Below are positions 1-64,000 of a stretch of DNA of 64,000 nucleotides, piece after piece. The DNA comes from an uncultured Verrucomicrobiales bacterium (GTDB lineage: Bacteria; Verrucomicrobiota; Verrucomicrobiia; Verrucomicrobiales; Akkermansiaceae): the NCBI GenBank assembly GCA_949373085.1, contig CASICJ010000014.1, positions 1 to 64,000 on the forward strand, in the 5' to 3' direction. The notes under the pieces are model-generated. The model was not told the DNA's origin, made no database searches, and was given only the letters and a program-made list of their open reading frames with translations. Numbering within the stretch: position 1 is the stretch's first letter; every line of letters begins with the position of its first letter. The position numbers and the translations under genes are program-made.

Positions 1-280
1 GTAATTGATCCTCAAATCGTTCCTTCAAGTATTTCCGGAATGATGCCGGATGCTCGATCGAAAGGCCTACGTATTCATCGAGATGAAAAACCGTCACTTG
101 GGACCAATCAATTCCCTCTTCCCCAATCAGAGCCGCAAGCATTTCAAACTGCGAAGCTCCCGTCGCAACAATAATATTCACCTCCCCCTTTTCCCCCTGA
201 ACCTTCCTCATCTTCTTCGCCCCATCCCTAGCTGCCGCCACACCCATTTCTTCCTTCGAATCAAACCGTTGACAATTCAT
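1..280 (-). CDS. nagB: Glucosamine-6-phosphate deaminase, N-terminal part (cut by window edge)
   Basis: The minus-strand frame opens with ATG at 278-280 and runs off the left edge, giving about 93 residues. It starts MNCQRFDSKEEMGVAAA and contains the family signature TVFHLDEYVGL followed by HPASFRKYL, which is diagnostic for NagB-type sugar-phosphate deaminases. The enzyme converts glucosamine-6-phosphate to fructose-6-phosphate and ammonia in the cytoplasm, the last step of amino-sugar and sialic acid use. It is divergent from the sialidase that follows, so a shared control region of about 100 bp lies between them. The C-terminal two thirds are outside the window. The family call is firm; the exact substrate is inferred. 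Confidence 0.85.
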   Translation of the reverse strand, partial: MNCQRFDSKEEMGVAAARDGAKKMRKVQGEKGEVNIIVATGASQFEMLAALIGEEGIDWSQVTVFHLDEYVGLSIEHPASFRKYLKERFEDQL

Positions 281-380
281 AGAAGCCCTATGATGGATCT
301 CCACTCTCTCAGGTCAATCTCATTGCTTACGAAGACGAATTGCTTCGACATGCCATATCAGCCAGAGGCATCCTGTTCGA

Positions 381-1512
381 ATGAATCACTCGCGTCGACG
401 GTTCCTCAAAACAGGCACCACTGCCGGAATCGCAGGATCTCTAGGTTTTAATCTGAACCTCCAAGCCTCGCCTACCGCCAAAATCCTCGATACGAGAATT
501 ATCAGCCAACTCCCAAATCGCTACCATGGATGGCCCACCCTGACCCGATGCAAAAACGGACAACTTCTTGTCGTTTGCTCTGGTGGCCGTGATCAACACG
601 TTTGTCCCTTCGGACGAATCGACTTCCAACGATCCAATGACAATGGAGATTCATGGACCTATCCCCGCACGATTCTCGACGGCCCTATCGATGACCGAGA
701 TGCCGGCGTTCTGGAGACAATGAAAGGTTCCCTCCTTGTCACGACATTCACATCTCTCGCCTACGTCCCAAGCATTCCAAAGGACAACCGCAATAAACGT
801 TGGCTCGCTGCCCACAACCGAATCCCCGAGGCGCAACGAAAAGCCGAACTAGGCCAATGGATGATCCGGTCCACCGATGGCGGAATCACTTGGTCAGAGC
901 GCTACCCTACCATCGTAAACAGCCCCCACGGCCCAACCCAACTTTCCGACGGCCGACTTCTTTATGCCGGCAAAAAGCTCTGGAGTGAAGGGACAGGAAA
1001 TCGGGATCTGCGAATCACACGACGATGGAAAATCATGGCAATGGCTCTCTGGTATTCCAACTCGCGAAGGAGATCGCCATCAAGATTACCACGAACTCCA
1101 TGCCATCGAAGCCGCCAACGGTCGCCTCCTTGTACACATCCGGAACCACAACACGAAAAACAACCGTGAAACCCTCCAAAGCGAATCAGATGACGGAGGA
1201 AAGTCCTGGTCTAAACCCCATCCGATTGGAGTTTGGGGACTCCCTTCCTTTCTGACCCGCCTTCGCGATGACCGTCTGCTGATGAGTTACGGCCATCGTC
1301 GCAAACCATTTGGAAATCAAGTTCGCCTTAGCAAAGATCACGGCACGACTTGGTCCACCCCACTCACCATCTCAGATGATGGTTCTTCTGGCGACCTCGG
1401 CTATCCCAGCACTGTAGAACTCGATGACAATTCGCTCCTCACCGTCTGGTATGAAAAAGTTTCGAGTAACCGCTTCGCAGTCCTACGCCAAACTCGCTGG
1501 ACAATTTCCTGA
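381..1512 (+). CDS. Exo-alpha-sialidase (BNR/Asp-box), Tat-exported, one frameshift
   Basis: The protein starts with a twin-arginine signal (MNHSRRRFLKTG, then a hydrophobic stretch). At least five Asp boxes are visible: SNDNGDSW, STDGGITW, SHDDGKSW, SDDGGKSW and SKDHGTTW, as in six-bladed sialidases. The first part is in one frame up to LLYAGKKLWSEG, and the homologous sequence continues as QEIGICESHDDGK in the next frame. The total span of 1132 nt is 3n+1, so one base is in excess, most simply a G in the GGG near 993-996. The restored product is about 376 residues. It would release terminal sialic acids outside the cytoplasm. The neighbouring nagB and the sialate O-acetylesterase at 35363 fit, but no clear N-acetylneuraminate lyase is present here. 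Confidence 0.75.
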
Positions 1513-1806
1513 AAAATCACCCCACTTATTTTCCAGATCTCCAACCCTTCTCCAGAATGTAGCGAGCAATTCGATCCTCTGCTAAACCACTCGGATTCAT
1601 AAATTCCAGCCTGCGCTAAATTTCAGGGCCACTGAAACCAAGGAAGCATTCAGAACCTAACGAATATATCTCGCACCCTCCGGAAGCACTTTTTTTCTCA
1701 CCGGCATCCGCGATTAACGATCCATCCACTCTTTTTTGTCAATTTCACCACTAATTTCTCTTCTTCAAGACAAGACAAAGCAACTCATACCGTTCATGAT
1801 CCTCAC
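1513..1806. other. Intergenic region before the hydroxyproline operon
   Basis: There is no supported gene in these 294 bases. It follows the sialidase stop and precedes the first ATG of the hydroxyproline operon, so it should hold that operon's promoter. A TTGTCA near 1737 could be a -35 box, but no convincing -10 box at proper spacing was seen. No clear intrinsic terminator was found. Confidence 0.4.
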
Positions 1807-2748
1807 ATGTCCAACGAAACTCCCATTTTTGAAGGTTGTATTCCTGCCCTAATGACCCCGTGCGATACCACCGGTGCCATCAACTACGACGCACTCGTCG
1901 AAACCGCCAAAGACCTGATAGCACAGGGCATGCGCGGAGTTGTTTATTGCGGCTCAATGGGTGACTGGCCACTCCTCACCGACCAACAACGCATGGAAGG
2001 AATTAAGCGGCTCGTTGAAGCTGGAATTCCGACTGTCGTCGGCACGGGTGCGCAAAATACCTCTATCGCTGCCGCCCACGCCGCCCACGCTCGCGAAGTC
2101 GGTGCCAATGGCCTCATGGTGATCCCCCGTGTTCTCAGCCGTGGATCATCTCCCGCTGCACAGGTTCATCATTTTAGCGAAATTCTCAAGGCAGGCGGTG
2201 ACCTTCCTGCAGTGATTTACAACTCTCCTTATTACGGGTTCGAGACTAAGGCCGACCTCTTCTTCTCTCTTCGTGAAAAATTTTCCTCCCTCGTCGGGTT
2301 CAAGGAATTCGGTGGAGCCGATTCCCTCAGCTACGCCGCCGAGAATATCACAAGCCAAGACGAATCGCTTATTCTCATGGCTGGGGTTGACACGCAAGTC
2401 TACCACGGCTTTGTCAACTGTGGAGCGACCGGAGCCATCACCGGAGTTGGCAATGCTCTTCCAAAAGAAATTCTCCGTTTTATCGAACTCTGCGAAGCAG
2501 CGGCCAAAGGTGACCCCCAAGCCCGCCGCTACGCACTCGAACTCTCCGAAGCGCTCACCGTCCTTTCCACCTTCGACGAAGGCCCCGACCTCGTCCTTTA
2601 CTACAAAGAACTCATGGTCCTCGAAGGTCACACTGCTTACCAACACCAGCTCAATTCCTACGATCAATTGAGCCCTGCCCAAAAGCAATTCCTCCACGAC
2701 CAACACGCCCTCTTCCGGAACTGGTGGAGCAATTGGGAAGGCAAGTAA
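1807..2748 (+). CDS. 1-pyrroline-4-hydroxy-2-carboxylate deaminase (DHDPS/NAL family)
   Basis: This 313-residue TIM-barrel protein belongs to the dihydrodipicolinate synthase/N-acetylneuraminate lyase family. The Schiff-base lysine is K166 in LVGFKEFGG and the catalytic tyrosine is Y138 in VIYNSPYYG. The stretches VVYCGSMGDWPLLTD and LMVIPRVLSRG match the subgroup found in hydroxyproline gene clusters. The enzyme deaminates and dehydrates pyrroline-4-hydroxy-2-carboxylate to alpha-ketoglutarate semialdehyde. The next three genes on the same strand supply the other steps, which decides the assignment against sialate lyase despite the sialidase next door. Function is inferred from family and context. 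Confidence 0.88.
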   Translation: MSNETPIFEGCIPALMTPCDTTGAINYDALVETAKDLIAQGMRGVVYCGSMGDWPLLTDQQRMEGIKRLVEAGIPTVVGTGAQNTSIAAAHAAHAREVGANGLMVIPRVLSRGSSPAAQVHHFSEILKAGGDLPAVIYNSPYYGFETKADLFFSLREKFSSLVGFKEFGGADSLSYAAENITSQDESLILMAGVDTQVYHGFVNCGATGAITGVGNALPKEILRFIELCEAAAKGDPQARRYALELSEALTVLSTFDEGPDLVLYYKELMVLEGHTAYQHQLNSYDQLSPAQKQFLHDQHALFRNWWSNWEGK

Positions 2749-2796
2749 ATCAAATACGCCCCTTGGGATCTTATCCAAGCCCCCTTCTTCATTAAG

Positions 2797-3744
2797 GTGA
2801 AAATCATCGACTCCCACACCGGCGGCGAGCCCACTCGCACCATCGTTTCTGGCCTCGACACTCCCCGCGGTGCAAAAGCCACCCGCAATTTTCTCGAGAA
2901 CGATGCAGACTGGGTTCGAACAACCCTCATCAATGAACCTCGTGGCTTCGACGCCATCGTCGGAGCCTGCCTCTGTAAACCCGAGGATTCCACCTGCATC
3001 ACCGGCGTTGTCTTCTTCAACAACCTTTCGTGCCTTCACTCCTGCCTCCACGGGACAATTGGCATTGTTGAAACCCTTGCCCATCTTGATCGTATTAAGC
3101 CCGGCGAGCACCGCATCGAAACCCCGATCGGAATAGTCACAACTCACCTCGCTGAGGACCATTCAATCACAGTCAAAAACATCCCTTGCTATCGATTTGC
3201 CGAAGACGTTGGAGTGATCCTACCCGACGGACAGAAAATCATTGGGGACATCTCATGGGGTGGTAACTGGTTCTTCCTCATCTCCAACCAAGGTCCTGAA
3301 ATTAAAACAGAGAACATCGCTGCTCTTACCGATTTCACCAAAACCATTCGTGACTCCTTGCATACCCAAAACATTACCGGCAAAAATGGCGCTGAAATCG
3401 ACCACATCGAATGCTTCGCACCACCTCAACCCGGCATCGATGCCGATTCCCAAAACTTTGTCCTCTGCCCCGGCGCGGCTTACGACCGCTCTCCCTGCGG
3501 TACTGGGACCAGTGCCAAACTCGCCTGTCTTGCAGCCTCAGGCAAACTGATCGAAGGTGAGAGGTGGTATCAGGCTTCCATCATTGGCAGCATCTTCGAA
3601 GGATCATTTGAATCTATTTACGACTCCGATAATATTATTCCCATCATTACCGGCCGAGCCTTCGTTACTGGCGAAACCACGATCATCATTCACCCCAACG
3701 ACCCTTTCAAACACGGGATCCCTACCCACCAGATCAGGGTTTAA
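2797..3744 (+). CDS. 4-hydroxyproline 2-epimerase (proline racemase family)
   Basis: This 315-residue protein starts at GTG with DSHTGGEPTR, the N-terminal signature of proline racemase-like enzymes. The catalytic cysteine pair is visible as C83 in CLHGTIG, where most relatives have CGHGTIG, and C234 in SPCGTGTSA. It inverts the alpha carbon of trans-4-hydroxy-L-proline to give cis-4-hydroxy-D-proline, the substrate of the FAD enzyme at the end of the operon. It lies 48 bp after the deaminase. A Cys at the second site rather than Thr argues for racemase/epimerase and against the related trans-3-hydroxyproline dehydratase. The Gly-to-Leu change next to the first cysteine is slightly unusual. 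Confidence 0.88.
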   Translation: MKIIDSHTGGEPTRTIVSGLDTPRGAKATRNFLENDADWVRTTLINEPRGFDAIVGACLCKPEDSTCITGVVFFNNLSCLHSCLHGTIGIVETLAHLDRIKPGEHRIETPIGIVTTHLAEDHSITVKNIPCYRFAEDVGVILPDGQKIIGDISWGGNWFFLISNQGPEIKTENIAALTDFTKTIRDSLHTQNITGKNGAEIDHIECFAPPQPGIDADSQNFVLCPGAAYDRSPCGTGTSAKLACLAASGKLIEGERWYQASIIGSIFEGSFESIYDSDNIIPIITGRAFVTGETTIIIHPNDPFKHGIPTHQIRV

Positions 3745-3831
3745 TTCGAAAAAAATATTACGAACTTTCACCCCTTCCGCGATTTCCATTCTTGGTTAAT
3801 CTCTTTTTAGCATTCAAAATCCACTATCATT

Positions 3832-5397
3832 ATGAACCTCACCGGACATTCCTTCATCGGCTCCTCCCGCGCTTCCGACAGCAACACGACCTTCCAAGTC
3901 ACCAACCCAGCTACTGGCCAACTCCTCGAGCCAGCCTTCCATTCGGCATCAACCGACGACCTCAAAAAGGCCGTCTCTCTTGCCACCGAAGCTTTCCAAA
4001 CCTACTCCCAAACCGATTCAAAAACCCGCTCCAACTTCCTCCGCACCATTTCGGAAAAAATTAATGCTGCTGGCCCTGACATCACTCCTCGCATGATGGC
4101 CGAGTCCGGGCTCCCCGAACCACGTTGTGAAGGAGAGCGAGGACGCACCGTGGGACAGCTCAACATGTTTGCCGATCTCATCGAAGAAGGATCATGGGTC
4201 GATGCACGCATCGAAACAGCAAATCTTGACCGCTCTCCCATCCCAAAGCCCGACCTTCGATCAATGCGCCGTCCTCTCGGTCCTGTGGCCGTATTCTGCG
4301 CCTCCAACTTCCCTCTCGCTTTTTCTGTTGCCGGTGGTGATACCGCCAGCGCCCTCGCCGCCGGATGCCCAGTCGTCGTCCGAGCCCATGCTGCCCACGC
4401 CGGCACAGCCGAAATCATCGCTATCGCCATCCAAGCTGCCGTTGCCGAATGTGAAATGCCCGAAGGCACTTTCTCTTTAGTTTTCGATTCCGGCATCGAG
4501 CTTGGCGCGGCCCTAGTTGCCAATTCTGACATCAAAGCCATCGGGTTCACCGGCTCCCGTGCAGGAGGCCGTGCCCTCATGGATGCCGCCGCCGCTCGCC
4601 CTGAGCCTATTCCCGTCTTTGCGGAGATGTCATCCGTCAATCCCATCTTTATTCTTCCCGGAGCAATGGCCGAGCGTGGCGAAGCAATCGCTCAAGGACT
4701 CGTTGGCTCCGTAACCCTAGGAGCTGGACAATTCTGCACCTGCCCGGGCCTCGTCTTCGGAAACGTCTCTGAAACATTCGAAAGCACTCTTAAAAGCGGC
4801 TTCTCCGAGATTACCCCTGCCACTATGCTACACAGTGGCATTCACCAAAACTTCGTCAAAGGGCTCACCAATCTCCAAAGCCAAGATGGCGTAGGCACAA
4901 TCGAGCAAGTCGAATCAAAGGAAGCTAATAAAGCGGGTGCCGCGATCCTAAAAGCAAGCGCCTCCCAGTTCATCAATAACCCAAAACTCAACGAGGAGAT
5001 TTTTGGGCCCTCTTCTCTTGTGATCGACTGTAGTTCAAGGGATGAAATGCTCGCCGCCGCCTCAAAACTTGAAGGTCAGCTCACCGCCACCATCCATGGG
5101 ACCGATGAGGAACTCTCCGAAGCTGGGGACCTCGTCCAGATCCTTGAACAAAAAGCCGGGCGCGTAATCATCAACAGTTTCCCAACTGGCGTCGAAGTAA
5201 ACTCCTCAATGGTTCACGGCGGACCCTACCCCGCTACTTCAGATGGCGCTAGCACCTCAGTCGGAACCGGAGCCATCCTCCGTTACACTCGCCCGGTCAG
5301 TTACCAAGGCTTTCCTGATTTCGGACTCCCCGCCGAGCTCCAGAACGCCAACCCTCTTGGTATCGCACGCCTCGTGGACGGAAAACTCGAGCATTAG
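3832..5397 (+). CDS. Alpha-ketoglutaric semialdehyde dehydrogenase
   Basis: This 521-residue aldehyde dehydrogenase has the N159 motif (CASNFPLAFS), the general base E265 (FAEMSSVN) and the nucleophile C302 in GAGQFCTCPG. Length and these local motifs match the long KGSADH class rather than succinate-semialdehyde or betaine aldehyde dehydrogenases. It oxidises 2,5-dioxopentanoate to alpha-ketoglutarate, the last step of hydroxyproline breakdown, with NAD(P)+. It lies 87 bp after the epimerase and just before the dehydrogenase, so operon membership is likely. The family is clear, and the substrate follows from the pathway context. Confidence 0.88.
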   Translation: MNLTGHSFIGSSRASDSNTTFQVTNPATGQLLEPAFHSASTDDLKKAVSLATEAFQTYSQTDSKTRSNFLRTISEKINAAGPDITPRMMAESGLPEPRCEGERGRTVGQLNMFADLIEEGSWVDARIETANLDRSPIPKPDLRSMRRPLGPVAVFCASNFPLAFSVAGGDTASALAAGCPVVVRAHAAHAGTAEIIAIAIQAAVAECEMPEGTFSLVFDSGIELGAALVANSDIKAIGFTGSRAGGRALMDAAAARPEPIPVFAEMSSVNPIFILPGAMAERGEAIAQGLVGSVTLGAGQFCTCPGLVFGNVSETFESTLKSGFSEITPATMLHSGIHQNFVKGLTNLQSQDGVGTIEQVESKEANKAGAAILKASASQFINNPKLNEEIFGPSSLVIDCSSRDEMLAAASKLEGQLTATIHGTDEELSEAGDLVQILEQKAGRVIINSFPTGVEVNSSMVHGGPYPATSDGASTSVGTGAILRYTRPVSYQGFPDFGLPAELQNANPLGIARLVDGKLEH

Positions 5398-5435
5398 AAT
5401 CTAGAGACTTGGGCTTTCGCTCAAGCCAAAGAGTT

Positions 5436-6680
5436 ATGTCAAAGGAAGTTCTCATTGTGGGTGGCGGAGTCGTCGGCCTTTCCATCGCCTACTATCTCGC
5501 TTCGACCAATCACTCCGTCCGCATCATCGAGCGCGACGACTCCTTGGCTAAAAGCTGTTCCGAAGGCAACGCCGGTATGGTGGTCCCGTCCCACTTCATT
5601 CCGCTCGCTGCTCCTGGCGTCATCTCTCAAGGATTAAAATGGATGCTCAATCCTAAGAGTCCATTCTATCTACGCCCTCGGCTCTCTCCTTCACTCGCTC
5701 GCTGGATCTGGCTTTTTGCCAAACACTCTACCAAAACACACGTTGCCAACACCCAGGAACTCCTGCGCGATCTCTCGCTCGAAAGCCGACGCCTGCACGT
5801 CGAACTCTCGCAAAATGAAGACTTCCCGCTCATCCAAAAAGGACTCCTAATGCTCTGTCAATCGAACGCCGGGTTAGATGAAGAAGCTGAGGTTGCCGAG
5901 GAGGCACATACCCTAGGACTGGAAGCAGAGGTCTGTGATCAAAGTCGTCTAAAGGAACTCGAACCCAATGTCCAAATTGACGCAAAAGGCGGTATCTGGT
6001 GGCCACAAGACTGCCATCTTTCACCCGAAAATTTCATCCAGGCTCTTCGTGATTCGATCCTCAAAAACGGAGGGGAATTCACCCATGGAGAGGTCGATAA
6101 ATTGGAGGTGAATCATGGCAAAGTTAAGAATCTTATTACCAAGTCCGGCGAAATCTACTCAGCCGAAACCATCGTCCTTGCCGGAGGCATCGAGACTACC
6201 GAACTCGCAAAACAAGTTGGCCTCGCTCTTCCTATGCAAGGTGGCAAAGGATACTCAGTGACCCTACCAGAACCCATTACCAATCCGCTTCTCTGCTCGC
6301 TCCTCAAAGAAGGTCGGGTCGCAGTCACCCCCATGGGCCGGACGCTTAGAGTAGCCGGAACGATGGAAATTTGTGGCACTGATACCTCCGTCAGCAAACG
6401 ACGCCTTCAAGGCGTCATCGAAGCCTTCTGCAAATTTTACCCGCAATATTCCCCGTCCGACTTCGAAAACGTCGAGCCTTGGGTTGGCCTTCGCCCCTGC
6501 TCGCCAGATGGTATTCCCTACCTTGGGTTTGCACCTCAACATGACAACCTGATTATCGCAACTGGCCACTCTATGATGGGTCTCTCTCTCGCTCCCATCA
6601 CTGGAAAACTCGTTGCGGACCTCGTCTCAGGAAATAAATCCGTAATTAATATTTCGCGACTTTCCCCAGGAAGATTTTAA
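5436..6680 (+). CDS. cis-4-hydroxy-D-proline dehydrogenase (FAD, DAO/DadA family)
   Basis: The ATG at 5436 is chosen over an upstream in-frame TTG at 5409, because a purine-rich AAAGAG precedes it and it places the Rossmann motif VLIVGGGVVGLSIAYYLA right at the N-terminus. The product has 414 residues. ERDD ends beta-2 of the FAD-binding fold, and SEGNAGMVVPSHFIPLAAPG follows, as in D-amino acid/D-hydroxyproline dehydrogenases. It oxidises cis-4-hydroxy-D-proline to pyrroline-4-hydroxy-2-carboxylate, passing electrons to the respiratory chain. With the three preceding genes this completes the four-step route from hydroxyproline to alpha-ketoglutarate. No transporter gene is adjacent. Confidence 0.86.
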   Translation: MSKEVLIVGGGVVGLSIAYYLASTNHSVRIIERDDSLAKSCSEGNAGMVVPSHFIPLAAPGVISQGLKWMLNPKSPFYLRPRLSPSLARWIWLFAKHSTKTHVANTQELLRDLSLESRRLHVELSQNEDFPLIQKGLLMLCQSNAGLDEEAEVAEEAHTLGLEAEVCDQSRLKELEPNVQIDAKGGIWWPQDCHLSPENFIQALRDSILKNGGEFTHGEVDKLEVNHGKVKNLITKSGEIYSAETIVLAGGIETTELAKQVGLALPMQGGKGYSVTLPEPITNPLLCSLLKEGRVAVTPMGRTLRVAGTMEICGTDTSVSKRRLQGVIEAFCKFYPQYSPSDFENVEPWVGLRPCSPDGIPYLGFAPQHDNLIIATGHSMMGLSLAPITGKLVADLVSGNKSVINISRLSPGRF

Positions 6681-6744
6681 ATCGCATCCATTTCTTAAAC
6701 GGCTTCACGAGAATCGGCACAATCGCGCGGCGTTGTCGGGCCAA

Positions 6745-7572
6745 TCATTCATTAAGACGCTCCACCAACTCCTTGATTACCGGCATCATTCGGATGAGCC
6801 GCTGTGAATGTTCCTCACGGGAAAATAGAGAATCATCACCCATTCTCACTTCGAGGACCCCATAATCTCCTGTTTCGATTTTAGCATCCTCGTTCCATAT
6901 CTTCGAGCTGCTGAGCTCTTCGATTTTTTCCTCTAGTGAAGCAGGGACCAAAAATCGTGGCGACCGTTTGGGTTCTGGATCTCCAGTCACCATCACAAAT
7001 CCCTTCATTGACTCACCTTCCTCGCCACATCGTTCCCAAATCCAGGCCTCGAGATCTCCTTCAACTAACGGAGGATAAAACACAATCCTGACGCCGACTT
7101 CGGTCTGATGGGATGTGAGATACTCCGCGAAGCCAAACCCGAAAGCCAAACCCGAACCTCGCGACGCCTGCGGAATCGCCAAAACCACTGGCTCACGAGA
7201 CTCACGATCCCCAGCCTTGATCCAGATAGTTGACCAAAGAAAACCGTTTACAGAATCAATTTGGTTCCGAAAAATTTCGTAACCAAGATTTTCAAACCCA
7301 AGAGTCCCGGCCGTCATCGCATTTAATCGTCGAAAAGCTCGTCGTCCACCTTCTGTGCCAATCTCACGTTCTCCAATGAGATTATTCAATTTGAGAAGAT
7401 AATCAGACATCTCGGGAACCGTGACATCACCCTTAGGTGGCTCTCCTTCCTCCTGATCCGCATTGGCACCCAGATAAAGCGCAACACAAATCGAAACGAT
7501 GAGCAAAGCTGGGATCACCGCGAGCGTAATTTTAATACCACTAGTTTTTGAAGCTTCCGGCATATCGATCAT
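6745..7572 (-). CDS. Membrane-anchored protein, possibly degenerate M28-like peptidase fold
   Basis: The product has 275 residues. One N-terminal transmembrane segment (about residues 14-34) is followed by an extracytoplasmic domain. The layout of that domain (LIGEREIGTEGGRRAFRRL, a Gly-Tyr strand, a PVVLAIP strand, a G-x-A helix, a VRIVFYPP strand) recalls M28 aminopeptidases. The usual His-Asp metal ligands are not evident, so a catalytic role is doubtful. Its start overlaps the lpxB stop by four bases, so the two are translationally coupled. Function is unknown, and the M28 resemblance is my own inference from pattern. Confidence 0.55.
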   Translation of the reverse strand: MIDMPEASKTSGIKITLAVIPALLIVSICVALYLGANADQEEGEPPKGDVTVPEMSDYLLKLNNLIGEREIGTEGGRRAFRRLNAMTAGTLGFENLGYEIFRNQIDSVNGFLWSTIWIKAGDRESREPVVLAIPQASRGSGLAFGFGFAEYLTSHQTEVGVRIVFYPPLVEGDLEAWIWERCGEEGESMKGFVMVTGDPEPKRSPRFLVPASLEEKIEELSSSKIWNEDAKIETGDYGVLEVRMGDDSLFSREEHSQRLIRMMPVIKELVERLNE

Positions 7573-8744
7573 TCTATAAATAAAAGTGAAATTTCGTGAG
7601 CTGCTCGCTCGTGAACGCCAGGTTCGCCGAGCCTCGAGGCTGCTTCTAAGAGATCACCTGACAATTTCGCCCGTTCACCCTCATTCCCTAGTGCCTGCCC
7701 CAACCATAGAGCAACCTCATACGGATTCGCTTCGTTTTGGATAAACTCACGCACTAATCCGCGCCCTGCCAGAATATTGATCAAACCAATAAACTCCAAC
7801 TTCACCAACTGCTTTGCCATCAGAAAAGTGGGCCACGCCACTCGGTAAACTAGACAATAAGGCATTCCATAATAAGCCGCTTCTAAAGTCGCCGTGCCAC
7901 TGGCCACCACTCCGCAGGTCACTGTTTGCATGAGATGCTGACTCTTTCCAGTTTGCACCTCCACAAGGTCACCCGACAGCTCGCTTACTTCTAAAAATTC
8001 TTCCATTACCCGGGCAACTTTTTCACTTGCCGCCGCAGCAACGAATCGGACTCCCGGATTTCTCCTCAGCAATCGTAAAGCCGATTCCAGCATCATAGGA
8101 AAAAGTCGGCTGACCTCCTTGATTCGGCTTCCAGGAAAAAGACCTATTAAATTTTCACCCCGGCTCGCATCGATTCTCTTGTCCTCTAATTCGTCGACCA
8201 AAGGATGGCCCAAACAACGACTTCGAAGACCTGCCTTCTCGAAAATCGGCACCTCGAAGGGAAAAAGGCAAATCATAAGATCATGGGTCGTCGCTATCTG
8301 GGGTATCCTTTTTTGGTTCCAAGCCCAGACTTGGGGAGCCACATAGTGAACAATCTTAGTCTCCGGTAATTTTTCGTGGATCTGCTTCGCTAAACGTAAA
8401 TTAAACCCTGGATAATCAATCAGAAGCAAGACTGCAGGCCTTAGCTCCAAAATTTCAGCAAGAGTCTCCTCAAACCGTTTCTTAAACCATCCATATCGAC
8501 GAAGAACTTCCCAAACTCCCACAACGGCAGCATCCTCGACCCAATCACGGACCAGTCCTTCGGAAAGGCGAGACATTTCAGGGCCTCCCAAACCCCGAAA
8601 ATCAAAGCCCCCAGCTTGCTTTCCGAGTGCGTCCATCAACTCGGATCCATGAGTATCTCCACTCATCTCACCTGCAACCACATAGACTGTTCTGCTCGTC
8701 ACCGTGGGCAAGTTAGGGCAAGTCGAAAATATTCCAAACTGCAA
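7569..8744 (-). CDS. lpxB: Lipid-A-disaccharide synthase
   Basis: LpxB joins UDP-2,3-diacylglucosamine to lipid X to form the lipid A disaccharide at the inner membrane (GT19). The N-terminal signature VVAGEMSGDTHGSELMDAL, the LLIDYPGFNLRLAK segment, YVAPQVWAWNQKR and LFPGSRIKEV are all characteristic. The longest frame begins at TTG 8744 (391 residues). TTG 8711 or GTG 8702 would trim the non-conserved N-terminus and may be the true start, but no clear Shine-Dalgarno decides between them. The gene is divergent from the TPR gene at 8809. Its presence shows a Gram-negative envelope with lipid A. Confidence 0.93.
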   Translation of the reverse strand: MQFGIFSTCPNLPTVTSRTVYVVAGEMSGDTHGSELMDALGKQAGGFDFRGLGGPEMSRLSEGLVRDWVEDAAVVGVWEVLRRYGWFKKRFEETLAEILELRPAVLLLIDYPGFNLRLAKQIHEKLPETKIVHYVAPQVWAWNQKRIPQIATTHDLMICLFPFEVPIFEKAGLRSRCLGHPLVDELEDKRIDASRGENLIGLFPGSRIKEVSRLFPMMLESALRLLRRNPGVRFVAAAASEKVARVMEEFLEVSELSGDLVEVQTGKSQHLMQTVTCGVVASGTATLEAAYYGMPYCLVYRVAWPTFLMAKQLVKLEFIGLINILAGRGLVREFIQNEANPYEVALWLGQALGNEGERAKLSGDLLEAASRLGEPGVHERAAHEISLLFIE

Positions 8745-8808
8745 ATCACGTCACAAGGGCTTGCTTCTCTTTCCACTAAGCGTTAATTCCTAATTTCACA
8801 GACGAATT

Positions 8809-9720
8809 ATGTCCGAAAATAACGAACAAAATCCCGACAACGGCCCGAGCCCTATCGGTGAAATTTCGCAAGAGCCATCAGCCTTCGAAGCCTTTCTTGA
8901 TGCCAACCAAAAGAAGCTCATGAGTGTTGGGATTTTGGCAATTCTTTGCCTCGTAGCTTACGTCATTGTAACCGGACAGGATAAGATGGCCAAAGAAGAA
9001 GCAGCAGCAGCTGTCGCAAAAGCCCGCACCGGACCTCAGTATCAGGCAGTCAGCGAAGAATACGACGGAGAAAATGCTGGGGGTTCTGCGATCCTTCTGA
9101 AATCTCAGCTTCTGTGGCGCGACCAGCAACAACAAGAAGCGATCGAGGCCCTCGAGACTTTTGTTTCTGAATACCCTGAACACCCTGCCCTCGGTAGTGC
9201 CTACGCCAGCCTCGGATCTTATCAACAACAACTTAAAAATCTCGACGAGGCGAAAGAGGCTTTTGAAGAGGCCGCCGAGACCAAATCAGCAGCATCTTCA
9301 CTCGCTCTACTTTCTTTGGGAGACCTTGCACTACAAGCTGGTGACGATGAAAATGCCGAGAAACAGTATAAAAAGATTATCTCCGATTACGAGAGTTCTC
9401 ACCTGCAGGTTAAATCCATGGCTCAGAATCGCCTGAAGCTGATTAATGTCGAATTACCTACAGAAAAAAAATCTGAGCCAGCTCAGCCCACGGTCACACC
9501 GGAAGCAGCAACTCCTCCTATCAAGGTGCCCGGCATAATTCCAGAACCAGCTCCAAACCCCATCCCAAAAACGCCAACACCCGAAATCACCCAGCCTGTC
9601 GAAAAAACCACTCAACCGGATGCAGCTCCAGAGCCCGAAAAATCCTCTGAGGCCAAGACCGAGCCGACAACCGAAAAGAATGCGGAGCCTGAAGCTCCGA
9701 CCGGTTCCTCTCCTGAATAA
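8809..9720 (+). CDS. Membrane-anchored TPR protein (YfgM-like)
   Basis: The product has 303 residues: a short cytoplasmic N-terminus, one transmembrane helix (about 38-55, SVGILAILCLVAYVIV), TPR-like helices from about 90 to 205, then a Pro/Glu/Thr-rich low-complexity tail of about 90 residues. The layout resembles YfgM/TPR_21 proteins that attach to the SecYEG translocon, but the acidic proline tail is not part of that family. It precedes two bactofilin genes on the same strand, so a role in envelope organisation is possible. The function is not established by the sequence. Confidence 0.7.
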   Translation: MSENNEQNPDNGPSPIGEISQEPSAFEAFLDANQKKLMSVGILAILCLVAYVIVTGQDKMAKEEAAAAVAKARTGPQYQAVSEEYDGENAGGSAILLKSQLLWRDQQQQEAIEALETFVSEYPEHPALGSAYASLGSYQQQLKNLDEAKEAFEEAAETKSAASSLALLSLGDLALQAGDDENAEKQYKKIISDYESSHLQVKSMAQNRLKLINVELPTEKKSEPAQPTVTPEAATPPIKVPGIIPEPAPNPIPKTPTPEITQPVEKTTQPDAAPEPEKSSEAKTEPTTEKNAEPEAPTGSSPE

Positions 9721-9795
9721 TTCTCACTTCGTCACTTCCGACTTCACAAAAAGGCCTCCCTAGCTCACTAACCTCATACCAAACTTACCAAATCA

Positions 9796-10407
9796 GTGTT
9801 CGAAAAAATAATCAGCAAAACTCCTGAGACTCCTCAGGCCCCCCGTCCTGCGGCACCAACCCGGACCCCTCAAACACCTGCGGCAGCTCCTGTCCGAGCT
9901 CCCCAGCAGGCGGCGGCTCCTGTCAGCCCGACCGGCGGACAGCGTAATATTCTCAGCAACGACGTGCATATCAAAGGATCAGTCCGATTTACCGATGATC
10001 TCCTTGTTGACGGGCGAATCGAAGGCGAAATCAGCAGCGATGGTGCCCTCACGGTTGCCGAAAACGCCCATCTAAAAGCCGAAGTCTCGACCAAATCGAT
10101 TGTTATCTATGGAAAAGTTCACGGTAATGTTACCTGCACTGAGCGAGTTGAAATCAAAGGCAGCGCCGAGATGGTTGGTGACGTCAAGGCAGGCACGATC
10201 TCCATTGAGCCCGGCGCGATCTTTGTGGGTAAATCCGAAGTTGGTAACCCTTCTTCTGCTCCCAAGAAAAGCGCTCCAATTCCGCAGACTGCAGACAAAA
10301 AAAATAATGAATCCCAGCCTAATAAGGCTCAGGACAACAAGGCTCAGGACAACAAGGCTCAGGACAACAAGGCTCAGGATAACAAGACCCAGGATAAACC
10401 CTCCTAG
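9796..10407 (+). CDS. Bactofilin with repetitive C-terminal tail
   Basis: The start is GTG. The 203 residues comprise a Pro/Ala-rich N-terminus (about 10-47), a bactofilin domain (about 52-148, short beta rungs such as VHIKGSVRF, VDGRIEGEI, IVIYGKVHGNV and VEIKGSAEMVGDV) and a tail of five NKAQD-type pentapeptides (about 176-200). Bactofilins polymerise without nucleotide into cytoskeletal filaments that place envelope enzymes. The adjacent gene encodes a second bactofilin fused to zinc ribbons, so the two products probably co-assemble. The hydrophilic repeat tail comes from a 15-bp DNA repeat. Confidence 0.88.
   Translation: MFEKIISKTPETPQAPRPAAPTRTPQTPAAAPVRAPQQAAAPVSPTGGQRNILSNDVHIKGSVRFTDDLLVDGRIEGEISSDGALTVAENAHLKAEVSTKSIVIYGKVHGNVTCTERVEIKGSAEMVGDVKAGTISIEPGAIFVGKSEVGNPSSAPKKSAPIPQTADKKNNESQPNKAQDNKAQDNKAQDNKAQDNKTQDKPS
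10321..10396 (+). repeat. 15-bp tandem repeat inside the bactofilin gene
   Basis: About five copies of a 15-bp unit (AACAAGGCTCAGGAC) follow each other near the 3' end of the bactofilin gene. Each copy encodes Asn-Lys-Ala-Gln-Asp. The inner copies are identical and the outer ones carry single changes. Because the unit is a multiple of three, changes in copy number would keep the reading frame and only alter tail length. Confidence 0.9.
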
Positions 10408-10428
10408 CGTTATCACTCCACTAATTCC

Positions 10429-11418
10429 TTGGCATTCGGTTTTTTTAAAGACAAGAGCAACAAGCCCCGCAAGGTCACTTGTCCTCTTTGTCAGCACTGC
10501 CAGCAGGAATCCCAGCTGGCGGTTTCCTCATATTGTAAGGGGTGCAATGCTTATTTAACCTTCGAGAAAGACGGTGGAATTAAGGCCCGCCCCCAAGCCC
10601 CACCCGACCCTTTCGCCCACCGACCTCCGCAGCCGAAAGTAGAAATCGAATATAAGGCCAGAGAAGAAGTATTAGATCAGGCTCCCAAAGAGCCCTCTCC
10701 CGCTAAGCCGATCAAAATCGAACAGGACGCGCCTCCATTAGAAACTCTGAAATTGCCGAAATCATCGGAACCAGAGGAAGCTGGGAACACATTTCTTAAC
10801 CCTCTCAATTCGTCACCTTTTGCCAAAGATGATGAATCTTCCAGTAGATATCAAGGAGCCGAGGAAGCAAAAAGCGCCCCCATTCCCACCAAGGTCGAAA
10901 CCCGCGAAATCGCTTGTTTCGAATGTGGTGAAACCCACCCGGCCAATGTTCGTGCCAATTCTTCCCAATGCCGGAGCTGCGGCCGCTTAATTTCGATGGA
11001 AAATCGGGAAATCAAAGATGCAATTAGCAGCTGCATTCAAACCCGCGGGGACGTACATATTTATAAAAAGGGAATTGTTCATAGCGCCCCAATTCAATGC
11101 AAAAATCTCATTGTAGAAGGTGATTTTACGGGCGACGCGGAATGTTCAGGCGATCTGATTTTAAGGCGCACCGGTAAAATTACCGGTAAAATTACCTGCA
11201 AACGCCTTTTTGTAGAGAGGCGAGTAAAGATTGAATTTATCAACTCAGTCGTCATGGACGAATGTAAAATCGACGGGTTCGTCACCGGCCACCTCGCCTG
11301 CCGTGGGCTCCTCGCCCTTGAGAAGAAGGCAACCCTGACTGGCAACATCAAAGTCGGTCGCCTCACCGTCTCAGATGGAGCCAAACACACTGGACAGATT
11401 CAGATGGGCGGTTTTTAG
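10429..11418 (+). CDS. Zinc-ribbon/bactofilin fusion protein
   Basis: The likely start is TTG, 22 bases after the previous gene; the product has 329 residues. Two CxxC pairs form a first zinc ribbon (C18/C21 and C36/C39), and two more form a second (C163/C166 and C181/C184), separated by a Pro/Glu-rich linker. A bactofilin-type beta-helix domain fills about 205-325 (DVHIYKKGIVHS, LIVEGDFTGDAE, GKITGKITCKRLFVERRV). Relative to the neighbouring bactofilin this is an expanded version whose ribbons could bind partners or nucleic acid. The domain order is seen directly; the adaptor role is inference. Confidence 0.8.
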   Translation: MAFGFFKDKSNKPRKVTCPLCQHCQQESQLAVSSYCKGCNAYLTFEKDGGIKARPQAPPDPFAHRPPQPKVEIEYKAREEVLDQAPKEPSPAKPIKIEQDAPPLETLKLPKSSEPEEAGNTFLNPLNSSPFAKDDESSSRYQGAEEAKSAPIPTKVETREIACFECGETHPANVRANSSQCRSCGRLISMENREIKDAISSCIQTRGDVHIYKKGIVHSAPIQCKNLIVEGDFTGDAECSGDLILRRTGKITGKITCKRLFVERRVKIEFINSVVMDECKIDGFVTGHLACRGLLALEKKATLTGNIKVGRLTVSDGAKHTGQIQMGGF

Positions 11419-11456
11419 TTCTGGCCTTGACCTGACCAATCTCGGAAAATCAAACT

Positions 11457-12401
11457 ATGTCATCCACCGCGCCTATCCTTGATATCAAAGAAGACATTCT
11501 CCGTCTCAAGAAGGAAAAAAACGCTGTCATTCTGGTCCATAATTATCAAGTCGGCCCTATCCAAGATATCGCTGACTATGTCGGTGATTCGCTTGGTCTT
11601 GCTTACAAAGCCCAAGAAACTGAAGCCGAAGTCATCGCATTCTGCGGTGTTCATTTCATGGCGGAAACCGCCAAAATCCTGAACCCCGAAAAAACAGTCA
11701 TTCTTCCCGATAAAGACGCGGGATGCTCACTCGAACAGGCCTGCCCCGCCGACAAACTTGAAGCATTTCTGAAAGAACATGCAGATAAGAATTACTACGT
11801 CATCGCTTACATCAATTGCTCCGCTGGAGTGAAGGCTCTATGCGACGTCATCTGCACCTCGGGGAATGCTCCAAACATTGCCAATCAGGCTCCAAAAGGT
11901 CGGCCAATCCTTTTCGTCCCAGATGAAAACCTCGGCCAGTGGGTCATCGAACAAACTGGTCGCCAAATGGATTTGTGGAAAGGTAATTGCTACGTCCACG
12001 TTGAGTTCACCCAACAATCCATCCAAAAGATCAAAGACGATTACCCAGATGCTGTAGTCGTCGCCCACCCTGAGTGCCCCAGAGCAGTGCGACTCCTTGC
12101 CGACGAGGTGTGCTCAACGGAGAAGATGATTCACTTCTGTAACAACACGCCCGCTCAAAATATTATTGTTGTCACCGAATCAGGAATGCTTCACCGCCTC
12201 AAAAAAGAAGTTCCCAATAAAAATCTCATTGCTGGCCCCACCGATCATTGCGCGTGCGCGGATTGCCGCTACATGAAAATGAACACTTTAGAAAAGCTTC
12301 ATAATTGTCTCGATAAGCTTGGACCAAAAGTCGAACTCCCGGAAGAAATTCGCAAAAAAGCCGAAGTTTCACTCATCCGTATGCTTGAACAATCCAAGTA
12401 G
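11457..12401 (+). CDS. nadA: Quinolinate synthase A
   Basis: NadA condenses iminoaspartate with dihydroxyacetone phosphate to quinolinate in NAD synthesis, using a [4Fe-4S] cluster. The 314-residue product has the repeated-domain layout of the family and the three probable cluster cysteines: C133 (VICTSGNA), C207 (HPECPRA) and C270 (CADCRYMKMNTLEK). Other signatures are HNYQ near residue 28, GVHFMAETAKIL and PTDHC. The length is that of the compact NadA class. No nadB or nadC is seen nearby. The following 193 bp hold no recognisable gene. Confidence 0.94.
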   Translation: MSSTAPILDIKEDILRLKKEKNAVILVHNYQVGPIQDIADYVGDSLGLAYKAQETEAEVIAFCGVHFMAETAKILNPEKTVILPDKDAGCSLEQACPADKLEAFLKEHADKNYYVIAYINCSAGVKALCDVICTSGNAPNIANQAPKGRPILFVPDENLGQWVIEQTGRQMDLWKGNCYVHVEFTQQSIQKIKDDYPDAVVVAHPECPRAVRLLADEVCSTEKMIHFCNNTPAQNIIVVTESGMLHRLKKEVPNKNLIAGPTDHCACADCRYMKMNTLEKLHNCLDKLGPKVELPEEIRKKAEVSLIRMLEQSK

Positions 12402-12594
12402 ACTTTGGCAGTTTATAATCCTCAAAACTCATTGAAATGGTTCAGCGTTGGAGAATCTGAGATTTCACATTGCCAGCAAAAAGGAGAGGAAAGTAACCTA
12501 AGGCGACACCAAAAAAACACAAGTCCGCATGCTGCCAGCAGCTGAACTCGCTCGTCGCTTGTCAATCCCTCAAGATCTGCCATAGGGTCGTCTT

Positions 12595-13992
12595 ATGCCC
12601 ACCAGTCCATTTCAGGTCGCAATCGTCGGTCGCCCGAACGTCGGGAAATCCGCGCTTTTCAATCGTTTGGCCGGGCGACGCATCGCAATCGTTCACAATC
12701 AGCCAGGTGTGACCCGCGACCGAATCGCAGCGCCTTGCCAAGCAACTGAGACTTCCTGCGAACTCATCGATACCGGTGGCATCTGCGCGGCCAACGAAGA
12801 TGGATTTTCAAATGCTGTCACTTTCGAGGCCCGTATCGCAATGGAGTCGTCCGACCTCATCGTCTTCGTTGTGGACGCACGCGCTGGTATTAACCCCATC
12901 GACGAAGAGGTGGCGCAACTCCTGCGTAAGTCTAATCCCAATGTCATCCTCGTGATGAACAAAGCCGATAGCGCGGATCATGACAACACGTCCAGCGATT
13001 TTGCCAGACTTGGGTTTGGATCAGGCATCCCTACGTCTGCCGAACATGGCCGAGGCATGGATATTCTCACCGAGACCATCGACCAAGAGCTCTCAAAACT
13101 AGAAGCGCGCGAACAAGAAGAAACCGGCGTCGATGAACTAAAAGATGGTCTTAAGATTGCAGTTGTTGGGAAACCAAATGCCGGTAAGTCTTCTCTCATC
13201 AACGCCATTCTTAAAGACGACCGGACCATCGTCTCCGAAGTCGCCGGAACGACCCGCGATGCTGTCGATATCCCTTACGTCTGGGCAAATGAAAAACACA
13301 ATCTCATCGATACCGCTGGGCTTAGAAAACGTTCTAGTATGGAAGATTCCATCGAGGTTTTTTCGGCGATGAGAAGCGAACGTTCCATCCGACGAGCCGA
13401 TATTTGCCTTCTTGTGGTTGACCTCGCAGCCGGAGTTGCCTCACAAGATCGAAAGATCGCCCGCTTAATCCAGCAGGAGAAAAAACCATGTCTCATCATT
13501 GCCAATAAATTTGACCTCTTCCATCCCGAAGGCCAAAAGGCCGCACGCTTGGAAGCCGCAGAGGACCATCTTCGCCGCGAACTTTTCTTCCTAGATTACG
13601 CTCCCTTCGTCTGCGTCTCAGCCATGAAGGGGCACGCCATCCAACACGTCTTCAAGACCATCACCCGCATACGCGACAATGCTCAAAAGATCATAGGAAC
13701 CGGACCTCTTAACAGACTTTTACAAGACTCCTTCATTAAAAACCCGCCCCCTGAGCACAAGCGCCACCGCAAGCGTATGAAGCTTTTTTACGCTACAACT
13801 GCCGTCAACGATCGCTACCAAGCGATCCCGGTTCCTGAATACGTCCTCTTCGTGAACGACAAGCACCTTATCGTAGAATCCTTTCAAAATTACCTGATCA
13901 ATCAGATTAAAGATAAACACCCAACCGATGGCCTGCCTATCCCCCTATCCTTCCGGTCGCGGAGTAAAAAAGACCGGTTTGAACGCTCCTAG
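12595..13992 (+). CDS. der: Ribosome biogenesis GTPase Der (EngA)
   Basis: Der is a tandem GTPase needed for 50S ribosome maturation. The 465 residues hold two GTPase domains. The first has G1 GRPNVGKS (about 12-19), DTGG and NKAD; the second has GKPNAGKSS (about 192-200), DTAGLRKR and NKFD. A KH-like C-terminal domain follows, ending with the basic stretch PLSFRSRSKKDRFE. Length and order are normal for the family. The ATP-binding gene downstream starts about 100 bp later. Confidence 0.95.
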   Translation: MPTSPFQVAIVGRPNVGKSALFNRLAGRRIAIVHNQPGVTRDRIAAPCQATETSCELIDTGGICAANEDGFSNAVTFEARIAMESSDLIVFVVDARAGINPIDEEVAQLLRKSNPNVILVMNKADSADHDNTSSDFARLGFGSGIPTSAEHGRGMDILTETIDQELSKLEAREQEETGVDELKDGLKIAVVGKPNAGKSSLINAILKDDRTIVSEVAGTTRDAVDIPYVWANEKHNLIDTAGLRKRSSMEDSIEVFSAMRSERSIRRADICLLVVDLAAGVASQDRKIARLIQQEKKPCLIIANKFDLFHPEGQKAARLEAAEDHLRRELFFLDYAPFVCVSAMKGHAIQHVFKTITRIRDNAQKIIGTGPLNRLLQDSFIKNPPPEHKRHRKRMKLFYATTAVNDRYQAIPVPEYVLFVNDKHLIVESFQNYLINQIKDKHPTDGLPIPLSFRSRSKKDRFERS

Positions 13993-14094
13993 TTGGAGCT
14001 AAAGAAGGGTGCTTTTACTCTAAAAGTTAGTAGTCTTGCTCTTTCCTTTTTCCTTCCGCTTCAGCACTGGGCAAGGCATTCTTCTGTTAACCGT

Positions 14095-15072
14095 ATGGCT
14101 TTGCTCGACGTCAGAAATCTCACCACTCGCTTTCACACCCGAAACGGAATCGTTCACGCGGTCGAGGATGTTTCCTTCGCTCTAGAAAAGGGCGAGACTC
14201 TTGGCATCGTTGGAGAATCGGGCTCCGGCAAGTCAGTCACCTGCTACTCTTTGCTCGGCCTGATCCCTCAACCTCCGGGACGGATCCACTCTGGAACCGC
14301 GATGTTTGAAGGGACTGATCTTCTCAAGGCGAACGAAAAAACTCTTCGCAAAATTCGAGGAAAGAAGATCTCAATGATTTTCCAGGATCCAATGACCTGC
14401 CTTAATCCAGCTCTCCGGATTGCCACACAACTTACCGAGCCGCTTGAATTACATGAGGGAATGAAGGGGAAACCCGCTCTTCATCGGGCCATCGAATCTC
14501 TTGAGGAGGTTGGCATTCCTGATGCCGCGAAACGCATTAAATCCTACCCACACGAATTTTCCGGAGGCATGCGCCAACGCGTCATGATCGCGATGGCCTT
14601 GATCACCCGCCCTGAGGTTCTCATCGCCGACGAGCCAACGACCGCTCTGGATGTGACCGTCCAAAAACAGGTTCTCGATCTAATCAAGGACCGTCAGGAA
14701 ACCCTCGGCACCGCCGTAGTTCTTGTGACCCATGACTTGGGAGTTGTTTCCCAGGTGTGTGACCAGGTAAATGTCATGTATGCTGGCCGCATTGTAGAAT
14801 CAGCAACTGCCACCGATCTCTTCGCTGATCCGCGTCATGCTTACACCCGTGCGTTGCTCAAAAGCATTCCCGCAATGCACGAAAAAGGTGAGACTCTTTA
14901 CACGATACCTGGACTTCCTCCCAACCTAAACGCTCCTCCGGCTGCGTGTTCGTTCCAACCCCGTAATACTCTGGGAGACAGCTCCCATTGCCTCCTCAAT
15001 GAAGCACCACAGCTCGCAGAAATTGTTCCTGGACATCACGTGCAGAATTGCCCCGGTTGTCTCGCTTCCTGA
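14095..15072 (+). CDS. Oligopeptide/dipeptide ABC transporter ATP-binding protein (OppD/DppD type)
   Basis: The ATG at 14095 is chosen (325 residues), because the in-frame extension back to 13993 does not resemble the family. Walker A is GESGSGKS (about 40-47), the signature is [15 protein letters not shown] and Walker B is [12 protein letters not shown], with the H-loop in [14 protein letters not shown]-terminal oligopeptide domain is present with the usual IPGLPPNL motif and cysteine-containing tail. It would energise peptide or solute uptake at the inner membrane. The permeases, binding protein and partner ATPase are not in the window, so the substrate is open. Confidence 0.87.
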
Positions 15073-15077
15073 TTATT

Positions 15078-15965
15078 ATGGAATTGCAGGTCGATCGGTT
15101 TATCCTCTACCTTGCAACGGAGCGGGGACTCTCGACCGCCTACCAACTCTCTGTCCGACAAACTCTAGACAAGCTTCTCGAATGGACTGCCAAGCAGGGA
15201 CGAGAGAACTGGCGGGACCTCGGCACTGATGAACTTTCATCTTTTCTTAGCCACCTTCGCAGAGCTGAACTCGATGCCTCATCTTTGCGCATCGCGCTTG
15301 TTCATTTGAAAATATTTTTTCGCTTCCTCCAAAAGCGCAAGCATATTGAAGTTGATACGGCGGAACCTCTTCTTGCCCCGAAAACAGCAGCCAAACTGCC
15401 CGAAACACTGAATGCCGAAACGGTTGCACAACTACTTGCGTCGATTGATTCCGGGAAAAAGCTTGGTCTGCGCGATCTCGCGCTGCTTGAACTTTTCTAT
15501 GCTTCAGGACTGCGCCTTTCAGAAATGTGTAGTGCCAGACTCGAATTTCTGGATCTTGAGGACCATTTCCTGCGTATTACCGGTAAAGGTAATAAAACCC
15601 GGATCGTTCCAGTTGGTGAAAAAGCGCTTGCTGCTTTGAAGCGCTACCTCGCTAGCGAGCGCCCCAACCTCGTCACCCGTAAAACGTCCTCATACGTTTT
15701 TCTTTCAATTCGCGGAGGTCCACTCTCTCCCGATCGCGTCCGCCAAATCGTCAAAGAAAGAGCGAAGCAGGCCGGAATTGATCAAAATATCTATCCCCAC
15801 CTACTCCGTCACTCCTTCGCAACTCACCTCCTTGAAAACGGGGCAGACCTGCGCGTGATTCAGGAACTCCTCGGTCACGCTGACATCTCAACGACCCAAA
15901 TTTACACCCACGTCGATCAAAAGCGTCTCAAAGCCATCCACAAAAAATTCCACCCTAGGGGATAA
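15078..15965 (+). CDS. xerD: Tyrosine recombinase XerD
   Basis: XerC/XerD recombinases resolve chromosome dimers at dif. Starting at ATG 15078 gives 295 residues, the normal size. The catalytic set is complete: R146 (SGLRLSEM), K170, H241 and R244 (HLLRHSFATHL), H267 (LLGHADI) and nucleophile Y276 (QIYTHV). An N-terminal SAM-like core-binding domain covers about 1-95. The gene begins six bases after the ABC ATPase stop. Its chromosomal, housekeeping neighbours and typical length argue for XerD rather than a phage integrase. The choice of XerD over XerC is a best guess. Confidence 0.85.
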   Translation: MELQVDRFILYLATERGLSTAYQLSVRQTLDKLLEWTAKQGRENWRDLGTDELSSFLSHLRRAELDASSLRIALVHLKIFFRFLQKRKHIEVDTAEPLLAPKTAAKLPETLNAETVAQLLASIDSGKKLGLRDLALLELFYASGLRLSEMCSARLEFLDLEDHFLRITGKGNKTRIVPVGEKALAALKRYLASERPNLVTRKTSSYVFLSIRGGPLSPDRVRQIVKERAKQAGIDQNIYPHLLRHSFATHLLENGADLRVIQELLGHADISTTQIYTHVDQKRLKAIHKKFHPRG

Positions 15966-15998
15966 AAAAGACCCCACTTGCCGAAGCAAATGGGGCAT
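15962..15998 (-). terminator. Intrinsic terminator of the gspD operon (convergent with xerD)
   Basis: On the minus strand a 10-bp stem (CCCCATTTGC pairing with GCAAGTGGGG, one G-U pair) is capped by a UUCG tetraloop at 15972-15995 and followed by TCTTTTTT. This is a textbook rho-independent terminator for the operon that ends with gspD. On the plus strand the hairpin also forms, with one C-A mismatch, but lacks a strong T tract, so it would end xerD transcripts poorly. Confidence 0.85.
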
Positions 15999-16035
15999 TT
16001 GAAAATTAGGGGATTAAAGCCTTCTAGCCCAGAGA

Positions 16036-18234
16036 TCACTTCTTACCCTCGGTTCCGTTGCCGCTTGGAACCGTTTTCTCTGAGACCGGGATATTTGGAC
16101 TTAAAGATTTCTCTTCAACCTCCTTCGTTTTTGTCTCATCCGGAGATGGGAGCATGCTACGACGCGGTGGCAAGAAACCTTCAGCTTCGCGAGTGTTCTT
16201 GCTGATGCCACTATAGTCCGAGCGGAACGAATCAATTTCATCCTGACCGACCATAATTCGAGGCTGAATCATAATGATCAATTCTGATTCGTTACTAGTG
16301 ACATCATTACTGCCAAAGATACGGCCGATGCCGGGAATCCGGCTCAGAATCGGAATTCCGCCACTAGCGTCTGAACTTGTTGTGGTCATAATTCCCCCAA
16401 GAATGACGGCGGAACCGTCCCTAACCGTAACTGAAGTAGAAAGCGATTCGGTGTTAATATCGGGCACTCTGAGATCACCAACCTGTCGAAGTGTTCCCAC
16501 CGAATCTCTGACCAACGAAATTTCGAGGGTCACTTGATTATCGGAGTTGATGAGAGGTTGAATCTCCAGCTCTAACTGCACATCTCGGTACTCAACATTA
16601 GTATTAATACCACCTTGGTTGTTACCCCCAGTGAACGTACTAGAAGGAATAGCGATTCGCTGACCAGAAGTCAGCAGAGCTACCCGGTTATTTCGGGTGG
16701 TAAGGACCGTGCGTTCCAAAGTCTGGAACTTGGTTTCAGTTTCGAGAGCATTCACAAAAACTCCAAAATCGTCACCAAGAAGCCCGTATAGAGAGACACC
16801 GTTACCAGAAGCACCATTCGCGCTCAAGACAGCACCAAGATCGCCAAGGGTCGTGGGATCAATGATTGAAGGAACCCCTCCAAAACTCGCAGAACCCGCA
16901 GCGGAAAAGTCTGATCCGGTATTTTTGAGAGCTTGAGCTAAGTCGATTCCAAAATTCAAACCATCTCCGATGCCATAACTACCAACCACAGCTGAGAGAG
17001 CGACTTGTTGAGCTTCCGAATCTAGATCCGTTATGAGATCACGGATGAGTTCAATATGGTGCGGAGGACCATTTACAATGATCGTATTCGCGACATTGTC
17101 TGCGACGAGCAAAGTGCGTCCTCCTACAAGCCGAGACTCCGGCTCGGTCGGGATCGTCTGTTCCTGAATACTGGTTCTTGCTCCATTAGCCCCACCTTGT
17201 CCACCCTGTTGGCCGGTCGTCCGGTTTGTGGTGCTATTACGACTACTGAGGTTGTTACGATTTGTACTATTTTGGTTTGTAGCCGCGCGGCCTCCACCTT
17301 GACCCGACGCTCCGTCGCCGAGAGTAGCAGTGATACCATTCTCCGCGATATTGAGGAATTCAGAGACCCGGAGATAGCGGAGCCTGAAAGTCTGACGAGT
17401 ATTGCCACTACTGGGCTGGTCAAAACTACGGATCATAGCCTCAGCGCCCACCAAATCGGCCGGACGACCAAAGAGTAAGATCCGGCTTGTCCGGCGAACC
17501 CCGATGATGCGGATCGGAATTTCTTCGCCCGCCGTAGATGCTCCGGCGGCGACAGGAGTCGGTGGCGCAGAAGCAGCACGGGTCGTCCTTGTTGTCTGAC
17601 GGCTGCTACCCTGTTCGTTATAGATCTCGTTCATGCGCTCGGCAATCTCATCGACATCACCATAGACAACCTCGACCCATTTTTCGCCGACCGAAGTTGG
17701 GACGTCGATCGCTTTTTGAATCTTAATCATCTGGCGAATGAGGGAAGCATTCTCTGTGATAATCAACGAAGAGGCATTCGGGACTGCTGCAATTGTTCCA
17801 GAAGCACTCAACTGTCCCAAGGACGACTGAAGAACCTTAACTGCTTCCTCTGGCTTAAGGTATTTGAAAACCATTTGAAACATCACAAGCTGGTCATCAA
17901 CCGGAAGCTTGAATTCGTCATCAAAGAAATCTTTTGGTACCTGATTTGGACTCGTAATCGGTCCTGATGGCACTAATCGAACAATATCAGGCTCGTCCGG
18001 AATCGGAATCATTGCTAGCCCTTCAGCAAGCAAAGTTAGTTGGAGAAACCTCGCTGCTTCCTTATTAGTCAAGGGGCCTCGCATCGTGAAAGAAACCTCA
18101 CTTTGGGCCACATTATTAGTCATAATGACACGCTTGCCGCTGAAATCCTCGTAAAGTTGAGCTGCCTTAAGCGCTAAAATGTTAGCCTCGTTGATCGAAT
18201 CATTGGCAGTAACAATGATTTGATTAGGGGTCAA
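16036..18234 (-). CDS. gspD: Type II secretion system secretin GspD, main part (5' end frameshifted)
   Basis: This 732-residue frame carries the N1-N3 ring-building repeats, a long Gly/Asn/Ser/Thr-rich insert within N3, and the conserved secretin domain (VALLTSGQRIAIP, RDVQLELEIQPLI, SLVRDSV, LSTSVTVRDGSAVILGGIM, GGIPILSRIPGIGRIFGSN, SELIIMIQPRIM). The protein forms the outer-membrane channel of a type II secretion or related pilus system. It lacks a signal peptide in this frame and would have to start at TTG. The missing leader lies just upstream in another frame (18224-18442). The span 16036-18442 is 3n+1, as expected for a single inserted base, so an intact gene would encode about 801 residues. 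Confidence 0.85.
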   Translation of the reverse strand: MTPNQIIVTANDSINEANILALKAAQLYEDFSGKRVIMTNNVAQSEVSFTMRGPLTNKEAARFLQLTLLAEGLAMIPIPDEPDIVRLVPSGPITSPNQVPKDFFDDEFKLPVDDQLVMFQMVFKYLKPEEAVKVLQSSLGQLSASGTIAAVPNASSLIITENASLIRQMIKIQKAIDVPTSVGEKWVEVVYGDVDEIAERMNEIYNEQGSSRQTTRTTRAASAPPTPVAAGASTAGEEIPIRIIGVRRTSRILLFGRPADLVGAEAMIRSFDQPSSGNTRQTFRLRYLRVSEFLNIAENGITATLGDGASGQGGGRAATNQNSTNRNNLSSRNSTTNRTTGQQGGQGGANGARTSIQEQTIPTEPESRLVGGRTLLVADNVANTIIVNGPPHHIELIRDLITDLDSEAQQVALSAVVGSYGIGDGLNFGIDLAQALKNTGSDFSAAGSASFGGVPSIIDPTTLGDLGAVLSANGASGNGVSLYGLLGDDFGVFVNALETETKFQTLERTVLTTRNNRVALLTSGQRIAIPSSTFTGGNNQGGINTNVEYRDVQLELEIQPLINSDNQVTLEISLVRDSVGTLRQVGDLRVPDINTESLSTSVTVRDGSAVILGGIMTTTSSDASGGIPILSRIPGIGRIFGSNDVTSNESELIIMIQPRIMVGQDEIDSFRSDYSGISKNTREAEGFLPPRRSMLPSPDETKTKEVEEKSLSPNIPVSEKTVPSGNGTEGKK

Positions 18235-18442
18235 CTCTCCGACCTTTGATCGGAATTATTGCAGGTGTTTCGCCAGGCTGAACCTCCGTGACAGCTGGAA
18301 CAGGTTCGGGGACCGGAGGAAGCGGCGTGGTCTCCTCACCAGAGAGCAGGGGGCGCGGGAGCAGGGGGGCGCGGGAGCAGGGGGTTCTTGAGCTAGGGAC
18401 TCCGGCGGTAAGACCGAGAAGAAGAGATAAAGCAAATTTCAT
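18224..18442 (-). CDS. Signal-peptide leader of GspD, out of frame with the main secretin
   Basis: This 72-codon frame begins MKFALSLLLGLTAG, a signal peptide, and continues through a Pro-rich linker to ETPAIIPIKGRR before stopping 11 bases into the secretin frame. The secretin frame has a stop a little further upstream, so the switch must lie between about 18235 and 18255, for example a surplus G in CGG or GAG. The most likely reading is that this is the 5' end of gspD separated by a one-base insertion. A translationally coupled small gene is less likely. The linker contains a G-rich repeat. Confidence 0.65.
   Translation of the reverse strand: MKFALSLLLGLTAGVPSSRTPCSRAPLLPRPLLSGEETTPLPPVPEPVPAVTEVQPGETPAIIPIKGRRVDP
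18344..18389. repeat. G-rich 15/16-bp repeat in the gspD leader
   Basis: Three consecutive units begin GAGCAGGGGG on the plus strand. Units 1 and 2 continue with CGCGG, but unit 2 has six G instead of five and is therefore 16 bp long, while unit 3 diverges to TTCTT. The repeat encodes the odd stretch SRAPLLPRPLL between signal peptide and linker. Such G runs are prone to slippage, and a change of one G here would shift the frame of the leader. Confidence 0.8.
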
Positions 18443-18473
18443 AACTAAAATGGACTGGATAAAATGGATTCGA

Positions 18474-19127
18474 CTAATTGATTATTTTTTTGGGAACGTA
18501 GCGAACTCTTTGTTTCGATGTAGAACCGGAAGATTTCGTAGAACTTGAGGAGGTAGATGGTAGGGGTACTCGACTGCCCTTCGAAGTAGGACGGCCCACT
18601 TTTACCGGACTTCGAGCTGCTGCTTGTTGAAGGCTTACCCGGAACCGGAGGGGCGGGCGGCCTTTTTCTGGAGCTTTCTTGCCATTTGCTTGGGGCTTTG
18701 GCTTGTTCGTAGTTGGTCCAGCTACTTTCTTAAGAACGAGGAACTTCGGATCAAACCGAACCTCCCCGGTCTCTTTCCCCTTCTTGAGAGTGACAACGGT
18801 CTCTTCGATAAAGTTGCGAAACTGCTTCACCTCCTTGATCGCAAAACCCATCTCTGTCGCTTCCGGGCTTGGGATCCGAATCCGCGTCCGGTCTTTAACA
18901 TTCATAACCTCAATTTCCGTTTTCCCAACATACTTACTGACGGCAACGAGAATCCAATCTGGAAGATTTTCTGGCTCCGCATCATCTGTGAGAACTTCCG
19001 GAGGATCAGTGAGGGCTGAATTAAGGTACAGTTCCTTATAACGTTCTGGTCGATGAGAAGTGGGAGGAGCAGCAAAGGCGATACCCCCAGTTAAGACTGT
19101 TAGCAGAAAGAATGGAGTAATTTTCAT
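18474..19127 (-). CDS. Exported protein of unknown function in the secretion operon
   Basis: The product has 217 residues with an N-terminal signal peptide (MKITPFFLLTVLTGGIAFA). A compact region follows (about 55-135) with LPDWILVAVSKYVGKTEIEVMN and IRIPSPEATEMGFAIKE. A basic Pro/Ser/Lys-rich C-terminus comes next, ending KQRVRYVPKKIIN. It lies between gspM and gspD, a place where pilus and secretion operons often carry a periplasmic GspC/PilP-like connector. No specific family is recognised, and that role is only a positional guess. Confidence 0.6.
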   Translation of the reverse strand: MKITPFFLLTVLTGGIAFAAPPTSHRPERYKELYLNSALTDPPEVLTDDAEPENLPDWILVAVSKYVGKTEIEVMNVKDRTRIRIPSPEATEMGFAIKEVKQFRNFIEETVVTLKKGKETGEVRFDPKFLVLKKVAGPTTNKPKPQANGKKAPEKGRPPLRFRVSLQQAAARSPVKVGRPTSKGSRVPLPSTSSSSTKSSGSTSKQRVRYVPKKIIN

Positions 19128-19147
19128 AATTTAATAGAGGCCACAAT

Positions 19148-19681
19148 TTATTCTTCTTCGAAGGTCGGAAGGATCCACTTTTCGATCTCAATCTCAACCT
19201 CGATTCGAGTGAGATCATTGTTTTGAGGCTTCACCTCCATTTTTGTAATGACCTGACGCTGGTTAGTTTGGTGAATAGTGGTAAGCCAGGAAAAAACGTC
19301 CCGCTCCATTCCTGTCACTTTAAAGAGGACCTTCACTCGGTCGAAATGTTCGCCAGGCTGATGAGTTATGATACGGGAATCACGAATTTCAAGGCGTCGC
19401 GCACTAGCTTGCTTGCGAAGGAGAGCTTGCAGCTTAGACTGAGCATCGAGTGGACTTGTTCTGATTGTCCCGCTCCGCTCTAGCCAAGCCATCTCAGGCT
19501 CGTATTCTTCACGCAGCTCCAGAGTCGTCTCGGCGGCCTTTAATTTATCCTTGGAAGTCATCTCGGATCGATCAGCCTTCTTCACCTCTGGAAGATAGAG
19601 CATGTTGAACCCAATGAAGTTCAAGATCAGGAAGAATGTGGCCCCCAAGACGAGGAGGAGTTTTTTTTCGCGTTCGGACAT
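19148..19681 (-). CDS. gspM: Type II secretion protein GspM-like (PilO-like) inner-membrane protein
   Basis: The product has 177 residues: a short cytoplasmic start (MSEREKKLLL), one transmembrane helix (about 8-30), a charged coiled-coil segment (about 34-65), then a ferredoxin-like periplasmic domain (about 85-175, DRVKVLFKVTGMERDVFSWL and TRIEVEIEIEKWI). This is the usual layout of GspM/PilO, which pairs with GspL/PilN in the inner-membrane platform. It sits directly after the GspL-like gene. The sequence is divergent, so the name rests on topology and gene order. Confidence 0.7.
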   Translation of the reverse strand: MSEREKKLLLVLGATFFLILNFIGFNMLYLPEVKKADRSEMTSKDKLKAAETTLELREEYEPEMAWLERSGTIRTSPLDAQSKLQALLRKQASARRLEIRDSRIITHQPGEHFDRVKVLFKVTGMERDVFSWLTTIHQTNQRQVITKMEVKPQNNDLTRIEVEIEIEKWILPTFEEE

Positions 19682-19694
19682 ATTGATTGGCGAT

Positions 19695-20998
19695 CTACTC
19701 GGTGGCGTTGCCTACAAAGGTAAAAGTCAACTTACCACTTCTTTTGTCTATTGTTTCCGGCTGAGTTGCCCAATCAAAATCATCAAGGTCTGAACTTTGT
19801 TTTAGATTCCCGGCGTATTTTGGAATTTGTTGCTGGTTTTCTTGGTCGGCGAACCCTTCCAGAACGATTTCGCGAGCGACTCTGAGTTCATCCTCAATTT
19901 CCTTGAACTGATTAAGAAAAGTTAGTTTTTTAAAGCGGATGTAACGATCATCATTTGTGTTTGGTAGTATTTTATGAGTGTGTAAGAAAAGTTCGAGCGG
20001 ATGGTAGTCGGTCTCGACTACTGGACGAAGCTCGGCCCATTTAGAACGATGCCTGTCGAGAAGGCTAGCCTCCGCACTTTTGTCATCGGCAGTGGATTTG
20101 ACTTTTGCAGCGTCAGCCTTCGTCTTTTTGAGATCTAAGAAAAGATAAGCGACGACCCCGAGATAAACTACCGCGAGAGCCGCAATCATAAGATTACGGT
20201 TTCGTTTGCCCCGAACCGCGAGCCTTTCAGCCCGAACATCAGCTGGAAGAAGCCGGCTCGGCGGCTCTGGCCAGGTTGGGTTAGGTCTCGGTGAGGAACT
20301 CGTGGGAATCCCGAGACCACGCGATAGCGCTTCCAGCTCTTCGGGCCGAGCATCCGAAGCAGATCCATGAGACCAAACGACAACCCCTTCAGGGATATCT
20401 GTGAGCAACCCTTGGAGTCTCAACTGAGTCAGAGCCAGACCAATCTCGTTACCTGCCCGGAGGTCGAGCCGCTCTCCTGAGAGGCATTGAAAATAAAGGG
20501 CTCCTCCTGGTTTTCCGACCCCAAAGACCCAGCGGCCCAATTCAGACCACACTACGACTCGCCCTTCGGGCAAAGGCAGGCAGCGTGGCGAGATATCAAA
20601 TTGATCCGGACTTCTCCGCGGAAGTTTGCCCTTCGGAAGGAGGATTCATGACAACCGCAGTCAAGTGAGTCTCCTCCGGCCGTGTTGCATAAACAAAATA
20701 ATCTGTTAACTGACCACCATCAAGAGCAGGTCGGTTTTCCGCTCTTCTCGAGCTGCATTGCAGCAAGATCACCAAGCAAGGAAAGATCATCGGTTTGCGC
20801 ACGGAAAGGCATTGCAAAGACCTCACGAACTGGAACGGCCATCGCAACCGCTCCGGAAGGGATCCCGGTGACGTCAAGCGCGAGCAGGTGATTAGTCGAG
20901 GCATGCTGCTGGAATCCGCTCATCGCGGACCCTTTCCAGATTTCCCAGCCGTCAGCGCCGGGAATCATTAAATTAAGGTCTCCTTTTTTGGCACTCAT
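19695..20998 (-). CDS. gspL: GspL-like secretion protein, broken by two frameshifts
   Basis: The ATG at 20998 overlaps the gspK stop (ATGA). The coding sequence runs in three frames: MSAKKGDLNLMIPG to MQLEKSG, then RPALDGGQLTDYFVYA to TSAEKSG, then DQFDISPRCLPLPEGR to the end. The span of 1304 nt is 3n+2, which fits two single-base insertions: an extra A in the AAAA near 20740 and an extra G in the CCGG near 20617. The restored product would be about 433 residues with a cytoplasmic actin-like N-terminal part. One transmembrane helix follows (LMIAALAVVYLGVVAYLFL), then a coiled coil and a periplasmic domain, as in GspL/PilM-N. It would link the platform to the GspE ATPase. Confidence 0.7.
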
Positions 20999-21925
20999 TG
21001 GATAGCGATTTCTTTTCGGTCAAGAATAGTAGGGTTTTGTGATCGGTTGTTGATGATGAGGACGAGCTTACGCCGAACTGAACCCGCATAGCCAACGCTT
21101 TCGATTCGGGTTACCTGATCATTAGCATTGAGCCGCGCTTGAATCACTCCTGTGGGGTCATTAACACCCAGGTTTGCGAGAGCCGAGGGGACGTCAATAG
21201 GCTGATCATCCTCGGTGTTACGAATGCCCATCGGCGCCATCGACGATCTCAACTAAGCTCACTGCAGCCTCGACGTTAGTCTCGGCCGCGACCGCGAGGT
21301 ATTCGGCCGGCGCCTCATTAACATCGAGTCCGCCGCTGCTCCAAACCGTGAACCAGTCTCGCCAGTTTGGATTGGCGGCCTCCACAAGAGGCATCCCGCG
21401 AACCAAGCGCATTTCCTCTAGCGCATAAAAAGGACGGTTGAACGGTTGCTCGAAAATCCCCTGGCCCTCGTAGAAATCCCGTTCCGCACCATTGAGTTCA
21501 AGGTCATCATCAGAGTCGATCCAATCGATGAGGGCATCTGCAATTTCACTGGCGGTATCGAAGTCGATTCCCCACTCTGCAAAGATGAGGCGAATGAGAG
21601 CCTTATCCTCCGAAAAGAGGATGAAATTAATGTTAAAGCGACCACCCTCCGAAAGAATTTGAGCGTTGAAACCCGCTCCATTTTCAAAAGATTGACGGAG
21701 CAAATTCGTGTCCCATTCCTCAACCGATGGATTAGCGGCAACATTAATTCCCATCTCCGCATATTGCCGCGCTTCAATGCCATTGATTTGGGACGATGCG
21801 ACCTCTGATTGATAACGACTCACCTTGACCGTAGCCACCAGCGCAAGACCCATCACCGCAATAATCCAGAAAACCGCAATCAAAGTGGCTCCGCGCTGCT
21901 GATTATGAGTAACTAAAATCTTCAT
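20995..21925 (-). CDS. gspK: Type II secretion minor pseudopilin GspK, one frameshift
   Basis: The prepilin-like N-terminus is QRGATLIAVFWIIAVMGLALVATV. The large insert domain typical of GspK follows (LIDWIDSDDDLELNGAERDFY, then RPFYALEEMRLVRGM). The frame ends prematurely after EIVDGADG, and the next frame continues with IRNTEDDQPIDVPSALANLGV, matching the usual GspK C-terminus. The 931-nt span is 3n+1, so one extra base is likely, in GATGGGCATT near 21229. The intact protein would have about 309 residues. GspK caps the pseudopilus tip with GspI and GspJ. Its start overlaps the GspJ stop by one base. Confidence 0.78.
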
Positions 21926-22806
21926 TAACGACTAATTTTGGGAGCTACGCCCGATGCAGGGCCTCCTCCCGTTGAGGGTTTTTGAGTTCCGCCACCAGGT
22001 CGAGATCCGGTTCCAGGTGGGCGGTTTCCTCCCTGCCCTGTTCCGCCTCTGCCAGGAACACTTCCAGGCTGTCCGCCTGTCCCGCCGCTATTTGAGCGGG
22101 CACTGCGGGCACTGTTTTGTAAGGCACTCATGCTCGTCCGCGGATTTGATTTTTTGGGAATCCAAAAAAGCCGCTTCACCCGACGATCACCATTTTCGAA
22201 GATAACAGTCAACTCAACGTAGGATGGCCTTTGGTTTGGAGCATCCCATTCATAAGGCCACTCATCGCGCTCCGTATTGTCATAATTACGGACATCCAAA
22301 ACCGTCCACTCAAAGAGCCGCACATCACTCAAAAGAGTGACTGTCGCAATCGGGTCAATTCCGCGTTCCGCAGGCCCTTCATCACTATCGAGAATTTGGA
22401 CATCGTAATACTCCAGAACAATATCAAGGCCGTCAGTAATTGTAGGAATAGTAATTAACCGCGTAGCTTGGGCTGCAATAGGAATTCCACCCCAGTTGAA
22501 CGAAACGGGCGTATTTTGGAAAGTCAGCTCGGAAGTATACGGCTCAGAGTTACTGGTGTTTCTAAGATTAAAAATAGCATCCCCTGGCAGGCTATCGAAG
22601 TGGTTCCTTAGGAAAGAAAAAAATGCGTCCCGTTCAATCTCTTCGTTTTGGATATCGATCATCTTGGAGTTTGCGCGGACCGAACCATCAGCAATCTTGA
22701 AAATAGAAGTGAGCACAAATCCCGCGATGGCAATTGCAATCACGAGCTCGAAAAGGGAAAAGCCCTTCTCGCTGCGCGCAGGTAGCTGACAGAATTCCAC
22801 TTTCAT
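21925..22806 (-). CDS. gspJ: Prepilin-type protein GspJ-like
   Basis: The ATG at 22806 overlaps the gspI stop (TGATG) and is preferred over a longer frame to 22833. The 293-residue product has a type IV prepilin signal with cleavage after G15 in RSEKGFSLFELVIAIAIAGF and E20 at the +5 position. A beta-rich domain follows, then a Gly/Pro/Arg low-complexity tail (about 235-285). Order after gspI and before gspK, and size, fit GspJ, a minor pseudopilin of the tip complex. The Gly-rich tail is unusual for the family. Confidence 0.75.
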   Translation of the reverse strand: MKVEFCQLPARSEKGFSLFELVIAIAIAGFVLTSIFKIADGSVRANSKMIDIQNEEIERDAFFSFLRNHFDSLPGDAIFNLRNTSNSEPYTSELTFQNTPVSFNWGGIPIAAQATRLITIPTITDGLDIVLEYYDVQILDSDEGPAERGIDPIATVTLLSDVRLFEWTVLDVRNYDNTERDEWPYEWDAPNQRPSYVELTVIFENGDRRVKRLFWIPKKSNPRTSMSALQNSARSARSNSGGTGGQPGSVPGRGGTGQGGNRPPGTGSRPGGGTQKPSTGGGPASGVAPKISR

Positions 22807-23219
22807 CAGCGATAAAGGGGAAGGTAGCGCCAACCACGAACAACTCGTTCCTGATATTGACCGTCTTGCTCAAAGCGTGCGATCACCGTGACCTGCCACA
22901 TATTTTGTAGGAAATTACCATCGATCGTCTCCATCTCCTCAAGCGGAACAACGATCGTCTCAAGATCAAGATCGCGTTCTTCGATATAAATCTCCGTGCT
23001 CCCTTCCTCGAGCCGCTGCAAATAAAGCGCCTCGTTGAGAGCACTGTCCATGATTTGGGTGATTACCTGCTTTTCTTTGACATAGGCTGTTGTTCGCCAG
23101 AGAGTCGCAAGAGCTTTGGAGTAAGAGGTCGCCACAATCGTAAAGATTCCAAGAGCCAGAATCACCTCGGCCATCATGAATCCGTTTTCCCGGCCTCTGG
23201 AGGATAATACCGTCATCAC
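22806..23219 (-). CDS. gspI: Prepilin-type protein GspI-like
   Basis: The product has 137 residues with the prepilin cleavage motif ENGFMMAEVILALGIF (after G13, E18 at +5), followed by a short globular domain ending in VRGWRYLPLYR. Small size and position between the GspH-like and GspJ-like genes agree with GspI, which nucleates the pseudopilus tip. The start overlaps the preceding stop and the end overlaps the next start, so this stretch is translationally coupled. Confidence 0.75.
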   Translation of the reverse strand: MMTVLSSRGRENGFMMAEVILALGIFTIVATSYSKALATLWRTTAYVKEKQVITQIMDSALNEALYLQRLEEGSTEIYIEERDLDLETIVVPLEEMETIDGNFLQNMWQVTVIARFEQDGQYQERVVRGWRYLPLYR

Positions 23220-23803
23220 TGATTTCCGATGGCCATCTCAAAATCAGTGGCCTTCGCTGTAAGGGGGTGAAATTCTCGGGATAAGTAGGCGTCTCCTTCT
23301 TCGCTTATCAATTCAATGGCAAGGGGCTCACTTGGGCTATTCGGCTGATGAATCCATGTCTCGACCACATTATCGCTAACGATCTGAAAATCGTTGCTAT
23401 TCCAGCGACGAACTGCCATTCGGTATTTTGGATCAATCTTATAAACGACCGGCCAAGACATGCTATCAAGAGACCTTAAAGCAGACCGCTCTCCGATCTG
23501 CTCCAGAGGCTCGGGAACAAGTTCATCCTCAGGGCGAGCCATCGGCATTAAACGAGCCTCACCCTCACTCAGTTCAATCAAAAAAGGCTGCTGATAACTG
23601 TGGGACATCGCCCTCGCCCGAAGCGCTAAATTCTCGATTCCAGAATGAGCCTCCCGAATATCTTTTTCGATATTTGGGATGGAAATCATAAAAGCAGCAG
23701 CGCCAAAAACAATACTCGTAATCGCCATCACCACGATCAATTCCAGAAGCGAAAAGCCACGGTGGCTCTTCCCCGGAGGGACCGTTCTGCACGACGATAT
23801 CAT
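23216..23803 (-). CDS. gspH: Prepilin-type protein GspH-like
   Basis: The product has 195 residues. The prepilin motif SHRGFSLLELIVVMAITSIV gives cleavage after G16 with E21 at +5. The following domain (ENLALRARAMSHSYQQPFLIEL, ARLMPM) resembles GspH/FimT minor pseudopilins. It is the second gene of the operon, 23 bp after gspG. Typical of the family, overall similarity is expected to be low outside the N-terminus. Confidence 0.75.
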   Translation of the reverse strand: MISSCRTVPPGKSHRGFSLLELIVVMAITSIVFGAAAFMISIPNIEKDIREAHSGIENLALRARAMSHSYQQPFLIELSEGEARLMPMARPEDELVPEPLEQIGERSALRSLDSMSWPVVYKIDPKYRMAVRRWNSNDFQIVSDNVVETWIHQPNSPSEPLAIELISEEGDAYLSREFHPLTAKATDFEMAIGNQ

Positions 23804-23826
23804 AGAAAAAGGGGAGCTGAGGAAGC

Positions 23827-24291
23827 CTAGTTCTGAGGTTCCTTTTGGCTACTCATATCGTCCTCGGAACCAAACTGTTTGTCGGGACCAGCTGACATAA
23901 TTTCAGGCCGGCTTGGGTCCTTGCTTCCTGGATACTCATATTTGTATTTGGTATCCCAAGGGTCAAAAAGGGCTTCTTCGTCATCCAGAGCCTGCACCCA
24001 GTCGCGAGGCCGGGGTGAGCTTTGGGGCCGTTTCAGAAGAGCCTCGAGCCCTTGGCTGGTCGATGGATACTTTCCCCCGATGTTTTTGTAGGCTTCTAGG
24101 GCCGACGAAAACGAGGTCATATCTTGTCGGGATGTGCTCACTGCGGCCGAATCCTTGATCCTGCCCATGCTGTAAATCGCTCCCCCTAAAATAAGCCCAA
24201 TGATTCCCATCACAATGACCATTTCGAAGAGGCTAAATCCACGAGCCATCCGCGGGGAATTTCCTTTATTTCCTTTTGATTGAATTTTCAT
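23827..24291 (-). CDS. gspG: Major pseudopilin GspG
   Basis: The ATG at 24291 is preferred to the longer frame from 24339, giving 154 residues. The prepilin motif is MARGFSLFEMVIVMGIIGLI (cleavage after G18, E23). The GspG-specific C-terminal part is visible: ALEAYKNIGGKYPSTSQGLEALL, DPWDTKYKYEYPG and a calcium-site-like SAGPDKQFGSEDD. GspG forms the pseudopilus shaft. It is the first gene of the operon, and the 170-bp upstream region should hold the promoter. gspE and gspF are not in the window. Confidence 0.88.
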   Translation of the reverse strand: MKIQSKGNKGNSPRMARGFSLFEMVIVMGIIGLILGGAIYSMGRIKDSAAVSTSRQDMTSFSSALEAYKNIGGKYPSTSQGLEALLKRPQSSPRPRDWVQALDDEEALFDPWDTKYKYEYPGSKDPSRPEIMSAGPDKQFGSEDDMSSQKEPQN

Positions 24292-24462
24292 GAGTTGGTT
24301 GAGATGAACGTTATACTTATAAAAGCGCTGAAGGTGCAAAAAGTTGTCGGTTGTTTTCAGAAAAACAGCCGATCATCTTCGACCGATGGCGCGGACGGAT
24401 GACAAAATCGACGAAAACCGCTAAATCACAATAATTTACCACTTAAAATCTCATATTTTGGA

Positions 24463-24870
24463 TTAAAACGCACCCTCAACTAAATTGACATCCGGTTTCG
24501 CTCCCTCCTCGAGCACGATTTCCACCACATCATAGCGCCAAGAGATCTCGCGGCGAACGTCCTGATTCTTGCCCGGCCGGACCTCCTTTCCAAGCAAACG
24601 CAGCCATTCCGTCGCTCCACGAGTGATCAGAGCCCGTTTTTCAGCATTCACAGCACGAATTGGACGGCCATAATCACGCCGAGTTCTCGTCTTCACCTCC
24701 ACAAAAACAAGAAGATCGAGATAATCGCCGCCGCGCAGAACTAGATCAACCTCTCCCCCCTTTGGTGCGCTGAAATTACGAAAAAGGACCTTCCAGCCAC
24801 GAGATTGCAGGTATTTCGCAGCAATTTTCTCGCCTATAGACCCAATTTGGTGAGGCGAAAGCTTACTCAA
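24463..24870 (-). CDS. YraN family (UPF0102) endonuclease-like protein
   Basis: A TTG at 24870 inside the end of rnhB gives about 135 residues, close to the family norm; the open frame extends further upstream inside rnhB, but that part is not conserved. Signature segments are IGEKIAAKYLQSRGW, RNFSAPKGGEVDLV and VFVEVKTRTRRDYG, the restriction-endonuclease-like core of YraN proteins. The gene overlaps rnhB, a pairing seen in many bacteria. The cellular role is unknown; the name comes from family resemblance. Confidence 0.85.
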   Translation of the reverse strand: MSKLSPHQIGSIGEKIAAKYLQSRGWKVLFRNFSAPKGGEVDLVLRGGDYLDLLVFVEVKTRTRRDYGRPIRAVNAEKRALITRGATEWLRLLGKEVRPGKNQDVRREISWRYDVVEIVLEEGAKPDVNLVEGAF

Positions 24871-25474
24871 GCGGCTTGGACAGTTGAGCAACCGGCTGGA
24901 ACGAGCGACGGTGGATTTCGCACGGACCCAGAGTCCGGAGGGCTTTAAGGTGAACTTTAGTGCCATATCCTTTGTGCTTTTCAAATCCATAACCGGGAAA
25001 GCGAACCGCCGCCTTCCGCATGATACGGTCACGGGTTACTTTGGCGAAAATACTTGCGGTGGCAATCGAAAGACTCTTTGAATCGCCCTTCACAATTCCC
25101 TCATGAGGGTAAGGGAAATTCGGAACAGGAAGCCCGTCGATTAGACACATCCCTACTTTTACCCCAAGCTCCTTCACCGCCCGTGCCATCCCCAGGTGGG
25201 TCGCCTTGAGGACATTCACTTCGTCAACCTCCTTCGCCTCCACAAGACAAACCGACCATTTAATATCCGGATTTTCGCTTAACTCTTCATATAACGCCTC
25301 GCGCTTCTTTTCGGTCAGCTTCTTCGAGTCGTCAATCAGAGGATGTTTAAAATCAGGAGGAATAATCGCCGCCCCCACCGAAACCGGGCCCGCTAACGGA
25401 CCACGCCCAGCTTCATCCACACCGATAACAATCCCAAGATCGGCAAAACGTTTTTCAAATTGAAGATCAGGCAT
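24863..25474 (-). CDS. rnhB: Ribonuclease HII
   Basis: RNase HII removes ribonucleotides and RNA from RNA/DNA hybrids. The 203-residue product starts MPDLQFEKRFADLG and shows GVDEAGRGPLAGPV with the first catalytic Asp and Glu, DDSKKLTEKKRE, CLIDGLPVPN with the third Asp, and GDSKSLSIATASIFAKVTRD with the fourth, followed by YGFEKHKGYGTKVH. All catalytic acids are present and length is normal. It overlaps yraN by eight bases. Confidence 0.95.
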   Translation of the reverse strand: MPDLQFEKRFADLGIVIGVDEAGRGPLAGPVSVGAAIIPPDFKHPLIDDSKKLTEKKREALYEELSENPDIKWSVCLVEAKEVDEVNVLKATHLGMARAVKELGVKVGMCLIDGLPVPNFPYPHEGIVKGDSKSLSIATASIFAKVTRDRIMRKAAVRFPGYGFEKHKGYGTKVHLKALRTLGPCEIHRRSFQPVAQLSKPLE

Positions 25475-25781
25475 CGCATTCGGGAGATTTTATCTTTCTC
25501 AGTTACTCAGCTTAACTCCCTGAGCAAGCCTGACCTCTGCACATCGATAAATCCACTTTCTTATTTCTAATAAGTCCTGTGACCCACCTCCGACAATTTA
25601 AAAAACAGGGACATCTTTATTGGCTCATCTGGAACAGTCAGAACCATGCATAAATCCGCCCTTTTTTGGCAAATAGGGTGAGACCACAACCGGTCACTGC
25701 CGTTGTTCAATATCTGACCTGAATTCTCACTTGTGATCCCCCTTTTCGGATTTACGGTGCCTCTAAATCAGGACAATCGAT
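25475..25781. other. Intergenic region between rnhB and the carotenoid genes
   Basis: These 307 bases separate the divergent rnhB and crtN-like genes and hold no supported gene. They must contain both promoters. No clear -35/-10 pair, hairpin or repeat was recognised. Confidence 0.4.
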
Positions 25782-27305
25782 TTGAAGAAGGACATTATTA
25801 TTATCGGAGCAGGACCCGGCGGACTTACCGCAGCCATGCTTCTTGCTCATCGAGGCTACAAGGTCACCCTCTTGGAAAAGGAGGACCGCATAGGCGGCCG
25901 AAATGCACGGATCGACCTTGGACCCTACTCATTTGATACAGGCCCCACCTTTCTTCACCAAAAATTCACCCTAGACGAAATCTTCGCTGAGGTCGGCCGC
26001 AAAAGTGAAGACTACCTCGACTTCGTGAAGCTCGATCCCATGACCCGGCTCACCTGGGGGGATGTCTCTCTTGAAACTAGCTGCGACCGCGAAAAAATGG
26101 CCGCAAATATCCGCTCCGTTTTCCCCCAGGAGGAAAAAAACTTCCTCCGATTCATGGACGATCATGCCAAGAAATTACGGACGATTTTTCCTTGCCTCCA
26201 AAAGCCCTACCAAAATCTCTCTTCATACCTTGATCCGACTCTTTTCAAGGCGCTTCCACACGTCGCCACCACAAAATCGGTGATGGATGTCCTGGGAAAC
26301 TACTTTACCGACGATCGGCTAAAACTTGCCTTTACCTTCCAAGCGAAATACCTCGGTATGTCACCTTGGAAATGCCCAGGGCTCTTCAGTATCCTATCCT
26401 ATATCGAATACGAGCACGGCATCTATCACACCCAAGGGGGACTCTCTGAAATCTCAGAAAGTATGGCCCGTGTTATTGACGAGGAGGGCGGCGAAATCTG
26501 TTTCAACTCCGAAGTGAAGGAGATCAAGTATGTTGGTAAGACCGCTGCAGAAGTCGAACTGACCGATGGCCGAGTCTTGTCGTGCGATCAACTTATCGTC
26601 AATGCAGACTACGCTTATGCGCGTAGTAATATCTTTGGGAAGAAAAAGAAGTCCCGCGAAGAACTCCTCAAGAAGAAGTATTCGTGCTCCACCTTCATGC
26701 TCTACCTTGGCATCGATAAAATCTATGAAGATCAACCACACCACCACATCATCTTTGCAGAAGATTACCAGCGAAATCTAAATGAAGTCCTTGAGGGGAA
26801 GACGATTTCGAAGGATATGTCGATCTACATTCGAAATTCCAGTATCACAGATCCAACGGTCGCCCCTCCCGGACACTCTCAACTCTACCTTCTCATTCCA
26901 ACCATTAACACGCGCCATGGTGACGATTGGGAATCCGAAAAAGAGGCTTACGCAGAACAAATCATTGATCGTATGATCGAGAAAACCAACATGAAGGATC
27001 TGCGCGAACACATCGTCGCAAAAAGGGTCCTTACCCCAACAAATTGGGAAGACTCGAATATTTTTATCGGAGCGACTTTTAACCTCGCCCATACTCTGAA
27101 TCAAATGCTCCACTTCCGACCGCAGAACAGGCTCAAGGGCTTTGACAATCTCTATCTCGTCGGAGGTGGAACTCATCCAGGCAGCGGGCTCCCGACCATT
27201 TACGAAAGCGCTCGCATCACCGCGAATCTTATCGATGAGGAATATGGCACGAAGCGTCAACGCGTCGACTTCGCGACCAAAATTCTCGAAGAAACTGCTA
27301 GGTAG
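25782..27305 (+). CDS. crtN: CrtI/CrtN-type carotenoid desaturase (probable 4,4'-diapophytoene desaturase)
   Basis: The start is TTG; the product has 507 residues. The N-terminal FAD motif is IIIIGAGPGGLTAAMLLAHRGY followed by GGRNARIDLGPYSFDTGPTF. The C-terminal CrtI signature ends in NLYLVGGGTHPGSGLPTIYESA. Middle segments (YSCSTFMLYLGID, HHIIFAEDYQRNL, LRPQN-like FRPQNRLKG) resemble CrtN and CrtI. The enzyme would desaturate a colourless C30 precursor to a yellow or red polyene at the membrane. The neighbouring aldH, crtP, crtQ and crtO genes point to a C30 pathway. No crtM or hpnCDE gene is in the window, so the precursor supply is elsewhere. Confidence 0.82.
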   Translation: MKKDIIIIGAGPGGLTAAMLLAHRGYKVTLLEKEDRIGGRNARIDLGPYSFDTGPTFLHQKFTLDEIFAEVGRKSEDYLDFVKLDPMTRLTWGDVSLETSCDREKMAANIRSVFPQEEKNFLRFMDDHAKKLRTIFPCLQKPYQNLSSYLDPTLFKALPHVATTKSVMDVLGNYFTDDRLKLAFTFQAKYLGMSPWKCPGLFSILSYIEYEHGIYHTQGGLSEISESMARVIDEEGGEICFNSEVKEIKYVGKTAAEVELTDGRVLSCDQLIVNADYAYARSNIFGKKKKSREELLKKKYSCSTFMLYLGIDKIYEDQPHHHIIFAEDYQRNLNEVLEGKTISKDMSIYIRNSSITDPTVAPPGHSQLYLLIPTINTRHGDDWESEKEAYAEQIIDRMIEKTNMKDLREHIVAKRVLTPTNWEDSNIFIGATFNLAHTLNQMLHFRPQNRLKGFDNLYLVGGGTHPGSGLPTIYESARITANLIDEEYGTKRQRVDFATKILEETAR

Positions 27306-27307
27306 AA

Positions 27308-28666
27308 CTACTTCAGAAACTTTCGGATCCAGCGGTAAGCCTTCTCGTATGGAGGTAACATTTCGGTGTAATCTTTTTTGATGAAGTAGCGCTTCGTTAC
27401 CGACTTTTCATAGCTGAAAGACTCAACCCCAAACCTTCCACGATACCTTCCATATCCGCTCTCGCCTACCCCTCCCAGCGGAAGCTGCAATTGTGAAAAC
27501 TGCTTCATCGTATCATTCAGACAAAGCGACCCTGAAGGCAAGGCTCTCGTCACAGCATTCGTGAAATCTGCTCGCCTGCTAAAGCAATAGAACGCCAGCG
27601 GATTATCCATCTTCTCCAATCGCCCTACGAGTTCATTCTGATCAGAGAACCCCACGATAGGAAGCACTGGCCCAAAGATCTCTCCCTGCATCGCCGGGTG
27701 ATCCCAGCCCGCATTTAGGATGATTCGAGGCGCCAGAAAAAACCGACCCTCATCATCATCACCGAAAGTCTTCACCTCACCTTCGCAAAGTGTCTTCACT
27801 CTTTCTGTATGATCAGATGAAATCATCGCAGCCATCTCCTGCGACCAAGGGATCTCTTTTAAAACTTCCTCACACGCAATCTCAAAATCAATCCTCACCT
27901 TCTCTTTTACTGCGACAAAATCCGGGGCGAAACAGGTCTGCCCTGCATTGAAAAACTTGCCAGCCAGCGCACGACGCGCCGTAATCTTTAAGTCTACTCC
28001 TTCATCTACCACACAAGGACACTTACCGCCCAATTCCATCAACGTCGGAGTCAAAGACTCAGCCGCCTTCATCGCCACTTTCCGACCCACCTTAGTACTT
28101 CCCGTAAAAAAGATGAAATCAAATTTCTCTTCCAGTAAAGCCTCCACGGCCTCCGCTCCTCCCGTGACCACTTCAACCGCACCCTGATCAAAAACCTCCT
28201 CGATGATCTCACGTAAAACTCGCTCACTTACCGGAGCCAATTCCGAAGGCTTTAACACCACTGCATTTCCAGCCGCGATTGCCGCGATAATTGGGCTAAG
28301 AGATAACTGAAAGGGGTAATTCCATGGAGCGATCACAAGAACCACCCCAAATGGTTCACGGTCAATCCAACTGCGGCAGGGCCAAAAATACACGGGCGAA
28401 CTAATCCGACGTCGCCTCAGCCATTTTTTCATCTTTTTGCGAACAAGCCGCAACTCCTGCAGCAAAAAGTAATACTCTGAAAGATACGCTTCCATTCCGG
28501 GCTTCCCCAAGTCCTCAGCCAAAGCAGCCAAAAGATCATCACGCCTCGCAAGCAGCACTCTCTCAAGTTTCTCCAAGGCATTTCGTCTATTATCTAACCC
28601 AAGAAAAGCACCCGAGCAAAAGAACTTCCGCGCGCGCCCTACAACTTCCTGAATTCCATCAGACAT
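27308..28666 (-). CDS. aldH: Aldehyde dehydrogenase of the carotenoid locus (diaponeurosporenal dehydrogenase-like)
   Basis: The ATG at 28666 is preferred; upstream residues do not fit the family. The product of 452 residues has the class 3 ALDH layout with PFGVVLVIAPWNYPF, FTGSTKVGRKVA, the general base in TLMELGGKCP and the nucleophile in FNAGQTCFAPDFV, and ends with a basic, amphipathic tail (YRWIRKFLK) typical of membrane-associated forms. It lies between two carotenoid genes on the opposite strand. In staphyloxanthin synthesis a related enzyme oxidises the terminal aldehyde to the acid, so that role is inferred. A general fatty aldehyde dehydrogenase is the alternative. Confidence 0.75.
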   Translation of the reverse strand: MSDGIQEVVGRARKFFCSGAFLGLDNRRNALEKLERVLLARRDDLLAALAEDLGKPGMEAYLSEYYFLLQELRLVRKKMKKWLRRRRISSPVYFWPCRSWIDREPFGVVLVIAPWNYPFQLSLSPIIAAIAAGNAVVLKPSELAPVSERVLREIIEEVFDQGAVEVVTGGAEAVEALLEEKFDFIFFTGSTKVGRKVAMKAAESLTPTLMELGGKCPCVVDEGVDLKITARRALAGKFFNAGQTCFAPDFVAVKEKVRIDFEIACEEVLKEIPWSQEMAAMISSDHTERVKTLCEGEVKTFGDDDEGRFFLAPRIILNAGWDHPAMQGEIFGPVLPIVGFSDQNELVGRLEKMDNPLAFYCFSRRADFTNAVTRALPSGSLCLNDTMKQFSQLQLPLGGVGESGYGRYRGRFGVESFSYEKSVTKRYFIKKDYTEMLPPYEKAYRWIRKFLK

Positions 28667-28730
28667 CCCCCACAAACTAAAATGCTTCGCCCTGTTGACA
28701 AGGGAAGACTCACAACGAAGATGGCGGTTA

Positions 28731-30233
28731 GTGAAAACATCCAAAGTTGCAGTCATCGGCGCCGGTCTTGGCGGACTTTCTGCTGCCATCTCCCTTCGAG
28801 CCGCCGGGTACCAAGTCGAAGTCTTTGAAAAAAACGAAAAAATCGGAGGGAAACTCAACTTATTTGAGAAGGACGGCTTCACCTTTGACCTTGGACCCTC
28901 GATTTTCACCCTTCCCCAGTTTTTTCAAGACCTCTTCGAGCGCGCTGGAAGGAGAATGGAAGACTACGTGCAACTCGACGCTGTCACCCCTCACTGGCGC
29001 AACTTTTTTGAAAAAGGACCTACCATTGATCTTTATCAGGAAAACGAGCTCATGAAGGGCGAACTTGCGAAACTCCCCGGTGATCTCGAAAAGAACTGGG
29101 CAGAGCTCCAAAATTTCCTCGATTATGGTCGCAAGCAATATGGTGTCGTTAACGACGGCTACTTCAAAAAGGGCCTCGATAATCTCTGGGAGTTTCTCAA
29201 GCATTACAAGTTCAGCCTCATGGGTGGTAAGATCGACTACCGCTCGACCATGGCCGATTCCATTGCCAAGCGCTTAAGCGATCCCAAGCTCCGCATGATT
29301 TTTGAATACTTCATCAAATATGTTGGATCCTCAGCTCTCCAAGCACCCGGCTATATGAACCTCATGCCCATTATCCAATACGACTACGGTCTTTGGTATG
29401 TCCGCGGTGGCATGTATCAACTCGCAAACGGCCTGGGAAAATTAATGAAGGAAATGGACATTACCGTTCACCTAAACGCCGACGTTCAGAGTATATCAAA
29501 GGAAGAAAAAAAAGTGACCGCAATCAACCTTGCCGACGGCACCTCTCATGCTGCGGATATTATCGTGAGTAACATGGAAGTCATCCCAGCCTACCAAAAA
29601 CTCTTGAACGAACCATTTTCCTTCACTCAAAAGCTCGACCAAAAATTTGCGCCAGCCTGCTCTGGCATCGTTCTCCATATCGGAACCAACAAGCCCTTCC
29701 CTCAGTTGGCTCACCACAACTTTTTCTTTTCTGAGAACCAGCACAAGCACTTCAAAACTGTTTTTGAAAAGCAAGAACTTCCGGAAGACCCAACTCTTTA
29801 CGTCGTCGCTCCGACCCGGACCGATCTAACTAAGGCACCGGGAGGTTCCGACAATATCAAGATTCTTCCACATATCCCACCACTCCGTGAGGGATCGAAT
29901 ATCACCCATGAAGACTACGTCGCTCTAAAAGAACGCTGCCTCGATAAAATGGAGCGCTGTGGTATCAAGGGACTGAGGGAAAGCATCGTCGTCGAAGATC
30001 TTCTTACTCCAGTCGATATCGAAAGGATGTATCGTTCCAACCGCGGCTCTATTTACGGTGTTGTCACCGACTGGAAGCGGAACCATGGATTCAAGGCTCC
30101 CAAAACTTCGTCTAAATATAAGAACCTCTACTTCACCGGCGGCAGTACTAATCCAGGTGGGGGAATGCCCATGGTGATTCTCTCTGGGCAAAACTGCGCC
30201 GACCGAATTATCGCGCGCCACCCTATCTCCTGA
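28731..30233 (+). CDS. crtP: Carotenoid terminal oxygenase CrtP-like (4,4'-diaponeurosporene oxygenase)
   Basis: GTG at 28731 puts the Rossmann motif VAVIGAGLGGLSAAISLRAAGY at the N-terminus and gives 500 residues. Segments HHNFFFSENQHKHF, DNIKILPHIPPL, MYRSNRGSIYGVVTDWKRNHGFK and NLYFTGGSTNPGGGMPMVILSG are strongly CrtP-like and differ from plain desaturases. CrtP oxidises the terminal methyl group of the C30 carotene to an aldehyde. A TTGACA at 28695-28700 may be a -35 box in the 64-bp space shared with the divergent aldH gene. It leads an apparent operon with crtQ and crtO. Confidence 0.84.
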   Translation: MKTSKVAVIGAGLGGLSAAISLRAAGYQVEVFEKNEKIGGKLNLFEKDGFTFDLGPSIFTLPQFFQDLFERAGRRMEDYVQLDAVTPHWRNFFEKGPTIDLYQENELMKGELAKLPGDLEKNWAELQNFLDYGRKQYGVVNDGYFKKGLDNLWEFLKHYKFSLMGGKIDYRSTMADSIAKRLSDPKLRMIFEYFIKYVGSSALQAPGYMNLMPIIQYDYGLWYVRGGMYQLANGLGKLMKEMDITVHLNADVQSISKEEKKVTAINLADGTSHAADIIVSNMEVIPAYQKLLNEPFSFTQKLDQKFAPACSGIVLHIGTNKPFPQLAHHNFFFSENQHKHFKTVFEKQELPEDPTLYVVAPTRTDLTKAPGGSDNIKILPHIPPLREGSNITHEDYVALKERCLDKMERCGIKGLRESIVVEDLLTPVDIERMYRSNRGSIYGVVTDWKRNHGFKAPKTSSKYKNLYFTGGSTNPGGGMPMVILSGQNCADRIIARHPIS

Positions 30234-30269
30234 ACCAAGTATCCTACTTGTGATCCCTTACCAAAAGAG

Positions 30270-31349
30270 ATGTTCCTCGCCCTTCCAGTCATCGCGCTTC
30301 TGATCTCTTCCGCGATTCTCTTTTCCCTCTGGCGCCCACGCTACCTCAACTCAAAAACAGCCGATGCTGGAAAAATTTCCATTCTTATACCAGCTCGTGA
30401 CGAAGAACATAATATCACTAAACTACTCACCTCCATTCGCAGCCAATCCAGCCAACCATTAGAGATTCTCGTTATCGATGATCAATCGATTGACGAGACT
30501 GCCAAAGTCGCACATGAGCTAGGGGCTTCGGTTATTTCGGGAAAAGAAATGCCCGCAGGTTGGAAGGGCAAGACTTGGGCTTGCCAACAAGGAGCCGATG
30601 CCGCGGTTGGTGAATGGTATCTTTTTCTCGATGCCGACATCACCCTCCTCGAGAATGGACTCGCTAAATTGGCCGCTCTTACCTCAATTAAGGCCACCCA
30701 TTCTATTTGCCCTTTCCACAAAATCCGGAGGCCCTACGAGCAGCTCTCCGCCTTTTTTAATGCCATCACTCTTGCCGGCGTCGATACCTTCGCAGCAACC
30801 CCATCTTCTCAGGGCACCCTCTTTGGTCAAGTCCTCCTAATTCACCGCGATCACTACGAGAAGGCCGGAGGACACGAAGCGGTCAAAGACGAAATACTTG
30901 AAAACTTCCAATTTGCCCAACGCCTCAAAGCCCAAAATTTCGATATTAATTTATATCTGGGTAAGGGAACTGTTGAGATGCGTATGTTCCCCGAAGGCCT
31001 CGCTCAACTTACAAGCAGCTGGAAAAAGGGCTTCCTTGCCGGAGCAGCTCAGTCCCCAAAACGCGCACTCCTCAACACCTCACTCTGGCTCACAGGAGGC
31101 ATGATGCTAATGGTGGCCTTCACACTCATCCCCTTTGGAAATGCCACTTTCCTATCAGCAACTCTCTTGTGCTCATTTTGTTACGGTTTTCTCTCCTTCT
31201 TTTGCTTTCGACTCGCTGGCAACTTCTCAATCTTCACAGCTCTCCTTTTCCCGTTCCCACTCTTATTCTATCAAATCCTCTTTTTTAAGGCTCTGCTTGA
31301 TCAGAAGAAAGGGGTGAAAGCCACCTGGAAAGGTCGCACCATCGATTAA
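30270..31349 (+). CDS. crtQ: Carotenoid glycosyltransferase CrtQ-like (GT2)
   Basis: The product has 359 residues. After an N-terminal hydrophobic segment comes a GT-A fold: ISILIPARDEEHNITKLL, ILVIDDQSIDET, the PAGWKGKTWACQQG segment and the metal-binding FLDADITLL. C-terminal hydrophobic helices (about 270-345) suggest membrane attachment. The match to CrtQ-type transferases is good, and the gene lies 36 bp after crtP and 9 bp before crtO. It would add a sugar to the carotenoid carboxylate. The sugar (glucose or another hexose or pentose) cannot be told from sequence. Confidence 0.82.
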   Translation: MFLALPVIALLISSAILFSLWRPRYLNSKTADAGKISILIPARDEEHNITKLLTSIRSQSSQPLEILVIDDQSIDETAKVAHELGASVISGKEMPAGWKGKTWACQQGADAAVGEWYLFLDADITLLENGLAKLAALTSIKATHSICPFHKIRRPYEQLSAFFNAITLAGVDTFAATPSSQGTLFGQVLLIHRDHYEKAGGHEAVKDEILENFQFAQRLKAQNFDINLYLGKGTVEMRMFPEGLAQLTSSWKKGFLAGAAQSPKRALLNTSLWLTGGMMLMVAFTLIPFGNATFLSATLLCSFCYGFLSFFCFRLAGNFSIFTALLFPFPLLFYQILFFKALLDQKKGVKATWKGRTID

Positions 31350-31358
31350 CAACACACC

Positions 31359-31823
31359 ATGTGGCTCGAATTTTCCAACCTAACCATCATTTTACTCAAC
31401 TGCCTTGGCATCCCCGCCGTCCACTTGGCAGTCGCTTGGCTCTGCGAACAATTAAGCGACCACCATTTCGTCCGTTTCTTCCCATCTGTCGCACCAAAGC
31501 CAAATAAATTTTACGAAAAACACCTCTTCATTCGCCGATGGAAGCATCTCTTGCCAGATGGAGCGCCATGGTTCGATGGCTTCCCGAAAAAAAAGCTTAA
31601 ATCCACCGAGCCCGACTACCTCCGTAAGTTTATTCTGGAAACCCGACGCGGCGAATTTTCCCATTGGATTCAGTGGATTCTAATCACCGGCTTTATTGCG
31701 TGGAATCCGTTTCCAGCTAACCTCGTAATCATCGCTTACGCCTTCGCCTCAAACGTTCCCTGCCTCGTCAACCTTCGACACACCCGTCAGCGTCTTCTTC
31801 CTGCCCTCATAAAACAGTTATAA
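31359..31823 (+). CDS. crtO: Glycosyl-carotenoid acyltransferase CrtO-like
   Basis: The product has 154 residues with hydrophobic segments at both ends. It carries the CrtO pattern: FIRRWKHLLPDGAPWFDGF, then YLRKFILETRRGEFSHWIQW, then NVPCLVNLRHTRQRL. In Staphylococcus aureus CrtO attaches a fatty acid to the sugar of glycosyl-diaponeurosporenoate, the final step to staphyloxanthin. Length is close to the 165 residues of that enzyme. It ends the crtP-crtQ-crtO operon. Confidence 0.82.
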   Translation: MWLEFSNLTIILLNCLGIPAVHLAVAWLCEQLSDHHFVRFFPSVAPKPNKFYEKHLFIRRWKHLLPDGAPWFDGFPKKKLKSTEPDYLRKFILETRRGEFSHWIQWILITGFIAWNPFPANLVIIAYAFASNVPCLVNLRHTRQRLLPALIKQL

Positions 31824-31872
31824 TTGGGGATTCATCCAAGGTTCATTTTCATTCGGATAGATTCGCGATGTC

Positions 31873-32427
31873 ATGAAAAAAACCAAGCTCATTGTAACTA
31901 TCATCGCTGCTTTCCCCTTCATGCTCTCCGCCCAAGGTCCAGGTGGTCCCGGAGGGGCTCCTCCGACCGATCCACTTACCGCCCTTCTCGATAAGAACGA
32001 AGATGGCAAACTCTCAGCCGGCGAAATTAAGCGCGCTCCAAAAGCCCTTCTTAAACTCGACGACAATGATGACGACTCGATCAGTTCCGATGAATTACAA
32101 CCCGAAGAACCCAAAAAGAGCCGGCGCCAGCGGCGCAAAGAACGAGATGGAAAAGGGCAACAGCCACGCCCTCCTCAACCACAAAAATCCCCACTCATGG
32201 AAGCGCTTGATACCAATGAAGACGGAGAGCTTTCAAAAGAAGAAATCGCAAACGCCACCAAATCATTGACTGCTCTCGACAAAGATCGCGACGGGAAACT
32301 TTCCCAAAAGGAATCTGGCCTCGAGTCTACAAAAGACCTGCAGCGCAGCAGACCTCCTCAAGGTGGGCCTCCGCAGGGTGGACAAAGTGGACCTCCGCAG
32401 GGTGGAAAAAGACCACCTCGGCGCTAA
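31873..32427 (+). CDS. Exported EF-hand calcium-binding protein
   Basis: The product has 184 residues with a signal peptide (MKKTKLIVTIIAAFPFMLSAQG). Four EF-hand loops are visible: DKNEDGKLSAGE, DDNDDDSISSDE, DTNEDGELSKEE and DKDRDGKLSQKE, in two pairs separated by a basic Arg/Lys-rich linker. The C-terminus is a PPQGG repeat. Such small calcium proteins are common and numerous in Planctomycetes-Verrucomicrobia genomes, and their roles are mostly unknown. A strong terminator follows directly. Confidence 0.82.
   Translation: MKKTKLIVTIIAAFPFMLSAQGPGGPGGAPPTDPLTALLDKNEDGKLSAGEIKRAPKALLKLDDNDDDSISSDELQPEEPKKSRRQRRKERDGKGQQPRPPQPQKSPLMEALDTNEDGELSKEEIANATKSLTALDKDRDGKLSQKESGLESTKDLQRSRPPQGGPPQGGQSGPPQGGKRPPRR
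32353..32405 (+). repeat. Short repeat encoding PPQGG units
   Basis: Three imperfect copies of a 15-bp unit (CCTCCGCAGGGTGGA and variants) encode PPQGG at the C-terminus of the EF-hand protein. The spacing is in frame. Confidence 0.75.
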
Positions 32428-32444
32428 AAAATTCACCTTTGATG

Positions 32445-32485
32445 CCCCGCTAGATCGTTTCAACACGATCTAGCGGGGTTCTTTT
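32445..32485 (+). terminator. Strong intrinsic terminator after the EF-hand gene
   Basis: A perfect 14-bp inverted repeat (CCCCGCTAGATCGT with ACGATCTAGCGGGG) around a 6-base loop TTCAAC is followed by TTCTTTT on the plus strand. It lies 18 bases after the EF-hand stop and between convergent genes, so it may also act on pepA transcripts, though the minus-strand tail is not T-rich. Confidence 0.88.
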
Positions 32486-32501
32486 GCCTTAGTCCAAAAG
32501 A

Positions 32502-33959
32502 TCATCTCTGGTTTTTTAAATAATCTAGTAGGAGCCTGACTCCAACCCCGGTTCCGACAGAGCCGCCTTGGTAATCTCGGCGCGACGCGCCCCAAGCAGT
32601 CCCAGCTATATCTAGGTGAGCCCAAGGAATATCACCCACAAAGTTTGAAAGAAAAGCACCAGCAGTGCATGAACCTGCTCCCGTTGACGGACTTCCAATA
32701 TTTTTCAAGTCCCCAACCGAGCCTTTCATATCTTCTTTGTGAAAATCAATAATCGGTAGCGGCCAGACCAGTTCACCAGTCGTCTGCCCTGAAGCGACTA
32801 ATTCATCTGAAAGCGTTTTGCTATTTCCCATTACTCCGGTCAGTTCATGACCGAGAGCGACCACCACCGCCCCAGTTAAAGTCGCTAAATCAATCATGGC
32901 ATCCGGCTTGATCGTCTTCTCAGCATAAGCCAATGCATCTGCCAAGATCAGGCGCCCCTCGGCATCGGTATTGAGGACCTCAATCGTAAGCCCATTACTA
33001 GCAGTCACCACATCACCCGGCTTCACCGAACTTGCATCGGGCATATTCTCCGAGGTTGGGACAAGACCATGAACCTCGACATCAGGATTCAACCCCGCAA
33101 GCGCATGGAAGGTTCCCAGCACGGCGGCTCCACCTGACATATCATATTTCATCTCATCCATGCGTGCCGATGGCTTGATGCTAATTCCACCCGAATCAAA
33201 TGTGAGTCCCTTTCCCACCAAGCAAATCTTACGCTTCGCCTTCTTGGCGGGCTTATAAACAAGATGGATCAAATAAGCCGACTCCGAAGATCCGCGAGAG
33301 ACCGACAACAACGAGCCCATCCCGAGCTTCTCCATCGACTTTTCATCAAGAGCCTTCACTGTGATTCTTGGCGAGCTCTTCGCAATCTTACGAGCTTCTG
33401 TGACCATATCCTTCGGACGCATCTTATTTGCAGGCGTGTCCTGCAAGCGGCGCGCGAAAGTATTTCCCTCACCCACGATCACTCCAGTCTTAGCCCCTCT
33501 TGAGACTTCCTTCGAAGACTGGATGATCACCTTTTTTAGAGAACTCTTTTTCGGTGAACGCTTAAAATCGACAAGACGATGAGCTCCCATGATCAGACCT
33601 TCGCCCAAGGCTTGTCCAAAATTTTCGGCAGATTTACCCAGCTTAAGATCCACCCAAAAGCTTACTGAAGCGGCATTGGTCTTTTCCGCCTTCTGCGCCG
33701 CAATTGCTGCAGCCCGTCTCACCGTCTCCAGATCAAACGACTTCCCCTTTCCCAAGCCGATCAAAAGCACCCGCTCTGCCGGACCGTCGATCGTATCAGC
33801 AAACCGAGTCTCCCGACTCTTCCCCGAAAATGAAGTTGCGACACTTTTCGGAATCGAAACTCCTGACGGCAACTTCGGAGTCTTCCCCTCCGGTGATAAA
33901 AGCACCAATAAATCCGTCTTCGTCACTTTCACAGAAATCGTCTTAAATGAAATATTCAT
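32502..33959 (-). CDS. pepA: Leucyl aminopeptidase (M17)
   Basis: The ATG at 33959 is preferred, giving 485 residues; an upstream TTG at 33977 would add six. The catalytic C-terminal domain shows GKGLTFDSGGISIKP with the metal-binding Lys and Asp, KYDMSGGAAVLG, and the signature NTDAEGRLILADALAYAE. The N-terminal macro-like domain covers about 1-160. M17 enzymes are hexameric two-zinc aminopeptidases of the cytoplasm, acting on peptides and often on Cys-Gly. All key residues are present. Confidence 0.93.
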   Translation of the reverse strand: MNISFKTISVKVTKTDLLVLLSPEGKTPKLPSGVSIPKSVATSFSGKSRETRFADTIDGPAERVLLIGLGKGKSFDLETVRRAAAIAAQKAEKTNAASVSFWVDLKLGKSAENFGQALGEGLIMGAHRLVDFKRSPKKSSLKKVIIQSSKEVSRGAKTGVIVGEGNTFARRLQDTPANKMRPKDMVTEARKIAKSSPRITVKALDEKSMEKLGMGSLLSVSRGSSESAYLIHLVYKPAKKAKRKICLVGKGLTFDSGGISIKPSARMDEMKYDMSGGAAVLGTFHALAGLNPDVEVHGLVPTSENMPDASSVKPGDVVTASNGLTIEVLNTDAEGRLILADALAYAEKTIKPDAMIDLATLTGAVVVALGHELTGVMGNSKTLSDELVASGQTTGELVWPLPIIDFHKEDMKGSVGDLKNIGSPSTGAGSCTAGAFLSNFVGDIPWAHLDIAGTAWGASRRDYQGGSVGTGVGVRLLLDYLKNQR

Positions 33960-34069
33960 GAACCACGAAATGCCCAAAAGACCTCATCAAATCCAGCTTA
34001 AACGGTCCAATAATCAATCAACTGAAAGACGCGCTCGCTGAGGAGACCTATTTCAGCTAAAGACAGGAA

Positions 34070-35353
34070 ATGAGCGTATTTGCAAAATTAATTCTCGTCG
34101 CAACTGCAGCGGCAATCAGTGCACCATCCGTGACTTTCGCCCAAGCATCCAAACCCCGCGTCAATAATGAGAAGCCCGAAAAAGTAAAAGGGCAGGTCAA
34201 GCGTATTCATCCACACGCACTCAAGCTGATCCTCACCGGAAAGAAGAAAGAAGCTGCAGAATATCTCGAAAAAGCATCTGCCGCAAAAATTAACCCGGAC
34301 CACACCAAGCTTCTTCAAGACATCATCAAAGGCAAAAAAAACGCCTGGCAATACGATGCAAAGACTTGGCCCTGGGACCGCGTCCTTCCAAATACTTCCC
34401 TTAAAGAGGACGCCCCAAGCGACAAGTTCACCATCGGATTTGGTGGTGGATCTGGATACGTCCCGGAAAACGAAAGGATGTGGGACACCATAGGAGCTAT
34501 CGAGCCACGCGCCCTTCTCCTTCTTGGCGACAATGTTTATATCGACGACCCCGAAACCCCGGAGATGCAACGCTTCCACTACTACCGTCGTCAAAGCCAA
34601 CCAGAGTGGGGCAAACTCGCAAAGATCGTTCCCATCTACTCGATTTGGGACGACCACGACTTCACAACTAACGATGGCTGGGGAGGACCCGATATTGAAA
34701 AACCATCGTGGAAGCGCGACGTCTGGGAAATCTACAAAGAAAACTGGGATAATCCCTACTACGGGGGCGGAAAAGAAAACCCCGGTTGCTGGTTTGATTT
34801 TAGGATCGGCGATGTTCATTTCATCATGATCGACGGGCGCTATTACCGAGAGTCACCCAAGGATAAAAGTCCGTCCATGCTCGGTCCTGTCCAGATGAAG
34901 TGGCTCAAAAAAACGCTCACGGAAAAGCCCGCTACCTTTACAGTGATCTGCACCAACGTCCCCATGGCTCCGAAAGTCAAACCCGGCTCCAAGGACACCT
35001 GGGATGGATACTCAGATGAACGCTCGACAATTTATCAATTCATCGCCGATCAAAAAATCCCCGGCGTAGTCATCCTCTCTGCGGACCGCCACCGCTCAGA
35101 TGCCTACAAAGTCGATACAGAAATCGAAGGCATGTATCGCCTCTTCGAATTCAGCTCGTCACGACTCACCAACCAACATGTTCATAAAATCATCGACCAT
35201 TCACTTTTTGGTTATAATGCCAAACAGTCCTTCGGGAGAGTCGATTTCGATCTCACCGCCGAAGACCCAACCGTTAAATACACCATCATTAATATCGACG
35301 GAAAAGAGATTCACGATCTCACCGTCAAGCTCAGCCAGCTTCAGTTCAAATAA
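34070..35353 (+). CDS. Exported PhoD-like metallophosphoesterase
   Basis: The ATG follows an AGGA-type ribosome site. The 427-residue product has a signal peptide (cleaved near SVTFAQA), a helical region of about 70 residues, then a PhoD-like calcineurin fold with LLLLGDNVYIDDP, SIWDDHDF, FIMIDGRYY and VVILSADRHRSDAY as metal and active-site motifs. PhoD-family enzymes are alkaline phosphatases or phosphodiesterases acting outside the cytoplasm. The following esterase gene starts nine bases later, suggesting one transcript. The exact substrate is unknown. Confidence 0.82.
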   Translation: MSVFAKLILVATAAAISAPSVTFAQASKPRVNNEKPEKVKGQVKRIHPHALKLILTGKKKEAAEYLEKASAAKINPDHTKLLQDIIKGKKNAWQYDAKTWPWDRVLPNTSLKEDAPSDKFTIGFGGGSGYVPENERMWDTIGAIEPRALLLLGDNVYIDDPETPEMQRFHYYRRQSQPEWGKLAKIVPIYSIWDDHDFTTNDGWGGPDIEKPSWKRDVWEIYKENWDNPYYGGGKENPGCWFDFRIGDVHFIMIDGRYYRESPKDKSPSMLGPVQMKWLKKTLTEKPATFTVICTNVPMAPKVKPGSKDTWDGYSDERSTIYQFIADQKIPGVVILSADRHRSDAYKVDTEIEGMYRLFEFSSSRLTNQHVHKIIDHSLFGYNAKQSFGRVDFDLTAEDPTVKYTIINIDGKEIHDLTVKLSQLQFK

Positions 35354-35362
35354 ATCTCCGAC

Positions 35363-37021
35363 ATGAAATCCCTCTTCCCTGTTATTTTCATTCTGCTTAC
35401 CATACAAGGATTCGCCGAAATAAAACTACCCCATATTTTCGGCAGCCAGATGGTTCTGCAACGCGACAAGCCCGCCCGCATTTGGGGCTGGGCGGATGTC
35501 GAAAAAGAAATCGTCATCACCTTCGCTGGTCAGAAAAAATCCATCGTCTCAGGGAAAGATGGCAAATGGGAAATTTCGCTAGACCCAATGCCTGCGAATG
35601 CCACGGGCCAAGCACTCAAAATCGCTTCAGGAGATCACTCGATCATTTTGGACGACGTCCTTCTTGGTGATGTCTGGATCTGTGGAGGACAAAGCAATAT
35701 GGAATGGAGACTTCGCAGCTCCCGCGACGCCGATATTGAAATCCCCAGCGCACGCTATCCCGCTATCCGCTTCATCCGGATCGAACCCGAGGGGCTGCCC
35801 GAACCCCAAGACGACTTTCCATCGGAGAATGGCGCTGGAATTTGGCGCCAATGCTCTCCCAAAACGATCGGCGACTGCTCCGGCGTCGCTTACTTTTTTG
35901 GACAACGCCTTCACCGGCGGCTCGATGTTCCGATCGGTCTAGTTAACGCCGCCTGGGGCGGAACAATGGCTCAACACTGGGTTACCCGTCGCACTCTCAA
36001 GACCCTGCCTACCATGAAGCCTTACTTCACAGACTATGAGAAAAAGTGTCAGGCATGGATCGATGACGGAGCTGAAAAAGGAGCCGCCAAACGCCTCGCC
36101 AAAGACTTTAAAGAATGGGAGATGCGCGCAAAGGAGGCGGAAGCTAAGGGTGAAAAGAAGCCCGGTGGAAAACCTAATCCACGCAATTACCAAAACCCTA
36201 ATCAGGGACGCATTCCTTCGGGAGCACTCAACGCCATGATCATGCCTTTGAAAGGACTCACTATTCAGGGAGCTCTTTTCTATCAGGGTGAAAATAATTC
36301 CTTCAGTAATAGCTGGATTCCCTTCCGCGAAACTTTTCCCGCCGTTATCTCTGACTGGCGAAAAATCTTCCGCGATGCAAACTTACCCTTTGGTATCATC
36401 CAAATCGCAGGATGGAGCACGCGACGTTCAATGACCTACGACATGAATCACCACACTAACGTGATTCGCGAACAACAATTCCTGACCTGGCAAAACACTC
36501 CTAACACCGGTCTGATCGTCAGCTTCGATGCAAACAGCGACTCTAATATTCACCCGCATCGAAAGTATCCCGTAGGCGATCGATCTGCCCGATGGGCACT
36601 CTCGACCGTCTATGGCGTTGAGGACGGCACTCGCTCTGAGAAGCCACTTGAATGGCATGGCCCAATCTACAAATCGATGGCGATCCAAGAGAAAAAAATC
36701 CTGATTAGCTTTGGGGGAAAAGGATCGAGCGGACTCCGTCTCGACCAAACTGATGCACGCGGTTTTTACATCGCAGGAAAAGATCGGGTCTTCCACCACG
36801 CCGACGCAAGAGTTGTAAAACCTTCAAGCGTCGAAGTCTGGTCCGAAGATGTCCCGGAACCTATCGCCGTTCGCTACGCATGGTCCAACCTGCCTTTAGG
36901 AACCCTCATGAACGGCAAAGAACTTCCCGCCTACCCATTCCGAACTGACACTTGGCCACTTAAGCCCCACTACGGAGAGGATCTCTATTACGTCGGGCCA
37001 CCCTCAAAAGACCCGAATTAG
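35363..37021 (+). CDS. Sialate O-acetylesterase-like SGNH esterase, exported
   Basis: The product has 552 residues with a signal peptide (MKSLFPVIFILLTIQGFA). The N-terminal beta domain starts KLPHIFGSQMVLQRDKPARIWGWA. The SGNH block I follows as DVWICGGQSNMEW with the nucleophile Ser, a later GALFYQGENN block fits block III, and SNIHPHRKYPVGDR supplies the Asp-His region. The family removes O-acetyl groups from sialic acids or from plant and algal glycans. The link to the sialidase at the start of the window is attractive but they are 34 kb apart. The lysine-rich insert near 225-265 is not conserved in relatives I know. Confidence 0.83.
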   Translation: MKSLFPVIFILLTIQGFAEIKLPHIFGSQMVLQRDKPARIWGWADVEKEIVITFAGQKKSIVSGKDGKWEISLDPMPANATGQALKIASGDHSIILDDVLLGDVWICGGQSNMEWRLRSSRDADIEIPSARYPAIRFIRIEPEGLPEPQDDFPSENGAGIWRQCSPKTIGDCSGVAYFFGQRLHRRLDVPIGLVNAAWGGTMAQHWVTRRTLKTLPTMKPYFTDYEKKCQAWIDDGAEKGAAKRLAKDFKEWEMRAKEAEAKGEKKPGGKPNPRNYQNPNQGRIPSGALNAMIMPLKGLTIQGALFYQGENNSFSNSWIPFRETFPAVISDWRKIFRDANLPFGIIQIAGWSTRRSMTYDMNHHTNVIREQQFLTWQNTPNTGLIVSFDANSDSNIHPHRKYPVGDRSARWALSTVYGVEDGTRSEKPLEWHGPIYKSMAIQEKKILISFGGKGSSGLRLDQTDARGFYIAGKDRVFHHADARVVKPSSVEVWSEDVPEPIAVRYAWSNLPLGTLMNGKELPAYPFRTDTWPLKPHYGEDLYYVGPPSKDPN

Positions 37022-37237
37022 ACGGAAAACCCACAAACTATGAAAGTTCATCAGGATAGCGATTCTTTCCGATCCGTGTTCATTGATTTAAACTCCTCCA
37101 CGACTTCGAATCAAAATTCGAACCTACCCATTATGGGACATCCGAAATTTCAAAGATTCTCCCTGTTAGGCTTCCCTTTCTGGACAGTCCCCCACCTTCA
37201 TCCTATCCACTGAAAACCTCATTGGTCCTCTCAATTT

Positions 37238-39643
37238 ATGATTAAGCCTCAACTAGCCGGTCTCATTTCTTACATCTGTGCCCTACAAACCCTCTTGGCC
37301 GCCGGTCCTGCCGGTAAGATGGCACAACCCGACTTTACCAAAGGAGACAGCATTCCGGAAGGAGCAGTCCACGATTGGAATCTAGGGGCCACTGGCGCGC
37401 GTGGTTGGATGTTCAGCGACAAGATGGTGACCTCTGACGCTCGCCAAATCAAAATCACGAAAGTCGCCACGGGTTCTCCGTCCGATGGTAATCTCGAAGT
37501 GGGAGACGTCATTCTTGGAGTCGATAAAAAAAACTTCGCGTATGACCCCCGTACTGAGTTTGGAAAAGCCCTGACCGAGGCGGAGTCAGTAAATGGAAAA
37601 GGAGCTCTTTCCCTGATTCGATGGCGTGATGGGAAAACAGAAAACATCACGCTCAATCTTCCAATTTTGGGCGACTACACCAAAACCACTCCCTATAATT
37701 GTGCCAAGTCCAAAAACATCCTCGAGCAAGGGTGTGAGATCCTCGCGGCAAAAATCAAAACACCTAGCTATCGCGAAAACCCTATCACCCGGTCCTTGAA
37801 TGCCCTTGCTCTGCTCGCAAGCGGAGACCCTGCTTATCTCCCAATCATTCGTAAAGAAGTCGAATGGGCCTCCACTTTCGAAAACAAGAGCTTCCAAACT
37901 TGGTATTACGGCTACGTCATCATGCTCATCTCGGAGTACTCCCTCTCCACCGGTGACAAAAGCTTTCTTCCCAATCTCAAACGTCTCGCGATGGAAGCCG
38001 CCAACGGTCAAAGCATGGTTGGCTCATGGGGACACCGTTTTGCCAACCCTGATGGACGTCTCGCTGGCTATGGAATGATGAACGCGCCCGGTCTACCGCT
38101 CACCACCTCTTTGATTCTAGCTCGAGCAGCTGGTATCGATGATCCAAAGCTTTCCAAAGCAATTGAAAAGAGCGCCAAGCTCCTCCGCTTCTACAACGGA
38201 AAAGGGGCCGTGCCCTACGGCGACCACGCCCCTTGGATCGAAACCCACGATGATAATGGTAAAAACGGAATGGCCGCCGTCCTCTTCAGCTTGCTCGGCG
38301 AATCAAAAGCAACCGAATATTTCTCCCGTATGAGCGTGGCTTCCCATGGCCCCGAGCGAGATGGCGGGCACACTGGAAATTTCTGTAACATTCTCTGGGC
38401 GATGCCTGGAGTCGCCCAATCTGGCCCCTACGCTACCGGAGCATGGATGAAGGAATTTGGCAGCTGGTATTTTGATCTTGCCCGCCAGTGGGATGGCACC
38501 TTTGTGCACCTTGGCCCACCTTCCATGAAAAAAGATAGCTACGCTAGCTGGGACTGCACCGGGGCTTATCTCCTCGCTTATGCAATGCCTCTTAAAAACC
38601 TTTGGCTCACTGGAAAAAGGGAGCCAATTGCTCCTCAAATCGAGCTTCAAGAAGCTGAATCTCTGATTCGGATGGGGCGAGGTTGGAACAACAAGGACCG
38701 TAATTCTGCTTACGATTCCCTCAATGGGAACACCCTCTTGGAAGCCCTAGGCAGCTGGTCTCCGGTGGTTCGAGAAAGAGCCGCGATGGCCATTGGACGG
38801 CGCAAGGGCAGCCCTCCTGTAACTGCCCTGATCAAGCTTCTTCACTCCAATAAGCTCTATGAACAACTCGGAGCGAGCCAAGCCATCATTACACTTCGAG
38901 GACGCGGGTCCGCGGCTGTCGAGACTCTCGAAGAAAACCTCTCTTCAAAAGATTTCTGGCTTCGAACCAAAACCGCCGAGGCCCTCGCCGCCATCGGCAA
39001 ACCCGCCATGAAAACCGTTCCGAAACTTCTTCATCTTCTCACCAAAATTGACACGAAGAACGACCCCCGTGGCATGCAGCAACGTTACTTTTCCTTCGCG
39101 CTTTTCAATGGTAGGGGAGGCTTACTCAGCCGTTCACTAGAGGGAATTGATCGTGAAATTCTTTTTAAAGCGGTGAAAGCCGGTCTGCAAAATGAGGATG
39201 GTCGCGCCAGAGGCAGTTTCGGCTCAGTCTATCGCAATCTCTCTCCCGCAGAAATTAAGCCCCTTCTTCCCGCTATCCTCAAGGCTATCGAAAAACCGGC
39301 TCCAAGCGGCGTCATGTTCGCCGCCGAGATCCGGATAGAAGGCTTAAAAGTCCTTGCCGCCAATCATGTCAAAGAAGGCATCAAAGCTTGTGTCGAATAC
39401 ACAGGAAAACAGAACCCTTGGGCCAGCGAAAAACGGACTCCCGAGATTATGAAAATTCTTCTCACTTATGGTTCACACGCCAAGGAAATCATCCCGGATC
39501 TTGAAGTAATAGCGACTCGGTTCGACGGCGGAGAGCCCAACTTCCCAGGACGACTTAGCAAACAAAAGGCCGCCATCTTAAGGGAAACCATCGAGAAAAT
39601 CAAAGCTTCGACAGAAGCGCCCAAACTCACCAGCATTCGCTAA
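37238..39643 (+). CDS. Exported PDZ- and HEAT-repeat protein, DUF6288-like
   Basis: The product has 801 residues: a signal peptide (ends near LLAAGPAG), a conserved N-terminal part (DWNLGATGARGWMF), a PDZ-like domain (about 60-145, ATGSPSDGNLEVGDVILGV), an alpha/alpha-type helical region (about 160-460, WYYGYVIMLISEY, MNAPGLPLTTSLILARAAG, SWDCTGAYLLAYA), then HEAT-like repeats (about 500-790). This matches what I know of DUF6288 proteins from Planctomycetes and Verrucomicrobia. No activity is known; the helical part resembles terpenoid-cyclase or glycan-lyase toroids. It heads a run with ThuA and sulfatase genes. Confidence 0.68.
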   Translation: MIKPQLAGLISYICALQTLLAAGPAGKMAQPDFTKGDSIPEGAVHDWNLGATGARGWMFSDKMVTSDARQIKITKVATGSPSDGNLEVGDVILGVDKKNFAYDPRTEFGKALTEAESVNGKGALSLIRWRDGKTENITLNLPILGDYTKTTPYNCAKSKNILEQGCEILAAKIKTPSYRENPITRSLNALALLASGDPAYLPIIRKEVEWASTFENKSFQTWYYGYVIMLISEYSLSTGDKSFLPNLKRLAMEAANGQSMVGSWGHRFANPDGRLAGYGMMNAPGLPLTTSLILARAAGIDDPKLSKAIEKSAKLLRFYNGKGAVPYGDHAPWIETHDDNGKNGMAAVLFSLLGESKATEYFSRMSVASHGPERDGGHTGNFCNILWAMPGVAQSGPYATGAWMKEFGSWYFDLARQWDGTFVHLGPPSMKKDSYASWDCTGAYLLAYAMPLKNLWLTGKREPIAPQIELQEAESLIRMGRGWNNKDRNSAYDSLNGNTLLEALGSWSPVVRERAAMAIGRRKGSPPVTALIKLLHSNKLYEQLGASQAIITLRGRGSAAVETLEENLSSKDFWLRTKTAEALAAIGKPAMKTVPKLLHLLTKIDTKNDPRGMQQRYFSFALFNGRGGLLSRSLEGIDREILFKAVKAGLQNEDGRARGSFGSVYRNLSPAEIKPLLPAILKAIEKPAPSGVMFAAEIRIEGLKVLAANHVKEGIKACVEYTGKQNPWASEKRTPEIMKILLTYGSHAKEIIPDLEVIATRFDGGEPNFPGRLSKQKAAILRETIEKIKASTEAPKLTSIR

Positions 39644-39661
39644 CATCCAACATTCATCACC

Positions 39662-40690
39662 ATGCTACGCCACTCATTTTTCTTTCTTCTGACCTCGCTG
39701 CTTTCTCTTTCAGCCCACCCTGTCCCAGAAAGCGCCAAATGGCTCACTTACTCGGGAGGAGAAGGCCCCGGAAAAGGAAAACACATTGTCCTAATTGCCG
39801 CCGATCAAGAATACCGCAGTGAGCAAGCTATGCCCATGATGGCCGGAATCCTTAGCAAGCATCATGGCTTTGATTGCACTGTTCTCTTTGGCGTAAACGA
39901 GAAAGGAATGGTTGACCCAACAATGCCGGTCTATCCGAAGAAAGGAAAAGAAGATGAATTCGAACAGCACAACATTCCCGGACTAGAACACCTAATGTCG
40001 GCCGACCTTGTAATCTTCTTCCACCGCCTACTCACTCTTCCAGAAGGCCAATTGAAGAAAATCGCCACATACCTCGACTCCGGAAAACCAGTCATCGCAC
40101 TTCGCACCGCCAACCACGGGTTTCGAGGTCGCATTCCCTATTCCAAGGAAGGAAAGAACATCAATTTTGGTCGAGATATTCTCGGCGGATCTTTCATGGG
40201 CCATCATGGAGGCTGGCACCGGGAAGCGACCCGCGGAACGATCGTTAAAGAACTCGCAGGCCACCCCATTGTTTCAGGAGTCAAAGATATCTGGGGGCCA
40301 TCTGATGTTTATAGAACTTACAAGGAAGGAACCACCCTTCCAGAAGACTGCACTATCCTCGTCTGGGGACAGCCACTCACAGGCCTTTCTCCAGAAGACA
40401 AACCGAACATCAAAAAAGAAGCACTCCCGGTCGCTTGGTTCAAAACATGGAGCACGAGTATGGGGACTAAAGCTCGTGTCTTCAACACAACCATGGGAAG
40501 CGCCCGTGATCTACAGAGTGCCGGATTAAGAAGACTCATCATCAACGCCTCCTACTGGGGAATGGGACTGGAAGACAAAATCACTCCGAACCGCAGCGTG
40601 GCATATACCAGAAAATACGAACCCCGACCGAGCGGATTTAACTATGAAAAACTCGGCGTCCGTCCACAGCTTCCTTCGGATTTTCGATAA
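39662..40690 (+). CDS. Exported ThuA-like protein
   Basis: The product has 342 residues with a short signal peptide (MLRHSFFFLLTSLLSLSAHP). The glutamine-amidotransferase-like ThuA fold is visible: KHIVLIAADQEYRSEQAMPMMAGIL, ADLVIFFHRLLTLPEGQLKKI, GKPVIALRTANHGF, GGSFMGHHGGW, and KARVFNTTMGSARDLQSAGLRRLIINASYWGMG. ThuA-like proteins lack the amidotransferase Cys and are found with glycan-degradation genes; biochemical function is uncertain. It begins 18 bases after the preceding gene, so co-transcription is likely. Confidence 0.83.
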   Translation: MLRHSFFFLLTSLLSLSAHPVPESAKWLTYSGGEGPGKGKHIVLIAADQEYRSEQAMPMMAGILSKHHGFDCTVLFGVNEKGMVDPTMPVYPKKGKEDEFEQHNIPGLEHLMSADLVIFFHRLLTLPEGQLKKIATYLDSGKPVIALRTANHGFRGRIPYSKEGKNINFGRDILGGSFMGHHGGWHREATRGTIVKELAGHPIVSGVKDIWGPSDVYRTYKEGTTLPEDCTILVWGQPLTGLSPEDKPNIKKEALPVAWFKTWSTSMGTKARVFNTTMGSARDLQSAGLRRLIINASYWGMGLEDKITPNRSVAYTRKYEPRPSGFNYEKLGVRPQLPSDFR

Positions 40691-40809
40691 ATCGTTGATC
40701 CCACAATCCCCCCAAAGTAATCGCCCCTTTTTTTCACCCAAAAAGGCAATTTCAAATCGCTTCAAATGGCATCTGAACACAATGGTGCGCAAACAATCGA
40801 AAAATAAAT

Positions 40810-42231
40810 ATGAAGTTTCTAATTTTTCTTACTATCGTAACATTTTCCCTTAGCCATTCACCCCACGCAAAAGAACGGAAACCCAACATCCTTCTTTTGA
40901 TGTCCGATGATCTAAACTCAGCGCTCAGCGGTTTCGGACATCCACAATGTAAAACTCCACGGCTTGACGCCCTGGCCAAGCGAGGCGTCCGCTTTGAGAA
41001 TATGCACTGCCAATACCCGGTTTGCGGTTCCTCCCGCGCCTCATTGATGACCGGACTTTATCCCTATACCAATGGCATGCTGGGTAACGGAGGTAACCTC
41101 CGCGAAAATCTTCCCAATGTCGTGACGCTATCACAACTCTTCCGCAACAATGGCTACCACGCCGGCCGGGTTAGCAAGATTTATCACATGGGCATCCCCT
41201 TCGAAATCATTGCAGGAACAGCCGATCATGACGACGCTCCATCGTGGGACGAAACGGTCAACATCAAGGCCTCCGAACAGAATGCCCCTGGTAAAAGAAC
41301 GGAGTGGTCCCCAAAAGATAAGAGCTCCCAGACTTTTACCGGAGTCGAAGCTTCAACCGGTGATCTCGAACACGCTGACGGGATGGCGGCGGATGCGGCA
41401 ATTGGATTCCTGAGACAAAATAAGGATAAGCCCTTTTTTCTAGGTTGTGGCTTTGTCCGTCCGCACGTTCCTTTAGTTGCACCCTCTAAATATTTTGATC
41501 GCTACGATCGCGATGCCATGGTCTCCCCAGAGGTTCCCAAGGGAGATCTTGATGATGTCCCCAAGATTATTCGAAACTATAAATCCATAGATCGCTACGG
41601 CGTGACTCCCGAATTACACAAAGGATTACTAGAAGCCTATTACGCCAGTATTTCCTATATGGATGAACAGGTCGGTCGGGTGTTAGAAACTCTTGACGAA
41701 TTAGGATTGCGAGAAAATACCATCGTGATTTTTTCCAGTGATCACGGATATCTCTTAGGGCATCATCACAAGTTTCAAAAGCAGCACCTATTCGAAGAAT
41801 CAACCCGTGTTCCGTTTATCCTCAGCGTTCCATGGATTACGAAATCGCATGGACACGCTAGCAATAAAATCACCGAACTTGTTGACCTTTACCCGACTCT
41901 AGCAGAACTCGCTGGATTAACTCCACCTACAAATCTTCAGGGCCAGAGCCTCTTGCCCCTCCTCAAGAATCCCACAACGAAGGAATGGGCTAAAGATCTC
42001 GCATTCTCGATCAGTCGAAGTGGCGGAGAATCCATTCGCACATCTGAATGGCGCTTCACTCATTGGGGATTTGGAGCAAAAGGGGAGGAGCTTTACGATC
42101 TGAAAAATGATCCAAACGAATTCACCAATCTTGCAAAAGACCCGAATTATACCGATCGCTTAAATCAACTCAAGGCGCGCCTAAAAACAAAGAGAAAAGA
42201 GGCTGGATACGATGCCAACCGATATAAATAG
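40810..42231 (+). CDS. Sulfatase, iduronate-2-sulfatase-like (Cys type), exported
   Basis: The product has 473 residues with a signal peptide. The metal-binding start is NILLLMSDDLNSAL (D33, D34). The sulfatase signature is CGSSRASLMTG with C72, which must be oxidised to formylglycine. Further markers are GCGFVRPHVPLVAP, the IVIFSSDHGYLLGHHHKFQKQHLFEESTRVP stretch (quoted in pieces: SSDHGYLLGHHHKFQK), and a C-terminal ELYDLKNDPNEFTNL. These are typical of S1_7-type sulfatases. The substrate is likely a sulfated glycan from algae or host tissue. Two SUMF1-family proteins occur downstream, but neither shows the catalytic cysteines needed for maturation. Confidence 0.9.
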   Translation: MKFLIFLTIVTFSLSHSPHAKERKPNILLLMSDDLNSALSGFGHPQCKTPRLDALAKRGVRFENMHCQYPVCGSSRASLMTGLYPYTNGMLGNGGNLRENLPNVVTLSQLFRNNGYHAGRVSKIYHMGIPFEIIAGTADHDDAPSWDETVNIKASEQNAPGKRTEWSPKDKSSQTFTGVEASTGDLEHADGMAADAAIGFLRQNKDKPFFLGCGFVRPHVPLVAPSKYFDRYDRDAMVSPEVPKGDLDDVPKIIRNYKSIDRYGVTPELHKGLLEAYYASISYMDEQVGRVLETLDELGLRENTIVIFSSDHGYLLGHHHKFQKQHLFEESTRVPFILSVPWITKSHGHASNKITELVDLYPTLAELAGLTPPTNLQGQSLLPLLKNPTTKEWAKDLAFSISRSGGESIRTSEWRFTHWGFGAKGEELYDLKNDPNEFTNLAKDPNYTDRLNQLKARLKTKRKEAGYDANRYK

Positions 42232-42333
42232 GCTTAGCGTACTCCCTCCTGCTTCGAATAGGCTACCACTGAACATCCCCATGAGGTGGACCAGCCAATG
42301 CTCACCGTGAGTTACGCAAAATAAAATTCACGG

Positions 42334-43596
42334 TTATTTCCTTAGCACTTCGATCTCACAATTCGGTAGCGCTTTTTTAAAGAATTCAACGCCTGCCTTA
42401 GTAACCTTGGTATCACAAAGGTACAGTCGTTTTAAGCTTTTTAGCGACTTCAAATGCTCTAGGCCTGTGTCGGTCAGCGGGTTTCGTTCGATTTGCAGCT
42501 CCGTCAGCTTCGTGAGTTTCCCAATCTCGGGTGGGAGCGTGGTAAGTTTGTTACTCTCGAGATACAACCACGTCAGGTTCGTGAGCTGTCCAATCTCAGG
42601 CGGGAGCGTGGTGAATTGGTTTTCTCCGAGCTTCAGATAAACCAGCTTCGTGAGTTTCCCAATCTCGGACGGGAACACGGCAAATTGGGTCCCATGGAGG
42701 GATAACCCCGCTAGGTTCGTGAGCTGTCCAACCTCGGACGGGAGCGTAGTGAGTGGGTTACCTTCAAGATATAACCATACTAAGTTCGTGAGCTGTCCAA
42801 TCTCAGGCGGAAGTTTGGTGAATTGGTTTTCTCCGAGCCCCAGATGCGTTAGCTTCGTGAGTTTCCCAATCAAGGGTGGAAGTGTGATAAATTGGTTATC
42901 ATGAAGAGACAACCCGGTCAGTTTCGTGAGCTGTGCAAGCTCAGGCGGGAGCGTCGGAAGTTGGTTGCTCCAAAGACTCAAATTTGTCAGTTTCGTGAGC
43001 TGGCCGATCTCGGGCGGGAGCGTCGAGAGTTGGTTGTCCCAGAGCCTTAAATGCGTCAGATTCGTGAGTTTTCCAATCTCGGGCGGGAGCGTCGAGAGAC
43101 CATTCCCATTGAAGCTCAACTGCGTTAGCATTGTGAGTTGTCCAATCTTGGGAGGAAGCGTGGTGAGTTGGTTTTCTCCGAGGTCCAGATGCTTCAGACT
43201 TGTGAGCTCAAAAATCTCGGGCGGGACCGTGGTGAATTGGTTGCGCTTGAGTCCCAAATACGCCAGCTTCATGAGCTGACAAATCTCGGGCGGAAGCGCA
43301 GTGAGCTGGTTGTCATGGAGGGTCAAACCGGTCAGGTTTGTTAGCTGTCCAATCTCAGGGGGGAGTGCGCGGAGGCCGCTGAGGACCAGTAATTTATTCC
43401 CACGCTCAACGCATTCGCTCATCTTTTTAAGAGCACGTTTGACTTCGGGGTCTTCGGTTGTTGAAGCCGCCTCATCCAGTGTCGCGAGAACCGCTGTTCG
43501 GTCATATTCGACTGGCTTATCCTCGGCCTTGCTGAACTCGCAAGCCAAAGTCAAAAGCACAAAAGCAAGCAATACGGAGTAAGACGTTCGAACCAT
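42334..43596 (-). CDS. Exported leucine-rich repeat protein
   Basis: The ATG at 43596 gives 420 residues with a signal peptide (MVRTSYSVLLAFVLLTLACEFSKA); a Cys in LACEF suggests a possible lipoprotein. About 12-13 LRRs of 23 residues follow (LPPEIGQLTNLTGLTLHDNQLT pattern, quoted as LPPEIGQLTNLT), from about residue 75 to 395, then a terminal GLEHLKSLKSLKRLYLCDTKVT repeat. The repeats are very regular, which suggests recent expansion. It lies 43 bases after the SUMF1 gene. LRR surfaces bind other proteins; the partner is unknown. Confidence 0.82.
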   Translation of the reverse strand: MVRTSYSVLLAFVLLTLACEFSKAEDKPVEYDRTAVLATLDEAASTTEDPEVKRALKKMSECVERGNKLLVLSGLRALPPEIGQLTNLTGLTLHDNQLTALPPEICQLMKLAYLGLKRNQFTTVPPEIFELTSLKHLDLGENQLTTLPPKIGQLTMLTQLSFNGNGLSTLPPEIGKLTNLTHLRLWDNQLSTLPPEIGQLTKLTNLSLWSNQLPTLPPELAQLTKLTGLSLHDNQFITLPPLIGKLTKLTHLGLGENQFTKLPPEIGQLTNLVWLYLEGNPLTTLPSEVGQLTNLAGLSLHGTQFAVFPSEIGKLTKLVYLKLGENQFTTLPPEIGQLTNLTWLYLESNKLTTLPPEIGKLTKLTELQIERNPLTDTGLEHLKSLKSLKRLYLCDTKVTKAGVEFFKKALPNCEIEVLRK

Positions 43597-43639
43597 GATT
43601 TTTTCTCTGTAAAACATACGGCGTCTCCGAGGTCTCTTC

Positions 43640-44602
43640 CTATTTTTCGGCAGCAACGATGACTCGTAGGCCGTAATTGTAACGGACCGTCGTGGGACTT
43701 GTCCAACTGTTGCGTTGTGCGGACCGGGACACGGTGGGAACGCTGTGAAACGCCCCACTGCGCAGAGATGGCTTGTCGGTTTTCGTGGTATTCTCCGGAT
43801 CAACACTCGGTGACCTGCTGTAAAAGTCCTTGTCATACCAGTCACGGCAGAATTCCCAGACGTTACCGTGCATATCATACAATCCCCAGGGGTTGGGCTT
43901 CAGTTGGCCAACCCGGTGGGCGTAGTCCTCCTTCTGCCCCGCGTTTTTTCCGCCATACCAGCCGTAGTCGATGAGTTTCGAAAGGTCATCTCCAAAGGAA
44001 AAAGCCGTGGTAGTTCCAGCACGACAGGCGTACTCCCATTGCGCCTCGGTCGGGAGCGATACGGTCCTGCCGGTTTTCTTAGAAAGCTTGCGGCAGAACT
44101 CGATCGCATCATAAGAGTCCACAAAGGCAACAGGATAGTCATCGAAGCCTTCTGGTCTCGGCTGCAGACGCATGTATCCCAAGGCCCGCTCTGCCTTCCA
44201 TGGTTCAGTCCCCATCACAGCCTTCCACTGAGCCTGCGTTACCTCGTAGATGCCCATGTAGAAGGGCTTGCTGATCGTTACCTCATGGACAGGATACTCA
44301 TCGATCAGGTTCCTCTCGAAGCCCCCGAACTTCTTGACCGTTTCCGCCGGAGTGTGATGGTTGCCCATCATAAACTTACCAGCTGGAATGAGCACGAGCT
44401 TCATCGACACCCCCTTACCAAGGTCCAGCGAGAGCGCCCCCACGATCGCCGTGTCCCCAGACACTTCGTTCGAAGGCTCGCCCTTTCCTATATTCTGCCC
44501 AAACGCAACCGTCACCAAGGCTACCTGCGCAGCGGTTAGAAGGATTGCTATGAGCAAGACAGCCGAAAACGGTTTCAAACTTGGAATATATGGGTGAATC
44601 AT
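43640..44602 (-). CDS. Exported SUMF1/FGE-family protein lacking the catalytic cysteines
   Basis: The ATG at 44602 follows AAAGGAACC, a good ribosome site, and gives 320 residues. A signal peptide (ends near VTVAFGQ) and a short linker precede a full SUMF1 domain (about 62-318): KLVLIPAGKFMMGN, ISKPFYMGIYEVTQAQW, LPTEAQWEYACRAG, WGLYDMHGNVWEFCRDWY, NYGLRVIVA. The RGGSFxCxxxxC element of true formylglycine-generating enzymes is replaced by LRSGAFHSVPTVSRS, so sulfatase activation is unlikely. The 3'-side paralogue at 58637 is very similar. The role may be binding or another modification. Confidence 0.85.
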   Translation of the reverse strand: MIHPYIPSLKPFSAVLLIAILLTAAQVALVTVAFGQNIGKGEPSNEVSGDTAIVGALSLDLGKGVSMKLVLIPAGKFMMGNHHTPAETVKKFGGFERNLIDEYPVHEVTISKPFYMGIYEVTQAQWKAVMGTEPWKAERALGYMRLQPRPEGFDDYPVAFVDSYDAIEFCRKLSKKTGRTVSLPTEAQWEYACRAGTTTAFSFGDDLSKLIDYGWYGGKNAGQKEDYAHRVGQLKPNPWGLYDMHGNVWEFCRDWYDKDFYSRSPSVDPENTTKTDKPSLRSGAFHSVPTVSRSAQRNSWTSPTTVRYNYGLRVIVAAEK

Positions 44603-44639
44603 AACTGGTTCCTTTAAAGTGGACGATACGGGACTTAAA

Positions 44640-47186
44640 TTATCGTTTTGTGAATGATTCGTCGGCAACGATACTAACAATCAAATCACGCAACTGATAA
44701 TTGTTATTCTTTGACGCTTTCAAAAGACGATGAATCACTTCAGCGTCTGAATAATTGATCTTTCTCCCCATTGCATATTCCGAAAGCTTTGTGAGCAAGT
44801 TCCTGGCAATTTTATCTTGGTCCTCCAGCATCAGATTTTTTAAGCCTTCAATGCCCACGATAGGGCGCCCGTCTCGGTGAGAAGTGGAAGCATCGACCTT
44901 TGTGGTGGGTTCAAATTTTCTCGAAATCTTCTCGGTCTTCTTCGTTTTTCCTTCAGCGGTGACCTCGATCGTTGTCTTGGTTACAACAAATTTCTGATAA
45001 TTTTCGCGATAACGGCCCAAAACATCAAAATTTTCCATGGCCAAACCAAAGGGGTCCATCTTGCTATGGCAGGAAGCGCATTGCGGATTGTTACGATGTT
45101 CATTGATCGTGTCTTTGATGGTGAAAGTTTCCGTAGGTGCTTTCAGGGCTCCAACTTCAAGACTGGCAGGAAGTTTCAAATCCAAACCATAAACATTTTT
45201 AGCCACCCAGGCACCCCGATAGAACGGATTGGTGAATTCACCATTGGTGTTCATCATCAAAATACCCGCCTGCGTCATCAACCCTCCTCGCCGGGACTCT
45301 TTATCAAGTATGACTTTTCGGAAGACCTCTCCTCGCCGCTTCTTCTCATCGTTCGTTATAAGCTTCGAGTCTTTTTGGTTTACTCTATCTGGCGATTCCG
45401 TTTCTTCAGGAATAGTCACCTTATAGATCTGATTCAAGGGTTGATTGATCACTACAAAATCGGAATCAATGAAATTGAGAAGGCTTAGATTCTCATTCAA
45501 AATCACCTTGAAAAACTCAATACTTTCTTGCCTCATGAAGGACTGAATACCTGCGAATCCTTTAAAGGTATATCTGAGAATCTCAGCTTGGGGATTAACG
45601 ACGTCTATTTTATGAAGTTCGAGCCACTGCTCCGTAAAATCAGTAACAAAACGCTGGGATCTAGGGTCTTTCAGCATCCTTAAGGTTTCCGCAGAACGAA
45701 CGCTTGGATCCCTTAACTTACCTTCGAAAGCCAACTTAATTAAACGGTCGTCGGGCAGTGTATTCCACAAAAAGTAAGACAACCTAGAGGCAATCGCGTA
45801 CTCATCAAGATCAAGAGAATCACCTTCCTCCTTATACAAAAAATTGGGTGAGCAGAGCATTATAGTCAAGGCCGACTGCACGGCATCGAGGACGTTTTCA
45901 TTCGTTTCATATCGCTTCTTTGCGACATCGAAAAATCGCGTCAACTCGCTTTCAGTCACCGGCCGGCGGAAAAGTTTAATGGCCAACTTTCTAATGAATT
46001 GTTGATATTGCTTCTGGGGTTCTTGACCCTTCAGATCTTCATAGTAGGTGTCGTAAAACTCGTTTTTTGGAGGCCAACTTTCATAATAGGGACCGGTCAC
46101 ATCAGCCGAAATGAAGTGCAATAACGCTTTTGGCATTTTGGAGAACGCCTTGTCTGCCGGCCGCGGAGGTATCGGCTTGAGTTTACTGAGATCCTTGGGC
46201 AATGGATAAAAATAATTGTAACTATAAAGAACCGCATTCTGTCCTGGCTCCAAATAGATCCGCACTTTGTCGCTTAATAAAAAATCCTGAGTGCTGAGTG
46301 CTTTTTTGCTGAGTTTAGGATCTATATTAGTTGTGATTCTCAGCCGTTCATTTTCTTTACCTAGGTCAACCTTGAAATATAAATCACGTTCTCTGAGAAA
46401 AGCGCCAGTAACGGTTGGATCAATAAGCGTAAAATGCCCATTGACCTTCACATCATAATAGCCTGGCACTGTGTCACCATATTTTAATCCAAACCCACGG
46501 GAAGCATCATTATAACGATACCCTTCGGTTGTCATACCATCATTAAAAAATTCATAACCCGCAACTCCATCGCTACCTAATCTGCGCCCTAGACCGTTAT
46601 CATAACTATGATTGGTTGTAGAAGGCTCGGGCATACCTCCCACGACCTTCCCTGCTATTTCAGAGGCAACTCGGAAGTAGCTATCCATCGCAAAGGGTGA
46701 CATCACCAGTTTGTCACCCTCATTGTCAAAACCATCCCTCGTGTTATCGACAGGCAAGTGGTTTTTGACTTCTAAGTCCATGAAAAAAGCATCGTTGATC
46801 GTGTTCTCATATTCCACGCGATTCAGACGTGTGAGCACGCCGGGCAACTTTTTTTTGATTGAGAAATACTGTTTGCCCAAAAGTTTCTCAAAGGCTTCCA
46901 ACTCCTTTGTCGAGGGCTGCTTCTTGGCTTTCTTGGGCGGCATTTCCTTTTCTCTCAAAACCGTCAAGAGCTCATTGAGTAGTTCGTGATTGGCCCAATC
47001 TTTGCCGTTAAACGTTTCAAAATTATAATCGCCCTTACTCTTTTCATTGCCATGACAGCTCACACAATAAGAGGTTAAGAAAGCTCTACTTCGGTCGAGC
47101 TCCGCAAGGTGTTTTTCAGCGCCGCCCGAACTAGCACTCCCTAAAGCCCCGACCACCAGAAACACGAGAAGTGAACGGGATCTCAT
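44640..47186 (-). CDS. Exported DUF1592/DUF1588/DUF1585 cytochrome-type protein
   Basis: The ATG at 47186 begins a signal peptide and gives 848 residues. A haem motif CVSCH is at C41/C44/H45. The order then matches planctomycete-type proteins: DUF1587 (GVLTRLNRVEYENTINDAF), a carbohydrate-binding-like part, DUF1592 (ASRLSYFLWNTLPDDRL), DUF1588 (RRGGLMTQAGILMMNTNGE, with NNPQCASCHSKMDPFGLAMENFD) and DUF1585 at the C-terminus (EYAMGRKINYSDAEVIHRLL). The function is unknown, probably a periplasmic redox or glycan-related enzyme. It follows the DUF1552 gene by 94 bp, the usual partner. Confidence 0.87.
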   Translation of the reverse strand: MRSRSLLVFLVVGALGSASSGGAEKHLAELDRSRAFLTSYCVSCHGNEKSKGDYNFETFNGKDWANHELLNELLTVLREKEMPPKKAKKQPSTKELEAFEKLLGKQYFSIKKKLPGVLTRLNRVEYENTINDAFFMDLEVKNHLPVDNTRDGFDNEGDKLVMSPFAMDSYFRVASEIAGKVVGGMPEPSTTNHSYDNGLGRRLGSDGVAGYEFFNDGMTTEGYRYNDASRGFGLKYGDTVPGYYDVKVNGHFTLIDPTVTGAFLRERDLYFKVDLGKENERLRITTNIDPKLSKKALSTQDFLLSDKVRIYLEPGQNAVLYSYNYFYPLPKDLSKLKPIPPRPADKAFSKMPKALLHFISADVTGPYYESWPPKNEFYDTYYEDLKGQEPQKQYQQFIRKLAIKLFRRPVTESELTRFFDVAKKRYETNENVLDAVQSALTIMLCSPNFLYKEEGDSLDLDEYAIASRLSYFLWNTLPDDRLIKLAFEGKLRDPSVRSAETLRMLKDPRSQRFVTDFTEQWLELHKIDVVNPQAEILRYTFKGFAGIQSFMRQESIEFFKVILNENLSLLNFIDSDFVVINQPLNQIYKVTIPEETESPDRVNQKDSKLITNDEKKRRGEVFRKVILDKESRRGGLMTQAGILMMNTNGEFTNPFYRGAWVAKNVYGLDLKLPASLEVGALKAPTETFTIKDTINEHRNNPQCASCHSKMDPFGLAMENFDVLGRYRENYQKFVVTKTTIEVTAEGKTKKTEKISRKFEPTTKVDASTSHRDGRPIVGIEGLKNLMLEDQDKIARNLLTKLSEYAMGRKINYSDAEVIHRLLKASKNNNYQLRDLIVSIVADESFTKR

Positions 47187-47280
47187 GGCGGCAATCTTTT
47201 TGCAGACGGTCGAAAAATGAGAACTTACCTGCAGAGGAATCCTGGAGAATCCCATTACGTCCGTTATTGTTGATCCGATC

Positions 47281-48507
47281 CTACAACTTCGCACTTTCAC
47301 TACTGGTGGCAAAGCTATCAATTTCGAGACCCAGATGCTGCAAGGCTGCGAGGTAGACATTGTTCCGGTTGTCTGTGCCGTTAAATTTAATGTGCTTACC
47401 ATGCTCAAAGCCACCGCCAGCGACAACCACGGGGTTATTCTTCATGCCGTGAGGGCCTTCTTCTTTACTGATACTCAGAGAACTAGTGATCAAACAAACC
47501 GTCTGATCCAGTAATGTGCCACCCACTTTCGTCTTAGTTGATTTGAGTTTTTCCAAGAAACGAGCCGTCTGCATCATGTAGCCTTGGTCAGCCTCGATGT
47601 TTTTTAGTAAGCCCTCTTTGGTAGCGACTTGGTGAGAATCAGTATGATGACCAAGCCAATTCCATTCCGAATACACGTTGGCCACTCGGGTGACGTCAAA
47701 TTTGAATGCCAAAAAGAGCAAATCCAAATATGTTGAACGTTGGTTAAAGTGCGGGCACACCAAGATCTTCTGCGAATAGTCACTAAGGCCATCCGTCTTG
47801 AACTTTACGTTTTCAGGAAATGGCACGTCTACGTGTTTTTGATTCAACCAACGCTCAGATCGTTGGATCGACTTTTCAGACTCACGCAAACTAGAAAAAT
47901 ATTCATCCAATTTTGCGCGGTCTTCCCGAGAAACTTTATTCATCATGCTCTTGGCGTCATCTCTACTGGCATCCAGCATCGATTTTTTGAGCGACAGCAA
48001 TTCGGCCCGTTTCGTTTTGTCGACTTTCCCAAATATGGTTTGGAACAAAATCTGGACATCCGCGATTGGGGAAACGGGCAATCCACCCTTCCAAGAGATG
48101 CCATAGGAATTCCTCTGTTCAACGACCAAATTTCTAATGCGCGTGTCATTGCCAATATGAGAGGCCGCGACCTCGTCAACTGAATCTTTAATCAACTGGG
48201 GATTTGCGTGGTCCGCATATTCCGCGAAAGCATACATCGTGCTTTCGTGATTCCCATAGTTCCTTAAATTCGTGCATAGAGTGAAATCATTCTTTAAGTT
48301 TTCCAGCGGCTTGAAAGTTGAAGAGCTTTGGTAGGCCTTGCCTGTCGACTTTGGAAAATTGTCCGAACACATGCCATTCCCGATGTTCATGCAAAACAGA
48401 CGATTCGCCTTCACGGCATCATGGCCCTTCGGTTCTTGACCAAAGCTTTCCAAAGCAGGCAACATCAAAAAACAACCCGCGGACTTTAACGCATTTCGTC
48501 TATTCAT
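47281..48507 (-). CDS. Exported DUF1552 protein
   Basis: The ATG at 48507 gives 408 residues beginning MNRRNALKSAGCFLMLPAL, a twin-arginine-like signal. DUF1552 features are RLFCMNIGNGM, STFKPLENLKNDFTLCTNLRNYGNHE, the VDEVAASHIGNDTRIRNLVVE segment, FDVTRVANVYSEWNW and HTDSHQ, ending with NNVYLAALQHLGLEIDSF. Such proteins resemble alkaline-phosphatase-type or DUF1501 folds, always paired with DUF1592 cytochromes; the substrate is unknown. It is the upstream gene of the pair. Confidence 0.86.
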   Translation of the reverse strand: MNRRNALKSAGCFLMLPALESFGQEPKGHDAVKANRLFCMNIGNGMCSDNFPKSTGKAYQSSSTFKPLENLKNDFTLCTNLRNYGNHESTMYAFAEYADHANPQLIKDSVDEVAASHIGNDTRIRNLVVEQRNSYGISWKGGLPVSPIADVQILFQTIFGKVDKTKRAELLSLKKSMLDASRDDAKSMMNKVSREDRAKLDEYFSSLRESEKSIQRSERWLNQKHVDVPFPENVKFKTDGLSDYSQKILVCPHFNQRSTYLDLLFLAFKFDVTRVANVYSEWNWLGHHTDSHQVATKEGLLKNIEADQGYMMQTARFLEKLKSTKTKVGGTLLDQTVCLITSSLSISKEEGPHGMKNNPVVVAGGGFEHGKHIKFNGTDNRNNVYLAALQHLGLEIDSFATSSESAKL

Positions 48508-48902
48508 AATGTCATCTTTCGGTTTTTGGATTGAACTCATACCAATTATTACGCCCAAAACCGGGTAATTTAGACATATATTTTGTAAAAAAAGCGCCTT
48601 CAATTGCTGGCGGATCAATCAAGCTGGTCATCAGTCGCACGCACGGTCGCCCATTCAACTTTCTGCAAGGACAGAATCTGGACGCCTAGCGGGACTTCTT
48701 TCATTCCAGGGCATACCGGAAAACCGGCGACTCTCCATGGATGCCAGCAAATACGTTGTAGGCGTTCTATCGTTTTCCCATCCGACATAAATCTGGCCCG
48801 AATCTTGCCGAACTGCACTTTTGGATAGAATGCTTTTTCCGATCCATAACAAGCGGGGCTGGCGCTACAGATCGATCTCCTTGAGCTTTGCGCCCGGGGC
48901 TT
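48508..48902. other. Intergenic region, with an open frame continuing past the metalloprotease stop
   Basis: No recognised gene lies in these 395 bases. On the minus strand the frame of the upstream metalloprotease stays open after its TAG (48903-48905) for about 95 codons, to a stop at 48615-48617, encoding segments such as KVQFGKIRARFMSDG and WHPWRVAGFPV. This could be a remnant of an ancestral longer protein or of another gene, or chance. The promoter for the DUF1552 gene should also be here. Confidence 0.35.
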
Positions 48903-50537
48903 CTAGCGCTGTGATTTGGTCTTGCGTTGCTTTTCCTTCTCAGCGTTCTCAGCTTCAATTCGATGGTAGGCCTCGACAACCGCGGGCGGCCAGCGAAACT
49001 CGGGCGCGTCCGACGGATCGAAACCGCTAAGGTGTGGTTGGTCCAGCCGTTTCGTCACCGGGACATAGACCCATTGATTTTGCCGAAACGTAGTGTCGAG
49101 CAATTTGGCGAATTCCGGACAATGTGTTCTTAAAAGCTTGCGGGTCGTCAGGTGGCACACGATCTCTCCTTTGGGCCCGATCAAGGTGAACGAGTCCGAC
49201 CCTCTACCAGACTTGGGCTTCTTGCGGTCGTTACACTCGAACCATGTCTGAACACCTTCGGCCCAGAACTCCGCGAAGCCACCATCGATCGCGTATCCAC
49301 CGAAACGGCCACTTTGCTTCGCTTGGTCGTATAGCTCCCGAAGTCGCGCGTTGAAGTCCTTGCCAAGGACACCGTGAATCCCGTGGGCGAATTCGTGAAC
49401 GAAGATGTTTTCACCCTTATAAGGATCTCCCTTGAGGTTCAGCAAGTTTTCTTCGGCACAACTGACCGGTCTGGACCCCAAGCCTCGAGCGCGATAGGCC
49501 CACCAAAGCGACATGTTTCGGCAGTCGGGCAGGTCAGTCTGCAATTCACAGTAAGCCATCACAGCCACGAACATCTTTCGCTTTTCACAAAGATCCCTTA
49601 GTAAGTCTGGCCGATTAACGAGCATCTTCTTTACCAGATACCCTGCTTCTCCCAGAGCGTACAAGGAAACTTTCTCTGAACCTGCGACCACAAGGCCATC
49701 GGCCACAATGTGTTGTTTGTAAAACGGATCGAGGGTTTCTCGCAGTGCTTCGGGGCTGTACGGAATCAATATCCTTGCCCAGAACTCGAACCGCTTGGGC
49801 GAGAGTTTTTTCAACTCCGCCAGATGTTTGGGGCCCGCGTCAAGACAGACGGCATACACCATAGCGAATTCTGCGAGATCTTCATGACGCACCGTGTCAC
49901 CATAGTCAGAGACAGAGATCTTATCCGCTTTGATGGCCCCTTCCCACTGATCAAGCACCTCAGGATCTAACTCTCTGGCGACCTGCTCCAGCGTGTGTCC
50001 GGCTTCGTGAGCGATCACCAAGGCATCGGCATGAGGAACCAAATTGATATATCCTTTTCCGCCATGCGCTCTTGCTCCACCGAGATCTGCGTAGATCGCG
50101 ATCCCGTCTTCTCCTTTGTCAGACACAGCCACGCACGCGCTTAAGTAGGGATCAGGAAGCTTCTCAAGGCGCTCGACCAGTTTCTCGAGCTTGGCGCCGG
50201 TCGAATCCTCAATAGTCAGCTTAAACCGATACTCACCGGAGGTCGCGATCCACTGCTTGCCAGCGACGCGACCGTTTCTCATCTGAACGGCCTCGGGCCC
50301 GGACACCACCTCTATTTTTGTCGTGCTGCGCTGCCCGAATTTTTCAAAAATCGGTTTGAAGTGCGTTTTCAACTGACGAAGGTCCAAGCTGAGTTCTTCA
50401 CTCACAGTATCGCCGCCGGGGCTTCCCGCTTGGCCGAACGCGACCGGCACAATAGCCAGCAGCGCAACCATCAGAATGGTTGCCGCCGGCAGAAAAGACG
50501 AAAACGATTTCGGGTGGGGTCGACTTTTAGAAGTCAT
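48903..50537 (-). CDS. Exported protein with two gluzincin (HExxH...E) metalloprotease sites
   Basis: The ATG at 50537 follows AAGGAG and gives 544 residues with a signal peptide (ends near VPVAFGQA). Two zinc-site motifs are present: HEAGH at 177-181 with E219 or E223 (RHEDLAEFAMVYA), and HEFAH at 381-385 with E423 or E427 (GGFAEFWAEGVQTW). The second domain resembles anthrax-lethal-factor-like metallopeptidases; the first is a diverged copy or a different family. The N-terminal 50 residues match those of the SUMF1 fusion at 58637, in protein and DNA, although the rest is unrelated. A 28-bp shared motif lies upstream at 50580-50607. Substrate unknown. Confidence 0.75.
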   Translation of the reverse strand: MTSKSRPHPKSFSSFLPAATILMVALLAIVPVAFGQAGSPGGDTVSEELSLDLRQLKTHFKPIFEKFGQRSTTKIEVVSGPEAVQMRNGRVAGKQWIATSGEYRFKLTIEDSTGAKLEKLVERLEKLPDPYLSACVAVSDKGEDGIAIYADLGGARAHGGKGYINLVPHADALVIAHEAGHTLEQVARELDPEVLDQWEGAIKADKISVSDYGDTVRHEDLAEFAMVYAVCLDAGPKHLAELKKLSPKRFEFWARILIPYSPEALRETLDPFYKQHIVADGLVVAGSEKVSLYALGEAGYLVKKMLVNRPDLLRDLCEKRKMFVAVMAYCELQTDLPDCRNMSLWWAYRARGLGSRPVSCAEENLLNLKGDPYKGENIFVHEFAHGIHGVLGKDFNARLRELYDQAKQSGRFGGYAIDGGFAEFWAEGVQTWFECNDRKKPKSGRGSDSFTLIGPKGEIVCHLTTRKLLRTHCPEFAKLLDTTFRQNQWVYVPVTKRLDQPHLSGFDPSDAPEFRWPPAVVEAYHRIEAENAEKEKQRKTKSQR

Positions 50538-50947
50538 GGCAGTGCTCCTTTGCATTGGACGTTCATTCATCGCTACTACCATTCCCGCCAATACAGAATC
50601 TGGACAGGTTATTTTGACCTTATTTGCGATTGAAAAAAACCAAAAGTTGAAAAACATCCTCATAACAAATGCGTCTATTTCAAGACCACGCAGGCGTGGA
50701 AGCGTGAGGCATTTCCAACGACCACGCCAACTTGAGTTTTCGCCAGTGACTACTTAACTGGTGTAGACACTCCGCTGGGCATCGCCAAGGTATAAGGACC
50801 CGCCTGACGCGCTTACGACGGAAACCGGCAGCACTCCCTAGATTACCAGCATCAGAATTGCTAGGAATTTACTTTTGAGAAGTCGTGGTTGGATGGGTAG
50901 CAGAGGGATAGAATGGTGGTTCGCTCGTGGGGGTCAATGCACCAACA
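50538..50947. other. Intergenic region holding a shared 28-bp motif
   Basis: These 410 bases lie upstream of the double metalloprotease gene. They hold the motif at 50580-50607 and an AATAAGGTCAAAA block beside it (minus strand). The remaining part towards the PepSY gene shows no open frame that looks real. Confidence 0.5.
50580..50607 (-). promoter_or_regulatory. Shared 28-bp upstream motif, copy A
   Basis: On the minus strand the sequence reads CTGTCCAGATTCT, eight variable bases, then GGGAATG-type ending. The end of the motif is 42 bases before the ATG of the double metalloprotease. It matches copies at 58681-58708 and 59154-59181 with the same length and spacing between the two conserved blocks, which suggests a promoter or operator. 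Which protein binds it is unknown. Confidence 0.6.
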
Positions 50948-51454
50948 TCAGCGAGCTCGCTTGCGCCGGGAAAGATGTGGCAGGAGAAAGAGGTTGAGAC
51001 CAGTGAGCACCAAGGTGGCGAGCACAATGCCAGCGGGCAGGAAGACCCAAAGCTTGAAATGTTCGTTGAAGTAGGACCCGTCATGAATGCTCTCGATCAG
51101 ATCAGAACGACGGAAGGCCACGTGCAGAATCTCGGCCGTCTCGGTGTCGATCTGGACCTCATAGCGGTTCTTGCAACGCACTTTAACCAGGCCCTTGCTG
51201 GGCCTTACGTCTAGCCGGTCAACATCTTCCCAAGACTCAATCTCTGCCTCGGGGACGGTCCTCACTACCTCGAGAATGCGGTCAAATCCGATTGTGGGTT
51301 CTGTCCCAGTACCGAGCTGGGTCGGCGGCTGGATGTAGGCTGATTCCTTCTTCAATTGCAGGACAATGCCGGAGAAGACGATGATCGTGATCGGAAGCAG
51401 GGCGATGATGGATCCCCACCGATGCAACAGGCGACTTAGCTTGGAGAGCTTCAT
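50948..51454 (-). CDS. PepSY-type membrane protein
   Basis: The product has 168 residues: an N-terminal transmembrane helix (about 11-34, WGSIIALLPITIIVFSGIVLQL), an extracytoplasmic PepSY-like domain (about 50-120, with VEIDTETAEIL-like VQIDTETAEILHVAF) and a C-terminal helix (about 137-158) with a basic tail. The MKLSKLSRLLHRWGS start resembles PepSY-associated TM proteins linked to iron uptake or redox. It starts eight bases after the VPS10/BNR gene stop, so they are probably co-transcribed. Function not known. Confidence 0.75.
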   Translation of the reverse strand: MKLSKLSRLLHRWGSIIALLPITIIVFSGIVLQLKKESAYIQPPTQLGTGTEPTIGFDRILEVVRTVPEAEIESWEDVDRLDVRPSKGLVKVRCKNRYEVQIDTETAEILHVAFRRSDLIESIHDGSYFNEHFKLWVFLPAGIVLATLVLTGLNLFLLPHLSRRKRAR

Positions 51455-51462
51455 GCTGAGGG

Positions 51463-53730
51463 CTACTTGGCCACCTCCTGCTTGATCTTCAGAATCTCCT
51501 TCGCATGGAGAACAAAAACGCTTCGGCCATGAGTCCCTGCGACAAGATCGCCGGTCCCCGCATGGAGTGCCAGATCATGCACCGGGCAGGTCGGCAGCGT
51601 CTTGCAGAGCGAGTGCCAGGTCTGCCCCTTATCAATGGAACAATAGGCACCCAACTCGGTCCCGACATACAGGGTATCCTGATCGTTCGGGTCTTCGCGT
51701 ATCACGTTGATTGATTCCGAGGGCATGTTGTTGACTATTGACTTCCACGTCTCCCCGAAGTCGGTCGACATATATAAATAGGCCTCAAAATCATCTTCAC
51801 GGTATCCCGTCAGTGAAACAAATGCGGTCCCCTCATCATACTTAGATGCGACGACACGACTGACCCATCTGTTCGATAAGCCATTATTAATCTTTGTCCA
51901 AGTAGCCCCGTCGTCCCTCGTCACATGCAGTTGCCCGTCATCCGTTCCAGCATAGAGCAGGCCCTTCTTCAGTGCGGATTCGGAGATGTCGGTGATGGTT
52001 CCGAAGGGAACGTCTCCCTGCCTGTCCGGGCCCGGATTGGTTGACAGGTCGGGGCTGATGCGTTTCCAGTTGTCGCCCCTGTTCTCGCTCCTGAATACGT
52101 AGTTGGCACCAGCGTAAAGCGTCTTGGAGTCATAACGCGACAGGATGAAGGGAGTCATCCAGTTGAATCGCAGTTTACTCCCCTCCGGCGCTGGGCCGGG
52201 CCGGATGCCACGACTCTTACCTGTCTTTAGATCTTTTCGCCCCATCGAGCCAAACATGCCCTCAAGATACATCGTATCCAGATCGTTCGGGTCGATCAGG
52301 GTCACGTAGTTGTCGCCACCGTGGTCCCACTCCCAGTGCTCCTCGCCAAGGACCATCGGCTTAGCCTCACCACCAAGTATGCCGTTATCCTGAGTGCCGC
52401 CCCAGATCTTGTAGGGCTCACGTGCGTCGACTGAGATAGCGTAAAACTCGGCGATCGGCAGCGTGTTGACATGGAGCCACGTCTTAGCCCGATCGTGCGA
52501 GATATAGAGTCCGCCATCGGTAGCCAGCATGAGTCGATCGGTATCGTCGGGATCGATGAACATATCGTGATTGTCACAATGGGGAGTGGCGCGCCGGGCT
52601 TTGTAGGAAAGCATGGGAACGGTGCGCTCGGAGATGATGCTCTGGGTCTTCCCTGCGTCGGGTGAATAGAGAAGGTTGAAACCCACGATGAAGATCTCGT
52701 CTTCGTTGTCCGGCATGACCCTGATGAGGCAGAAATCATATCCGATCCCGGTCTTCACATTGCCCTCATGGGTTTTGCGCCAGCTCTCGCCCTTGTCATC
52801 GGAGCGGTAGACTTCGCCACCCACCCCGCGGTGGTCGCAAATGAGGTAAAGAACATTCGGATTGGAGGGCGCGATGGTGATGCCCATTCTGCCAACCTTC
52901 TCACCGGTGGGAAGCCCCTTGGTCAAAAGCTTCCAGGTCTCGCCCGCGTCGGTCGACTTGTAGAGTCCGCTGCCGGGACCGGCGACGACATTATTCCAAG
53001 CCTTCCTGTCGCGCTCCCAAGCAACGGCATACAGGGTCTTGCTGTCGGACGGATCCATGGCGACTTCCACCACTCCGACCTTCTCGGAGATATAGAGGAT
53101 CTTCTTCCATGTCTTGCCACCGTCGGTGGTCTTAAAAACGCCGCGCTGCTTGTTGTAAGTGTACTGGTGGCCGAGGGCAGCGACATACACGACGTCATCA
53201 TTCTCAGGGTCGATGATGACGCGGCCGATGTGGTGCGTGTCATTGAGCCCCATATTCTGCCATGCGCCCCCCGCGTCGGTCGACTTGAAGACGCCCGTCC
53301 CGGCAATTGAACTGCGTGCCATGTGCGGCTCGCCAGTGCCGACCCAGACCAGGCTCGGATCCTTGTCGGATACCGTGACGACCGAGATAGAGGAAGTCGA
53401 CTCGCTCTCAAAGATCGGCGTCCAAGTCGTACCATTATTGACGGACTTCCACAGATTGCCGGAACCGGAGCCGACATAGAGGGTCGACTTGCGCTTTTTG
53501 ACCGACCAAATACTCTCGATCTTCCCGCCCTGAATTCTGGGGCCAACAGCCGTCCACTCAACATCTTTGAATATCGACGATTCTCTCAATCTCACGTGGT
53601 CATCCCAGGACTTCATGCGCACTCCGGCCGGCGTGGCCGGCCCCGCCTCCACTTCAGCCGAAAGACAGAGTGGCGCGATCATTGAAACTATGAATAGGTA
53701 GATACTGAAGATGCAGGTTCTATTGATCAT
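51463..53730 (-). CDS. Exported VPS10/sortilin-like BNR-repeat beta-propeller protein
   Basis: The ATG at 53730 gives 755 residues with a signal peptide (FSIYLFIVSMIAPLCLSAE). Many Asp-box repeats are visible: SVNNGTTWTP, STDAGGAWQ, TTDGGKTWKK, STDAGETWK, SDDKGESWRK, SRDDGATWTK-like, STDFGETWK and SIDKGQTWHS. They form the ten-bladed type seen in VPS10 and in exo-acting GH74-like proteins. Phrases such as GTGEPHMARSS and LALHAGTGDLVAGTHGRSVFV are typical of the bacterial 'sortilin-like' group. Enzyme activity is doubtful; a binding role is likely. It is followed by the PepSY gene. Confidence 0.82.
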   Translation of the reverse strand: MINRTCIFSIYLFIVSMIAPLCLSAEVEAGPATPAGVRMKSWDDHVRLRESSIFKDVEWTAVGPRIQGGKIESIWSVKKRKSTLYVGSGSGNLWKSVNNGTTWTPIFESESTSSISVVTVSDKDPSLVWVGTGEPHMARSSIAGTGVFKSTDAGGAWQNMGLNDTHHIGRVIIDPENDDVVYVAALGHQYTYNKQRGVFKTTDGGKTWKKILYISEKVGVVEVAMDPSDSKTLYAVAWERDRKAWNNVVAGPGSGLYKSTDAGETWKLLTKGLPTGEKVGRMGITIAPSNPNVLYLICDHRGVGGEVYRSDDKGESWRKTHEGNVKTGIGYDFCLIRVMPDNEDEIFIVGFNLLYSPDAGKTQSIISERTVPMLSYKARRATPHCDNHDMFIDPDDTDRLMLATDGGLYISHDRAKTWLHVNTLPIAEFYAISVDAREPYKIWGGTQDNGILGGEAKPMVLGEEHWEWDHGGDNYVTLIDPNDLDTMYLEGMFGSMGRKDLKTGKSRGIRPGPAPEGSKLRFNWMTPFILSRYDSKTLYAGANYVFRSENRGDNWKRISPDLSTNPGPDRQGDVPFGTITDISESALKKGLLYAGTDDGQLHVTRDDGATWTKINNGLSNRWVSRVVASKYDEGTAFVSLTGYREDDFEAYLYMSTDFGETWKSIVNNMPSESINVIREDPNDQDTLYVGTELGAYCSIDKGQTWHSLCKTLPTCPVHDLALHAGTGDLVAGTHGRSVFVLHAKEILKIKQEVAK

Positions 53731-53894
53731 GAAGCTGAAGGCATACTGACGGTCTAGTAAGGGGTAGGCAATTGAGTTAATGATCAATATTTCAGGAGAA
53801 ATTGATCTACTTTTTAGCTGTGTGGATAGACTTCATTTTCTTCGAGCTGATTAATTTACCGCTCGCGCATGTCGGTGGAAGGTTTCCCTAGCCG

Positions 53895-56285
53895 TTACGG
53901 CTCCCATCGCGGTTCAACACCCAGCAGGTTACGGACGAAGTAATCCTTTTGACGGCGTCTCCCGTAGGCGGATCCAGCAGCACCGTGACCGGCGCCGGGG
54001 ATGATCAGCATATCGAAATCTCGGTCGGCTTTGACCAAAGCGTTGACGACCTGCATGGTCGAGGCTGGATCAACGTTGCGGTCCAACTCGCCCACAATCA
54101 GCAGCAGCTTTCCCTGGAGCTTATGAGCATGGGTCACGTTAGAACTTTCGGCGTATTCCGGTCCTATGGGCCAGCCCATCCAGGCTTCGTTCCACCAAAT
54201 TTTATCCATACGATTGTCGTGGCAACCGCAATCTGAAACAGCCACCTTATAAAAATCTCCGTGATTGAGCAGGGCTCCGGTCGAACTTTGTCCGCCGGCC
54301 GAACCGCCGAAAATCCCGACGCGGCTGAGGTCCATGTAGGGGTATTTCTTAGCAGCCTCTTTGATCCATAGAATACGATCCGGGAAACCGGCGTCGCCGA
54401 CGTTCTTCCAGCACACATCGTGAAAGGCCTTGCTGCGGTGCGACGTACCCATACCATCGATCTGGACCAGAATAAATCCCAACTCGGCCCATCGCTGAGC
54501 ACCGTGACAGGGTGAAAAGTTTTTCGGCACGAAGGAACCGTGGGGCCCCGCGTAAATCTTTTCAATGACCGGATACTTCTTCTTCGGATCGAAATTCGAG
54601 GGACGAAAAATCACCCCATAGATATCGGTCTTACCGTCGCGACCCTTGGCTACGAAATGCTCAGGCCTTTGCCAGACGGTGGCCTCGAGTTCGCTGGCGT
54701 CAGACTCTTCCAGTTGGCAAACCAACGAGCCGTCGCTGACTCGGCGTAACTCGTTCACCGGCGGCATGTCCACGCGGGAATACGTGTCGACGATAAACTC
54801 ACGGTCCGGCGAGTATTCGATCGAGTGCGTGCCGTCGCCGGCGGTCAATTTCACCAGGCCTGTTCCATCGAAGTTGATGCGACAGTAATGGATGTAATAA
54901 GGATCCTGCTCGGGATAAATCCCCCCGGCTTGGAACCAGATCTGACGCTTGGCGGTGTCTACTCGGTCGATTTTCCGCACGATCCACGGCCCCTTGGTGA
55001 TCTGGTTCTTCAGCTTACCGCTGCCGAAATCGAATAAGTACAAATGGTTCCACCCGTCGCGTTCCGACATCCAGATCATCTCGTTGGAGGACTCCAACAA
55101 TTGGCGATGATTATAGAAGGCATAATTGACGAAAGTCTTGCTCGTGTCGTCAATCAGAGCGGTGACTTGTCCGCTCTCTGCATCGATGGCCACGATCCTC
55201 ACCGCGCCGTGTCCTCGTTGGTTATAGTAGAACGTGAATCTGCTAGAATCCTTCTCCCAGCGATGCGAACCGATGCTCCATGGGTTGGCGAAAAGCGTCT
55301 CGTCGAGTGGGACCTCCTTCTTCCCGACGATGTCAAACAGATGCGGCTTGGTCTGGGCAATCTGGTCGCCCGGTTTGAGGTAACTGTTCGAATGCAACTT
55401 CGGTTGCAACTGGTCCTTGGGCGAGGACTCGACAAAATGGACGATGTGCTCTTGAGCCTTCTTATGACGGAAACCAATCAGTTTCCTCCGGTCGGGGGAC
55501 CATTGGAAATTGCCTTGATAAGCATCGCCTTCCTTACCGTCTGTTGTCAGGGCGATTTCCTTGCCGTCCCCGCCGAAACGAAGCCAGACATTGTGGTCCT
55601 TGATGAAGGCCTCGACCTTCTTTGCGGCGTCCTTCTTTTCCTCGGGCGATTGAGGGAACCGCAGTTCGGGGGCGGCCGGTTTCTCGTGCGGAAAAGGTGC
55701 TTCGGCCCCAGGTTGCGGGGATTGCGAGAAGAGCAGCGTCGAGGCCTCCTGTTGCGGAGCGGGGATTCCTCTGATCACCGACACCTTCTTGGCCCCGGGC
55801 TTGTCTTCGGTGAGGGACTGATCCTTAAGATTGATTTTCCACGATTTGCCCACCGCCTTGAAATACACAGCCTCTCCCGGCAATCCCTTCTCATCGCCGT
55901 CCGTTTTCTTATATTCGATCTCGTTGAAGGGCAATTTATGAGCATCGAAGGCCTTGCCGGTTGCTTTCGCGAGATCCTTTGCCAACCGCTCGTGGTCGAA
56001 AGCTGCTTTTCGTTTACCCATGGCCGCATCGACAAAAACGAAATTCTTCCGGCCTTGGCCCAGATCATTGCGATACCAGAAGCACTTGGTGCCAGTCAGC
56101 CAATGCGCTTGCACCTTCGTCCGAAACACCTTGCCGCCGGTGATGCCGCCGATCTTGTCGAAACGTTCGTAGTCCGCCTTGGTTCCTTGGGCCTGAAGCA
56201 TCGTGGCCGTTGACATCAGAACCAACGCCACGGCGGCGGCGATCCAGGAGTTCATCGTAGGGAGACTAGATATTGATATTTTCAT
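53895..56285 (-). CDS. Exported S9 family serine peptidase (DPP IV-like)
   Basis: The product has 796 residues, starting at ATG 56285 (an internal ATG at 56255 is possible), with a signal peptide. An N-terminal beta-propeller (about 210-540, WSPDRRKLIGFR, MIWMSERDGWNHLYLFD) precedes the alpha/beta hydrolase domain. The catalytic triad is visible as S662 in FGGSAGGQS, D735 in VGELDRNVD and H767 in GAGHG. Such enzymes cut dipeptides from peptide N-termini, often after Pro, which would fit with use of proline- and hydroxyproline-rich protein. It lies 54 bp after the SUMF1-GH32 fusion. Confidence 0.87.
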   Translation of the reverse strand: MKISISSLPTMNSWIAAAVALVLMSTATMLQAQGTKADYERFDKIGGITGGKVFRTKVQAHWLTGTKCFWYRNDLGQGRKNFVFVDAAMGKRKAAFDHERLAKDLAKATGKAFDAHKLPFNEIEYKKTDGDEKGLPGEAVYFKAVGKSWKINLKDQSLTEDKPGAKKVSVIRGIPAPQQEASTLLFSQSPQPGAEAPFPHEKPAAPELRFPQSPEEKKDAAKKVEAFIKDHNVWLRFGGDGKEIALTTDGKEGDAYQGNFQWSPDRRKLIGFRHKKAQEHIVHFVESSPKDQLQPKLHSNSYLKPGDQIAQTKPHLFDIVGKKEVPLDETLFANPWSIGSHRWEKDSSRFTFYYNQRGHGAVRIVAIDAESGQVTALIDDTSKTFVNYAFYNHRQLLESSNEMIWMSERDGWNHLYLFDFGSGKLKNQITKGPWIVRKIDRVDTAKRQIWFQAGGIYPEQDPYYIHYCRINFDGTGLVKLTAGDGTHSIEYSPDREFIVDTYSRVDMPPVNELRRVSDGSLVCQLEESDASELEATVWQRPEHFVAKGRDGKTDIYGVIFRPSNFDPKKKYPVIEKIYAGPHGSFVPKNFSPCHGAQRWAELGFILVQIDGMGTSHRSKAFHDVCWKNVGDAGFPDRILWIKEAAKKYPYMDLSRVGIFGGSAGGQSSTGALLNHGDFYKVAVSDCGCHDNRMDKIWWNEAWMGWPIGPEYAESSNVTHAHKLQGKLLLIVGELDRNVDPASTMQVVNALVKADRDFDMLIIPGAGHGAAGSAYGRRRQKDYFVRNLLGVEPRWEP

Positions 56286-56339
56286 TCTTTGTTTCTTTCG
56301 ATTGCTCGCTTGTTCAACTTCGAAATTCCGGTCTTTAAT

Positions 56340-58637
56340 CTAATTCCAAGCTTTCAGTGTGTCGATGGTTTCCTCGGCGTTGATCAATCCGATTCGGCCG
56401 GTAGCATTAGCTGGCAGTGCGAAGCTTTCAATCAGGATATCGTCAAGATAGAATTCCATTAACGACCCTTTGACAAGTAAGCGAAATGTGGCCGGGCTCC
56501 CGAACGTCATCTCCCGGTCGACGGGCTTCTCCGCTTTGAAGCCTGTCCCGTCCACTTTCATCGGGCCCAACTCAGCCACCCCGGTGCTGTCGATCAACAC
56601 GCCGACTCCTAAATCATTTGTGCATTCAATGTAGACCCCGCAGCGTGGCGATTCTTTTGCCTTCGGCAGCTTCAGGGTTCCTTCAATAATGATCCCCTGT
56701 TTCGTGTCAAAGGAATTGCCGAGTAAGGCGACAGGTGCCTTGGGATCAACCGGCTTTTTAACGGCGATTGACTGGTGTTTCATCTTCTCGTTTTCTTTCC
56801 ACCACCCGAAGCGTAGCGTTCCCTCGTGATCGATACGCACGTCCTTTATTGGAGCGAATGAGACCTCTACGTCTCTAGCCTGGGTGAAATGACAGGCAAG
56901 CAGACCCTCGGGGTGACGGAAGAAGCGAGAGAAGTAAGTATGCCCTGTTAGAACCTTGTAATTCTTCTTTGCCTTGCGAAAGGGGCCTTCGGGTCGATCT
57001 GCAACAAGTGTCGTCATAGCGGGATAGTGGCCGAACAACATGTAGTACTTGCCCCCTATCTTCTCCACCGCGCCGACCTCTCCACTGTTCTCATCATCGA
57101 TAACTCTGGGAGGCGCAAGTGCTTTCCAGTGCACACCGTCGAGCGACTCGCCGAAGCCAAATATTCCCTCAGCGGCGTCCTTCTTTGAGCGGTCCGGACT
57201 TGCGGTCCAGTAGCCGTAGAGTCCGCCACCTGGCTTGGGAATAGTCCAAATGCAGTCCCAGCGTCCCTTCTTCTCGTACCATTGTTCGTTCTGTACGAAC
57301 CGGTATTCATCCCCTTTTAAGCGGGTCCAGTGAAGGAGGTCCGTGGATTCGGCAAAGTAGATGTTCTGACGCCCGTCCTGATCTCCTCGGAGAAATTCAT
57401 ATAGAATTTGCCGTCCTTATCGAAGGCAGGTGACTTCCAGGTCGAACCCGTGCCCATCCACTTGGCTCCCGGAGTTTTTTTTAGGATCGGCCCCCTTTCA
57501 GTCCAGTGTACGCCATCACGCGACGTGGCCATGGAAATATTGTCCCAGCGCCAGCGGTGTTCGCCGACATTTGCGAGGTAGTACAGGAAGTATGTTCCTG
57601 CATGATGGTAGAGCCAAACATCCCACATGTTTCCGGTTTCCTGATGTTGTGCTTTGTAGAACATGGATTGCACAATCTTGTCTGAAACCGGTCGATTGGT
57701 GTCGCCGTCTGACTTCTCCTGCGCGTCGGCAGTAACGACGACCCGCATACCGTAGTTGTAGCGGACCTGCTTGGGACCTACCCACCTGGCGCGTTGTGAG
57801 GAGCGGGACACGGCGGGAACGCTGTGAAACGACCCGCTACGCAGACAGCGCAGATCGGTTTCCGTGGTATTCTCCGGATCAACACTCGGTGACCTGCTGT
57901 AGAAGTCCTTGTCATACCAGTCACTACAGAATTCCCAGACGTTACCGTGCATGTCATACAAGCCCCAGGCGTTGGGCTTCCTCTGGCCGACCCGGTGGGC
58001 GTAGTCTTCCTTTTGCCCCGCGCCTAACCCTCCATACCAGCCGTAGTCGATGAGTTTCGACAGGTCACCTCCGAAGGAAAAGGTCGTGGTCGTTCCCGCG
58101 CGGCAGGCATACTCCCATTGCGCTTCGGTCGGCAGGGAGACGCTCATGCCGGTCTTCTTCGAGAGCTTGCGGCAGAACTCGATGGCATCATAAGAGCTCA
58201 TCCAGACCGCGGGATAGTCGTCAAAGCCTTCTGGTCTCGGCTGCGCACCCGCGATACGCCAGAGCCGACTTTGTCAGCCATGGTTCCGTGCCCATCACGG
58301 CCTTCCACTGGGCCTGCGTCAGCTCGTAGATCCCCATGTAGAAGGGCTTGCTGATCGTCACCTCATGGGCAGGATACTCATCTGACACGTGCTCCTCCTC
58401 GCCCCCGACCTTCTTGATCGTTTCCGCCGGGGTGTCGTGGTTGCCCATCTTGAACTTGCCGGCTGGAATGTGCACGAGCTTCATCGAGACACCCTTACCA
58501 AGGTCCAGGCTGAGTTCTTTGCTCAAGGTATCGCCCCCAGAGTTTCCCGCTTGGCCGAACGCTACCGGCACAAAAGCCACCAGCGCAACCGTCAGGATGG
58601 CTGCATTCAGGGAGAGGGAAAGAGTTCGAATTCTCAT
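56340..58637 (-). CDS. SUMF1 domain fused to a GH32-like glycosidase domain, two compensating frameshifts
   Basis: One gene is split over three frames. Part 1 has a signal peptide and the first SUMF1 half (to KSALAYR, then GAQPRPEGFDDYP in the next frame, near 58250). Part 2 holds the SUMF1 rest (LPTEAQWEYACRAG, HGNVWEFCSDWY, NYGMRVVVTA) and runs without a stop into a five-bladed propeller (ATSRDGVHWTERGP, STWKSPAFDKDGKFYMNFS). Part 3 (from RQNIYFAESTDLLHWTR, near 57370) completes it, ending in a GH32-like beta-sandwich (FRLLVKGSLMEFYLDDILI). One inserted and one lost base restore 765 residues. The catalytic SUMF1 cysteines are absent (RSGSFHS). The paralogue at 44602 stops where the fusion begins. 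Confidence 0.72.
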
Positions 58638-58679
58638 AGTATGTTTCTTTGTGTTGGGAGATAGTAGTCTACCTAATTA

Positions 58680-59144
58680 TCATTCCCACTGGCAGAAAAT
58701 CTGGACAGATTTTTTGACCTTATTAGCTATTAAAATTCCCGTTGCGAACATTTCCGCCGATGAAGATCGTAGGCAGATCTCCAGGTGTTGCCGACGAATC
58801 TGCTGATCCTCCTCTCCACTGGCCTCTTCCGCCAGCTGATCCCAAACCTCGTCGACAAAGACCAGCGGGCTTCGAGCCACTCGACGTCGATATTTCAAGG
58901 CCTCAAACCGAGCGATCGTGAGCAACCAACCACCAAACGACGTGCCCTCTTCAAAATCATCGAATTTGCGCCACGCAATCAGGCTCGCTTCCTGGGCGAC
59001 CTCTTCGACATCATGCCATGTCGGCAACAATCCGCGCAGAAACGAACGGACACGCGGCTCGTGCTTCATCACAAGGCGTACAAAAACTTCGTATCGTTCG
59101 TCGTCGTTCACTGGGATTCGTTTTTCGGCAGATTGATCATCCAA
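58680..59144 (-). CDS. ECF sigma factor, truncated, lacking region 4
   Basis: The product has 154 residues. Region 2 is intact: YEVFVRLVMKHEPRVRSFLRGLL, DVEEVAQEASLIAWRKFDDF and FGGWLLTIARFEALKYRRR, the form common in Planctomycetes and Verrucomicrobia. After HLEICLRSSSAE the sequence loses resemblance and ends IANKVKKSVQIFCQWE, so the helix-turn-helix of region 4 that reads the -35 box is missing. The last codons overlap a copy of the 28-bp motif. It could be a decayed gene, or a region-2-only protein. A further motif copy precedes its own ATG by ten bases. Confidence 0.75.
   Translation of the reverse strand: MDDQSAEKRIPVNDDERYEVFVRLVMKHEPRVRSFLRGLLPTWHDVEEVAQEASLIAWRKFDDFEEGTSFGGWLLTIARFEALKYRRRVARSPLVFVDEVWDQLAEEASGEEDQQIRRQHLEICLRSSSAEMFATGILIANKVKKSVQIFCQWE
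58681..58708 (-). promoter_or_regulatory. Shared 28-bp upstream motif, copy B
   Basis: The minus-strand sequence is CTGTCCAGATTTT, eight bases, then GGGAATG. It lies inside the last codons of the sigma factor gene and 44 bases before the ATG of the SUMF1-GH32 fusion. Immediately upstream is AATAAGGTCAAAA, which also flanks copy A. Spacing from ATG is nearly the same as for copy A. Confidence 0.6.
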
Positions 59145-59153
59145 AACAAAAGA

Positions 59154-59181
59154 ATACTCCCTTAAGTAGAGAATCTGGACA
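59154..59181 (-). promoter_or_regulatory. Shared 28-bp upstream motif, copy C
   Basis: The minus-strand sequence is CTGTCCAGATTCT, eight bases, then GGGAGTA. It ends ten bases before the ATG of the truncated sigma factor gene. With copies A and B this suggests that the sigma gene and two target genes are controlled by one factor, as in autoregulated ECF systems. The closeness to the ATG would imply a very short leader. Confidence 0.55.
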
Positions 59182-59670
59182 GAAAAACTTTTCCTCGTAT
59201 TCTAATATCTCGCGGCCGCTTCCTTCGACACAATCACTCACAACTGTAGAACTACCCCCCCCTTTTTACAAATGCCGCTGCAGGAACATCCCCGATCCTA
59301 ATCCCCTGTAAAAAATCACAAGTAGCAGTTAATAATAATACAATTGAACGAGAGTGAATCGAATCACTTTAGCAGGGGGGCGGCCTGATTTGTCTTTCCG
59401 AACCGGTAGGCCCTACTTTCCAAAATTACTAGAGATACTGCGTCTCATACACGATGGCATGCCCGAACCAACGAAGGGAAAATCCAAGTCTTCGACCAGC
59501 AAGGGTATTTCTTTAAAACGATCGAGGTTGAGTCGGCTAATAACGGACTTGTTGTCACTTTAAGATTAGTTTGCAATTATCTCTCAAAACTAACCACCAA
59601 TCAGATTTGAGTATTGATTATCCTGAATTCTTCATCATATTCTCAAGTTGGTAAAATAATTTATAAATTC

Positions 59671-59724
59671 CCTTTCAATCCCCTCCGCTGCGGTCCAAGG
59701 GCGTCTTTAGAGCCCTCCCGCCAA
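59671..59724 (+). repeat. Left ~54-bp repeat flanking the esterase gene
   Basis: This copy matches 61702-61754 imperfectly, with a 17-bp identical core (CCTCCGCTGCGGTCCAA) and similar ends (CCTTTCA at the left, CCGCCAA at the right). The middle parts differ. The core contains the small palindrome CCGCTGCGG. It lies 31 bp before the ATG of the esterase gene and is GC-rich against an AT-rich background. Confidence 0.75.
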
Positions 59725-59755
59725 AAGCAAATTCCTAGCAGTTTACCTTTGTGTT

Positions 59756-61783
59756 ATGAGACAATTACTATTTACATTACTTTTCTTACCTTTAATTGGA
59801 CCCGGTCAAACCATTCTTTTAGAGGAAGATTTTGAAGGACTTACCTTTCCCTTAGGCTGGACACAAACTACCAAATCATCGGATGGAGGTTGGTTATTGG
59901 GTACCAACACTTTGTTGCAAAGCCAATGGTGGAGTATAGGAGCGCACGGCAGATTTATTGCTACCAACGATGATGAATGCGATTGCGATAAAACGGTCGA
60001 TTATCTTATTATGCCACCCTTCGATTTAACTAACCTGACTTCTGCTGTGCTTCAATTTCAAAGTTATTTTGATGCAGGGTCCTTAGATGGTGGGACTGAA
60101 GTAGCTACAGTAGAATATTCGCTCGATAATGGGGTTTCATGGAACTTACTTCAAACAATTGTTGGTACGGATGACGGTATATGGGATGCGCAAACAATAA
60201 GTTTAAACTCACTAGCAGGAAATGCAGATGTTTTATTAGCTTTCCATTATTTTGATGACAACGATTGGTTGCTTGGATGGGGAATTGATGATGTATTAGT
60301 ATTTGAATTAGAGGGCACTGATTTGGAGCTTAGCCCACTTACAATTAATTCAACTGTAGATGTTCAAACCCCTTATATAATAGAAGGCACTGTTACTAAC
60401 ACAGGATTAAATTCCATTCAATCTTTTGATGTTTCGTGGACCATTGGCACAACTGTTTATACCACCAATTTTAATTCGTTGTCCATTCCATCTTTGGGAA
60501 CTTATAATTTCTCACATCCGAATGTCCTTACTTTTAATACATCAGGTTCTAAGAAACTAGAAGTTGTTATTAGCAATGTAAATAGTTTGATTAACGATTT
60601 CAACCAAGTAAACGACGGAATATCTACCCAAATTGAAGCTGTTGATTATGCAAAATTTGGCAATAGGGACTATATTTATTATCATGCTAGTTCTGCTCCG
60701 CCTAATTGCCCACTAGTATTAGTTTTTCATGGTTACAGTGGGACTGCACACGGCATTATGGATTATTCCAAATTTAATACGCTGGCTGAAGAATTTGGAT
60801 TTGCCGTATGTTATCCCCAAGGAACATTGGATGGTTCAAATACAACTTTTTTTAATGTGGGTTATGATTTTCAGGATAATCAAACAGTAGATGATGTTAC
60901 TTTTGTTGAGACTCTGGTAGATTCACTTCAAGCTATGTATTCGCTGAGTGAACAAAATGTTTTTAGTACGGGAATGTCAAATGGTGGTGACTTTTGTTAT
61001 ATGTTAGCTTGCCAGGCCTCCGAAACATTTAAGGCAGTCGCACCTGTAGCTGGTATGATTATGCAAGATATTATGGATAATTGTAATCCAGTTAAAGAGG
61101 TATCTATACTTGAGATTCATGGAACTCGAGACGATGTAACCTATTGGCAGGGCGATCCCAACAACGATGGGGGCTGGGGAGCGTATCCAAGTATTCCTAA
61201 TACAATTAGCTTTTTCACAAAGATGTTTGGATTAACTGAATTAAATTCAAATACATTTCCAGACATTGATCCAGCAGATGGCAGTTCAGTAAATTCTGAT
61301 AAACACACCAAATCTGGTTCCTGCACTCAGGTGTGGTTGTATACGGTAAATGGTGGTGGTCACGATTGGCCTGGTGCAGATGGCAATATGGATATTTCTG
61401 CCAGTCGAGAAGCATGGCTTTTCTTTGACCAGCTTTGTGTCAGTCCTGTTGTGATAGAAGAATATATTGAACCTGAAATTAGATTCGATCCTAGAGCTGA
61501 GAGGGTTACCGTTTTAGGAAAGATTGGCGAAACTTATGAATTGCAAAAGAGCCTTGATCTTGACCGCTGGGAGGTTTCACATTCTTTTACGCTTGAAACT
61601 CGCTCTGAAACTTATCCATTGTCATCTTTTTCAGGAAACTTCCAAAAAGGCTCAATTTTTTCGTTTGAAACACAAACCATAACTCGATTGTTAGTAGATC
61701 CCCTTTCACCCGCCTCCGCTGCGGTCCAATGCGGCTTCAAGGCCCTACCGCCAAGATGGTTCGTCAAATCCTTGGAGCTGTAA
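59756..61783 (+). CDS. Exported PHB-depolymerase/feruloyl-esterase-like protein, chimeric, AT-rich
   Basis: The product has 675 residues with a signal peptide (MRQLLFTLLFLPLIGPGQT). Domains: a choice-of-anchor-J/MAM-like beta domain (about 20-185), an Ig/CARDB-like domain (about 190-295), an alpha/beta esterase domain (about 300-565) with nucleophile motif GMSNGGDFC, HGTRDDVT and GGGHDWPG, then about 60 residues (RFDPRAERVTVLGKIGETYELQ) like verrucomicrobial C-terminal domains. The first three parts and AT-rich codons look like Bacteroidetes genes, which would normally end in a T9SS sorting domain. The last ~22 residues are read from the right-hand repeat and recombinase DNA. Confidence 0.8.
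   Translation: MRQLLFTLLFLPLIGPGQTILLEEDFEGLTFPLGWTQTTKSSDGGWLLGTNTLLQSQWWSIGAHGRFIATNDDECDCDKTVDYLIMPPFDLTNLTSAVLQFQSYFDAGSLDGGTEVATVEYSLDNGVSWNLLQTIVGTDDGIWDAQTISLNSLAGNADVLLAFHYFDDNDWLLGWGIDDVLVFELEGTDLELSPLTINSTVDVQTPYIIEGTVTNTGLNSIQSFDVSWTIGTTVYTTNFNSLSIPSLGTYNFSHPNVLTFNTSGSKKLEVVISNVNSLINDFNQVNDGISTQIEAVDYAKFGNRDYIYYHASSAPPNCPLVLVFHGYSGTAHGIMDYSKFNTLAEEFGFAVCYPQGTLDGSNTTFFNVGYDFQDNQTVDDVTFVETLVDSLQAMYSLSEQNVFSTGMSNGGDFCYMLACQASETFKAVAPVAGMIMQDIMDNCNPVKEVSILEIHGTRDDVTYWQGDPNNDGGWGAYPSIPNTISFFTKMFGLTELNSNTFPDIDPADGSSVNSDKHTKSGSCTQVWLYTVNGGGHDWPGADGNMDISASREAWLFFDQLCVSPVVIEEYIEPEIRFDPRAERVTVLGKIGETYELQKSLDLDRWEVSHSFTLETRSETYPLSSFSGNFQKGSIFSFETQTITRLLVDPLSPASAAVQCGFKALPPRWFVKSLEL
61702..61754 (+). 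repeat. Right ~53-bp repeat flanking the esterase gene
   Basis: This copy shares the 17-bp core at 61713-61729 and both ends with the left copy. It lies within the 3' end of the esterase frame and also forms the start of the remaining recombinase frame, where GGCCCTACCGCCAAG encodes the family-typical GPTAK. So this copy looks like the original and the left one the derived copy. Confidence 0.75.
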
Positions 61784-62091
61784 GTGAGTTTGAGAAGAAC
61801 AGCATTGTTTTGAAGCTAAGAACGGCTCGCAAGAGAATGAAGGCAGAGTTGGGCCGCTGTGAGGGGCGCAAACCCTATGGTGATAGAGAGGGAGAAGCAG
61901 AAGTAATCGCCTTAATGAAAAGCCTCAGGCGCAAACGTCCAAATCAGAAGAGAATGAGCTACGATAGAATAGCTAAGACTCTCCAAGAAAGGGACATCAA
62001 GACCCGCTCTGGCTCCTCTGAGTGGAGGAGTAATACCATCAGGAGGATTTTAAGCAGATACGTCTCCAACTCACTGAGAACTAAATCCTAA
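61729..62091 (+). pseudogene. Serine recombinase, C-terminal remnant
   Basis: About 120 residues remain. PTAKMVRQILGAVSEFEKN is the start of the long E helix of resolvase/invertase-type serine recombinases, followed by IVLKLRTARKRMKAELGRCEGRKPYG and a DNA-binding part (MSYDRIAKTLQERDIKTRSG, NTIRRILSRY). The N-terminal catalytic domain with the active-site serine is absent, as the frame is cut by the 53-bp repeat and the esterase gene. It cannot be active. The cut lies exactly at the repeat. Confidence 0.82.
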
Positions 62092-62183
62092 GAGTGAATT
62101 AACCACCAAGTATTAGAAGCCTCGATTTCTGATAGTTCGTTTTAAGTTGGTAGTTTGGGGTAGTGTTTCTGTAACCTTTCGTA

Positions 62184-62831
62184 ATGAAAGTTTTAATGAC
62201 TCTCCTTCTTTTGGTTCTAGGCGTGAATGCTGCGAGTTTAGATGACCTGACTTACACCACTGCTGATGGAAAAGTAACCATTACCGATTGTGATGAGGCC
62301 GCTACAGGCGAGCTAGTGATTCCGCCAACTATTCGTGAAAATCCAGTCACCAGCATCAGGAATTTCGCCTTCTATAAATGCAGCAGACTCACCAGCATCA
62401 CGATTCCTGATAGCGTTACCAGCGTCGGAGGATATGCCTTTTCCCGCTGCACCAGCCTAACGAACATTGCATTTCAAGGCGCTGCTCCTACCGTAGGTAG
62501 GGAAGCATTCACAGGCGTGGCGAATGGGGCTATCGCTATAGTGACCATTGAGGCTCTTAGCTCTTTTGGTGAGGTTGATAATCACTGGAATAGCCTACCC
62601 ATACAGGTAAGAGATGGCACTACAAACCCCGCACCGTTGCCCGAGATAAGGACAGCCATCGAATTCTCTTTTGATGGAATGGATGGAGTAAGCTACCGCA
62701 TCGAATCCTCTACAGATCTTATCAACTGGGAAATGATTGAAACCGCAATCATCGGTGAAGGTAGCCGAATTGATCGCTTTTACAGCACACGCAATCAGCC
62801 CAATCGTTACTTCCGTGTAAAGACGAACTAG
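62184..62831 (+). CDS. Exported BspA-like leucine-rich repeat (LRR_5) protein
   Basis: The product has 215 residues with a signal peptide (MKVLMTLLLLVLGVNAA). Two to three LRR_5 units follow (VTSIRNFAFYKCSRLTSITI, VTSVGGYAFSRCTSLTNIAF, APTVGREAFTGV), then a C-terminal domain (about 150-215, FSFDGMDGVSYRIESSTDLINW) found at the end of many verrucomicrobial exported proteins. It is a short member of a family whose proteins often carry many more repeats. Likely surface binding; function unknown. Confidence 0.78.
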   Translation: MKVLMTLLLLVLGVNAASLDDLTYTTADGKVTITDCDEAATGELVIPPTIRENPVTSIRNFAFYKCSRLTSITIPDSVTSVGGYAFSRCTSLTNIAFQGAAPTVGREAFTGVANGAIAIVTIEALSSFGEVDNHWNSLPIQVRDGTTNPAPLPEIRTAIEFSFDGMDGVSYRIESSTDLINWEMIETAIIGEGSRIDRFYSTRNQPNRYFRVKTN

Positions 62832-63020
62832 AGAGTGGATGATTTTTTCGGGGATTAATAGTGCGAACAATCTAACGGCCTGAGTGAAAAGTGGCGGGGA
62901 ATCGAGTAATCCCAACTCACCGTGCTAATCAAGATCATGAATTCTGGTCAGTAGCCCAAAATCAAAAACTCTGACTATGCTTCGTTCATGACAAGTGAAG
63001 CTTGTTTCATAAAAATAGAG

Positions 63021-63055
63021 CCGTCCCTTGATGAGTGTCAGGGGGCGGTTTTTTT
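63021..63055 (+). terminator. Intrinsic terminator 1
   Basis: A 10-bp stem (CCGTCCCTTG with CAGGGGGCGG, two G-U pairs) around an 8-base loop is followed by seven T. It lies 190 bp after the LRR_5 gene, with no open frame just before it, so it may end that transcript or a small RNA. Confidence 0.78.
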
Positions 63056-63179
63056 CGGGTCGACCAATTCTCGATTAATCAAAAACATGAAATCTACTCA
63101 TTAGCACCAAACTAAAAGGTGGGTATCATTCCTCCGTCTCATATGTGTGTTTAAGAACCGTTCCCGAAATGCGTGTAAG

Positions 63180-63212
63180 CCGTCCCCCTTCCGAGGGGGC
63201 GGTTTTGTTTTT
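63180..63212 (+). terminator. Intrinsic terminator 2
   Basis: The stem CCGTCCCC with GGGGGCGG (one G-U pair) around a short loop is followed by TTTTGTTTTTT. It is very like terminator 1, 159 bp upstream, and no open reading frame lies between the two. Confidence 0.78.
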
Positions 63213-63314
63213 TAAGGGGGGCAAGTTTCCTTAGTTTTTGCGCGATAATGGGGGGTTTTTGATACACTTAATTGCTACACTGACTTCCCTTACCCCTCTG
63301 AAACCCTTATAAAA

Positions 63315-63364
63315 TGGAGCCGCTGGTCAGAATTGAACTGACGACCTATTCATTACGAGTGAAT
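63315..63364 (-). tRNA. tRNA-Thr(CGT), 3' half only (probable attachment site)
   Basis: Read on the minus strand, a perfect 5-bp anticodon stem (ATTCA/TGAAT) encloses the loop CTCGTAA with anticodon CGT. A 5-base variable loop follows, then a 5-bp T stem (GTCAG/CTGAC) with loop TTCAATT, the acceptor strand CAGCGGC, T, and encoded CCA. The 5' half is missing: no GCCGCTG acceptor strand or D arm lies within reach upstream. Such 3' tRNA fragments next to an integrase gene are typical attL/attR remnants of site-specific integration. Confidence 0.85.
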
Positions 63365-63501
63365 TGTTTTACTTGTTTTCAGCATTCTTAAAATCCTTGG
63401 AATCAAAGGGTTATAGAGGCTTAAACCATTTCTATAGAGGAGTTTTTGGATTTAGACCAAAGAAGACATTTCCTTACTTTTTACGCAATAAGATCAGCCG
63501 T

Positions 63502-63527
63502 TTGGTATACTATTTTGGTATACTATT
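63502..63527 (+). repeat. Tandem 13-bp direct repeat before the integrase gene
   Basis: Two exact adjacent copies of TTGGTATACTATT lie 33 bases before the integrase start. Each contains the palindrome GTATAC and a TATACT that could serve as a -10 box. They could bind a regulator or the integrase arm domain. Confidence 0.8.
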
Positions 63528-63560
63528 GAATTTTAATCAAAATCTTGGAACGATGAGATT

Positions 63561-64000
63561 GTGAGCAACAAAATAAAAGGTCTCGACCAGACGAGTAAAG
63601 GTTACTGGCGGTGGAGGCCACCGATGCGGAATGGTCAACGAGATAACCCCATCTATCTTGGGACAAAAGATTACATCAAAGCAGTCGCAGCTCATGAGGA
63701 AGCTAAAAGAAATTGGGAATTGGGAGTAGCTACTTACGAGGGAACCTTCAAACAGGCAGTCGAGGAATACATCAAGGCACAGGAACTTCCTTTAATGGCG
63801 GGTGATAAAGAACCAGCCACCGTTTACAGGGCAAAGAATACGCTGCCAAAGATTGATGAAGAGCTGTCCCGAATAAAGTTTGGGGGCAAATCAAAAGCCA
63901 AATCACATCCCTCTGCCAAGCTCACCTCCATCACCAAAGATGATGTCGAGAAATGGCAAAAACAGAAACTAACTCAGAAATCAGAACGAACCAAAAAGCT
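63561..64000 (+). CDS. Tyrosine-type site-specific integrase, N-terminal part (cut by window edge)
   Basis: From GTG 63561 the frame is open to the window end (146 codons, no stop). It begins SNKIKGLDQTSKGYWRWRPP, then RDNPIYLGTKDYIKAVAAHEEA, like the arm-binding start of phage/island integrases (a short beta sheet, then LGT and an Ala-rich helix). A SAM-like helical part follows (FKQAVEEYIKAQE, ITKDDVEKWQKQKL). The catalytic domain is beyond the window. The adjacent tRNA fragment supports an integrative element. Start choice is tentative. Confidence 0.7.
   Translation, partial: MSNKIKGLDQTSKGYWRWRPPMRNGQRDNPIYLGTKDYIKAVAAHEEAKRNWELGVATYEGTFKQAVEEYIKAQELPLMAGDKEPATVYRAKNTLPKIDEELSRIKFGGKSKAKSHPSAKLTSITKDDVEKWQKQKLTQKSERTKK

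Follow-up and report, generated by a model that had tools for sequence, protein, structure and literature searches.

Most of the many ECF sigma factors of Planctomycetes and Verrucomicrobia have, to our knowledge, no known targets. Rhodopirellula baltica alone is credited with 37 such factors in passages of PMC2754498. The window analysed here, a whole stretch of 64,000 nucleotides from an uncultured Verrucomicrobiales bacterium, raises the question of targets directly: an initial annotation noted that one 28-bp motif recurs upstream of an ECF sigma gene and of two genes for secreted proteins, and proposed that it marks the small regulon of an autoregulated sigma factor. What is the motif, which genes does it mark, and what has become of the sigma gene? 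As argued below from sequence comparison, the motif is likely, and we hold this with good confidence, to be a -35/-10 promoter read by an ECF sigma factor that belongs to the TIGR02989 (Rhodopirellula/Verrucomicrobium) subfamily.

Motif sites in the window

The motif occurs on the minus strand at the following positions:

50580..50607, minus strand: site 1, promoter-like motif, profile score 40.9, 42 bp from the ATG at 50537
58681..58708, minus strand: site 2, promoter-like motif, profile score 44.6, 43 bp from the ATG of the SUMF1-GH43 gene
59155..59182, minus strand: site 3, promoter-like motif, profile score 37.0, 10 bp before the sigma start (TTG)
48550..48576, minus strand: site 4 (new), diverged promoter-like motif TGTCTAAATTACCCGGTTTTGGGCGTA, score 20.1, 42 bp from the ATG at 48507

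Sites 1-3 had been recognised in the initial annotation, and all three are real and far beyond chance; sites 1 and 2 lie exactly where they had been placed, and the third lies at 59155-59182, one base from the 59154-59181 given for it. The distance of ten bp between the third site and the sigma gene was confirmed, but the start codon there is likely TTG, the nearby ATG being out of frame, and the 42-44 bp claimed between the other two sites and their ATG codons measure 42 and 43 bp. With uniform bases, the 28-bp pattern is expected about 1e-6 times in the window, and the best profile score on the reversed window was about 6. The 11-mer CTGTCCAGATT has three exact copies in the window and, with one mismatch, six matches against 1.14 expected, a number reached in 0 of 100 shuffles.

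Scanning the bacterium's own genome (3.41 Mb, 72 contigs) with the 28-bp pattern, as the annotation had proposed, returned sites 1-3 as the sole exact matches to TGTCCAGATTN{8,12}GGGARTR and none in the reversed control; the spacer had the same length in all three, though 8-12 bases were allowed. A search of the same genome with the consensus and three mismatches recovered sites 1 and 3 only. Site 4, which lies upstream of a DUF1552 gene, was found by a profile trained on other genomes, and a similar promoter variant stands before DUF1552-like genes at four loci in other genomes (L108, L116, L120, and L127; Pfam assignments for L108 and L120). On the plus strand, 48794-48862 holds an apparent decayed promoter copy (score 0.7) that resembles the GATAGAATGCC-TGTCCAGATCC..AAGCGGGAGTG type of L113 and L121. 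The length of the motif, said always to be 28 bp, is constant in the window but not beyond it: the spacer is one base shorter at three promoters in relatives, namely the DUF4159 promoter of an Akkermansiaceae MAG (L040), the first of a duplicated pair in a verrucomicrobial MAG (L110), and the L110 sigma promoter.

The fuller locus in relatives

The arrangement from which the window appears to derive is seen in L040, where the order is site, sigma gene (184 aa), gene for a FecR-domain protein, second site, DUF4159 gene, and the beginning of an ORF resembling the MoxR ATPase of L110. Immediately ahead of the sigma site is the C-terminal portion of a gene that resembles, by eye, the PSCyt1/DUF1587-1592-1588-1585 gene of the window. 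The same sigma-fecR-DUF4159 order is found in L107 (a Rubripirellula MAG) and in L109 and L110 (verrucomicrobial MAGs), with identities to L040 of 76-82% for sigma, 61-74% for FecR, and 73-86% for DUF4159. The FecR-domain gene directly follows the sigma gene in all four loci (51.8 bits in L040, 56.1 bits in L107). L110 continues into MoxR, DUF58, and BatA genes and L109 into ORFs similar to these (by listing, not by profile scan), and the L107 contig ends within the DUF4159 gene. Three intact sigma orthologues score 160.5 (L040), 154.7, and 156.1 bits against TIGR02989 over positions 1-158, above the curated cut-off of 124.55.

On the proposed model, the sigma factor would drive its own operon, sigma-fecR followed by the DUF4159-MoxR-DUF58-BatA genes, along with scattered genes that mostly encode exported proteins, and FecR would hold the sigma factor until an envelope signal arrives. 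Such restraint is what is expected of the FecR family.

Several copies of the locus are incomplete. The sigma gene of G445 has a stop in its extreme N-terminus followed by an open ORF of 174 aa, and those of G006 and G444 break off at a contig end or close to one. In L115 (positions 1-320; G006), the sigma match extends only to residue 92 and ends 56 bp short of the end of the contig, and in L109 (4406-7574) the fecR and DUF4159 genes are each split over two ORFs; decay or sequence error may account for either. Among the three members of the genus with the sigma gene, only the G004 copy is seen whole, because the G006 copy stops early and the window copy is truncated. Contig breaks lie inside or just before the sigma gene or promoter in L111, L115, L130, L135, and L148, which suggests strain variation or repeats.

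Proposed promoter architecture

The profile used for scoring was built from 33 non-redundant sites of 51, all outside the bacterium's own genome and with near-duplicates removed. Its consensus reads AAAAT at about -7 to -3, TGTCCAGATT, 9 bp, and CGGGAGTGAT, with columns that are invariant partly by construction, the sites having been picked by a mismatch limit. The sigma factor's own promoter would accordingly be written TGTCCAGATT-N8/9-CGGGAGTG, that is, a preceding A-rich stretch, the first block, a spacer of 8-9 bp, and the second block. Alignment of the upstream regions of relatives, another check proposed at the outset, placed a site before all seven sigma orthologues and before the gene that follows fecR; the L110 sigma site lies 47 bp away and has an 8-bp spacer, and the L109 sigma site has three mismatches. 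The same motif thus stands before the sigma gene and before candidate target genes, as in an autoregulated ECF regulon.

A related element was found before more distant sigma genes. In a set of paralogues from which sigmas more than 70% identical, upstream regions shorter than 150 nt, and exact duplicates were left out, AGATT-N8..11-CGGNAGT occurs with at most one mismatch in 10 of 35 upstream regions (null mean 0.195 and maximum 3 in 200 rounds); these regions had already been viewed when the pattern was formed. Of the ten, four are near-identical sequences of a single genus and one is located beyond the inferred start, and a close match is missing in the other 25 regions. The diverged element reads AGATT-N9/10-CGGNAGT, and it may be the strongest indirect sign that the block is made up of a -35 and a -10 element. 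The other sigma gene of the bacterium's own genome that exceeds the TIGR02989 cut-off (C53) shares 37-38% identity and has a different upstream element.

The apparently decayed sigma-fecR locus

The genes that surround the sites in the window are as follows:

58771..59144, minus strand: ECF sigma gene (TIGR02989-type), truncated, its homology to intact orthologues stopping after ~125 of 184 codons
58723..58772, minus strand: fecR 3'-end relic, reading ..PTIFIGGNVRNGNFNS-stop, with the remainder of fecR and the sigma C-terminus (present in L040) missing
56340..58637, minus strand: gene for a secreted SUMF1-GH43 fusion protein, split over three ORFs by frameshifts
48903..50537, minus strand: probable exported protein with two HExxH motifs (HEAGH, HEFAH)
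47281..48507, minus strand: DUF1552 (HXXSHH) protein with an RR start, downstream of site 4
44640..47426, minus strand: PSCyt1/DUF1587-1592-1588-1585 protein, downstream of DUF1552

The window sigma gene lacks its C-terminal third and scores 109.8 bits against positions 3-109 of the 158 of TIGR02989; because this is under the cut-off and covers only part of the profile, it is best regarded as a truncated relative and not as a full member. ECF region 2 was detected by Pfam in the window sigma and in the three orthologues. Pfam region-4 models matched none of them, even the intact orthologues, in which region 4 is presumably present, to judge from their full-length match to TIGR02989.

Of the fecR gene, only the last ~50 bp remain, which leaves the FecI/FecR-like pair of the window incomplete. 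FecR ends in PTAAIIIGGSLRNGDFNRK in L040, and the relic reads PTIFIGGNVRNGNFNS-stop in frame, so the TAA within AATAAGGTCAAAA at site 2 is the fecR stop region. The AATAAGGTCAAAA that the initial annotation had noted just upstream of two sites is largely the 3' end of fecR and not a control element in its own right, and a shorter stretch like a fecR tail (..FFNRK-stop) precedes site 1. The two sides of the join at 58771 match separate parts of one L040 operon and, judged on L040, have ~4 bp (GCCT) in common, which fits a microhomology deletion, although the truncation could be an assembly join.

The SUMF1-GH43 gene is frameshifted relative to the copy in G023, which has frame breaks of its own, one of them near the signal peptide. 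Its second domain, described earlier as GH32, is GH43-like (8.9e-6; the window copy falls below the Pfam cut-off). A second SUMF1 copy (43647-44615) is 84% identical over 783 bp to the site-2 gene and has a leader-like stretch upstream, with no motif there among the profile's top matches in the window. An integrase-like fragment (by eye) lies near the G023 copy (L015, 2252-2821). The double-HExxH protein has no match in PDB or Pfam; its motifs are ~200 residues apart, possibly the mark of a duplicated metallopeptidase domain. An ARAGORN call of tRNA-Val at 55177-55268, within a DPP IV ORF, is probably false.

Taken with the fuller locus in L040, the window looks like a decayed branch of the regulon, in which a deletion would have removed the sigma-fecR pair and left targets behind, one of them already a pseudogene. 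The idea of an autoregulated sigma factor sharing its motif with its targets is upheld by the seven orthologues of seven, by co-occurrence of motif and sigma gene, and by the paralogue element, but not by the window copy itself, in which sigma is truncated and fecR gone.

Candidate targets

Within three mismatches, 60 sites were found in 53 loci, five of which were set aside by eye as chance-like (L112, L123 at 2943, L150, L152, and L158), leaving 55. An ORF of at least 150 aa, or one running off the contig, starts within 200 bp after 48 of these; the seven sites without one include site 2 of the window, where the ORF is cut by the frameshift. Seven of the 48 ORFs are sigma genes. Among the other 41, a signal-peptide-like start was assigned to 33 by a simple rule and RR starts to four more by eye. 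The enrichment for exported proteins is moderate, because 138 of 260 background ORFs in the same loci pass a similar rule, and orthologous target sites are not independent of one another.

Pfam families among the targets include SUMF1, GH43, GH31, DUF1552, PSCyt/PSD, ThuA-DUF7133, SASA, BNR, DUF6055, DUF4159, and alpha/beta hydrolases; the candidate targets scanned showed no iron transport gene. One candidate is clearly cytoplasmic, a glutamate synthase gene preceded by the motif in L113 (position 6990; G004). The small regulon for exported proteins suggested by the initial annotation is supported in part, the genes being mostly for exported proteins, but the candidate regulon is wider than three genes.

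The position of the sites bears on whether the motif is a promoter or instead a dispersed repeat, the edge of a mobile element, or a recombination site, in which case its place before genes would reflect insertion. Copies share flanks (fecR tail and leader) across unrelated genes, as would be expected of a repeat, several lie near contig ends, and in L110 the fecR tail, promoter, and leader start are duplicated in tandem. In the window, a recombinase fragment (Pfam Recombinase) lies near the locus at 61729-62091, and site 2 overlaps a short inverted repeat (11 nt, 91%). Site 1 and the L040 sigma site, however, have no inverted repeat around them, and the inverted repeat near the second L040 site falls outside the motif. 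Motif-bearing genomes have only 1-7 sites each, 48 of the 55 sites read towards the start of an ORF, the blocks have promoter-like spacing, an analogous two-block element stands at the starts of some diverged sigma paralogues, and no Rfam family matches the window between 43000 and 64000. On this evidence a repeat or mobile-element origin appears unlikely, and the promoter reading is kept in what follows.

Distribution of the motif and the sigma gene

The exact motif is present in four of 58 relatives (G000, G004, G006, and G023), all of one genus. A sigma gene of at least 87% identity is found in three of the 58, all three among these four carriers, and the next best sigma reaches 51%. None of 387 genomes sampled across the phylum has the exact consensus, so the motif is rare and patchy and not a general promoter of Verrucomicrobiota. 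A looser form, TGTCCARATTN10GGGARTG with at most two mismatches, matched 44 of the 58 relatives, but its reversed control also matched in many and the search was uninformative.

A scan of a one-genome-per-species collection returned 36 stretches, against ~15 expected by chance with uniform bases. By their titles, 21 of these come from genera that we take to belong to Planctomycetota or Verrucomicrobiota; among the other 15 (one from Victivallales), only that of a Halieaceae MAG (L022) is promoter-like. These 21 and the Halieaceae stretch read TGTCCAGATT..GGGAGT(G/A), and 18 of the 22 are followed within 200 bp by a sigma ORF or an exported-looking ORF (one by eye). In 19 genomes chosen for carrying the motif, 57 sites were found with at most two mismatches, against 0 in the reversed control.

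Seven of the 19 have a sigma gene of at least 76% identity. It was not found in the other 12, four of which (G023, G438, G447, and G448) have no sigma match at E<=1e-20. Incompleteness of the MAGs, contig breaks at sigma (L111, L130), or loss could explain the missing genes, and the pairing of motif and sigma is weakened to that extent. These four genomes are also what might be expected if the operon happened to be controlled by some other regulator, with the motif as its operator, or by a different sigma factor, with the motif as its promoter. A site upstream of every one of the seven sigma orthologues and related elements before some sigma paralogues argue against this, and we consider it highly improbable.

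Shared segments after the promoter

Sites before unrelated genes have more in common than the two blocks. The bases after the promoter recur among them (GATGAATGATCATCCAACGCAAAGGAACC), unrelated target genes sharing the promoter and the next ~40 nt, and a signal peptide (..ILTVALLAFVPVAFGQ) is common to several targets. When 22 hand-picked sites were compared, the 50 nt that follow proved similar (p up to 0.0034) in 26 of the 217 pairs whose targets bear different names, against 0.7 expected; a control on the 50 nt upstream gave 7 of 200 pairs, itself above the expected 0.7. Some of the pairs with similar downstream bases also share the leader. In L117, the promoter of a GH31 gene is followed by what look like the remains of a sigma start, and a similar arrangement is suggested by eye in L124 and L145. 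The tandem duplication in L110 (5220-5550; 164 bp, 88%) looks as if the promoter-leader unit duplicates in place.

In the window, the leaders of the double-HExxH gene and the SUMF1-GH43 gene are 85% identical at the DNA level over 111 bp. Since the two genes carry copies of one segment spanning leader and signal peptide, sites 1 and 2 owe part of their resemblance to common descent, and both follow a stretch like the fecR tail. It might be supposed that they are alike only because a segment with the upstream region and signal peptide was recently duplicated, and that the likeness means nothing for regulation. Against this, the blocks persist before genes without leader homology and in genomes of two phyla while the bases between them vary, the block columns being partly fixed by the choice of sites, and the third site, before the sigma gene, has neither fecR tail nor leader. 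Duplication as the whole explanation is accordingly very unlikely.

For the promoter reading, these segments suggest that the regulon grew by copying. Genes would have joined it when the promoter and the bases that follow it, sometimes with the fecR tail and a signal peptide, were copied before them, although constraint on the bases after the promoter, and not copying, could explain what is shared there.

Probable spread between phyla

Closely related sigma operons are patchy in both Planctomycetota and Verrucomicrobiota. The seven sigma orthologues from these two phyla form one clade (100/100) with short branches, within which a planctomycete pair (83/85) and an Akkermansiaceae trio (91/89) group separately, and the operon DNA of L107 is 79-81% identical to that of L040. 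In 392 genomes sampled around G444 in its phylum, the sigma gene was found in one, G444 itself (E<=1e-50; at most eight candidates scored per genome). For a gene 4 kb from the L107 sigma copy, relatives were found in 25 of 59 further genomes from the family of L107 (best 69%) and in none of 145 Verrucomicrobiota (E<=1e-80), so the L107 contig looks correctly binned and misbinning is unlikely, an argument that applies to G437 and not to G444.

Horizontal transfer is the simplest reading of these data, and the operon has probably moved between Planctomycetota and Verrucomicrobiota. More tentatively, and with rather less than even confidence, the whole may be a transmissible regulon, in which the sigma-FecR unit crosses phyla, recruiting segments are copied before unrelated exported-protein genes, and orphans remain after sigma is lost. 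The recruiting segment, on the same tentative footing, would be the promoter with the region after it, sometimes with the fecR tail, a sigma start, or a signal peptide.

Relation to known systems

The locus resembles FecI/FecR-type pairs of cell-surface signalling in having an ECF sigma gene followed by a FecR-domain (PF04773) gene, with exported-protein genes nearby. It appears to differ from them as follows: no TonB receptor was noticed by eye among the listed ORFs of L040, L107, L109, and L110 (scanned in part with profiles), the candidate targets are DUF4159-MoxR-BatA genes and exported proteins of the PVC group, and one motif precedes both the sigma gene and its candidate targets, which points to autoregulation. 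In passages of PMC8103513, FecI-like systems are named as exceptions to ECF autoregulation, and AAC and CGT are given as the boxes first held to be typical of ECF promoters, which the motif described here does not closely match.

The intact orthologues resemble other TIGR02989 sigmas of Rhodopirellula and Verrucomicrobium in exceeding the cut-off over the whole profile and in the AGATT..CGGNAGT architecture common to some paralogues. Unlike several of these, which have GTT or GTC, this clade has TGTCC ahead of AGATT. No such motif was found in the titles and abstract starts of the ECF literature covered, which excludes the main ECF reclassification paper, or in passages of PMC8103513, PMC2754498, and PMC7406223.

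A further parallel comes from passages of PMC2754498, where the R. baltica ECF factor RB10049 is proposed, with credit to Studholme et al., to control RB10051, a protein with PSD1/PSC2 domains, and where a DUF1552 protein is listed in tables of shared stress responses. Both cases tie an ECF sigma factor of the PVC group to a protein of planctomycete-cytochrome type; those passages give no motif, whereas the motif found here appears to tie several such genes to one sigma factor.

The motif would thereby offer a testable tie between one clade of sigma factors and DUF4159-MoxR-BatA operons, and between the same clade and exported proteins of the DUF1552, PSCyt/PSD, SUMF1, and ThuA types. The AGATT..CGGNAGT architecture may provide a way to look for the promoters of related sigma factors, and promoter-leader copying, if true, would show in concrete terms how regulons can grow and pass from phylum to phylum.
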